Program-made: the position numbers and the translations under genes
In this document: piece by piece, positions 1 through 39,037 of the stretch
How positions within the stretch are numbered: the first letter of the stretch is position 1
Layout: the number at the start of each line of letters is the position of its first letter
Notes under the pieces: generated by a model
Told to the model about the DNA's origin: nothing
Database searches by the model: none
The model's input: the letters and a program-made list of their open reading frames with translations, nothing else
NCBI GenBank assembly: GCA_012511955.1
Contig: JAAZFC010000009.1
Location: forward strand, 1-39,037
Direction of reading: 5' to 3'
Origin: Fibrobacter sp.
GTDB lineage: Bacteria; Fibrobacterota; Fibrobacteria; Fibrobacterales; Fibrobacteraceae
Length of the DNA stretch: 39,037 nucleotides

Positions 1-37
1 AAAGGTGTTAAATTATGGGGTTGGTGAGAGGCATAAA

Positions 38-1468
38 ATGAAGAATATTGGGAATATTGTAAAAACATTGCAAGATATTATGCGCAAAGATCAAGGCGTA
101 TCTGGCGATGCTCAAAGAATAGAGCAATTGGGTTGGATGATCACCTTAAAAATTTTGGACGACAAAGACCAAGAGTTAGAAGTGATCCAAGATGACTACC
201 AATCAGCCATACCTACAGAACTGCAATGGCGCAACTGGGCGGGCGATAACGAAGGCATCACTGGCGATGAGTTGCAAGCTTTTGTGGATCAAAAATTGTT
301 CCCAGGGTTGGTAAATCTCAATGTTAGCACCGGCAACAAACGGGCGCGATTGATTAGAGATGTGTTTGAAGGTACCAATAACTACATGAAAAATGGCACT
401 ATTATTCGCCAAGTTATCAATCAAATCAACCAAATTGACTTTAATGCCTCGGAAGACCGCCATCTTTTTGGCGATATTTATGAAAGCATTTTAAAAGGAC
501 TGCAAAGTGCGGGCAATTATGGGGAGTTTTATACACCGCGCGCCATCACCGAGTTTATGACCGAGATTATCAATCCTCGTTTGGGTGAAAAAGTGCTCGA
601 CCCGGCTTGTGGAACTGGTGGTTTTTTGACCAGTGCCATCGAAAATATCCGCGAACAAGATGTTAAAAGCGTAAATGATTTAAAAATCTTAGAAAACACC
701 ATTTGCGGCAAGGAGTTTAAACCTTTGCCCTTTATGCTATGCGCCACCAACTTGATTTTACATGATATTGAAATTCCTAATATTGAATACACCGACAGCT
801 TAAATCGCGAATATACCAGTATTGGAGCCAAAGATCGCGTGGATGTGATCTTAGCCAACCCTCCTTTTGGTGCTTCCGTAACTGATGGGGTAGAAACCAA
901 TTATCCTTTAAACTACCGTACCACGGAAAGTGCCGACCTGTTTTTGCTCTTGATGATTCGCTATTTAAAAGAAGGAGGCCGCGCAGCCATAGTATTGCCC
1001 GACGGTTCACTCACCGGCGATGGGGTAAAAGCGCGCATTCGCCAGCATTGGTTAGAAAGCTGTAATTTGCACACCATTGTGCGTTTGCCCAACTCTGTTT
1101 TTAGGCCTTATGCCAGTGTAGCCACCAACCTCTTGTTTTTTACCAAAGGTAAGCCAACTAAAGAAATATGGTACTGGGAGCACCAACTTCCGGAAAACAT
1201 AAAAGGCTATTCCAAGACTAAACCCATTCAGAAACGCGAATTTGATACACTAAAAAAATGGTGGACTAATCGCATTGAAAATGAAAAAGCGTGGAAAGCT
1301 CCCCTTAAAACCATTGCCGAAAATGGTTACAATTTAGACATCAAAAACCCTCACATTGAGGAAGAAGAACAAAGCTATACGAGCACAGAATTGCTGGATA
1401 TGCTACAAAAATCCTTCCAAAAAAGCGATGAGTTGTTGGCAAAACTACAACAGGAGCTGGGAGAATGA
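38..1468 (+). CDS. hsdM: Type I restriction-modification DNA methyltransferase subunit
   Basis: This is the modification subunit of a type I restriction-modification enzyme. It transfers a methyl group from S-adenosylmethionine to N6 of adenine at the site chosen by HsdS. The SAM-binding motif I, DPACGTGGFL, begins near residue 188 and the catalytic N6-adenine motif NPPFG begins near residue 274. The N-terminal 160 residues match the helical HsdM_N domain, and the acidic, helical C-terminus is typical of the part that contacts HsdS. At 476 residues it has the usual length. I chose the ATG at 38 over an in-frame ATG at 5 because GAGAGG lies six bases upstream of it. The stop codon overlaps the next small ORF as ATGA. 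Family assignment is secure; the methylated sequence cannot be read from the gene. Confidence 0.95.
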   Translation: MKNIGNIVKTLQDIMRKDQGVSGDAQRIEQLGWMITLKILDDKDQELEVIQDDYQSAIPTELQWRNWAGDNEGITGDELQAFVDQKLFPGLVNLNVSTGNKRARLIRDVFEGTNNYMKNGTIIRQVINQINQIDFNASEDRHLFGDIYESILKGLQSAGNYGEFYTPRAITEFMTEIINPRLGEKVLDPACGTGGFLTSAIENIREQDVKSVNDLKILENTICGKEFKPLPFMLCATNLILHDIEIPNIEYTDSLNREYTSIGAKDRVDVILANPPFGASVTDGVETNYPLNYRTTESADLFLLLMIRYLKEGGRAAIVLPDGSLTGDGVKARIRQHWLESCNLHTIVRLPNSVFRPYASVATNLLFFTKGKPTKEIWYWEHQLPENIKGYSKTKPIQKREFDTLKKWWTNRIENEKAWKAPLKTIAENGYNLDIKNPHIEEEEQSYTSTELLDMLQKSFQKSDELLAKLQQELGE

Positions 1469-1590
1469 AGGGAATAAGCTCAATTTTGCAAACTAATGTT
1501 GTGTCTCTGAGCGATATGCCGAATTTGGCAGAAGCCTTCTGCCATTTTGGGAAACTTTACACATTGTGTAGAAAAAGGAAAGTTGAATGA
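1465..1590 (+). CDS. Small ORF coupled between hsdM and hsdS, function unknown
   Basis: A 41-codon ORF starts at an ATG overlapping the hsdM stop codon (ATGA, 1465-1468) and ends at a TGA overlapping the hsdS start codon (ATGA, 1587-1590). It therefore bridges the gap between two cotranslated genes exactly. The peptide begins MKGISSILQ and ends basic (CRKRKVE). It has two cysteines, no transmembrane segment and no motif I recognise. GGAGCTGGGAG just upstream could serve as its ribosome binding site. It may be a real small protein, a reading frame kept only so that terminating ribosomes reach the hsdS start, or the remnant of an older hsdS 5' end. The sequence supports the frame geometry only. 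Confidence 0.35.
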   Translation: MKGISSILQTNVVSLSDMPNLAEAFCHFGKLYTLCRKRKVE

Positions 1591-2963
1591 AGTATTATAC
1601 AATCGGAGAATTGTGTTCAATTACCAAAGGGAAAACTGGCATAATGAAGGCGATCCCTGGCTCTTATCCTTTAGTTACCACTAGCTTTGAGAGAAAAACA
1701 TCCAACAGTTATGACTTTGATGATGACGCTGTTTGTATTCCTCTTGTATCTTCCACAGGTCATGGTCACAAATCACTAAACTATATCCATTATCAATCTG
1801 GCAAATTTGCATTAGGAACTATCTTAGCTGCTATAATACCTAAAGATAAAAGTGTGCTGTTAGCTGAGTATTTGCAAAGATATTTGTATTTCTTTAAAGA
1901 TCAATTGGTTGTTCCATTAATGAGAGGGGCTGCTAATGTTTCTTTAGCAATAAGAGATATTGCTAAAATAAAAGTTCCTGTGCCATCAATAGAGAAACAA
2001 AAGGAATATATCAAATTATTTAATAAAGCTGAAATTGGAAAGATAGAACTTCTTTATGAAACCACTAACCAATCCACCTATCTAAGCAAACTCCGTCAAG
2101 CGATTTTACAGGAAGCCATTGAAGCTAAGTTGACCGCTGGTTGGAGAAAAGAACAGGAAAGGAATCTCGCCAAGGACGCTGAGACCGCAAAAATTTCCCT
2201 TAGCGAACTTCGCGCTCTTCGCGAGAAAGATCCCAATTATAATGCTTTAGCTTTGCTGGAGAATATTCAAACAGAAAAAGAAAAGCTGATAAAAGAGAAA
2301 AAAATAAGAAAAGCAAAACCCCTTGCTCCTATAAAGGCAGAAGAAATACCGTTTGAGTTGCCCAAAAACTGGGTATGGACCAGATTGGGGGAGATAGCTG
2401 ATGTAGGAACAGGGGCAACACCTCTCACAACAAATGACGCTTATTACAAAAATGGGGGTTTTAACTGGGTTACTAGCTCCTCAACAGGAATGCCTTTTGT
2501 TGAAAATCCAGATAAATTAATTACAAATAAAGCGTTAGCAGAAACTAACTGTAAAGTTTATCCAGTGCATACATTAATAATAGCCATGTATGGGCAAGGA
2601 AAAACTAGAGGGCAGATTAGTGAACTTCTAATTCCCGCAGCAACAAACCAAGCTGTAGCGGCAATTCAACTGTGCAATAAAAATGATAATCACCGTAGAT
2701 TCATAAAAATCTTTTTCCAAAATCATTATCATGAAATTAGAAAATTAGCTTCTGGTGGTGCACAGCCAAATCTTAATTTGCAGAAAATAATAACAACAAA
2801 AATACCCCTCCCGCCTCTCGCTGAACAGCAAGCCATCGTCTCTCGCGTAGAAAAACTTCTGGCCATGGTCTATGAACTAGAGCAACAAGTTACTGCCCGC
2901 AAAGATCAATCCGAACAACTTATGCAATCCGTACTCAAAGAAGCCTTTTCTGGAGGAAATTAG
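1587..2963 (+). CDS. hsdS: Type I restriction-modification specificity subunit
   Basis: HsdS gives the type I enzyme its bipartite target. The 458 residues split into target recognition domain 1 (about 1-165), a helical central conserved region (about 165-255, with LRQAILQEAIEAKLTAGW), domain 2 (about 255-405, opening with LPKNWVWTRLGEIADVGTG) and a distal helical region (LPPLAEQQAIVSRVEKLLAM). The two helical spacers are similar to each other, as expected of the pseudo-twofold HsdS fold. The first half starts almost directly at the recognition domain (YYTIGELCSITKGKTG) and lacks the usual proline/tryptophan lead-in. The start overlaps the preceding small ORF, and GAAAAAGGAAAG lies just upstream. 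The TAG stop is followed at once by the GTG of the SIR2 gene, so the two are very likely cotranscribed. Confidence 0.93.
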   Translation: MKYYTIGELCSITKGKTGIMKAIPGSYPLVTTSFERKTSNSYDFDDDAVCIPLVSSTGHGHKSLNYIHYQSGKFALGTILAAIIPKDKSVLLAEYLQRYLYFFKDQLVVPLMRGAANVSLAIRDIAKIKVPVPSIEKQKEYIKLFNKAEIGKIELLYETTNQSTYLSKLRQAILQEAIEAKLTAGWRKEQERNLAKDAETAKISLSELRALREKDPNYNALALLENIQTEKEKLIKEKKIRKAKPLAPIKAEEIPFELPKNWVWTRLGEIADVGTGATPLTTNDAYYKNGGFNWVTSSSTGMPFVENPDKLITNKALAETNCKVYPVHTLIIAMYGQGKTRGQISELLIPAATNQAVAAIQLCNKNDNHRRFIKIFFQNHYHEIRKLASGGAQPNLNLQKIITTKIPLPPLAEQQAIVSRVEKLLAMVYELEQQVTARKDQSEQLMQSVLKEAFSGGN

Positions 2964-5900
2964 GTGGACGATTACAGTAAAATCACTCTAATTCCTAAAG
3001 TTCCTAAAAAAATAATAGAGGCTGTAAATCGCAATGAGTTAGTTGTCTTTATTGGTTCGGGGGTGTCGCAAATTATTGGTTGTAAAAGTTGGAAACAGCT
3101 TGCTGCAAGCCTTATAGAACGCTGTTATTCAACACCAAATAAAAATAAAACAGGAAACTGCATTAATTTTAAAGAAAAAGAAAGCCTGGAAGTAGAAACT
3201 AATTATAAAAAAGTTATCACTATTTGTAAGCACATTCTTTGCGAAATTAACGATTTAGAGCATGTGTTTTATGAGGTGTTTAATAAGGCTTTAGAAGCTG
3301 ATAGTGAGAAAGCAAAACACTTAGATATTTACTCAGAAATACATAGACTTCGAGGCATAAATATTACTACAAATGCAGATGTTCATTTTGATGGTAAATT
3401 TGCAGACCCAAATTCAATAATAATCGAACTATCAGGTTTTGCTAATGTATCATTAGACCGCAATAAGCTTTTTAAAATACACGGGTGTCGAAATTATCGA
3501 AATTCTTTGGTGTTCACCGTGCCTGAATATATTCAAAGGTACAATGACGCCAATATGATTGGATTTTTAAAAAAAGTGTTTAGCGGGGAATATACAGTAC
3601 TTTTTTTAGGGTATGGTTTATCCGAATTTGAACTTTTAGACTTCTTGATCACTAAAAACCAGGAAAAAGAATCAAAAGAACTTAGACATTTTACTTTATT
3701 ACCATTTTTTTCGGGCGAAGAAAATCTTTTAAGTTTTGAGCAGTCTTATTATAATCCAATGGGAATAAAAGTAATTGGTTATGAAAAAAATGAAAAAGGA
3801 TTTAATCAACTTTATGAAGTTTTGAAAGATTGGAACAAAGATATAAATAACATCTCGAATTACACCTATGATACTTTAATAGAGTTAGAAAAAATAGCTA
3901 CTGAAGGTTTTAATGCTGCTAAAGTTAGAGATGTTACTGAAAAAATTAAAAATAGTCCCGCAGAATATAATCGTTTTTTTGAGGTGTTAAAAACAGCAGA
4001 CGATCAGTTGTTGTGGTTGGAACCTTTAAAAAAAGCAGGGTGTTTTGATCCTCGCAATAATCCTAAACCAATAGAAGAAATAAATCAAAAAGGTTATTTT
4101 ACGGTACCTAAATGGCATGCCATGGGACACTTAGAAAGTATAGCAGAAAAAAACTATTCAAATCCATCAGAAAGCATAACAGAGTCGCTTATTGAAATAA
4201 TAAATAACATAATTGCCTATACCGATGAAAATGATGAAAGAGTAGAAAATTACCATACTGATTATTTTATAATTAAAATCATCTTTTTACTGCCCACAGA
4301 AAAAATTAGTGACGCATATTTTGATTTTATACAAACGGCATTAAATTCAAATTGGAATAATTTAATGGTGTCTTTAGCAATTCATAAAGTCGCATTGCCC
4401 ACTTTAATAAAGCAAAAAGAAAAGAAATTGCTGCAGAAGTTGTTAAATGTAATATTGGGTTTTAAGCAAAAAAAGAATGATTTCGTTCCGTTGCTTGATG
4501 TTTTTTGGCTCCGTAATGCACTTAAAGATTATAAAAAAGGGATTTTTGACATCGCTGAAAAAGCTGTGTATGACATATCCATAGAAAAAATGAAAAAAAT
4601 GCTTATTTGTGGAGATAGTTATTTCTTTAATTCAGTAACAATTGGGGAACTTGACGATAAATTTAGGGTAGGGTTTCCTGGGGAATATCAAAGATTGCTA
4701 ATCAGTTTGGTTCGTGATTATCTAAAAACTGCAAGTAACGAAACGCTAGCTGTAGAAATTAAATATTTACTTGAGCAGAATCATGCCATCTTTAAAAAAA
4801 TAGCTCTTTTTACCATTGATCAACATTATGAGAGATTTAATGGCATGTTTTGGGAATGGTTTGCAACAAATCCTTCTCCAATAGGAATAGAAGGAGAATT
4901 ATATGATTTAATCAAAAATAACAGCAAACATTTTGATCAAGCACAGATAGAAACAATTATTGCTTGGATAGAAGATTATGGTAACTCGTATTTAGATAAT
5001 CAACACATTGAAGATACTGCAAACAGAATACAAAAGTTTTATGAGTCTTATGAAGAAGCTTATAAAATAAATAAAGAGGACGCAAAACTATTTGCAGCAC
5101 GCATAAAGAAGCAATGGATTTCAGCTTTGTTGCTTACAAAAAATGCTCAAGTCCAAAAATTATATAAAGAATGGAATGCGATAAATCCAGAGCCAGTATC
5201 TCACCCTAAAAATGGTTTTGGAACTGATTATACTTATAAGAATGAGGATCAAAATGTTTTTAAATTATCATCAAAAACCAGTGTGGAAATTGTTAGCATC
5301 TTAAAAGAAAATAAATATAAAATTGATAGGTATTCTACTTTTAACAGTGGTTTGCCCCAAGAGTTAAAAGAAAATGTTGTTGCTAATCCCGATAAATATA
5401 TTGATGATATATTTAGTTTTTTAGAAGTTGAGCCTGTCTATCAAAACGCCATTTTATGGGGCTTAAATGAATCTTTCAAACAAAAAAAAGCCTTAAATTG
5501 GTCTGCTATATACCATTATATGCATGAATTAATAAATAGTAACCAGTTTTGGGAAGTTGATTATCAAAATCAAGATTATGATTATCGCAGTTTGATTATT
5601 TCCCAAATTTGTGATTTAATTATAGAAAGTTCTAAAACTGACGACCACCCTTTCTCTGTTGTCTTACTCTCTTTGGCAGAACAGATTTTATTGACCATGC
5701 TGGATAAAAATAAACTATGGCCTGAAAGATCGGCTGGTTCTATCGGCTATGGTGCTAAAGGTAAGATTTATAAAGCGTTGATTGCTTATTCATTCAAAAA
5801 TTTACGACTTAAAAATATTGAAGGTGTGAGCAGGTGGACTTTGCCAGTAAAAGAAGTCTTTTCAAGTGCTCTAAACAAAGACGATGAATCTTCATTTGAA

Positions 5901-6722
5901 TATTATGTGATTGTTGGTGGAGATATTGTTAATTTATATAATCTTGATAAACCATGGGTTACAGAAAACATAAATCAAATTTTCTGTATAGCTAATGATG
6001 ATTATTGGCACACAGCTTTTAAAAACTTCCTTTATTCATCTCCTATTATACGACCTATATATGAACTGCTAAAGAAACATAAACACTACCAAAAAGCTTT
6101 AGACTTTAATTTTGACGATGAACAAGCTATTAGGAGCTTAGTAAACCATATTTCTATTTCATATCTTGAAGGCGTGGGAGATTTAAATGACCCAGATAGC
6201 CTCATTAACAAGTTGATAAACCAAGGCGATGAGTTGAAGATATTGTCTCTTATTGATTTTTTTGGTAGTCAAAGGCATAATGTGAGTGATAAAATTATCA
6301 CAAGAATAAAGCCTTTATGGGAAAGTGTTTATGCAAGAATTAATAAAGATTTTAGCACTAATGCAAGCTTGAAAGCTCTAACTGTTAGCTGGTTGCCTTT
6401 GGTTGAAGTTATAGATGATGATATCTTTGAATGGTTAAAAATGGCTTTTGAAAGCTTAAATAACAGTTGTCCTTTTGACTACATCGAAGATTTGCTAAAG
6501 CATGCAGATTCCACCCCTGATAAAGTCGGTGATTTATACCTATGTATGCTTAAAAATGACTTTTATCCCATTTTATACAAAGAAAAAATAATATCGTTAT
6601 TGCGAAAACTTCTAGTAAGCTCAGCAAAAGAAAAAGCCAAGGAAATAAGTAATATGTATTTAAACAAAGGGCACTTTTTTACAAAAGAAATAATTGAAGA
6701 GGCAAAAAACCTCCCGCACTAA
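2964..6722 (+). CDS. Large SIR2-domain protein, predicted NAD-consuming defence effector
   Basis: A 1252-residue protein carries an N-terminal SIR2-like domain (about residues 15-290). Visible motifs are VVFIGSGVS (nucleotide loop, residues 27-35), ITTNAD, KIHG with a candidate catalytic His173, and the late FLGYGLSEFE motif. The remaining 950 or so residues contain no domain I recognise. They look mostly alpha-helical, in the style of HEAT/TPR scaffolds of defence-associated sirtuins such as DSR2. In those families the SIR2 domain depletes NAD+ on infection; applying this here is inference. The GTG start directly follows the hsdS stop codon, with TGGAGG upstream inside the end of hsdS, so expression is tied to the restriction operon. 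The helicase gene follows after 18 bases. The gene is visibly more AT-rich than hsdM or uvrD, suggesting separate acquisition. Confidence 0.85.
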   Translation: MDDYSKITLIPKVPKKIIEAVNRNELVVFIGSGVSQIIGCKSWKQLAASLIERCYSTPNKNKTGNCINFKEKESLEVETNYKKVITICKHILCEINDLEHVFYEVFNKALEADSEKAKHLDIYSEIHRLRGINITTNADVHFDGKFADPNSIIIELSGFANVSLDRNKLFKIHGCRNYRNSLVFTVPEYIQRYNDANMIGFLKKVFSGEYTVLFLGYGLSEFELLDFLITKNQEKESKELRHFTLLPFFSGEENLLSFEQSYYNPMGIKVIGYEKNEKGFNQLYEVLKDWNKDINNISNYTYDTLIELEKIATEGFNAAKVRDVTEKIKNSPAEYNRFFEVLKTADDQLLWLEPLKKAGCFDPRNNPKPIEEINQKGYFTVPKWHAMGHLESIAEKNYSNPSESITESLIEIINNIIAYTDENDERVENYHTDYFIIKIIFLLPTEKISDAYFDFIQTALNSNWNNLMVSLAIHKVALPTLIKQKEKKLLQKLLNVILGFKQKKNDFVPLLDVFWLRNALKDYKKGIFDIAEKAVYDISIEKMKKMLICGDSYFFNSVTIGELDDKFRVGFPGEYQRLLISLVRDYLKTASNETLAVEIKYLLEQNHAIFKKIALFTIDQHYERFNGMFWEWFATNPSPIGIEGELYDLIKNNSKHFDQAQIETIIAWIEDYGNSYLDNQHIEDTANRIQKFYESYEEAYKINKEDAKLFAARIKKQWISALLLTKNAQVQKLYKEWNAINPEPVSHPKNGFGTDYTYKNEDQNVFKLSSKTSVEIVSILKENKYKIDRYSTFNSGLPQELKENVVANPDKYIDDIFSFLEVEPVYQNAILWGLNESFKQKKALNWSAIYHYMHELINSNQFWEVDYQNQDYDYRSLIISQICDLIIESSKTDDHPFSVVLLSLAEQILLTMLDKNKLWPERSAGSIGYGAKGKIYKALIAYSFKNLRLKNIEGVSRWTLPVKEVFSSALNKDDESSFEYYVIVGGDIVNLYNLDKPWVTENINQIFCIANDDYWHTAFKNFLYSSPIIRPIYELLKKHKHYQKALDFNFDDEQAIRSLVNHISISYLEGVGDLNDPDSLINKLINQGDELKILSLIDFFGSQRHNVSDKIITRIKPLWESVYARINKDFSTNASLKALTVSWLPLVEVIDDDIFEWLKMAFESLNNSCPFDYIEDLLKHADSTPDKVGDLYLCMLKNDFYPILYKEKIISLLRKLLVSSAKEKAKEISNMYLNKGHFFTKEIIEEAKNLPH

Positions 6723-6740
6723 ATTGGAGGCTATCAGCTT

Positions 6741-8645
6741 ATGAGTTACGGCAATTCTAAATTAGAGCTAAACGCTAACCAACAGGAAGCTATTAATTGG
6801 GGAGAGGGGCCACTGGTGGTTTTGGCCGGGCCCGGTTCGGGAAAAACCACGGTGTTGACTGAGCGTATTATCAAAATCCTCCATGAAAGTCCCGAGGCGC
6901 GTTTTCGGGTTTTAGCTTTGACTTTTACGCAAAATGCAGCTCGCAATATGCAAGAAAAAATTGACCAAGCGATTTCAGCTAGCAGGGAACGCGCTTATTT
7001 AACCACTTTTCATTCCTTTTGCTCCGATGTGATTCGGCAACATGGCGATTTAGAAGGGATTAAGGCAAATTTTAGCATAATGACCCAAGATTTAGATCGC
7101 GAATCCTTGTTGCTAGAAGTTATTGCTGAGAGCAAACAAAAGGGCTTTGATTTTAGCAAAGAAGACATCAGATATTTGCCTAAAATAAACTCTTATTTGG
7201 AGCAGTGTTTAGAAATGGCCGATGCGCCAAACCCCGACAGTGAACTAAATGCGGCAAAGTATTTGTTCTTTCATTATTTGCAAAAAATGCGCTCTACGGG
7301 TCGCATTGATTACGCGGGTATTCTCTATTTTGCATGGCAATTGCTGGGCAGAAAACATATTGCTAAACATTATCAAGTGGTGTATAAATATGTTTGTGTG
7401 GATGAATATCAAGACACTAATATTGCGCAATTTAAGGTGCTAACCCGGCTGTTAAAACCTAGTCAGCCCAATTTGTTTGTGGTAGCGGACGATGATCAAA
7501 TTGTTTATCAATGGAATGGAGCGAGTCCTGAACGCTTAAAGCAAATTATTGGGCAGTATAAAGCTAAAATTATTCAACTTCCAGAAAATTATCGTTGCCC
7601 TGCAGAGGTGGTGAGCATAGCCAATAAAATGATCTCCCATAACAATAATCGGCTGACCAAAAAGCAAGCGGGCATTAGTTTACTTAAAGAAGATAGCGCC
7701 ATAGCCAATGCTGTAAGCCTTGAGGAGTTTATCAATTTTCAAGCTGAAGTTAGTTGGATTGCCGAGGATATAAAAGCCAAAAAATTCAGCCCCAAGCACA
7801 CCAAAATTATGGGCAGAAATCGCAAGTTATTAGAAGAAACTCAAGAAATTTTAAATAATAATGGCATAACCGCTGTAATTCATCAAAGAAAAACTGAATT
7901 TGAGTCTTTTCCCATGCGGTTTTTGCATGCGCTATTGCGGGGCATTGTGTCTCGGGCTGACAAAGTGCAAATCCAAAGATTGTCGGCGGCTTTTTACCAG
8001 TTGGAAGGTGTTAATATAGATGTACATTCTGTTATAGGTATGGCTTCTTTGACCAACAGCGATTTATTAAAAGCTTGGCTGCATATAGCTATAGAAAGGG
8101 AAGGGGTTTCTGAAACTACCAAAAGCTATTTAACAAAAATTGATGCCGACCGTGCTTTGATTAACTTCAGCGTCTTAATTGCTGATACTTATGCTTGGTT
8201 TAACGATTTTAGCGATCAAAATAGCACTAATCCAGAAATATTTGACAATTTTTTACAAGAAAAAGGCATTTGGGAGCTGCTTTATGGTGAAATTAAGGGT
8301 AATTCTACTTCTGACTTAACTTTAGCTGGACTGTTGCAAGAGTTGGATTTACGCGACAAATCTGCGCCAATACCCCATGATGCCTTTGAACTTATCACCA
8401 TACATGGGGCCAAAGGTCTCGAATTTGACCATGTTTATCTGCTGGGGATGGTAGAAGATATTTTGCCGTCCTACAACAGCATTAAACCAGGAGCCAGGCC
8501 CGAGTTTTTAGAAGAAGAGCGACGCTCTTGCTATGTGGCTATTACCAGAACTCAAAAAACCTTGACTTTAACATATTCCCAGCAGTATAAAAACTGGCCC
8601 AAAGACCCCTCGAGGTTTTTATACGAGATGGGATTGCTGTATTAG
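6741..8645 (+). CDS. UvrD/PcrA-like superfamily 1A DNA helicase
   Basis: This is an ATP-dependent 3'-5' DNA helicase of the UvrD/Rep/PcrA group. The motifs appear in order: Q motif LNANQQEAI (10-18), Walker A AGPGSGKTT (29-37), Ia LTFTQNAARNM, Ib TTFHSFC, Walker B VDEYQDTN, motif III ADDDQIVYQWNGA, motif IV LPENYRCP, motif V TIHGAKGLEFD and motif VI EEERRSCYVAITR. At 634 residues it is shorter than housekeeping UvrD/PcrA (about 720), and no nuclease domain is visible. TTGGAGG lies ten bases before the ATG. It sits 18 bases after the SIR2 gene and belongs to the defence island, so it is more likely a defence helicase (compare GajB or type I RM-linked helicases) than the repair enzyme. A chromosomal uvrD elsewhere would support that. 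Confidence 0.9.
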   Translation: MSYGNSKLELNANQQEAINWGEGPLVVLAGPGSGKTTVLTERIIKILHESPEARFRVLALTFTQNAARNMQEKIDQAISASRERAYLTTFHSFCSDVIRQHGDLEGIKANFSIMTQDLDRESLLLEVIAESKQKGFDFSKEDIRYLPKINSYLEQCLEMADAPNPDSELNAAKYLFFHYLQKMRSTGRIDYAGILYFAWQLLGRKHIAKHYQVVYKYVCVDEYQDTNIAQFKVLTRLLKPSQPNLFVVADDDQIVYQWNGASPERLKQIIGQYKAKIIQLPENYRCPAEVVSIANKMISHNNNRLTKKQAGISLLKEDSAIANAVSLEEFINFQAEVSWIAEDIKAKKFSPKHTKIMGRNRKLLEETQEILNNNGITAVIHQRKTEFESFPMRFLHALLRGIVSRADKVQIQRLSAAFYQLEGVNIDVHSVIGMASLTNSDLLKAWLHIAIEREGVSETTKSYLTKIDADRALINFSVLIADTYAWFNDFSDQNSTNPEIFDNFLQEKGIWELLYGEIKGNSTSDLTLAGLLQELDLRDKSAPIPHDAFELITIHGAKGLEFDHVYLLGMVEDILPSYNSIKPGARPEFLEEERRSCYVAITRTQKTLTLTYSQQYKNWPKDPSRFLYEMGLLY

Positions 8646-8656
8646 CATTTTTTGAA

Positions 8657-8698
8657 ATTTGCTATTAATTTCGCAGCTATGGCAAGCTCATAGCAAAT
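8657..8698. promoter_or_regulatory. Inverted repeat between uvrD-like and AAA ATPase genes
   Basis: ATTTGCTAT (8657-8665) and its exact reverse complement ATAGCAAAT (8690-8698) flank 24 bases that contain AGCTATGGCAAGCT. The repeat fills much of the 101-base gap before the ATPase gene. There is no clear T-run after it, so it could be a weak terminator for the upstream operon or an operator for the ATPase/DUF4276 pair. The arms are seen directly; either role is inference. Confidence 0.35.
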
Positions 8699-8746
8699 AA
8701 GCTATTATTAATGTTTAAAATAAAATAATTAATAAGTGGAATAAAA

Positions 8747-9850
8747 ATGGATTCTCTTGATAAGCTAACAATTAAAGGATTTAAATCCATTCGCCAGCTT
8801 GAAAACTTTGAATTCAAGAATTTAAATATTTTAGTGGGTGGTAATGGGGCTGGAAAAACTAATTTGATTAGCTTTTTTAAACTAATGCGCAGTATTATAA
8901 AGGGTAATTTAGCCGAGTATGTGCGTAATAGTGGTGGAGCTAATGATTTACTATTTAATAGTCGCAAAATTACTGAAGAAATGTTTTTTGAGATGCACTT
9001 TGGGGCTCGTGGATATCGCTTTACTTTGCATCCAACGCCTAAAAATGCTTTGGCAATGGGAGATGAGTCTCGCTACTATAAATATGGAACCACAGGATGG
9101 TGGGAGTTAGGTAGTAGTAACGATGATACTTCGCGACTTGTAAAAGAAGTACTGAATGCTCAGTCTAGTAGTAATTATAGTAAGCCAGTTTATACATCTA
9201 TTAATTCATGGCAAATTTATCATTTTCATGATACCAGTGACACTGCAGGTATGCGCCAGTACGAAATAATTCAGGACAAACGCCAACTTCGACCGGATGC
9301 TGCAAATATTGCACCTTTTTTGTTTCATTTGAAGAATAACTTTCCTGATGAATATGGCGAAATATTAAATGCTGTGCGTTTGGTTATGCCATTTTTTGCA
9401 GATTTTAACCTCGAAATTGAAGACTTTGGCGAAAAACAACAAATAAACCTTTCTTGGTTCCAAAAAGGTTCAGATTATCCCATGCAACCTTATCATCTTT
9501 CGGATGGATCTATTAGATTTATTTGTATTGCCGCTGCAATGCTACAGCCCAATCCACCTTCTACAATAATTATTGATGAGCCAGAGTTGGGATTGCATCC
9601 TGCAACTATTTCAATCATAGCTGAGTTAATTCAAGACGCAGCTAAGCGCACTCAAGTTATCATTGCCACTCAATCACCTGCGCTGATTGACCAATTTTCC
9701 GTAGCAGATATTGTAGTGGTAAACCGAGAGGATGGTGCTTCAACTTTCAAAAGACTTGATGAAAGAGATTTTTCAGAATGGCTTAAAAATTATTCTGTTG
9801 GTGAACTTTGGAGCAAAAATGTGATTTCAGGAGGACCAGTTTATGAGTGA
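8747..9850 (+). CDS. RecF/OLD-like AAA ATPase (AAA_21 type)
   Basis: A 367-residue SMC/RecF-type ATPase. It shows the N-terminal LTIKGFKSIRQLENFEF strand pattern, Walker A GGNGAGKTN (31-39), the ABC-like signature region HLSDGSIRFICIAA, Walker B IIIDEPELGLHP with Asp277/Glu278, and the switch histidine region IIATQSPALIDQF. ATPases of this kind pair with Toprim-like or other nuclease partners in OLD, Gabija, PARIS and Rlo-type systems. The downstream DUF4276 gene overlaps this one by eight bases, which fits a two-gene ATPase/effector unit. It is separated from the helicase by 101 bases with an inverted repeat, so it may have its own promoter. The start ATG is preceded by TAAGTGGAATAAAA, a modest ribosome binding site. 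Confidence 0.9.
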   Translation: MDSLDKLTIKGFKSIRQLENFEFKNLNILVGGNGAGKTNLISFFKLMRSIIKGNLAEYVRNSGGANDLLFNSRKITEEMFFEMHFGARGYRFTLHPTPKNALAMGDESRYYKYGTTGWWELGSSNDDTSRLVKEVLNAQSSSNYSKPVYTSINSWQIYHFHDTSDTAGMRQYEIIQDKRQLRPDAANIAPFLFHLKNNFPDEYGEILNAVRLVMPFFADFNLEIEDFGEKQQINLSWFQKGSDYPMQPYHLSDGSIRFICIAAAMLQPNPPSTIIIDEPELGLHPATISIIAELIQDAAKRTQVIIATQSPALIDQFSVADIVVVNREDGASTFKRLDERDFSEWLKNYSVGELWSKNVISGGPVYE

Positions 9851-10523
9851 TTACGTTGAGGTTGTGGCTTTAGTCGAAGGAAAAACAGAACAGGTTTTTA
9901 TTGACAAGTTACTGGGAAAATATTTGGCTGATAGAAACATATTCATGACAGCAATCCAGTTATCAAAGCCTGGTCAAAAAGGTGGAGATGTTAAGTTTTC
10001 AAGAGCGCTTAAGGATATATCAAGTCATCTCAAAGAACGGCCAAATACTTATGTAACTTAATTTTTCGATTATTACGGGGTTAAGGAGTGGCCTGGTGTT
10101 GAAGAAGCGCAAAAATATAAAGACCCTAGCTTAATTGCCTGTGCTATAAATGAGGCAACTAAAAAAGAAGTTGTGCAAAGGGTTTCGGCCCAGCGGGTAG
10201 AAAATAGATTTATACCTTATGTAGCTGTACACGAGTTTGAAGCTTTATTGTTTAGTGATCCAGTTCATTTAGCTGAAACTTTAAAGATTAAACAAAATGA
10301 AATAGAAGCTGTTTTGAATAAATTTGGTAATCCTGAAAGCATTAACAACTCCCCAGCAACAGCTCCTTCAAAAAGGCTAGAAAAGTTTTTTCCTCGCTAT
10401 AAAAAAGTTCAATCTGGAATAGCAATTGCAGAAAAAATTGGCATTGACAAAATCCGCAAAAAATGCAAACTATTTAATAATTGGATAAGTCAGTTAGAAG
10501 AACTCCGACAAGCTAACCCCTAA
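9843..10523 (+). pseudogene. DUF4276 (Toprim-like) protein, interrupted by an in-frame TAA
   Basis: The frame reads through 226 codons with one ochre stop at codon 73 (10059-10061). Before it lie the family hallmarks ALVEGKTEQVF (the VEGxTE acidic motif typical of Toprim-like folds, Glu12). After it come FFDYYGVKEWPG and VAVHEFEALLFSDP, both characteristic of DUF4276. The reading frame is the same on both sides, so this is a base substitution, not an indel. The stop falls at a position of the VTxxFDYYG motif that is commonly Thr or Leu. The gene overlaps the ATPase gene by eight bases and is its presumed effector partner. It is either inactivated, affected by a sequencing error, or expressed as a 72-residue fragment plus a part restarted at a GTG at 10173, which lacks a good ribosome binding site. 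Confidence 0.8.
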
Positions 10524-10527
10524 AGAA

Positions 10528-11490
10528 TCACCGCACAACTAGCGCGTAGAGCGCGTTCTCCAGCTCGGCGGGGGTGGAGTATTTGCCCAACATAATCTCG
10601 AAGTTGATTTCGCTCAGGCGGGCGGTAACGCGGAGCAACAAGCGTGGATGCCAGCGGCGCGCTTGGGCGGGAAGATTTTGAATTCTACTAAAAACCCAGG
10701 GAACCATACCGCAAACTTGGGCCATCTCCTGCTCACTGCTACCTTCTTTTTGCATGGCTTGCACATGCAGCAAACGCACACATTGTTGGTAAAGACTGCT
10801 CACAATAGCCACCGAAGAAACTCCTGCTTGCCCTAGTTCTCGTAAAGTCTTTACAAATTCCGAGCTGTTGCGCTCTCCAAAAGGCTTTTGCAATTCGTAA
10901 GCCATCATTTCCCGTTGGGGCACAATCAATTCTTTGGCTAAATCCAAGGAGATTTCTTTGCAATCAGGGGAGTGCAACAATACTTTTTGTAATTCGCTAT
11001 GCACCAATGCAGGGTCGTTGCCCAAAGCATCGGCGATATACTGGGCGGCGTTGTTTTGGATTCTAACTTTAAGCTGGCTTTGGCAGTAATCTCCTATCCA
11101 GGCAGCCATCTTATAAGCGGGCGGGGCATCAAAACTCTGCACTTCAGCGATTTTTTTAATGGTTTTGCCAAATTCTGTGCGCCCATCAATTTTTGTCCCT
11201 TCCATAAATATCATGGCATCGGGCTGGGTTTTAAGCCACGCTAAAAGCTCCGCTTGTTCCGCAGCTTTCATAGCATCAAAACGGCGTACCACCACTGCAG
11301 TTTGGGGGCCAAACATAGAAACCGTTGCCGCCGAACCAATGATTTTACTCACAATATCTTCGGTATCGCCACCGTGGAAAACTTGCTTGGCCATGGGGTC
11401 GCTGTAGCTATCCCCCAAAGCCTTTTGTAAAGCTTTTTCTAAAGCTTGGTTTTTGCTAAAAGCATTGGTGCCTAAAAACAACTGAATCAT
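10528..11490 (-). CDS. holA: DNA polymerase III subunit delta
   Basis: HolA is the delta subunit of the clamp loader; it opens the beta sliding clamp. The 320-residue length fits the family. The protein begins IQLFLGTNAFSKNQALEKAL and has the family pattern of a degenerate AAA+ core without Walker motifs (VSMFGPQTAVVVRRFDAMK). A helical C-terminal collar domain follows (ALGNDPALVHSELQKVLL). It is five bases downstream of greA on the same strand, so the two are probably cotranscribed. It converges on the DUF4276 gene with only four bases between their stop codons and no terminator. I am sure of the family and fairly sure of the start. Confidence 0.87.
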   Translation of the reverse strand: MIQLFLGTNAFSKNQALEKALQKALGDSYSDPMAKQVFHGGDTEDIVSKIIGSAATVSMFGPQTAVVVRRFDAMKAAEQAELLAWLKTQPDAMIFMEGTKIDGRTEFGKTIKKIAEVQSFDAPPAYKMAAWIGDYCQSQLKVRIQNNAAQYIADALGNDPALVHSELQKVLLHSPDCKEISLDLAKELIVPQREMMAYELQKPFGERNSSEFVKTLRELGQAGVSSVAIVSSLYQQCVRLLHVQAMQKEGSSEQEMAQVCGMVPWVFSRIQNLPAQARRWHPRLLLRVTARLSEINFEIMLGKYSTPAELENALYALVVR

Positions 11491-11495
11491 AAAAA

Positions 11496-11963
11496 CTAGC
11501 GATAATCTAAGATTTCTAGCTTAGTAATTCCTCTAGGGGTGTTTACTTCTACCACTTCGCCCTTGCCTTTACCAATTAGTGATTTACCAATGGGGGAGGT
11601 ATAGGAAATTTTACCGTTGATGGGGTCCATGCCATCGGGGGAAACCAAGGTGTATTCGGAAATTTTTCCGGTTTCTACATTTTTCACCGTCACGGTGGCC
11701 CCAAAACTAACATGGGCCATGGTAGCTGGGTCATGGCTGGCAATTTCACTGCGAGCAATGCGGTCTTCTAAATACTGAATGCGGGTTTCTATATGGGATT
11801 GGCGTTCCTTGGCAGCGTGGTATTCGGCATTTTCTTTTAGGTCGCCTTGGGCGCGAGCCTCTGCAATATCTGCTATCACTTGAACGCGTTCATTCTTCTT
11901 TAAACCATCTAATTCTTTTTGCATTTGGTCTAAAGTATCTTTAGTTACTGGTATTGTGTCCAT
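11496..11963 (-). CDS. greA: Transcription elongation factor GreA
   Basis: GreA rescues backtracked RNA polymerase by stimulating cleavage of the nascent transcript. At 155 residues it is standard length. The N-terminal coiled coil shows the conserved DLKENAEYHAAKERQ segment, whose acidic tip (Asp, Glu) reaches the polymerase active site. The C-terminal FKBP-like domain ends with SPIGKSLIGKGKGEVVEVNTP. The start is preceded by TTGAGAAAATATT, a weak ribosome binding site. It is transcribed divergently from argJ across 88 bases and leads a likely two-gene unit with holA. Confidence 0.97.
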   Translation of the reverse strand: MDTIPVTKDTLDQMQKELDGLKKNERVQVIADIAEARAQGDLKENAEYHAAKERQSHIETRIQYLEDRIARSEIASHDPATMAHVSFGATVTVKNVETGKISEYTLVSPDGMDPINGKISYTSPIGKSLIGKGKGEVVEVNTPRGITKLEILDYR

Positions 11964-12051
11964 AATATTTTCTCAAAAAAACTATTATTACTTATAAAGA
12001 AGTTAGTAAATTCACCATATAAAAGCATCTTTTTTAAAAAGTGGGTCTGCC

Positions 12052-13260
12052 ATGCTTAAATTTTTGCCCCAGGGCGGAGTTTGTACTCCCCAAGGTTTTA
12101 AGGCTAGCGGTGTTGCTGCTGGCATCAAAGAATCTGGTCTTTCCGATGTAGCTTTGCTGTATTCCACGGTACCAGCCCAATGTTTTGGGACTTTTACCAC
12201 CAATAAAGTGCAGGCTGCTCCGGTGCTTTTCGACAAAAAAGTTTTGGAAAGTAATTCCAGGGTGGCGGGTATAATAGTTAATTCGGGCAATGCCAATGCT
12301 TGTACAGGGCATACTGGCTACCAAAATACCGTGGATATGGCAGTCCAAGTGCAAGAACTTTTGGGATTAGCTAGCAATCAAGTGTTGGTTTGCTCTACGG
12401 GAGTAATAGGCCAACTACTACCCATGGGAAAAGTGCGCAAAGGCATAGATTTGGCCGTTACGGCCCTCAAAGACGATGCTTCTACAGAGTTTTCCCAAGC
12501 TATAATGACCACCGATACGGTGCATAAAACTTTAGGCGCAGAATTACAAACTGAATCTGGAGTGGTGAAAATAGGCGGCGCTTGCAAAGGTTCCGGCATG
12601 ATCCACCCCAATATGGCCACCATGTTGGCATTTATCACCACGGATATAGAATTACCCGTGAATTTTGCGGGAGAGTTCAAAGCTTGGGTAAATCAAAGTT
12701 TCAACGCTATCACTGTAGATGGCGACACTTCCACCAACGATAGCTGCATATTGCTCGCCAATGGTGCTAGCGGCATAAAATATGAGGATTTAAGTTTGTC
12801 AGAACAAGGACAATATCGCCGCGCCATGGAAGATTTGATGCGAGAATTAGCCCTTAAAATCGTGCGCGATGGGGAGGGGGCCACTAAATTGGTGGAAGTT
12901 AAAGTGGAAAAAGCCCCCAACAATGCCGAAGCTTTGCAAATGGCACGCTTTATTAGCACATCAAATTTGGTGAAAACTGCCATGTTCGGTCAAGATCCCA
13001 ACTGGGGACGCATTCTTTCTAGCGCTGGCTCCAGTGGTGCAAGCTTAAACCCCGATTTGGTGGATTTGTATTTTGATGATGTTTTAGTTTTAGAACAAGG
13101 GCAACCCACTCAGGCTGATTTAAATGCCTTAAGTGCAGTGGTAAAAAAGGAGGAATACCAAATTCGTTTGGTGCTAAACTTGGGAAATGCCACCGCTTCT
13201 GCTTTTACTTGTGATTTAAGCTATGATTATGTAAAAATAAATGCCGAATACACCACTTAA
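12052..13260 (+). CDS. argJ: Bifunctional glutamate N-acetyltransferase / ornithine acetyltransferase
   Basis: ArgJ acts in arginine biosynthesis. It moves the acetyl group from N-acetylornithine to glutamate and, in bifunctional forms, also acetylates glutamate from acetyl-CoA. The 402-residue precursor contains the autocleavage site HPNMATMLAF, with Thr190 as the new N-terminal nucleophile of the beta chain. Other family blocks are ACKGSGMIHPN, TVDGDTSTNDS, IVRDGEGATKL and FGQDPNWGRI. A possible -10 (TATAAA) lies at 12018-12023; the ribosome binding site is poor (GTGGG). The 3' end overlaps the next gene by 20 bases. Whether it is mono- or bifunctional cannot be decided from sequence alone. 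Confidence 0.96.
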   Translation: MLKFLPQGGVCTPQGFKASGVAAGIKESGLSDVALLYSTVPAQCFGTFTTNKVQAAPVLFDKKVLESNSRVAGIIVNSGNANACTGHTGYQNTVDMAVQVQELLGLASNQVLVCSTGVIGQLLPMGKVRKGIDLAVTALKDDASTEFSQAIMTTDTVHKTLGAELQTESGVVKIGGACKGSGMIHPNMATMLAFITTDIELPVNFAGEFKAWVNQSFNAITVDGDTSTNDSCILLANGASGIKYEDLSLSEQGQYRRAMEDLMRELALKIVRDGEGATKLVEVKVEKAPNNAEALQMARFISTSNLVKTAMFGQDPNWGRILSSAGSSGASLNPDLVDLYFDDVLVLEQGQPTQADLNALSAVVKKEEYQIRLVLNLGNATASAFTCDLSYDYVKINAEYTT

Positions 13261-15037
13261 AAGAAGCTTGCTAGCTGTTTATTTGCTTTGGGCAGGACTT
13301 TTGCATGTCCACGCCCAGGTGGATGATAATACGCATTTTGTGGTGGATTCATCTGCGCATTTTGTGGTGGATAGCATAGAATATAAAATCGCCAATGCCT
13401 TTGACGATAACCGCAAAGTTACTCGCTTCGATGCTTGGCTGTTTAGTGTTGGCAATCATTTGCGTTTCAAAACTCGGCCCAGCGTATTAGCCCAGAATAT
13501 ATTTTTCACCGCAGGTGATACGGTAAATTTGTATGATTTTGCCGAAAGTGAGCGCTGGTTGCGCCGGCAAAAGTTCTTGTCCGATGCCCACATAAGCTTG
13601 CGACAGGGGGAACAAGGGGAAAATATCGTAGAAGTACAAAGCTCAGATATGTGGACCACCGTGATTCCCATTGCTTTGAGCAAACCCGGAGATAGATGGC
13701 TATGGCAGTTAGGCTTATTAGAGAACAACTTTTTGGGGTTGGGAAAGTCGGTGGGACTGTATTATGGGCGTGGAGAGGAAAATATTACTTGGTTAGTTAA
13801 TTACTCCGATGGTAATTTCTGGCAAAAAAACAATCAATTAGACCTGAGCTACACTTGGAACGCCGATGGTTTTAATGGGGAGTTTTTATTGGCACGGCCT
13901 TTTTTGCTGAGCCATAGAGATGAATGGGCCTATACCATCGCTGGGCAAATTCGCCAAATGCCCCGCCTAATATATTGGAGTGAAAACACCTTGCCAGTGG
14001 CAAAAGAATATATATCGTCTCAGAACTTGCAGCTAGTTAATGCAGCGGGAGATTCGGTGAAATTTCCCACTTATAAGCCTGGGGTGCATGCCAACCATCT
14101 TTTTAGCTGGCAAAATCTGCGCCGTGATTCTTTGTCATATCGTTTGGCAAGGTCTTGGGGTGGGGCGCGGGTAGCTAAAGTGCGCGCTGGCTTTAATTAT
14201 CAAAAAAATGCATCTGAAAACCCCACCATACAGCGCACTGTTTTTCGTGAAGGAGATGATTATTTCGCCGTGGATAGCAGTGATTTGCTCCAGATGTTTT
14301 TACCCTTGCGTCAAGATGTGCGCTTTGGTTTAGGATTGGAGTTTTCTCGTTTAAATTACACCAAAAGGCATAACTTTAGCCATATAAAATGGACTGAAGA
14401 TGTACAAGAGGGGTGGGTGATTTCCGCTTATATCGCAAAAAATCAAAGAGCTTTGGGGGCCAGTAACAATCATTGGTATGGCGAAGCCGATGGGCAAATT
14501 AGCTTGGGTAATTCCCTGCACTATTTTTTAGCCCGGGCTCAACAACAAGCTTATTGGCAATTCGGCAGTTCCGAGATAAATGAAAGCAAAGGTCAGCTAA
14601 AATTTGAGTATATATTTAAGCCCACCCACCGCTTAGGCACTGCTTGGTCTGCGGAGTATAAAAACATAAACTCCGCAAATTTTGCGGAATCGTATTTTTT
14701 AGGCGCAAATTATGGTTTAGAAGGCTTTCCGGCCTTTTTTTTGGCAGGTAAACACTCTTTTTATAGTCGTTTAGAGCAGCGTTGGTATCCCGATGTGGAA
14801 GTTTTAACCTTGTTGCCAGTGTTCGCAGCATTTGTCAATGCGGGGCAAACAGCTCCCACTTGGGACAAATTATTAGACCGTAATTTACAGTGGTCGGCGG
14901 GTATAAGTTTGCGCGTGGGTTTGTCTAAATCTGTGGAAGGAGTAATTAATCATCTTAATTTGGTGTGGCCTTTAAACGGACCTTTAGCGGGCTCCAAGTG
15001 GCCCATGTTGGCGATTTTAGCCAGCGTTTCCATGTGA
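13241..15037 (+). CDS. BamA/TamA-like (Omp85 superfamily) outer-membrane protein, divergent
   Basis: A 598-residue exported protein. A signal peptide covers residues 1-26 (basic start, hydrophobic core LLAVYLLWAGLLHV, ending HAQ). One POTRA-like region follows (about 75-140; AESERWLRRQKFLSDAHISL), then a long run of alternating aromatic and hydrophobic strands typical of a 16-strand beta-barrel. The closing block AAFVNAGQTAPTWDKLL and the last residues resemble an Omp85 barrel end, although the chain ends SVSM and not with the usual aromatic residue. It overlaps argJ by 20 bases and lies six bases before the methyltransferase gene, implying one transcription unit. A special-purpose Omp85 paralogue is more likely than BamA itself, since only one POTRA is visible. 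Confidence 0.65.
   Translation: MPNTPLKRSLLAVYLLWAGLLHVHAQVDDNTHFVVDSSAHFVVDSIEYKIANAFDDNRKVTRFDAWLFSVGNHLRFKTRPSVLAQNIFFTAGDTVNLYDFAESERWLRRQKFLSDAHISLRQGEQGENIVEVQSSDMWTTVIPIALSKPGDRWLWQLGLLENNFLGLGKSVGLYYGRGEENITWLVNYSDGNFWQKNNQLDLSYTWNADGFNGEFLLARPFLLSHRDEWAYTIAGQIRQMPRLIYWSENTLPVAKEYISSQNLQLVNAAGDSVKFPTYKPGVHANHLFSWQNLRRDSLSYRLARSWGGARVAKVRAGFNYQKNASENPTIQRTVFREGDDYFAVDSSDLLQMFLPLRQDVRFGLGLEFSRLNYTKRHNFSHIKWTEDVQEGWVISAYIAKNQRALGASNNHWYGEADGQISLGNSLHYFLARAQQQAYWQFGSSEINESKGQLKFEYIFKPTHRLGTAWSAEYKNINSANFAESYFLGANYGLEGFPAFFLAGKHSFYSRLEQRWYPDVEVLTLLPVFAAFVNAGQTAPTWDKLLDRNLQWSAGISLRVGLSKSVEGVINHLNLVWPLNGPLAGSKWPMLAILASVSM
13332..13372 (+). repeat. Short tandem repeat, 24-base period, just after the signal peptide
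   Basis: The 17-base word CGCATTTTGTGGTGGAT occurs at 13332-13348 and again at 13356-13372, within a 24-base period. It encodes two copies of HFVVDS in the mature N-terminus of the BamA-like protein. It keeps the frame, so copy number changes would add or remove eight residues. Confidence 0.8.
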
Positions 15038-15043
15038 GGAACC

Positions 15044-15787
15044 ATGAAGTTCGTAGTGGTACTAGTGGCTCCAGAGCATCCCCATAATGTGGGTTTTTGT
15101 GCTCGTGCTATGCGGGCTAATAATGTAGAAGAGCTGCGTATAGTTTGGCCCCGCAAAAAGCAAATATCGGCAAAATCTTGGGTAACAGCTCACGGCGCCG
15201 CGGAAATTTTGGATTCTGCGCAAATTTTCAGCTCTTTGAAGGCTGCTTTACACGATACTCAGGCAGCGGTGGCATTTAGTCGTCGCTTTCATGACACACC
15301 GGTTCCCCATGCTAGTTTGCCTAATTTAAACGATTTGTGGCAAGGAAATTGGCATAAAATTGCCCTAGTTTTAGGCCGCGAATCCCAAGGTTTAAGCTCG
15401 GCAGAGTTAAACTTATGCTCTTGGCAATGCGAAATCCCCATGCCGGGGAAAATAAGCTTAAATTTAGGCCAGGCTTTGAGTGTGGTGCTTTATGAAATAG
15501 CTCGAGAACAAAAAAATATCTTAGATGGTAAAAGCGAAAAAGCCGTGCCTGCCATGGCTTCATACACTGAGCTAGAAAGCTTGCTAAATTTTTTGCAAGA
15601 AAATTTACCCGATCCCGAAAAACGCCCTCCGTGGAATGAAATCGCTCTGCGCCAGTGGCTACATCGCTTAAATCCCAGCTCTAAAGAAGTTCGAGCACTA
15701 TTTGGTGTGTTTAGAGGGTGGTTGGGGATAAAAGCCCGAACAACAAAAAAACATTGCGATTCTAATAAATCACAAAAGAACATATAA
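15044..15787 (+). CDS. trmJ: TrmJ-like SpoU-family RNA 2'-O-methyltransferase
   Basis: A SPOUT-class enzyme that methylates a ribose 2'-hydroxyl, most like TrmJ, which acts on tRNA position 32. The three SpoU motifs are present: NVGFCARAMRANNV (motif 1), LVLGRESQGLSSAEL (motif 2) and IPMPGKISLNLGQALSVVLYE (motif 3, which forms the trefoil knot and binds SAM). The C-terminal helical extension (about 180-245) fits TrmJ, and 247 residues is the right size. It starts six bases after the outer-membrane gene, with GAGGAACC upstream. The exact RNA substrate is inferred from family resemblance. Confidence 0.85.
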   Translation: MKFVVVLVAPEHPHNVGFCARAMRANNVEELRIVWPRKKQISAKSWVTAHGAAEILDSAQIFSSLKAALHDTQAAVAFSRRFHDTPVPHASLPNLNDLWQGNWHKIALVLGRESQGLSSAELNLCSWQCEIPMPGKISLNLGQALSVVLYEIAREQKNILDGKSEKAVPAMASYTELESLLNFLQENLPDPEKRPPWNEIALRQWLHRLNPSSKEVRALFGVFRGWLGIKARTTKKHCDSNKSQKNI

Positions 15788-15790
15788 CAT

Positions 15791-15829
15791 CAAGCTGCCC
15801 CTAAATGTTTTAAGAGCAACTTGAGTTTT
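15791..15829 (+). terminator. Probable terminator after trmJ
   Basis: CAAGCTGC (15791-15798) pairs with GCAACTTG (15816-15823) with one mismatch and is followed by AGTTTT. It sits four bases after the trmJ stop codon, in the gap between two converging genes. The stem is imperfect and the loop is long, so strength is uncertain. Confidence 0.4.
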
Positions 15830-15854
15830 ACATCATTTAACTTAATTCAGAATT

Positions 15855-16109
15855 TTAGCGCATTCCAAAAAAGAAGCATCTCCGGCCACGACCTTGCCCA
15901 GCACCTTGTCCTCGACTAGCACCACGGGTTTGTCCTCCACCAAATCCAGCACCACCGCCGAAGCCCTGTCCACGGCCCATGCCACGACCTTGACCAGCAC
16001 CTAAGCCTTGCCCTCCACCGAAGCCCTGTCCTCGGCCCATGCCACGACCTTGGCCCGCTCCGAAACCCTGACCTTGTCCAATGTTTTGATTTGTATTTTT
16101 ATCAGTCAT
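15855..16109 (-). CDS. Glycine/glutamine/arginine-rich low-complexity small protein
   Basis: An 84-residue protein with the start MTDKNTNQNIGQGQ, then almost only Gly, Gln, Arg, Met, Phe and Ala, and an abrupt end RCFFFGMR. The core is a 20-residue unit of the type GFGAGQGRGMGRGQGFGGGQ, repeated at residues 15-34 and 35-54. I chose the ATG at 16109 over one at 16142 because AGGAG lies nine bases upstream of it, and because the longer frame would run into the operator. The composition recalls the small Gly/Met/Arg-rich proteins (DUF5320-like) that accompany NifB or metal-cluster genes in anaerobes, but no such neighbour is present. The function is unknown. Two identical palindromes upstream imply tight regulation, which argues that it is a real gene. 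Confidence 0.7.
   Translation of the reverse strand: MTDKNTNQNIGQGQGFGAGQGRGMGRGQGFGGGQGLGAGQGRGMGRGQGFGGGAGFGGGQTRGASRGQGAGQGRGRRCFFFGMR
15948..16067 (-). repeat. Two tandem 60-base coding repeats in the glycine-rich gene
   Basis: Two adjacent 60-base units encode 20 residues each, of the type G(F/L)GAGQGRGMGRGQGFGGG(Q/A). The units differ at only a few bases, mostly synonymous. Multiples of three keep the frame, so slippage could change protein length without breaking it. Confidence 0.85.
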
Positions 16110-16127
16110 AATATTTACTCCTAATTG

Positions 16128-16141
16128 TGTGCATAAGCACA
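16128..16141. promoter_or_regulatory. Operator-like palindrome 1, TGTGC-N4-GCACA
   Basis: TGTGCATAAGCACA is a palindrome with ATAA at the centre. It lies 19 bases before the start codon of the glycine-rich gene (minus strand) and downstream of the probable -10 (TATAAA, read on the minus strand from 16157 to 16152). An identical copy lies 37 bases away, which is strong evidence for a dimeric regulator. The position suggests repression. I cannot name the regulator. Confidence 0.7.
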
Positions 16142-16164
16142 ATATAACTAATTTATACTCTTTT

Positions 16165-16178
16165 TGTGCATAAGCACA
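16165..16178. promoter_or_regulatory. Operator-like palindrome 2, identical to palindrome 1
   Basis: A second exact TGTGCATAAGCACA, centred 37 bases from the first. For the glycine-rich gene it would overlap the -35 region. A weaker third site, TGTGCTAGCA, starts at 16207. All three sit in the gap between the glycine-rich gene and the divergent transporter, so both could be under the same control. Confidence 0.7.
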
Positions 16179-16241
16179 TAATCTTTTTTTAAAATATCTC
16201 TTTTTTTGTGCTAGCAGGCAAGTTTTATCCGATGTATGACC

Positions 16242-16279
16242 ACGCTACTCTCTTTAGATATAGCGTAGTTTAGCTATAT
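16242..16279 (+). promoter_or_regulatory. Overlapping inverted repeats upstream of the AspT-family gene
   Basis: ACGCTA (16242-16247) is complementary to TAGCGT (16261-16266). ATATAGC (16258-16264) is complementary to GCTATAT (16273-16279). The two right/left arms overlap at 16261-16264, so only one pairing can form at a time if transcribed. The region is 39 bases before the transporter start codon. It may equally be a DNA-level operator; the stems are short. Confidence 0.3.
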
Positions 16280-16317
16280 TTTCGCCGTGTTGATTATTTT
16301 AATTTAAGGAGTGCTTA

Positions 16318-17976
16318 ATGGAGTGGTTCGTAGAGCTTTTTACGATTAATTCAATTGCCCAAACGATCATTTTACTTAGTTTAGCTGTTTTTCCAGGGAT
16401 TTTACTAGGGGGAATCAGCATAAAAGGTGTAAAAATTGGCATAGCAGGGGTGCTGTTTTCTGGACTATTTATGGGAGCGCTGGGTTTACCTGTGGATGCC
16501 CATGTTTTGCACTTTATTCGTGAATTTGGTCTGATTTTATTCGTTTTTGCCATTGGTTTGCAAGTGGGACCAAGCTTTTTTGCCAACTTTAAGCGCGATG
16601 GTTTGACCTTAAATTTTTATGCAACTCTCATTGTTTTGTTAGGGGTTTTAGTAGCTATAATAGAGATGAAAATATTCAAGCTCCCCGTAGAAGTTATGGT
16701 GGGGGTGCTTTCCGGGGCAGTAACCAACACGCCTGGCTTAGGGGCTGCACAACAAGCTTTGATAGATGCTCCTGGCATGGCTGAAAATGTTGGAGCTATT
16801 TCCGGTGCGGCCTATGCGGTGGCCTATCCTTTCGGTATTTTTGGCATTATTTTAAGCATGTTATTAATAAGGTTCTTTTTTAAAATCAAAATTAAAAAAG
16901 AAAGCGACCAATATGAAGCTAATATTCAGGGCAATCGCAAAGCTTTGCAAACTTTTTCCGCCGAAGTTAAAAATCCTCAGATAGACGGAAAAACCATAGC
17001 CGAGCTCAACGCTTTGTTAGATCATCAACTGGTGGTAACGCGCCATTTACGCAGCGATGGCATTGAGTTAGCTTCCGAAAATAATGTGGTAAAATTAGGG
17101 GATGTACTTCATCTGGTTGCCAATAAAAAAGGTTTAGAAAAAATCCTTGCTATGGTGGGCAGCGTTAGTGATGCCGATCTGCGTAAAACTCCATCAAAAA
17201 TCACGGTTTGGCGCATTTTAGTTTCCCAAGCTAACGGTCATACTTTGCAACAAGAGCGTTACCAAGAGCGCATGGGCGTGCGCATTACTCGCATTTTGCG
17301 CGCAGGGCTCGAAATTTTACCTTCTCCCACCACTCGTTTGCAGGTTGGGGACCATGTTACGGTTGTAGGGCAAGCTTCTGAACTTAAAAAGCTATCTGTG
17401 GAATTGGGCGACTCCAAAGCTCGCCTTTATCATCCCAATATGGTGGCAATATTTTTGGGAATTTTGCTTGGCGTTTTACTCGGTTCAGTGCCTTTACCCA
17501 TTCCTGGATTGCCATCTCCTGTTAAATTAGGTTTAGCTGGAGGGCCATTGGTGGTAGCATTGTTAATGGGCATCAAAGGTCATATTGGTCGCCTGCATTT
17601 TTATATGCCCGTGGCGGTGAGTACTTTTATGAGGGAATTTGGAATTTTGCTCTTTTTAGCTGCAGTGGGGCTTAATTCTGGAGAGAGTTTTGTGAAATAT
17701 CTCCGCGAAGGCACCGGTTGGGTGTGGATGGGAGCGGGGGTAGCTATTACTTTCGTGCCAGTTTTTATTGTAGGAGTAATCGCCAGAATACGAGGTTTAA
17801 ACTATCTCAGCTTGTCTGGACTGCTTTCCGGCGCTATGACTGATCCTCCAGCTTTGGGATATGCCAACTCTTTGAGTGATTGTCAAGCCCAATCCACTGC
17901 TTATGCCAGCGTTTATCCTTTAACCATGTTTTTACGCATTATGACTGCACAAATATTTGTTATGCTTATGTTATAA
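16318..17976 (+). CDS. AspT/YidE-family (aspartate:alanine exchanger) membrane transporter
   Basis: A 552-residue inner-membrane protein of the AAEx family. Two blocks of about five transmembrane helices (residues 1-190 and 370-552) flank a soluble middle with two TrkA-C (RCK) domains (about 215-365). The paired signature motifs GAVTNTPGLGAAQQA and GAMTDPPALGYANS sit at equivalent points of the two halves, as in YidE and AspT. Substrates of most YidE-type members are unknown; aspartate/alanine exchange is known only for AspT. AAGGAG lies seven bases before the ATG. The gene is divergent from the glycine-rich protein and 13 bases upstream of the cobalamin adenosyltransferase, so those two may be cotranscribed. 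Confidence 0.88.
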   Translation: MEWFVELFTINSIAQTIILLSLAVFPGILLGGISIKGVKIGIAGVLFSGLFMGALGLPVDAHVLHFIREFGLILFVFAIGLQVGPSFFANFKRDGLTLNFYATLIVLLGVLVAIIEMKIFKLPVEVMVGVLSGAVTNTPGLGAAQQALIDAPGMAENVGAISGAAYAVAYPFGIFGIILSMLLIRFFFKIKIKKESDQYEANIQGNRKALQTFSAEVKNPQIDGKTIAELNALLDHQLVVTRHLRSDGIELASENNVVKLGDVLHLVANKKGLEKILAMVGSVSDADLRKTPSKITVWRILVSQANGHTLQQERYQERMGVRITRILRAGLEILPSPTTRLQVGDHVTVVGQASELKKLSVELGDSKARLYHPNMVAIFLGILLGVLLGSVPLPIPGLPSPVKLGLAGGPLVVALLMGIKGHIGRLHFYMPVAVSTFMREFGILLFLAAVGLNSGESFVKYLREGTGWVWMGAGVAITFVPVFIVGVIARIRGLNYLSLSGLLSGAMTDPPALGYANSLSDCQAQSTAYASVYPLTMFLRIMTAQIFVMLML

Positions 17977-17989
17977 CAAAGGTGGATTT

Positions 17990-18496
17990 ATGTCACAAAT
18001 ACATATTTATACAGGGGATGGGAAAGGTAAAACCACCGCAGCCATTGGTTTAACTTTCAGAGCTGTGGGGGCAGGTTTGTCCGTGGCTTTTTTGCAATTT
18101 ATGAAAAACATGCGCTACAGCGAAATTTCTGTGCTCGAAAAGTTAGGAGTAAAAGTGAAGCAATATGGAGATGGTTGTATATTTGACCGTCCTATTAGTT
18201 CTGCAGAAAAAGCTTTGGCCGAGCAAGGTTGGCAAAATGCCCAAAAGATGATTTCTTCAGGAGAATATGGGCTAGTGGTGCTAGACGAATTTAATGTCGC
18301 CTTAGATTTGCAATTATTAGATATAAAAAAAGTGGTTGGAGATTTGCAAGAGCTAAAACTAGCTGCCGAAGTGGTGTTTACGGGCATTAATGCACCCACG
18401 GAACTGTTGGAAAATGCCACATTAATCACCGAAATGCAAAAAAAACGCCACTACTATGATCAGGGAGTAGCGGCGCGAGTAGGTATAGAGCGTTAA
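17990..18496 (+). CDS. cobO: Cob(I)alamin adenosyltransferase, CobA/BtuR type
   Basis: The enzyme transfers adenosine from ATP to the reduced cobalt of corrinoids, giving adenosylcobalamin. The 168-residue protein has the P-loop GDGKGKTTAA (residues 9-18), Walker B-like LVVLDEFNVAL, and the C-terminal family block TEMQKKRHYYDQGVAARVGIE. The block usually written TGRxAP reads TGINAP here. The ATG at 17990 is preferred over an ATG at 17957 that lies inside the transporter gene, because AAGGTGG precedes it and the N-terminus then matches the family. No other cobalamin gene is nearby. Confidence 0.9.
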   Translation: MSQIHIYTGDGKGKTTAAIGLTFRAVGAGLSVAFLQFMKNMRYSEISVLEKLGVKVKQYGDGCIFDRPISSAEKALAEQGWQNAQKMISSGEYGLVVLDEFNVALDLQLLDIKKVVGDLQELKLAAEVVFTGINAPTELLENATLITEMQKKRHYYDQGVAARVGIER

Positions 18497-18505
18497 CGCT
18501 GTTTT
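18489..18505. terminator. Palindrome at the cobO / oxidoreductase junction, possible terminator
   Basis: AGCGTTAACGCT is a perfect 12-base palindrome that includes the cobO stop codon and is followed by GTTTT on the plus strand. It lies between the stop codons of two converging genes, only seven bases apart. A compact terminator is plausible, though a 4-bp stem with a 4-base loop is weak. Confidence 0.35.
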
Positions 18506-20507
18506 AGCGACGGCGCATCATTTGCATCAGGCCACCGCCGTTGCTGACATTAGTAAAACCCATTTGCTGTAAAACTCGCACTCCATAGCCACTGCGAGCG
18601 CCAGAAGCGCAATAAAGGATGATTTCTCTATCTTTATTTCCGAGTTGATCAGCTTTTTCTGCAAATTCATCTAAAGAAAGATTAATCGCACCAGGGTATG
18701 CACCAGCCATAAACTCCACATCGGTACGCACATCAATAATTAATGGCCCAGAGCTAGGAATATCAGAAGCAACTTCTTCTGGAGCGTAGTTTTCTTCTGT
18801 TGTGGAAGATTCTTCTGTGAGGCTTTTTGTTTCAATTTTAGGCAAAATAACTTGGCAATTTTTATAGCCTATGGTACGAGCATATCGCTGCACAGACTCA
18901 AAGCCACCGCTTATATAAAAAACGGGAGAAGAAGTATGAGTTTTGAAAAAACGCGCTGCTTGGTGACCTTTTTTTCCACAATTATCATAGAGTAAAATTG
19001 CAGTTTCTGCAGGAAGTTGGCCTAAAGCTTCACTCAAAAATTCCACAGGAATGTTTGTAGCACCGCGAATGTGCCCTTTATCAAAAGCAAAATTATCGCG
19101 TACATCTATTATCAAAGCGGTGTTGTTTTGCAGAAAATCATCTAATTCTTCGGCTAAAACGCTTGTACTATAACCAGAAATATGGTTTTGCGCCGCATAA
19201 GCTGCCATATTGGTAGCGTCATGGGCGGTTCCCAAGGGTGGGGAATAGGCAAAGTCTGTATCAGCCAAGTCATCTACGGTGAGTCCGGCAAATGCCGCGG
19301 TGGCAATCACATCTAAGCGGCGATCAGCTCCAGCGAATCCCGCAGTTTGCCCACCTAAAATTTTACCCGTGTCTTTGTCAAAAACTATGCGCAAGCTCAC
19401 TTGTTCTGAGCCTGGGTAATAAGAGGTGTGATGTTCTTTGTGCACAGTAACTGCATGGGCGTTTAAGCCTAAACCTAAGGCTGCTTTTAGAGACAAGCCC
19501 GTAATTCCCGCCACGGCATCAAAAACCCGTACAATGGAAGTTCCCAAAGAGCCTGCATAGGCGCGTTTTCCACCTAAAGCATTTTCCGCTGCAATGCGCC
19601 CCTGTCTGTTGGCAGGACCTGCCAAGGGAATGCGCACTTTTTGGTTGTGCACTCGGTGCTCGAGTTCTACCATATCACCCGCGGCCCAAATATGAGGATC
19701 GCTAGTGCGCAAATATTCATCCACCAGCAAACCACCCGCTTCGCCAATTTCCAAGCCCGCATCTATGGCTAAATCCAAGGTGGGGCGCACACCAATGGAA
19801 AGCAGCACCATATCTGCATCTACCATGCTACCATCATCTAATGTAACTTGGCTTTCGCTAATGCTTTCCAGGGCTTTTTCGGTGTGTAATTCCAAACCAT
19901 AAGCGGTCATTTCTTCTTCGATAAAAGCCGCAAATTCCGCATCCATTAGTGCCATGGTATGGGGCATTTTTTCAATTACGCTTACTTTTAATTGGCGTTT
20001 TGCCAAAGCTTCCGCCATTTCTAAACCAATAAAACCACCACCCACAATCACCGCTTTTTGAGGATCTTTGTCTCTAATGTATTCATCAATAGCGTCCATA
20101 TCAGCCAAAGTCCATAAGGTGAAAACATGGGGCATATCGCTACCGGGCATAGTGGGTTTTATGGGGCGACCCCCTTGGGCTAAAATCAATTTTGTATAGC
20201 TATGTTCTTCCATGGTTCCATTGCGACTTACGCTAATAGAACGACTTTCAGGGTTGATTTTTTCTACCCGAGCATTGGTATGCACGGTAACATCGTACTG
20301 TTCCCTAAAACTTTCCGGGCTTTGGAGAATCAAGGAGGAACGATTTTTAATATCGCCGCCTATATAATAGGGAAGACCGCAGTTGGCAGAAGAAATATCC
20401 GGCCCCGCTTCAAAAATTGTGATTTCAGCTTGAGAAGAAAGCCGACGAGCTTTAGCTGCTGCAGTGGCTCCAGCGGCCACACCACCTACAATTAATATTT
20501 TCTCCAT
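18504..20507 (-). CDS. CoA-disulfide-reductase-like flavoprotein with two C-terminal rhodanese domains
   Basis: Residues 1-450 form a pyridine nucleotide-disulfide oxidoreductase. FAD binds at VGGVAAGATAAAKARR (7-22), the single active cysteine sits in SSANCGLPYYIGG (Cys43), NAD(P)H binds at VIVGGGFIGLEMAEAL, and a second FAD contact is WAAGDMVE. The SxxNCGLPY motif marks the CoA-disulfide reductase / NADH oxidase / polysulfide reductase group. Two rhodanese domains follow. The first (about 465-560) has YDNCGKKGHQA and the second (about 580-667) YCASGARSGYG, each with its cysteine. Known CoADR-Rhd fusions usually carry one rhodanese in about 565 residues, so the second copy is unusual. Likely roles are persulfide or polysulfide reduction, or CoA redox balance in an anaerobe. 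AAAGGAAAG precedes the ATG. Confidence 0.9.
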   Translation of the reverse strand: MEKILIVGGVAAGATAAAKARRLSSQAEITIFEAGPDISSANCGLPYYIGGDIKNRSSLILQSPESFREQYDVTVHTNARVEKINPESRSISVSRNGTMEEHSYTKLILAQGGRPIKPTMPGSDMPHVFTLWTLADMDAIDEYIRDKDPQKAVIVGGGFIGLEMAEALAKRQLKVSVIEKMPHTMALMDAEFAAFIEEEMTAYGLELHTEKALESISESQVTLDDGSMVDADMVLLSIGVRPTLDLAIDAGLEIGEAGGLLVDEYLRTSDPHIWAAGDMVELEHRVHNQKVRIPLAGPANRQGRIAAENALGGKRAYAGSLGTSIVRVFDAVAGITGLSLKAALGLGLNAHAVTVHKEHHTSYYPGSEQVSLRIVFDKDTGKILGGQTAGFAGADRRLDVIATAAFAGLTVDDLADTDFAYSPPLGTAHDATNMAAYAAQNHISGYSTSVLAEELDDFLQNNTALIIDVRDNFAFDKGHIRGATNIPVEFLSEALGQLPAETAILLYDNCGKKGHQAARFFKTHTSSPVFYISGGFESVQRYARTIGYKNCQVILPKIETKSLTEESSTTEENYAPEEVASDIPSSGPLIIDVRTDVEFMAGAYPGAINLSLDEFAEKADQLGNKDREIILYCASGARSGYGVRVLQQMGFTNVSNGGGLMQMMRRR

Positions 20508-20649
20508 TTTTCTTTCCTTTCTCTAGTAAAACTACTTACTAATTTAGCTATAAATTGCCAACTAGAACTATTGTTCCACAATTATAGCAAAGTCTGTTTT
20601 AAATTGACCCTAATTCTTCCAATGCATTTTGGCTTTTTTCTATGATATC

Positions 20650-23358
20650 TTATTGCGTAGCTAGTTTAACGCGTTCTCTTTCTACCACAGCGGCAGGAGC
20701 GCCATTCACAAACTTGTCATTTTGCAACTTACGCTCAATGGCCGTGGCAAAACCCTGAGCCTTAGCAATTTCTTTGCTTAAACGCTCTTTTTCTGCATCT
20801 AAATCCAGTAATCCTTCTAAAGGCACAAATAATTCGCCTCCAGGAACCACAATACTCGCAGAAAAGGCGGGTTTGGTAGCTGCGGAAGAAATATTTAAGT
20901 CTTCAACGCCAGCCAATTCCACCACAATGTGGGCACAACTCTGCAAAGCTTTTTCTTCGTCAGAACTATCAGTTTTGACCACCGTAGCCAGTTTTCGCGC
21001 TGGAGAAACTCCATAGCGACCCCGCACCGAACGCACTCCTTCTACCACCGCAAAAACCTTCTCAAAAGTTTCCTCAATTTGTGCATTAATCCACGCGCTT
21101 TCCACTGAGGGCCAAGCATCTACAATTAGCGCAGCACTTTGGGGGAAAAGTATGCCATTAAGTTCTTCGGTGATAAATGGCATCAGCGGATGCAACAACT
21201 GCAAAGATTGTTTGAGCACTTGGGATAAAATCACCATGGCATTGCTCTTAACTTCGTCTAGTTCAGCTTGGTTAATAATAGATTTTTTGATTTCTAAGTA
21301 GCTAGAACAAATATCGTCCCAAATAAAGCGATACAGCTCTTGAGCCAGTTCTGCAAAACGATATTCTTCTAAATATTTAGTGCAATTTTGTGTGGCAGTG
21401 TGCAAACGCGACAAAATCCACCGATCTTCTAGGGCTAATAAATCTTCGTTTACTGGTGGCAATTCTCTTTGCAAAGCTCCAGCTTCTTTTAGGTGAGGCA
21501 ACAAAAACCTACAGGCATTCCATAATTTATTGCTGAAATTACGCCCGATTTCAAAGCGATCCGAAGTGTTAATCGTGCGTCCATCTGCTTGTTTTTCAAG
21601 TTTAACAGGAAGACGAACATCTTGGTTATCTGTGCACAAACTCGCCATAACAAAACGCAGGGCATCGGTGCCGTATTTCTCAATTATATCCAGCGGATCC
21701 ACCCCGTTACCCAGGGATTTCGACATGGTACGACCTTGTCCGTCCAAAATTTTGGGATGAATATAAACTTCTTTAAAGGGAATAGTTCCCATGTTTTCCT
21801 GGGAAAAAATCACCATGCGCGCCACCCAAAGAGTGATAATATCGCGGCTAGTTACCAAAACCGAAGTGGGATAAAATTCTTCTAAGGTTTCGGTTTTTTC
21901 TGGCCAACCCATGGTGCTATGGGGCCATAAAGCGGAGCTGAACCAGGTGTCCAAAGCGTCGGGATCCCGCAGCAATTTATGCCCCGCAATGCTATCTTCA
22001 GCTAAATCTTCGCTTTGGGAGCAAATTAGCCAACCTTCAGTTTCGGAGCGGAACCAGTAAATATCGTCGCGTTCGCCAAAAGCTGTGTTTAAATCACTTT
22101 CTGAGCAAGTGGTGCAATGCCATATAGGAATCTGGTGTCCCCACCAAAGTTGACGGCTAATACACCAATCGCGTTTTTCGCCCAGCCAATCCAAATAAGC
22201 TCGGCTATAGCGTTCGGGAATAATCTTAATTTCTCCGCTGCGCACCGCTTCCATGGCGTTTTCCGCCAAGTTATCCATTTTCACAAACCATTGATCGCTA
22301 AGTAATGGCTCAATGGGGGTTTTAGAACGATCGCTGTGTCCCACTTGATGCTCGTGGTCTTTGACTTCTATTAAATAACCTTCGTCTTCCCAAGCTTGGG
22401 CCACAGCTTCTCGGGCGGCGGCGATGGTTAAACCCGCAAATCTGCCCCCATTTTCATTTACCAAGCCTTCTTCTGTAAAGATGTTTACCATGGGCAAATT
22501 ATGGCGTAAGCCCGTTTGATAGTCGTTGGGATCATGGGCAGGGGTTACTTTCACCGTGCCCACCCCAAATTCCGGATCCACCAAAATACCATCGGCAATT
22601 ACCGGAATTTCACGGCCAATAAAGGGGACGAGCACTTTTTTGCCAATATATTGTTTATAGCGCTCGTCGTTGGGATGCACCGCCAAGGCCGTATCGCCCA
22701 GAACGGTTTCTGGGCGCGTGGTGGCCACGGGAATATATCCAGAACCATCGGCTAAGCGATACTGGAAAGTCCAAAATTTGCCCATCACCGTCTCATGATA
22801 AATTTCGTCGTCAGCCACCGCTGTTTGCAAATGCGTGTCCCAGTTTACCAAGCGCTTTCCTCGGTATATCAAGCCTTTTTTAAACAAATTGAAAAAAGCA
22901 TGACGCACCGCTTTGGCACAAATAGGATCCAAAGTAAAGCGTTGCCTTTCCCAATCGCAGGAACTACCCAAACTTTTGAGCTGAGTGGTTATGCGCTCTT
23001 CGTATTCGTCTTTCCACTCCCAAATTCGTTGCACTAAAGCTTCGCGACCTAAATCGTGGCGGGTCTTTTTTTCATCTTCAAAAATTCGCGTTTCCACCAC
23101 CGCTTGGGTGGCAATCCCCGCATGATCCGTACCCGGAATCCATAAAGTGTTGCGTCCAGTTTTGCGTCTATAGCGCACCAATACATCTTGTACCGTATTG
23201 TTCAAAGCGTGTCCTAAATGCAGAGCGCCAGTCACATTAGGTGGGGGGATCACCACCGAAAAATGTTCGCCTTTACCGCTGGGCTTAAAATAGCCCTTAG
23301 TATTCCATAGTTCTAGCCAACGAGATTCAATATTTTGGGGGGTATAACGAGTTTCCAT
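20650..23358 (-). CDS. valS: Valyl-tRNA synthetase
   Basis: A class I aminoacyl-tRNA synthetase that charges tRNA-Val and edits mischarged threonine. The 902 residues include the HIGH motif as HLGH (47-50, within PPNVTGALHLGHALNNT), the CP1 editing domain (GYIPVATTRPETVLGDTALA), the tRNA-handling WCISRQLWWGHQIP, the KMSKS motif as TMSKS near residue 543, and the C-terminal coiled-coil arm (LDAEKERLSKEIAKAQGF). The length is standard for the family. It diverges from the lipoprotein gene with 58 bases between the two starts. No T-box or other leader is visible in that gap. Confidence 0.98.
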   Translation of the reverse strand: METRYTPQNIESRWLELWNTKGYFKPSGKGEHFSVVIPPPNVTGALHLGHALNNTVQDVLVRYRRKTGRNTLWIPGTDHAGIATQAVVETRIFEDEKKTRHDLGREALVQRIWEWKDEYEERITTQLKSLGSSCDWERQRFTLDPICAKAVRHAFFNLFKKGLIYRGKRLVNWDTHLQTAVADDEIYHETVMGKFWTFQYRLADGSGYIPVATTRPETVLGDTALAVHPNDERYKQYIGKKVLVPFIGREIPVIADGILVDPEFGVGTVKVTPAHDPNDYQTGLRHNLPMVNIFTEEGLVNENGGRFAGLTIAAAREAVAQAWEDEGYLIEVKDHEHQVGHSDRSKTPIEPLLSDQWFVKMDNLAENAMEAVRSGEIKIIPERYSRAYLDWLGEKRDWCISRQLWWGHQIPIWHCTTCSESDLNTAFGERDDIYWFRSETEGWLICSQSEDLAEDSIAGHKLLRDPDALDTWFSSALWPHSTMGWPEKTETLEEFYPTSVLVTSRDIITLWVARMVIFSQENMGTIPFKEVYIHPKILDGQGRTMSKSLGNGVDPLDIIEKYGTDALRFVMASLCTDNQDVRLPVKLEKQADGRTINTSDRFEIGRNFSNKLWNACRFLLPHLKEAGALQRELPPVNEDLLALEDRWILSRLHTATQNCTKYLEEYRFAELAQELYRFIWDDICSSYLEIKKSIINQAELDEVKSNAMVILSQVLKQSLQLLHPLMPFITEELNGILFPQSAALIVDAWPSVESAWINAQIEETFEKVFAVVEGVRSVRGRYGVSPARKLATVVKTDSSDEEKALQSCAHIVVELAGVEDLNISSAATKPAFSASIVVPGGELFVPLEGLLDLDAEKERLSKEIAKAQGFATAIERKLQNDKFVNGAPAAVVERERVKLATQ

Positions 23359-23416
23359 AGCGCTTAAATCTAGAAATTTGTAAATTAGTTAGGGATTTTA
23401 TGTTTTGGACTTTAAA

Positions 23417-26203
23417 ATGATTAAAAAATCTCTGCTTTTAGGGTGGATTTTGCTTTTGTCAAATTGCATGCTTTTTGGCGATCGTGATTATTTTGTTTTA
23501 AAAGGTCCCCAGATGATAGCCTGTGATAAAGGGTATGTAAGTTACTTGGGGCATTCCAAAGCCTTAGAGGTTACAGACCATGAATTTCCTGCTACCCAAG
23601 CCGTACTAAATTACAACTTTTCCCTTTCTAAAGCAGAAATAACCCAAGGGGAATTTTTAGAATTTATGGGTTATAATCCCGTTCCCGAAGAAGACAGGCA
23701 ATATGGGGAAAATAAACCGGTGGTTTATGTAAGTTGGTATGATGCTGCGTTGTTTTGCAATGCTTTGTCCAAAATAAACGAGCTAGATACCGTTTATATT
23801 TATAGTGGGGTTTCTCCAGAGGGTGTTTTAGAGAATTTAGAAACAGATTTTAGTAAAGCTGGTTTTAGGCTACCCACAGAAGCAGAGTGGAATGTTGCCG
23901 CTGGTGCCTCGGAAACAAACATTTATCCATGGGGTTCAGACACAAGTCTTGCCAGGCACTTTGCCAATTTTTTCCCTCATTCCAACGGAAAATTACAAGA
24001 TGTTTGCACAAACAAAAGTACCGACCACGGATTTTGTGACTTAGCCGGTAATGCCCTAGAATGGACCCAAGATTGGCTGTGGAAACTACCAGGTTTTTAT
24101 GTGCCTAATTTTTTAGGTGGTTTAGGTGAAGATGAAAATACTGATAAAGTGGTGAAAGGCGGGTCATTTCAACATGGATTACGTCAACTTCGCAATTCCA
24201 TGCGCACCGATAATTACTTTTCTCCTCCTTATCAAAAAACTGAATACATAGGTTTTAGGGTGGCGAGAGGTATTATAGAAGAAGGCAGTTACAATAGTGA
24301 AATGGGGCAAGTGGTTCACGGCATTTCCACAGTAAAAATGCTTCCCAAAGCCCAAGAAATTCGCAACTTTTTCAAAACCCGCAGCGTTAAGCTAGTGGCA
24401 ATTGATGCTCTGGAAGATAAATTAGTACGCATCGAATTTCGACGCCATGGAATGTTTACGCCTCTGCAGGATTCTGTGATAATTCGTCATCCCGAAATTT
24501 CCCCCGATGGTCGCTTTATCGCTTATGCCAATCGCAGTGAAGGGCAAGGGGGTGAACTCAATGTGGGAATGATTACTTTCAATTCTATAGACACTAAACA
24601 AGCGCGGAAAATAGAAGGAGTGGGAATGCCTCGCTGGTATATGGATGGGCATGAATTATCTTTGATTATTGTAGATAATATTCAAAACAATCAAGACTCA
24701 GTGACTTGGTTAGAGCACAAGACTGTAAATAATGCATTTAGACATGGATATTTTAGCAAAATCACCACAAATCCCATAGAATTAAATGGGGCTTATCATT
24801 CTGGGTTTAGCAGTGACTTAAATTTTTTTGCCTCAGGTTATACTCGCCTACGAGTGCTGGATCGTGCTAAAAACAAGTTAAATACTTATTTCACTTATCC
24901 ACAAAATGGTAAGGATAAAAATGCCTCTATTCAGGTTTGCAATGTTTCTATATCCAAAGGCGAAAAACCCGAAATCGCCTTTATAGACTTTGGCTATGCA
25001 CAAAAAAGTTCCATTGTGGGTAAAAGCTATGGTATTCACGAAGTTATTTTCTTAATGGATCCCGCTACTGGTGAAATCAATGATTATATTCCCCCTCCCA
25101 AAGGTTATGCAGGGTGGAACTACCCCGAATGGAGCAATCATCCCGATTATTTGGTGGCCACTGCTTTTGACAAAAGTGATGCTAATACGGCGGTTTTTGC
25201 CATTAGGCGCAGCGATAAGCAAGTTTTACAACTATTGAGTGGCGATGAAATCACCATGCCTCAACTCTGGATAGATCCCAATGCTTTAGATGAAAATTGG
25301 GAATTCTACTGGGATACAGCTTTTCATTACAGTGAGCCTGCGGATAATATAAATCGTTTTTATATGGAACAAAAGTTTTTACGGGCCTTGGAAAATCGTG
25401 AAAAAGTGCATACTCTAGCCATAGGCACTTCGCGTTTAGAAAATGCTATGAGTGTGACTCAAATGGCTGGAACTGATAGTGGCACAGTAATAAATATGTC
25501 TTTTCCTGGGGGAGTGCCCAGTTTTGCTGCGTTTATCATGGAAAAATATGTGCATCCTCAGCTTTTTCCTGAAGTAAAACATCTGATTATAGATTTAGGC
25601 TTAGAGTTTTTTGCCTCAAATGCCTACGAAGAAGCCATACTATTTCCGTCTTTGGGCTACCAATATGACACCATTCATCAATTTTATGCTCAAGGTATTA
25701 GTGCTAGTCAAGACAGCGCTCTGCAAAATCGCATTAATGAATTGTCAACTATGCAAATAGTTAAGGATTATAATCTTTATGGAGATCGAATAGATCCTGG
25801 CTATAAGATTTGTCATGGTTGGGGCGACTTGCTCTATGATATAGATACGGATTGGGGGGCAGATGGGTTTTGGAAAAGTAATTTTAAGCTATTTAAGCAA
25901 GCTGTGCAAGCCATGGAAAAAATGGATATACAAGTTTACGGCGTGGTTTTCCCCCAACATCCAGGTTATGCAGAAACAGAATATTATGGTCGCCATGGCG
26001 GAGATAAAGACAAAATCGCTGCTTTGGTGGATAGTTTAAATACGCTAGTTGAATCCACTAGTAATTTTCAATGGAAAGATTTAAACAAAAATGGCAAACA
26101 TAAATACTCTGAAAAGTACTTCGCCGACGCCGACCACCTTTGTTTCACTGGAGCTATGGCGATCACCGATGAAATCCAAGATTGGATAGAAAAGTCCAAA
26201 TAA
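23417..26203 (+). CDS. Fibrobacter paralogous lipoprotein (TIGR02171-like) with FGE/sulfatase-modifying domain
   Basis: A predicted lipoprotein with signal MIKKSLLLGWILLLSNC, lipobox LSNC and Cys17. Residues about 50-290 form a formylglycine-generating-enzyme-like domain (SKAEITQGEFLEFMGY, VVYVSWYDAALFCNALS, FRLPTEAEWNVAAG, DLAGNALEWTQDW, VVKGGSF, YIGFRVARG). The middle (about 350-630) reads like TolB-type propeller strands (HPEISPDGRFIAYAN). The C-terminal part has IGTSRL and DADHLCFTGA, placed like blocks I and V of SGNH hydrolases. The order and length match the roughly 900-residue lipoprotein family described from Fibrobacter succinogenes; function is unknown. A TTG at 23405 with AGGGA nine bases upstream is a real alternative start, and the signal peptide works with either. 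Confidence 0.85.
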   Translation: MIKKSLLLGWILLLSNCMLFGDRDYFVLKGPQMIACDKGYVSYLGHSKALEVTDHEFPATQAVLNYNFSLSKAEITQGEFLEFMGYNPVPEEDRQYGENKPVVYVSWYDAALFCNALSKINELDTVYIYSGVSPEGVLENLETDFSKAGFRLPTEAEWNVAAGASETNIYPWGSDTSLARHFANFFPHSNGKLQDVCTNKSTDHGFCDLAGNALEWTQDWLWKLPGFYVPNFLGGLGEDENTDKVVKGGSFQHGLRQLRNSMRTDNYFSPPYQKTEYIGFRVARGIIEEGSYNSEMGQVVHGISTVKMLPKAQEIRNFFKTRSVKLVAIDALEDKLVRIEFRRHGMFTPLQDSVIIRHPEISPDGRFIAYANRSEGQGGELNVGMITFNSIDTKQARKIEGVGMPRWYMDGHELSLIIVDNIQNNQDSVTWLEHKTVNNAFRHGYFSKITTNPIELNGAYHSGFSSDLNFFASGYTRLRVLDRAKNKLNTYFTYPQNGKDKNASIQVCNVSISKGEKPEIAFIDFGYAQKSSIVGKSYGIHEVIFLMDPATGEINDYIPPPKGYAGWNYPEWSNHPDYLVATAFDKSDANTAVFAIRRSDKQVLQLLSGDEITMPQLWIDPNALDENWEFYWDTAFHYSEPADNINRFYMEQKFLRALENREKVHTLAIGTSRLENAMSVTQMAGTDSGTVINMSFPGGVPSFAAFIMEKYVHPQLFPEVKHLIIDLGLEFFASNAYEEAILFPSLGYQYDTIHQFYAQGISASQDSALQNRINELSTMQIVKDYNLYGDRIDPGYKICHGWGDLLYDIDTDWGADGFWKSNFKLFKQAVQAMEKMDIQVYGVVFPQHPGYAETEYYGRHGGDKDKIAALVDSLNTLVESTSNFQWKDLNKNGKHKYSEKYFADADHLCFTGAMAITDEIQDWIEKSK

Positions 26204-26214
26204 AATTAAAAATA

Positions 26215-26240
26215 AGTTTTTGCAAAAACTCCATAAAAAA
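26215..26240 (-). terminator. Termination region of the SRP RNA (minus strand)
   Basis: On the minus strand the closing stem of the SRP RNA (GTCTGGAC) is followed by TCTTTTTTT, and then by the palindrome AGTTTTTGCAAAAACT (26215-26230) and TTATTTTTAATTTT. Either could end transcription, and the T-run directly after the closing stem is the better candidate. The plus-strand gene ending at 26203 has no T-run after the palindrome, so the signal belongs to the RNA. Confidence 0.5.
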
Positions 26241-26243
26241 AGA

Positions 26244-26338
26244 GTCCAGACTACCTACGACACATAAAAGCCCATGAGTCCGTTGCTGCTTTCGCCCTGG
26301 CGGGTTGCCCGCGGACAGTCATTGTGTAGGGTCTGGAC
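26244..26338 (-). ncRNA. ffs: Small signal recognition particle RNA (4.5S type)
   Basis: This RNA, read on the minus strand, scaffolds Ffh and its receptor for cotranslational membrane targeting. An 8-bp terminal stem (GTCCAGAC with GTCTGGAC) closes a 95-base rod. The rod has inner helices CCTAC/GTAGG and GTCCG/CGGAC, and the conserved Ffh-binding tip CCGCCAGG-GCGAAAGC-AGCAACGG. The 3' side ACTCATG...GTGTCGTAGG matches the usual CTCATG...GTGCCG pattern. It differs from the common tip CAGG-N10-AGCA by having only eight bases, a GNRA tetraloop (GAAA) on a stem shortened by one base pair. It lies in the 154-base gap between the lipoprotein genes and carries no Alu domain. The ends are estimated from the closing stem. 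Confidence 0.82.
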
Positions 26339-26357
26339 AAAATTAAATGTAATAATT

Positions 26358-26741
26358 TTATGGTGTGTTGACTATTTTTGGCGGTGCAGTGCTACTTTGC
26401 AACTCATTAGTTAAGCTATCGTATTCATCTTTAGTAATTCTAAAGTAGTCGATAGTTACACCTAAAACTGAATAAACGGCGGTATTTCCACTTACTTCCA
26501 TAGCGAAACTATCTTGCAAATCTGTAGTTCCTCGAATGGAATTGCCTATTTTTTTGCCTGTGAGTGAACCCAAAGAAGAGCTTAGAGTCCAGTTTTCACT
26601 AGATTCTGCTTTTACTTGAAAAAGAGCCATGCCAGTAGAGTCGCGCCAATACCCACTAAAATCATCACTTTTAGCTTTGTCGTTACATCCTAAAAGTACA
26701 ATTATAAATGCTAATGCTAAATAAAGTTTACAGTTTTTCAT
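26358..26741 (-). CDS. Small lipoprotein, function unknown
   Basis: A 127-residue predicted lipoprotein. Its signal is MKNCKLYLALAFIIVLLGC, with lipobox LLGC and Cys19. The mature part is short and beta-rich (DDFSGYWRDSTGMALFQV, then GSLTGKKIGNSIRGTT), resembling small lipocalin-like or META-like folds that open with a GxW motif. This is only a resemblance. The C-terminus is Ser/Thr/Pro-rich. No enzyme motif is visible. It lies directly upstream of the SRP RNA on the same strand, so the SRP RNA promoter would have to lie in its 3' end or the 19-base gap. Confidence 0.7.
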   Translation of the reverse strand: MKNCKLYLALAFIIVLLGCNDKAKSDDFSGYWRDSTGMALFQVKAESSENWTLSSSLGSLTGKKIGNSIRGTTDLQDSFAMEVSGNTAVYSVLGVTIDYFRITKDEYDSLTNELQSSTAPPKIVNTP

Positions 26742-26869
26742 TCACTAAATTTAATACTATTTGTTTAATATTGTCAACTGTTGGTATATTGTTGAAAATC
26801 AACGGATTATATGTTAATATATATAAGTGATTTGTTAAAAGTTTGATTATCTGCTGATTGGAGTTTGAA

Positions 26870-26986
26870 ATGGAAAGTTTAATACAGTTTGCTTCAGGGG
26901 CCTTTGCTTTAGTGGTTTTTTTCTTTGTTTTTAGGAAAGTGCTACATAAAAGTGATTCGCCTCGTGGGCATTGGTTTAGCCGCTGA
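26870..26986 (+). CDS. 38-residue single-pass membrane microprotein
   Basis: ATG at 26870 is preceded by GATTGGAG seven bases upstream. The product opens MESLIQFASGAFALVVFFFV, giving one hydrophobic helix (about residues 6-22), and continues with a basic, polar tail containing RKVLHKSDSPRGHW, so the positive charges place the C-terminus in the cytoplasm. It fills the 330-base gap between the small lipoprotein and the fibro-slime gene. A possible promoter, TTGAAA (26792-26797) and TTAATA (26814-26819), precedes it. Homologues are unknown to me. The good ribosome binding site and clean membrane topology support a real gene over chance. Confidence 0.5.
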   Translation: MESLIQFASGAFALVVFFFVFRKVLHKSDSPRGHWFSR

Positions 26987-27023
26987 TGTAAAAAAAGTAA
27001 AAAAAGTTTTGCAAATGCCCTTT

Positions 27024-27058
27024 TTGAGTATATATTATTAATTAAGATATAATATAAT
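27024..27058 (+). promoter_or_regulatory. Predicted promoter of the fibro-slime gene
   Basis: TTGAGT (27024-27029) and TATAAT (27048-27053) are separated by 18 bases, with a second TATAAT at 27053-27058. The start codon at 27071 follows closely, so the leader would be about ten bases. This is the best sigma-70-like match in the window. Confidence 0.5.
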
Positions 27059-27070
27059 CTTGGGGGATTT

Positions 27071-30000
27071 GTGTTTGGTAGAAACTTAAATTTAAGTAAA
27101 ATTTGGAGCATCATACTTGTATGCTCAGCATTTGTTTTTGCTCAAAAAACAGTGCATTTTTTTAGTCCTTGGACCAGTGATCCAGTCCGATCTAATTATA
27201 CCATGTACATACAAGGCCAAGATAATGCTGGTTTTAATAGTTGGTGGCCTGGGGCAATTATGAATAATGTAGGGGGAGGATGGTACTCTTACACTTTTAA
27301 TGCAACAAATGGTATTCAGTTTAGAATTATGAATGCTACTGACGGCAATGTAAGCAACCAACTGTATATTACACCTGATGGTGTTTCTCCAAATCAGAGT
27401 AATTTTACCAACATCCCCCAATTTCAAGAATCTGATGATATTTACTTATATGTAGAAGGTGAGCAAGTCATAATCACTACAACTCCTCCCCATGCTCAAT
27501 ATTTAATGGTTTTGTCTCCTTATGTATCAGCACCTTTGTTGGAAATTGAAGGACAGACCGGCAAAAGGGCTATGATAGCTGTGGATAAACCTTGTGGTTG
27601 GTATGCTGTGCCTTTTTTAAATACCGATGATTTATCTGTGCGTTTAGTTAATAACAAAGGGGAATACTATGGTGCAGAAGGGTTGGGGAATGCAGATTAT
27701 ATTTCATTAGCTGAGCAATTTGTTGGTAAAGATACCGTTTGGCTTTCTACTCACTCCAACTTGCCTACTTTGCACGACGAATGGAATCATCAAGAAGGGC
27801 GTTGTGCTATTTTGCGTCTAGCCTCATATATACGAGATTTTCCCTCGGATAAAAGTCATCCCGACTTTGAAGCCGCTGGGGAAGGATGGTCTAATCCCAC
27901 TTGTAATGAAAATGGAACTAAGGGCATGGTGGCTAGTCATTTAGGTCCCGATCGCAAACCAATTAAAGCCCGTGATGCTTGTAATAATAGTCGTTTTGAC
28001 GAATGGTTTGGCAGAGCACCTGGGAATTACTTTACGGGTTGCTTAGAGCTAGATTTGTCCCTCAATGCCGATGGAAACTATGAAAAACGAGATGATAGCT
28101 TTTTCCCCTTAGATCAGATAGGTAAAGAATATGGCAATGATTACAATGGAATGGGGGTGGATCGCTCTCCTAATGATAGCATACATCAACATAACTTTGG
28201 CTTTTGTATGGAAACCCACGCCAAATTTACCTATAAAGGTACCGAAGTCTTTACCTTTAAAGGCGATGACGATGTATGGGTGTTTATAAATGATTCCCTA
28301 GTGGTGGATTTGGGTGGAGTTCATGAAGCTTTAGAGGCTACCGTGGATTTATCTACCTTGGGCTTAACCGTGGGTGAAGTTTATAATTTTGACTTTTTCT
28401 TTTGCGAACGACAATCCACAGCATCGCACATGTGGATTACCACAGATATTGACTTAGTGGAAGAACAAAGTATTATACTCGATAGAGAGGTTATAGAAAA
28501 TGATGGAGTGATTGCTTTTCGCTATTCTGTTTGGTTAAACACCATTGGTGGCATAGGTTGTCAAACCGAAAATGAAACTGACAAAATGCCTGCCTTGTTT
28601 GAGCTACAAAAGCGAGGTGAAAACTCTCGAGTAGAGTTGGGTCCAGGTGCTCATTACGGGGGAGGAATTTTTATTGCCCCCACTCGTGACACTGTTAGCG
28701 TAGATACCACGAAGATGGAAGGCTTAGAATATGCGACGACTTATATTCTTTATATCATAAATCCTTATGAGCCTTCCGTTTATGATTCTCTTTTAATACG
28801 CACCCCTGGAGCTCCTGCCCCCAATAATCCTCCAGTAATACATTCCGATAGCTTTAGCATTTCAGAAGACGCTGAAATTGGTACCATTGTAGGAGTTCTA
28901 AGAGCTACCGACGAAGATGGCGACCCTTTAACATGGAATTTATTACCTAAGGAGTATTTTGACATAGATCAGCTTGGCCGTATTACTGTTAAAAAGGAAC
29001 TCAATTGGAAAAGTTATCAATCCCATTCGATTCAAGTTTTAGTGAATGATCATGAAGACACTACTACAGCTGATGTTTATATTGAGATTATTAGGGTGGT
29101 GAGGCCTATTGATGTAACCATTGTGGATATATCGTCGGGGGATTCTACCTGGCCTCGCAAAGATACGCTTTTTATCAATGTAAAAGATGTAGATATCAAT
29201 GCGCACATAGATGGTTCAGATTATCCCAATCCTAAAGACACTTCTGTTCACGCCAAATTAGTTGATGGGCCTAACAAAATAGGTATTTTGATATGCTCGC
29301 CTGATGATCCCAATGTTTGTGGCACTGATAGCATTGTTGTAATGATAAATACCCAAGTACCTGCAATAGTTTGGGACACGGTTAAGCCCGATACTTCAGG
29401 TCTAAAAAACTTGGTTTATAAATATATACCTAGCGATACCGTCTTTATAAATAACCCAAAAACTGTTTTAAAAGGACAACTAACATACATAGATAAAAGA
29501 CTTAAAGAAGAAAAGTTGCAATTGCCTTTTCCTTTAGAGGTTTTCAATTTAAAAGAAGGTTTCCATAGCATCCCCTTTAGTTGGACCGATGATTTTGGTA
29601 ATACTGTCTATGATACCCTAAAAATATATTTGGACTTAACTCCACCTAAAGTGAAGATTGTGTCTCCTGAAAACAATGACATTTTTACAGTTTACAATGT
29701 AGATGTAGAATGGACTGTGGATGAAGTAACTATGGACACTTTGCTGCGAGCCTCTTTAAATGAGGGTACCAATTCCATAATTCGTTTAGCTATGGATAGA
29801 GCGGGTAACTTAGGATCAGATACGGTTTGGGTGGTACTTAAAGAAGAAAAAAATAACGCTAAAATCGATATTGTAAAGCCAATTACTAAACTAAAACCAG
29901 ACGAAGTAAATGAGTATTTCAGCAAAAATCCTCCACACAAAGATGGCCGTTATGTGGTAACTATTTACGATTATGAAAAAGAACAAGAAGTAGAAGTAGG

Positions 30001-30586
30001 GTGGGGAAATAAAGATAAATCTTTTGTCACAAAAGGTAATGATAGGGTATATGGAACCAATGGTACTAGTTATGTAGGACCAACTTTGCGCATTGAGATG
30101 CGCTTCCAGCATGTGGGGGGCTTAGATGGTGAAGGTAACCCCAGGGGTGGCACAGTAGCTGATTTGCTAGAATGGGCAGAAAGCGAAGGTATAGAGCCTA
30201 GTAAAGCATTGTGCGGAGAGCCTATACCTGCTGACCCTTATGAAACTCCTTTATGGAAAAATAGCGTGTTTATTGAGGCGCAAATTTTTGACCAAATGGG
30301 GCAATATATTAATCGTTACAAGATAAATATTGACTCCATATCATCTAATCATCTTAATGATGGTGGAGTTGCGGAGTTTTACTTTAGCTTGACCCCTGAC
30401 CAACAAACAAAACAGATAAAAGATTATCGCGGACGAGACATCGCAACAGGACCATATATAGTTCGCACCCATGTGCGAGGTGAGTCCACTTATCTATGGT
30501 GTGCTGGGCAACACTCTAAGGGTGAAAAAGTCAAAACCAGCGAAACAATTTTACGGAATTTTGGATATAGGCGCTTGGAAAGATAA
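27071..30586 (+). CDS. Secreted fibro-slime domain protein with cadherin-like repeats
   Basis: A 1171-residue exported protein. The signal peptide (SKIWSIILVCSAFVFAQ) ends near residue 25. An aromatic-rich beta domain follows (about 26-110), with starch-binding-like traits. The fibro-slime domain (about 245-465, TIGR02148) contains DDSFFPLDQIG, FGFCMETHAKFTY and FKGDDDVWVFINDSLVVDLG, the PA14-like calcium-site pattern. A cadherin-like repeat lies at about 585-680 (ISEDAEIGTIVGVLRATD), Ig-like repeats follow to about 940, and the C-terminal module starts near 1003 (GPTLRIEMRFQHVGG). That module is shared with the next gene. Fibro-slime proteins are known surface proteins of Fibrobacter and slime moulds; a role in adhesion is inference. 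It starts at GTG, with TGGGGGA just upstream. Confidence 0.88.
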   Translation: MFGRNLNLSKIWSIILVCSAFVFAQKTVHFFSPWTSDPVRSNYTMYIQGQDNAGFNSWWPGAIMNNVGGGWYSYTFNATNGIQFRIMNATDGNVSNQLYITPDGVSPNQSNFTNIPQFQESDDIYLYVEGEQVIITTTPPHAQYLMVLSPYVSAPLLEIEGQTGKRAMIAVDKPCGWYAVPFLNTDDLSVRLVNNKGEYYGAEGLGNADYISLAEQFVGKDTVWLSTHSNLPTLHDEWNHQEGRCAILRLASYIRDFPSDKSHPDFEAAGEGWSNPTCNENGTKGMVASHLGPDRKPIKARDACNNSRFDEWFGRAPGNYFTGCLELDLSLNADGNYEKRDDSFFPLDQIGKEYGNDYNGMGVDRSPNDSIHQHNFGFCMETHAKFTYKGTEVFTFKGDDDVWVFINDSLVVDLGGVHEALEATVDLSTLGLTVGEVYNFDFFFCERQSTASHMWITTDIDLVEEQSIILDREVIENDGVIAFRYSVWLNTIGGIGCQTENETDKMPALFELQKRGENSRVELGPGAHYGGGIFIAPTRDTVSVDTTKMEGLEYATTYILYIINPYEPSVYDSLLIRTPGAPAPNNPPVIHSDSFSISEDAEIGTIVGVLRATDEDGDPLTWNLLPKEYFDIDQLGRITVKKELNWKSYQSHSIQVLVNDHEDTTTADVYIEIIRVVRPIDVTIVDISSGDSTWPRKDTLFINVKDVDINAHIDGSDYPNPKDTSVHAKLVDGPNKIGILICSPDDPNVCGTDSIVVMINTQVPAIVWDTVKPDTSGLKNLVYKYIPSDTVFINNPKTVLKGQLTYIDKRLKEEKLQLPFPLEVFNLKEGFHSIPFSWTDDFGNTVYDTLKIYLDLTPPKVKIVSPENNDIFTVYNVDVEWTVDEVTMDTLLRASLNEGTNSIIRLAMDRAGNLGSDTVWVVLKEEKNNAKIDIVKPITKLKPDEVNEYFSKNPPHKDGRYVVTIYDYEKEQEVEVGWGNKDKSFVTKGNDRVYGTNGTSYVGPTLRIEMRFQHVGGLDGEGNPRGGTVADLLEWAESEGIEPSKALCGEPIPADPYETPLWKNSVFIEAQIFDQMGQYINRYKINIDSISSNHLNDGGVAEFYFSLTPDQQTKQIKDYRGRDIATGPYIVRTHVRGESTYLWCAGQHSKGEKVKTSETILRNFGYRRLER

Positions 30587-30603
30587 ATGTTTTTTGTAAA
30601 AGT

Positions 30604-30633
30604 TTGTAAAAAATAAAATTCTTGTTATATTAT
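30604..30633 (+). promoter_or_regulatory. Predicted promoter of the second giant surface protein
   Basis: TTGTAA (30604-30609) and TATTAT (30628-30633) are 18 bases apart; TATACT at 30631 is an alternative -10. The word TTGTAAA occurs twice here (30596 and 30604) and again upstream of the third paralogue. Confidence 0.4.
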
Positions 30634-30662
30634 ACTAGGGATAAAAAAAAGGGATAGGGTTA

Positions 30663-30678
30663 CCTTGTAAATGCAAGG
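30663..30678 (+). promoter_or_regulatory. Leader hairpin before the second giant surface protein
   Basis: CCTTG (30663-30667) and CAAGG (30674-30678) can pair around a 6-base loop in the transcribed leader, 25 bases before the start codon at 30704. The stem does not mask the ribosome binding site GAGGGA. It may affect mRNA stability; no known riboswitch pattern fits. Confidence 0.25.
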
Positions 30679-30703
30679 CTAACATTTAAATGAGGGATTG
30701 GTT

Positions 30704-33700
30704 ATGGGATACAGAGTACCACACTCTTTATTGGTGCTTTTGTTTGCATTATTTTTTGCGGCAAACAATGCTTTTGCTCAGGGCTTTGGCGATGAAGCTG
30801 GCATGAGTCAAATAGATGAAGGTTTACTTAAATTTGGTCTTTATGGTCGCGATAGCGTATTTATAGGTTATGACGCTAAAACTGCAGATTCTGGAGCTAT
30901 TGGTGGTGCCAATATTGCCATAGAGATGGGGTCTGTTTTGCGGGGCGATGTTTTTGCAAGCAATGACTTGTTTGCTGCCCCTGGCAGGAATTCTTATACT
31001 TTAAGTGGTGATGTTGTCGTGGGAGGAGACCTACGGCTAGGCAACGAGCTAAAAGTTCTAAAAAATCTTTATGTCCAAGGCGATATGAATGTGCAAGGGT
31101 ATGGTTCGGGACCAGTTGTTATTTCAGGGCAAACTCGCGTAGGTGGAAAAGTTAGCATAGGAAACAGCAACCAGTTTAGGGGCGGAATGCAATTAGCACA
31201 AGGATCCATACATACCAATTCAGATCACTTTAGCAACTATTTTGGTACTCCCGCAGTGGCATTAAAGGCCTTTGTTTTGAGCTCCGGCGTACACAATGCT
31301 CCACAGTTAGCCTGGAACACTCCTTTTTCTATGCCCGCTCATTTAACCCCTATGAACTATGCTGTTCCTAGCACTAAAGTTTTTCCAACTAACAATAATT
31401 GCATAGTAACGCAAAATAGTTGGTGGAAATCTGGAGATTGTGTTCCCAATGGAGAAGTCGCGGTGGCTCCCAATGGCGCACAAGTTTTACCCCCTGGCAG
31501 CTACGGCGAATTGCATTTAAATCACGAGTCTAAGATCGTTTTGGGAGAAGGTATTTATCATTTTTCTTCTATAACTATGAACGGAACTAATCACCAAATA
31601 AAGGTATATCAACCCACTGGTGCACGCACGCAAATATTGGTAGAGGGGAAGGTTGAATTTCTCTATAGAAGTTCTTTGATGCCTTTAGATACAGCGGGAA
31701 ACAAAGGTGGAACTATTTTACTTTACACTAACGATGAAAATGAATTGAAAATAGGACAAGAAAATGAAATATGGGCCACTTTAGTAGCTCCTAAAGCCAT
31801 TATAAATTTAGTGTATGGGACAAAGTTGTTTGGGCAAGCCTTGGCACAAAAGATTTATGCAGCGCAAAACTTTGAAGGCAACGATGGTCGTTATATTCCT
31901 TTTTACCCTACTAAACCTAGAATTGGGTTAGTCTTTTCCCAGGGCGCATTGGTTACCGAAGGTAGCGGAGGCGGAACCAAAGTTTTCCCTCTCAAGTTTT
32001 CCATGGATCATGAAAACGGTTTACCAGTTACGGTGTTTTTTCACACTGAATTTCGCAGGCCGGCAAAACCAGGTAACGCAGATGCTGAGGATATTAATTT
32101 AATCGTTAAGGATTCAGTGGTGTCTCCTGTGGCAATAACCGAAATCAATTATAAAAAGCTGATTATTAATTCCGACAATGATTTTGAATTAGATGATTAT
32201 TTTGATCTAGTTTTAGATAGCGTAATTAATGGGGAATTAGATAGCATTGCAACAAATAATGTTTATGCTTTGGGTATCAAAAATGATGACCCTCCACCAC
32301 AAATGAGCTTTGTGGGCGACAAAGTTTTGACGGTGAATGAAGATGCGGGCACTATAAAATTAACTGTCAAGCTAAATGCTAAGTCGATTTTAGCTTCAAC
32401 GGCGCAAATAGTAGTACAGAGCAGTGTGGGGGTGTTAAAGTATGATATTCCCAAAACCATTAGCGTAGGCGCTGGTGAAACAAGCATAAGTTTTAGTTTG
32501 GTTATTCATGATGACTTTATAGATGCTCCAGATGAGACTTTAAAGTTGATTTTACGCACTGCAAATAGTGCTACTTTAACCATCGGAGCTGATTCTGTTA
32601 AAACCATTGTGGTAAAAGACAATGCTCCTCCTGTGAAGTTAGCGGCTAATATGCAAACAGAGTTTACTGTAAATGAACCTAGTAGCGGCAAAACTACTTT
32701 GAAAATCCCTATAGTTTTAGCAGGAGTTTCTGGTTGGGACATTCCTTGGGCATTAAAAGTATTGCCTGGAAGTGGTGATAATCATGCGGTTTTAGATGAA
32801 GATTATCGCATTGTAAAAATCAATGGGAAAATTAATGCGGGGCAATTAACTGATACAGCAATTGTAGAGGTACTTAGCGATATATGGGACGAAGGTGATG
32901 AACAATTTACTTTAACTTTTGATACCCAAGCAGGGAAAACAAATTATTTGGATTTTAGCGGGAAAAACTCTTTTGTGATTACCATCCCTCGCAATGGTGG
33001 ACCCAGTTTGGACGATGTTACTGTTGACTTAAACGAAGACGCACCACTGGGTGCAGATGTGCTTTATTTGAGTGAAATTTTAAATCGCCGTGATACGGTA
33101 ATTGCTTATAACTGGAGTATTGTTAATACTCTGAATGGCGCTTCTTTTGCCCTAAAAGAAAAATCAGGCAAAGGGTTGGTGCTTGAGTTAGCTGACAATA
33201 CGGGCATGGAATACAGACCAGGAATGCCTGATTTCAAAGTCCAATTAGAAGTTTGCAGTAAGTTTAATTGCGCCACAGGTGTGGTAACTGTGCAAATTGT
33301 AAATACCCGCAAAGCTCCTCAGATAGTACCCATGGATACTATTAATATCATAGAAAACTCCACTGGTGGTACTAAAGTTGATTCTCTGAATGTAAAGTCT
33401 GGCTCAGGTTGGGACTTAGTTTGGGATATTATTGGTGGCGAAGGAGCGGAAAACTACGATATTAATCCTGAAACAGGTGTTATAGAGGTAAAGCCAGGAG
33501 CTGATTTGGACTACGAAAATGAAAAAAGCCGTCATCAATTATTGAAAATTCAAGTAACCAATGCCCATGGGATGTCTGATACTTTATGGGTTGTAGTAGA
33601 GCTAGAAGATGAAATAGAATATTCTTTTGCTAAAATAGATTTTGCCCAAATTCCTGAAGGTCAAAAGTTTAATAACCCCGATACAATATGGTTAAATGTC

Positions 33701-35089
33701 GATAGTTTAGATATAGAGTGGGTGTTTGATCAGGGAGATTCGGCAGAAACTGTTGGCTTTGATAAAGATGGTGTGATTAACATCGTGCGTACTTATTGTG
33801 CCCCCACTAAAAACTTTTGCGGAAGTGATACTTTGGTGGTAAGGCGTAACACTAAAGAGCCTCAGCTAGTTTGGGAAAAAGACGATATCATTGTTGATTT
33901 GCCTCGCCATACAGTGCAAGTCCCACGGGACAGTAATGATACGCGCATATACACCAATGACCCCCAAAAGGTGTTAGAGGGCTTGTTGAGTTATGTGGAT
34001 TCTACTGGGAAATTAGTTGATATTCCCATTGACCTTAGCACTAAACTTAAAGAAGGAAAAGATGTAGAAGTGATTTATACTTTCACGGATCCTTACGGTA
34101 ATGCTATCAATGATACTTTAGTTATTCACCTTGATACTATTCCCCCAGAGGTTAAAATCTTTAATCCAGAACATCACAAAGAGTTTTGGATTTACAATGT
34201 GGATGTAGGCTGGACTGTTGATGGGGTGATAATGGACACATTAAACAGAGCTAGTTTAGATAAAGGGATTAATATTATCCGACGCAGTTATATGGATTTA
34301 GCTGGTAATATTGGCTCTGACTCGGTGGAAGTTATTTTAAACAACAATAAAAGCGATGCTGAAATAGATATAGTAAACCCCATGGTAACTTTAGATCCTG
34401 AAAGTATTGATAAATTAAATCAAGAGTTTCCTCCTCGCCCAGATGAAAACTTTAGTTTTAAAGTTGTAAATCAGCAGACTTTAGAAGAAGAAGAGTTACA
34501 ATGGGGTAAGCCAGGACAAGTTGAGGTTCCCAAAAAAGATGAACGCCGAGTTTATAACGGCTTAGTTAATTCTAATATTGGACCTACTTTGCGTGTAGAA
34601 ATTCGTTTTCAGCATGTGGGTGGAACAAATGGTGAGGGTTTACCAAGAGGTGGAACCTTAGCAGATTTATTTGAAAAAATGCGAGCTGATGGTGTGGATG
34701 AATCTAAAGCTTTGTGTGGTGAGTCTATGCCTGCAGATCCATATAATACACCTTTGTGGCGCAATGATATTCACTTAGTTGTAGATTATTTCGATAATCT
34801 TGGACAGTTTGTAGATAGGTTTGTGGTAGAACAAGATTCTATAAGTCATGAATACTTAAATGATGGTGGAGTTGGAATCTTTTACTTTACTATTGAGCCT
34901 GACAAAATTGATAAAAGGTTGAGAACAACTACTGGCCGAGCTTTAGCAAATGGACCTTATGTTATAAAAAGCATGGTTACGGCTAAATCCACTGATTTAT
35001 GGTGCGCAGGAAATCATAAGAAGGGTGAAGTGATAAAAACCAACAATTCAGAAATTAAATTGTTTGGTTATAGACGTTCTTTACCTTAA
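30704..35089 (+). CDS. Giant secreted surface protein with beta-helix-like N-terminus, Calx-beta and cadherin-like repeats
   Basis: A 1461-residue exported protein. After the signal peptide (ALFFAANNAFAQ) comes FGDEAGMSQIDEGLLKFGLY. Then follows a glycine-rich right-handed-helix-like region (about 60-400) with LPPGSYGELHLN, GEGIYHFSSITMNG and ATLVAPKAIINLVYGTKLFG, the pattern seen in DUF7305/PilX-like and polymer-forming surface proteins. Three Calx-beta-like repeats (about 416-765; DDFIDAPDETLKLIL, DIWDEGDEQFTLTFD), a cadherin-like repeat (ENSTGGTKVDSLNVKSGSG) and Ig-like repeats follow. The same 168-residue C-terminal module closes it (from about 1293). I chose ATG 30704, with GAGGGA six bases upstream, over TTG 30698. 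It is paralogous to the next gene along nearly its whole visible length. A structural or adhesive surface role is inferred. Confidence 0.85.
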   Translation: MGYRVPHSLLVLLFALFFAANNAFAQGFGDEAGMSQIDEGLLKFGLYGRDSVFIGYDAKTADSGAIGGANIAIEMGSVLRGDVFASNDLFAAPGRNSYTLSGDVVVGGDLRLGNELKVLKNLYVQGDMNVQGYGSGPVVISGQTRVGGKVSIGNSNQFRGGMQLAQGSIHTNSDHFSNYFGTPAVALKAFVLSSGVHNAPQLAWNTPFSMPAHLTPMNYAVPSTKVFPTNNNCIVTQNSWWKSGDCVPNGEVAVAPNGAQVLPPGSYGELHLNHESKIVLGEGIYHFSSITMNGTNHQIKVYQPTGARTQILVEGKVEFLYRSSLMPLDTAGNKGGTILLYTNDENELKIGQENEIWATLVAPKAIINLVYGTKLFGQALAQKIYAAQNFEGNDGRYIPFYPTKPRIGLVFSQGALVTEGSGGGTKVFPLKFSMDHENGLPVTVFFHTEFRRPAKPGNADAEDINLIVKDSVVSPVAITEINYKKLIINSDNDFELDDYFDLVLDSVINGELDSIATNNVYALGIKNDDPPPQMSFVGDKVLTVNEDAGTIKLTVKLNAKSILASTAQIVVQSSVGVLKYDIPKTISVGAGETSISFSLVIHDDFIDAPDETLKLILRTANSATLTIGADSVKTIVVKDNAPPVKLAANMQTEFTVNEPSSGKTTLKIPIVLAGVSGWDIPWALKVLPGSGDNHAVLDEDYRIVKINGKINAGQLTDTAIVEVLSDIWDEGDEQFTLTFDTQAGKTNYLDFSGKNSFVITIPRNGGPSLDDVTVDLNEDAPLGADVLYLSEILNRRDTVIAYNWSIVNTLNGASFALKEKSGKGLVLELADNTGMEYRPGMPDFKVQLEVCSKFNCATGVVTVQIVNTRKAPQIVPMDTINIIENSTGGTKVDSLNVKSGSGWDLVWDIIGGEGAENYDINPETGVIEVKPGADLDYENEKSRHQLLKIQVTNAHGMSDTLWVVVELEDEIEYSFAKIDFAQIPEGQKFNNPDTIWLNVDSLDIEWVFDQGDSAETVGFDKDGVINIVRTYCAPTKNFCGSDTLVVRRNTKEPQLVWEKDDIIVDLPRHTVQVPRDSNDTRIYTNDPQKVLEGLLSYVDSTGKLVDIPIDLSTKLKEGKDVEVIYTFTDPYGNAINDTLVIHLDTIPPEVKIFNPEHHKEFWIYNVDVGWTVDGVIMDTLNRASLDKGINIIRRSYMDLAGNIGSDSVEVILNNNKSDAEIDIVNPMVTLDPESIDKLNQEFPPRPDENFSFKVVNQQTLEEEELQWGKPGQVEVPKKDERRVYNGLVNSNIGPTLRVEIRFQHVGGTNGEGLPRGGTLADLFEKMRADGVDESKALCGESMPADPYNTPLWRNDIHLVVDYFDNLGQFVDRFVVEQDSISHEYLNDGGVGIFYFTIEPDKIDKRLRTTTGRALANGPYVIKSMVTAKSTDLWCAGNHKKGEVIKTNNSEIKLFGYRRSLP

Positions 35090-35112
35090 AAAGTTTAAAG
35101 TTTAAAACAAGG

Positions 35113-35137
35113 AAGTGTGATACAAATCACACTTTTT
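35113..35137 (+). terminator. Rho-independent terminator after the second giant gene
   Basis: AAGTGTGAT (35113-35121), loop ACAA, and ATCACACTT (35126-35134) form a perfect 9-bp stem followed by TTT. This is the clearest terminator in the window. It ends the unit 24 bases after the stop codon, so the third paralogue has its own promoter. Confidence 0.75.
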
Positions 35138-35217
35138 CCTATAAACGCAAAAAAGCATCAAAATTAAACAGATTCGTGAAAAAAAAGTCATATTTACACA
35201 AAGTGTTAATTTTAAAA

Positions 35218-35232
35218 GTATAATTATTATAC
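35218..35232. promoter_or_regulatory. Palindrome GTATAAT-T-ATTATAC upstream of the third paralogue
   Basis: Seven-base arms are exactly complementary around a single T. The palindrome contains TATAAT (35219-35224), which could itself be a -10 for the downstream gene. It lies 86 bases before the start codon at 35319. Confidence 0.35.
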
Positions 35233-35247
35233 CTTTCAGCGAAATTT

Positions 35248-35267
35248 TTGTAAACTATATTTTACAA
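35248..35267. promoter_or_regulatory. Palindrome TTGTAAA-N6-TTTACAA upstream of the third paralogue
   Basis: Seven-base arms are exactly complementary around six bases. It has the size and symmetry of a dimeric regulator site and lies 51 bases before the start codon. TTGTAAA is also present in the promoter region of the second paralogue. AT-rich DNA makes such palindromes fairly likely by chance. Confidence 0.35.
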
Positions 35268-35318
35268 TAAGCTTGATTTTGAGTTAGGATATTCCATTTG
35301 TACAGTGGAGGTGTGAAT

Positions 35319-38300
35319 ATGAATGAATTATTAATACTTAAAAAACAAAAAATATCACAATATACACACAAGCTCTTTATTGCTGTTTTATTTGTGTTTT
35401 TTTCGGCAACTTCGTTGTTACATGCTCAAGGTTTCGGTGAAGATGCAGGCATTGGCATGAGCACCATTGATGAAGGTTTATTGAAATTTGGTCTTTATGG
35501 GCACGATAGCGTTTTTATTGGTTACGAAGCCAAAACTGCGGATTCTGGAGTGGTGGGGGGTGGAGTTGTTGAACTAGAACAAGGTAGTGTTATTCGCGGG
35601 GATCTTTATTCTTTTGGTGATTTAGTAACCAATGGCAATAAGAATTACCAAGTGTTTAATGGTGACTTGGTGGTGTTAGGAGATGCCTACTTAAATGATG
35701 GTTTTCAAGTCGATGGCTCTTTTTATGTCCAAGGCGATTTGCGTATTGGTGGAGCTAGCAAAGCCAATATTATAGAGGGCAGTACCCATGTGGGGGAGCT
35801 TTTTTCCATGGCTTATAGCAACGAATTTAAAGGAGGAGTTGTTGTCGCTCAAGATTCTATCATAACTACTTCGGATTATTCTGCTAATTTTTTTGGTACG
35901 CCTCCTGTGGAGCTAAGGGCTTTTGTGCTGCGCTCTGGGGTGCATAGCGCTCCGCAGTTGCTTTGGAGCACACCTTTTACTATGCCTGAGCATTTTGACA
36001 CCAAAGCTTATGATGTTCCCACCACTGTTGTCAATCCTGGCACGAATAATATAACAGTTTTGCAAGATGTATCTTGGGATGCCACCATGGGTAGTGAACC
36101 CATTAACGGGGTAAAAATTGCTCCCAATGGTAATCAAGTGTTGCCTCCAGGGAGCTATGGGCACTTAAAAATGGAATATAATTCAGAGCTTGCCCTTGGA
36201 GAAGGTATATATCACTTTGCTTCCATAGACATGGCTGCTACTCTGTTAAATGTTAAAGTCTATCAACCCAATGGGGGGCGCACGCAAATTTTGGTTGAGG
36301 GTGATATTACTTTGGGGCATAAAAATAATATAATGCCTTACGATACAGTGGGTAACAAGGGTGGAACTATTTTAATTTATTCCAATGGGAAACTAACCAT
36401 TGGGCAAGAAAATGAAATTTGGGCTACTTTAATTGCCCCTAATGCTACTTTGGATATGACCTATTATCCTAAATTATTTGGTCAAGCCTTTGCAAAAGTG
36501 ATTGTAGCACCGCAATATTTTGAAGGCAACGATGGCCGTTATGTACCTTTTTACCCGGCTAAACCTAAGATTGGCTTAGCTTTTGCTGAAGGTAATTTAG
36601 TCCCTGAAGGAAGCGGTGGCGGAACCAAAATTTTTCCCCTTACATTTTCATTGGAACACGAAAACGGTTTGCCCGTAACCGTATATTTTCATACTGAGTT
36701 TCGCAGTCCTGCAGGGCCAGGACATGCTGATGCCGATGATATTAACTTGATCGCCAAAGATTCGGTGATGTTTGAGCCAGGAGAAACCAAAGTTGTTTAT
36801 GATAAACTGCTTATTAATAAAGACGATGATTTTGAGTTAGATGATTATTTCGATTTAATTTTAGATAGTGTTGTAAACGCAGAGCTAGATAGCATTGCCG
36901 AAAACAATATCTATTCTCTAGGCATAGAAAACGATGACCCCGCCCCAGAAATGAATTTTGCGGATCCCGATGACTTGCTTGTAGATGAAGCAGTGGGAAG
37001 CATAAACTTAGCTGTGAAGTTAACTAACAAGTCAGTATTGGAGTCTGTGGCGGAAATAGTGGTGCAAAGCAAGGTGGGAATACTAACTTATCAAGTCCCC
37101 GACTCGGTGAGTGTGCTCGCCGGGGAAACTGAAAGCTATTTTGTGCTCACCATTGACGATGATCTAATCGACGCACCCGACGATACCTTGTTGGTTATAT
37201 TGCGCACCACCAATGCTCTTACTTTGACCATTGGGGCTGATTCTGTAAAGACTATAATTGTTACAGATAATGACCCCTCGGTTAAGCTTTCCGAAACCAT
37301 GCTCACCGATTTTGTGGTGGAAGAACCTTTTGAAGGTGCAACAACTTTAAAAATCCCACTGGTTTTAGCTGGTGTTTCTGGTTGGGATATTCCTTGGGCT
37401 TTAAAAGTATTGCCTGGGAGTGGAGCAACTCATGCTACTTTAGATGAAGATTACAGAATTGTTAAAGCCAATGGCAAAATATTGGCAGGCCAGCTCAGCG
37501 ACACTATAATCGTAGAAGTGCTTAGCGATATTTGGGATGAAGGTGACGAGTCTTTTGTGTTAGAATTTGATCCTGTGGCAGGAAAAACTGAGCATTTGGA
37601 CTACAGCGGTAAAAAGGATATCGTGGTAACTATACCCCGCAATGGCGGGCCAAATTTAACAGATATTACCATAGAGCTTAATGCTCAAGCTCCTGAGGGT
37701 GCCGATGTATTGTTTTTGCGTGAAATATTTAATCGCCGCGATACTGTCATTGAGTATAATTGGAACATTTTGCCTGGAGATAATGCACATAATTTTGCCA
37801 TTAAAAATAAACCAGGCAAAGCTTGGGTTTTAGAAGTTTTTGATAAATCTGACATTGATTTTGTCCCCGGAATGGCTCCTTTTAAATTAGATGTTGAGGT
37901 TTGTAGCGAATTTAATTGCGATACGAGTCTAATAACTATTGAAATAACAAATATCATAAGAACCCCTGAAATTATTGTTGGAGATACCATGTATGTACAT
38001 GAAAACTCCCCTGGAGGAACCAAGGTTGACTCCTTAGATGTTAAGTCTGGTTCAGGGTGGGATTTAGTTTGGGAAGTTATAGGCGGCACAGGAGTTACGG
38101 ACTATATTATAGATCCTGAGACTGGCATAGTATTAGTAAAAGAAGGGGCTGATTTAGATTATGAAAATGAACAAAGTCGCACTCAAACTTTGCAGATAAG
38201 AGTTACCAATTCCCATGATAGATCTGATACGGTGTGGGTGGTAATTAATCTCATAGATGTGCTTGAATACTCCACAATAAATATTGATGTAGCCACTATT

Positions 38301-39037
38301 CCAGGAGGGAAAAGCTACACTAATCCCGATACTTTGTGGGTTAATAGCGATAGTTTAGATATAGAGTGGAGTTATGACCGCGGTGATTCTGCAGAAACCA
38401 TTGGCTTTGCTAAAGATGGCGTGTTTCCAATTATTCGTAAGTATTGTAATCCCACAAAAAACTTCTGCGCAAGTGACACTTTGGTTATAAGGCGCAATAC
38501 TAAATTACCAGTTGTCATTTGGGAAAACGATGAAAAAGATGAAGATTTGCCTAAAAACACCGTGGTTATGCCTCGAGATAGTGGTGATACGCGGATTTAC
38601 ACCAATGATCCCCAAAAGATTTTGCCAGGCACTACCCAATATATTGATTCTGCTGGTAATTTGGTGTCCATAGATGTCAAAGCAGCTCCTAAGCTTAAGG
38701 AAGGCAAAGATGTAAAAGTGATATATACATTCACTGACCCTTACGGTAATCAAGTGAGTGATACCCTTGTGTTTCATTTGGATACAACTCCGCCAGTGGT
38801 AAAAATATTTGATCCTATAAATGAAGAAAGCTTTTGGGTTTACAATATAGATGTGGGTTGGAAAGTTGATGGAGTTATTATGGATACTTTAAACAGAGCC
38901 AGTTTAAATAAAGGAGTAAACATTATTAGGCGAAGCTATATGGATTTGGCTGGCAATATTGGATCCGATTCCGTTACTGTGATACTAAGCCCAACCAGGC
39001 CCGATGTAGCTATTGATTTGGTTAAGCCTTTGATTAC
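35319..39037 (+). CDS. Third giant secreted surface protein, paralogue of the preceding gene (3' end outside window)
   Basis: An open frame of 1239 codons runs off the end of the window without a stop. GTGGAGG lies seven bases before the ATG. The signal peptide (KLFIAVLFVFFSATSLLHAQ) is followed by the shared start STIDEGLLKFGLYGHDSVFI, a beta-helix-like region (LPPGSYGHLKMEY, GEGIYHFASIDM, TLIAPNATLDMTYYPKLFG), Calx-beta-like repeats (DDLIDAPDDTLLVIL, DIWDEGDESFVLEFD), a cadherin-like repeat (ENSPGGTKVDSLDVKSGSG) and Ig-like repeats. It matches the preceding protein over its whole visible length. The visible part stops at the point matching about residue 1221 of that protein, so some 240 residues are missing, probably including the C-terminal module. 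Confidence 0.88.
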   Translation, partial: MNELLILKKQKISQYTHKLFIAVLFVFFSATSLLHAQGFGEDAGIGMSTIDEGLLKFGLYGHDSVFIGYEAKTADSGVVGGGVVELEQGSVIRGDLYSFGDLVTNGNKNYQVFNGDLVVLGDAYLNDGFQVDGSFYVQGDLRIGGASKANIIEGSTHVGELFSMAYSNEFKGGVVVAQDSIITTSDYSANFFGTPPVELRAFVLRSGVHSAPQLLWSTPFTMPEHFDTKAYDVPTTVVNPGTNNITVLQDVSWDATMGSEPINGVKIAPNGNQVLPPGSYGHLKMEYNSELALGEGIYHFASIDMAATLLNVKVYQPNGGRTQILVEGDITLGHKNNIMPYDTVGNKGGTILIYSNGKLTIGQENEIWATLIAPNATLDMTYYPKLFGQAFAKVIVAPQYFEGNDGRYVPFYPAKPKIGLAFAEGNLVPEGSGGGTKIFPLTFSLEHENGLPVTVYFHTEFRSPAGPGHADADDINLIAKDSVMFEPGETKVVYDKLLINKDDDFELDDYFDLILDSVVNAELDSIAENNIYSLGIENDDPAPEMNFADPDDLLVDEAVGSINLAVKLTNKSVLESVAEIVVQSKVGILTYQVPDSVSVLAGETESYFVLTIDDDLIDAPDDTLLVILRTTNALTLTIGADSVKTIIVTDNDPSVKLSETMLTDFVVEEPFEGATTLKIPLVLAGVSGWDIPWALKVLPGSGATHATLDEDYRIVKANGKILAGQLSDTIIVEVLSDIWDEGDESFVLEFDPVAGKTEHLDYSGKKDIVVTIPRNGGPNLTDITIELNAQAPEGADVLFLREIFNRRDTVIEYNWNILPGDNAHNFAIKNKPGKAWVLEVFDKSDIDFVPGMAPFKLDVEVCSEFNCDTSLITIEITNIIRTPEIIVGDTMYVHENSPGGTKVDSLDVKSGSGWDLVWEVIGGTGVTDYIIDPETGIVLVKEGADLDYENEQSRTQTLQIRVTNSHDRSDTVWVVINLIDVLEYSTINIDVATIPGGKSYTNPDTLWVNSDSLDIEWSYDRGDSAETIGFAKDGVFPIIRKYCNPTKNFCASDTLVIRRNTKLPVVIWENDEKDEDLPKNTVVMPRDSGDTRIYTNDPQKILPGTTQYIDSAGNLVSIDVKAAPKLKEGKDVKVIYTFTDPYGNQVSDTLVFHLDTTPPVVKIFDPINEESFWVYNIDVGWKVDGVIMDTLNRASLNKGVNIIRRSYMDLAGNIGSDSVTVILSPTRPDVAIDLVKPLI

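Follow-up and report, generated by a model that had tools for sequence, protein, structure and literature searches.

Why should giant surface proteins that are encoded side by side, and that begin quite differently, end in the same C-terminal module? The question is raised by contig C77 of a 2.68 Mb Fibrobacterota assembly (the whole stretch of 39,037 nucleotides analysed here is referred to as the window), which carries three giant genes, w1, w2 and w3, in tandem on its plus strand. An open frame at 27071-30586 (plus strand), w1 codes for a fibro-slime giant surface protein of 1171 amino acids, with a Sec signal peptide read by eye from the sequence (27071-27142; MFGRNLNLSKIWSIILVCSAFVFA, followed by Q), a fibro-slime domain (28187-28456; profile match to TIGR02148, E=1.3e-37), PA14 and cadherin-like domains, and the C-terminal module. 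The second gene, w2 (30698-35089, plus strand), is an open frame for a giant surface protein of 1463 amino acids with weak cadherin-like and Calx-beta matches and the same type of ending; its Sec signal peptide (30698-30778), again read by eye, ends in LLVLLFALFFAANNAFA, followed by Q. The third, w3 (35298-39035, plus strand), is a paralogue of w2 (62% identity over residues 44-1246) whose open frame runs into the end of the contig just where the module should follow. Contig C23 opens with an open frame and was considered as its continuation, yet the aligned parts do not join, and this candidate was rejected.

The original prediction was that the modules ending the first two proteins are exactly equal in length, and in this it holds: the modules of w1 (residues 1003-1171; 30077-30583, plus strand) and w2 (residues 1295-1463; 34580-35086, plus strand) are in exact register, with PRGGT, LCGE, DPY, DSIS, LNDGGV, GR, GPY, LWCAG and FGYRR at identical offsets. 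The length is 169 residues, not 168, and while the start at residue 1003 of w1 was placed correctly, that in w2 lies at 1295 rather than 1293. Identity across the module stretch is approximately 53%, and BLASTP aligns the pair over approximately 600 columns (w1 587-1168, 28829-30574; w2 874-1460, 33317-35077; both on the plus strand) at 39% identity with E=6e-117, so chance resemblance is excluded. The proteins had also been described as completely different at the N-terminus. Closer inspection shows that homology reaches back some 600 residues through the cadherin-like and Ig-like part, starting well upstream of the module, so that only the first ~585 (w1) and ~870 (w2) residues are unrelated. 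A search for related loci, made with a narrower alignment, recovered a module-bearing syntenic pair, a fibro-slime protein and its giant partner, in one other Fibrobacterota genome (Loclat_bin-05108, here L022).

The module is not confined to the window. Searches of the same genome, first with the module itself and then with a profile, give 12 proteins. One of them is truncated where its contig stops; the 11 complete ones, of 890-2144 amino acids, are w1, w2 and nine whose genes lie on other contigs. By eye, all 11 complete carriers have hydrophobic, signal-peptide-like N-termini with AxA-Q-like sites. Domain scans identify five of the carriers as fibro-slime proteins and two as GH9 cellulases, the latter with Ig-like and fn3-like domains, while others are built of cadherin repeats; apart from the module the carriers are unrelated, large and mostly furnished with a visible signal peptide. 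Pairing fibro-slime matches with module matches by contig and open frame in four genomes from four genera, we found that 5/5, 8/10, 4/4 and 4/6 fibro-slime proteins end in the module (21/25 altogether). Pfam scans of 11 carriers found no type A T9SS C-terminal domain (CTD; PF18962), and the module therefore occupies the place of a type A CTD in these proteins. Elsewhere in the same genome PF18962 has at least 21 matches, and type A CTDs are present in 167 of 168 Fibrobacterota genomes.

Across the phylum, the profile count proposed with the original prediction gives matches in 142 of 168 Fibrobacterota genomes, mostly from the class of the window: 111/111 in its family, 2/2 in its order, 11/13 elsewhere in the class and 18/42 outside it, where the matches are mostly weak. 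The position of the module is strikingly uniform. Among 40 distinct loci, taken from the best matches but spread over many genera and over two distinct subfamilies (which match each other by hhalign at 98.4%), its distance to the stop codon is 0-32 residues in every case, and it is likewise terminal in 30/30 loci from more distant Fibrobacterota matches. No internal copy was seen among these 70 loci. The module was thus found neither mainly in internal positions or cytoplasmic proteins nor identical to a named sorting domain, either of which would have told against the prediction.

Comparison of the members also changes the picture of what defines the module. The motifs GPTLR, PRGGT and KALCGE, given as its features, are indeed present in w1 and w2, but are marks of that subfamily only; what is retained family-wide is FDxxGQFV ... 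(W) ... GR..GTGxY ... (F/W)GxxR. In full, this core runs from (I/V)x(V/I)xxFDxLGQFV through a variable loop, a strand often containing W and the GR..GTGxY motif to a basic last strand ending in (F/W)GxxR. It is shorter than the 169-residue form in w1 and w2, which adds inserted helices and loops to a compact Ig core. The tail is basic, with a pI of at least 9 in 26 of 27 module members. Two conserved cysteines had been noticed in the window, and such a pair does recur: exactly two cysteines are found within the last 170 residues in 22/27 members (none in 2/27), spaced by approximately 96-99 residues in the w1/w2 subfamily (in LCGE and LWCAG) and mostly by about nine in the other. Judging from the sequences, the pair is consistent with a disulfide in an exported domain.

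Is this a known domain under another guise? No Pfam or NCBIfam model names the family, and none matched the 27 members scanned above its cut-off; the best weak scores, in one member each, were to NF033707 PorU (0.011) and TIGR04183 (0.048). Neither PF18962 nor the type B CTD models TIGR04131/PF13585 matched any of the 27, and PF13860 (FlgD_ig) had no match in the tight family at E values up to 1. Sequence searches of solved structures found no homologue of the module, and we found no description of it in the open-licence literature searched.

Profile-profile comparison is more informative, and bears out the suggestion that part of the module resembles FlgD-Ig and T9SS sorting domains. Against a set of 16 Fibrobacterota C-terminal domains of the FlgD_ig, PorU and type A kinds, hhalign gives the module 91.8% probability (score 40.7, E=7.5e-7). 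The PorU/FlgD_ig subset scores higher, at 44.7, and six canonical type A CTDs alone score 15.3, which is not significant. Controls were clean: shuffled targets reached at most 16.0 (60 shuffles) and 15.4 (150 shuffles), shuffled queries at most 14.0 (40 shuffles), and a reversed profile, upstream Ig domains and cadherin scored 10.7, 10.1 and 11.7 respectively, with the FlgD hook cap at 20.9. The more distant members provide a bridge. As a set these intermediates match the module profile at 99.25% (E=5.8e-20), and among the 27 of them are matches to NF033707 PorU (9/27, best 9e-11), PorZ (8/27), TIGR04183 (7/27, best 1.8e-7), PF13860 FlgD_ig (9/27, best 1.7e-6), PF18962 (3/27) and CHU_C (1/27, E 1.7e-5). 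The chain from module profile to intermediates to T9SS models joins the module to T9SS CTDs. The kinship runs through the PorU/FlgD_ig subset and the intermediates, and it should be read with the knowledge that FlgD_ig domains also occur in the flagellar hook cap and are not specific to T9SS.

The closest likeness is to the PorU/PorZ CTD and C-terminal FlgD_ig (PF13860), which have the same order of elements, namely an (I/V)x(I/V)(F/Y)DxxGxxV strand, a W(D/N) strand, a GR/G..(A/G)xGxY strand and a basic extreme C-terminal strand, and match by hhalign at 91.8-93.5% with controls at 21 or below. Unlike the PorU/PorZ CTD, however, the module is longer (169 residues in w1 and w2), has a large loop linking the first core strand to the second, a cysteine pair and a final (F/W)GxxR, and is carried by adhesins and cellulases rather than by a sortase. 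The FlgD hook-cap Ig domain follows the same superfamily pattern, but its profile match is weaker (score 21 against 45) and FlgD belongs to the flagellar hook, not to the end of an adhesin. A flgD domain on a fibro-slime protein in a termite Fibrobacteres genome was taken as flagellar (PMC4704652); it may instead be a CTD of the module's kind.

Type A CTDs (PF18962/TIGR04183), to which BTD/FPm-1 is proposed to belong, share with the module a C-terminal position, basic character and presence on signal-peptide-bearing surface enzymes of Fibrobacterota; BTD/FPm-1 of F. succinogenes has been proposed as a TIGR04183-type T9SS signal (PMC6851124). The module, in contrast, is about twice the length of the type A domain of roughly 70-90 residues, and it is found on fibro-slime and GH9 giants, whereas the enzymes listed in PMC6851124 are hemicellulases and GH5/GH8 enzymes. 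Bacteroidota CTDs are recognised as types A, B and C, and type B depends on a PorP/SprF shuttle and on a signal longer than 200 residues (PMC10202324, PMC12618676). Type B (TIGR04131/PF13585 CHU_C) resembles the module in having giant adhesins as cargo and a long signal, but no member of the family matches type B models. In length and giant-adhesin cargo the module recalls type B; in core sequence it lies nearer to the PorU CTD.

Structural prediction adds little. Two AlphaFold models, built from a four-sequence input, are beta sandwiches of low confidence (pLDDT 60.9 and 66.7), with which Foldseek returned no match at E <= 0.001; FlgD (7eha, 7bhq, 3osv) and PorU (6za2) are in its lists at E 0.07-0.33, where they are not outstanding. 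The top rows of VIA-align are factor XIII, transglutaminase and GH2 Ig domains, with Z up to 8.2, which are generic Ig sandwiches. We do not count the fold as support, because the models are poor and the matches generic.

SprA is the T9SS translocon, and its gene is found in 168/168 Fibrobacterota genomes and in 0/14 control genomes. As every Fibrobacterota genome searched has SprA, its co-occurrence with the module cannot discriminate between explanations. In the genome of the window the SprA reading frame contains one in-frame TGA, and the PorU homologue (E=1.6e-100, 335.8 bits) falls under the curated cut-off of 420. PorV-family proteins score above cut-off in 4/4 genomes tested, that of the window among them. 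The PorP/SprF shuttle (PF11751), the gene of which usually neighbours that of its type B cargo, had no match in the genome of the window, in a search that is a weak one since its controls were silent too.

Taken together, these observations lead us to conclude that the module is, on sequence grounds, a probable Fibrobacteria-specific T9SS-like CTD that neither Pfam nor NCBIfam has yet named and that most of the fibro-slime adhesins examined carry. The explanation we favour, and consider quite probable, is that it acts as a divergent, disulfide-stabilised T9SS CTD that takes a large N-terminal adhesin or cellulase to the cell surface. The evidence at hand consists of the extreme C-terminal position, the distribution, the unrelated cargo, the profile kinship to T9SS CTDs and the machinery genes. 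From these we infer Sec export, recognition, outer-membrane passage and attachment of the carriers. A carrier would be exported to the periplasm by Sec, where the folded C-terminal domain, with its FDxxGQFV strand, GR..GTGxY strand and basic (F/W)GxxR last strand, would be recognised by the T9SS, presumably by way of a shuttle of the PorV family and of SprA as translocon; the adhesin or cellulase that makes up the large N-terminal part would then cross the outer membrane and be held at the surface. The original guess that the module serves secretion or anchoring agrees with its terminal position in every locus, its unrelated secreted carriers and the SprA-bearing genomes, secretion itself being what we infer.

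What, then, of other explanations? That the ends of w1, w2 and w3 are alike merely as those of tandem paralogues, the module having no separate identity, is suggested by the tandem layout, the 600-residue homology, the 62% identity of w3 to w2 and the recurrence of the same adjoining pair in L022. Such a duplication would account for w1-w3 alone, however, and at least nine more proteins that otherwise differ, encoded in this genome on contigs other than this one, bear the core too, as do proteins across the class; as a complete account tandem duplication is ruled out by those nine or more proteins, and we give this reading very little credence. A structural or adhesive end domain, which might cap the Ig stalk or bind the cell wall, the outer membrane or partners such as an OmpA/TPR complex, and which would have no role in secretion recognition, is harder to dismiss. 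The homology of w1 and w2 does run on into the upstream Ig/cadherin stalk, the 169-residue form has helices and loops beyond a compact Ig core, and the fold search retrieved only generic Ig sandwiches. Yet the module is terminal in 70/70 loci, its core and last strand are common to cargo that has no stalk (GH9 and fibro-slime proteins), and it is related by profile to the CTDs of PorU, PorZ and TIGR04183, all of which makes an end domain of this kind improbable.

The remaining alternatives concern what sort of T9SS CTD the module would be. As a variant of our main explanation, it could be an ordinary type A CTD, handled by PorV and PorU and cleaved, that has diverged too far for current models. 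TIGR04183 and PF18962 do match intermediates, and PorU and PorV-family proteins are present; but the tight family misses the type A models, hhalign against type A domains alone is not significant, the module differs in its greater length, its disulfide-like pair and its (F/W)GxxR end, and typical type A domains occur on other proteins of the same genome. We regard this variant as rather unlikely. More tentatively than the main explanation itself, we put forward as a possibility that the module represents a further class of T9SS CTD beside A, B and C, which would be specific to Fibrobacteria, dedicated to cellulose attachment (fibro-slime, GH9), served by its own shuttle from an expanded PorV family and kept uncleaved as an anchor.

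It has long been asked how Fibrobacter, with no cellulosome, attaches to cellulose and strips it, and fibro-slime proteins are central in models of adhesion (PMC3079729, PMC4668043). The papers searched recognise T9SS cargo of Fibrobacterota only via TIGR04183/BTD (PMC6851124, PMC4814513). If the favoured explanation is true, there would be a second T9SS tag, carried by some GH9 cellulases as well as by 21 of the 25 fibro-slime proteins, and the T9SS cargo of the phylum would therefore have been undercounted. It would also predict that adhesion to cellulose is SprA-dependent through the module, the profile of which can be used for listing the surface proteins of uncultured Fibrobacterota.

The unnamed C-terminal module that ends the giant surface proteins of the window also forms the C-terminal end of both members of a tandem pair of fibro-slime proteins elsewhere in the same genome, whose two reading frames are equal in length at 1349 aa (locus L068, G000:C88:2750-10984). 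In several carriers (loci L032, L036, L037, L045 and L048) the protein continues beyond the FGYRR motif for roughly 25 residues, which form an additional low-complexity, lysine-rich tail.

Upstream of the giant genes lies a 932-aa protein with an FGE-sulfatase domain (window 23405-26203), in which a weak match to DUF1574 was also found; the FGE-sulfatase fold is reused by GldK/PorK of the T9SS (PMC12421860). The contig itself opens with a defence island (window 5-9850). It encodes the methyltransferase and specificity subunits of type I restriction-modification, a protein with a SIR2 domain that matches Dsr1 (PADLOC score 1162), a UvrD helicase of the GajB type, and an AAA ATPase that matches HEC-01A.

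The gene for the translocon protein SprA in this genome (L070, G000:C1:14000-26000, minus strand) has a TGA codon within its reading frame, following residue 1757 out of roughly 2282; this codon may reflect an assembly error, a real truncation or recoding. Several proteins of the PorV shuttle family are present in each of the four genomes compared (G000, G106, G145 and G044), and this multiplicity could mean that separate shuttles serve separate kinds of C-terminal domain.
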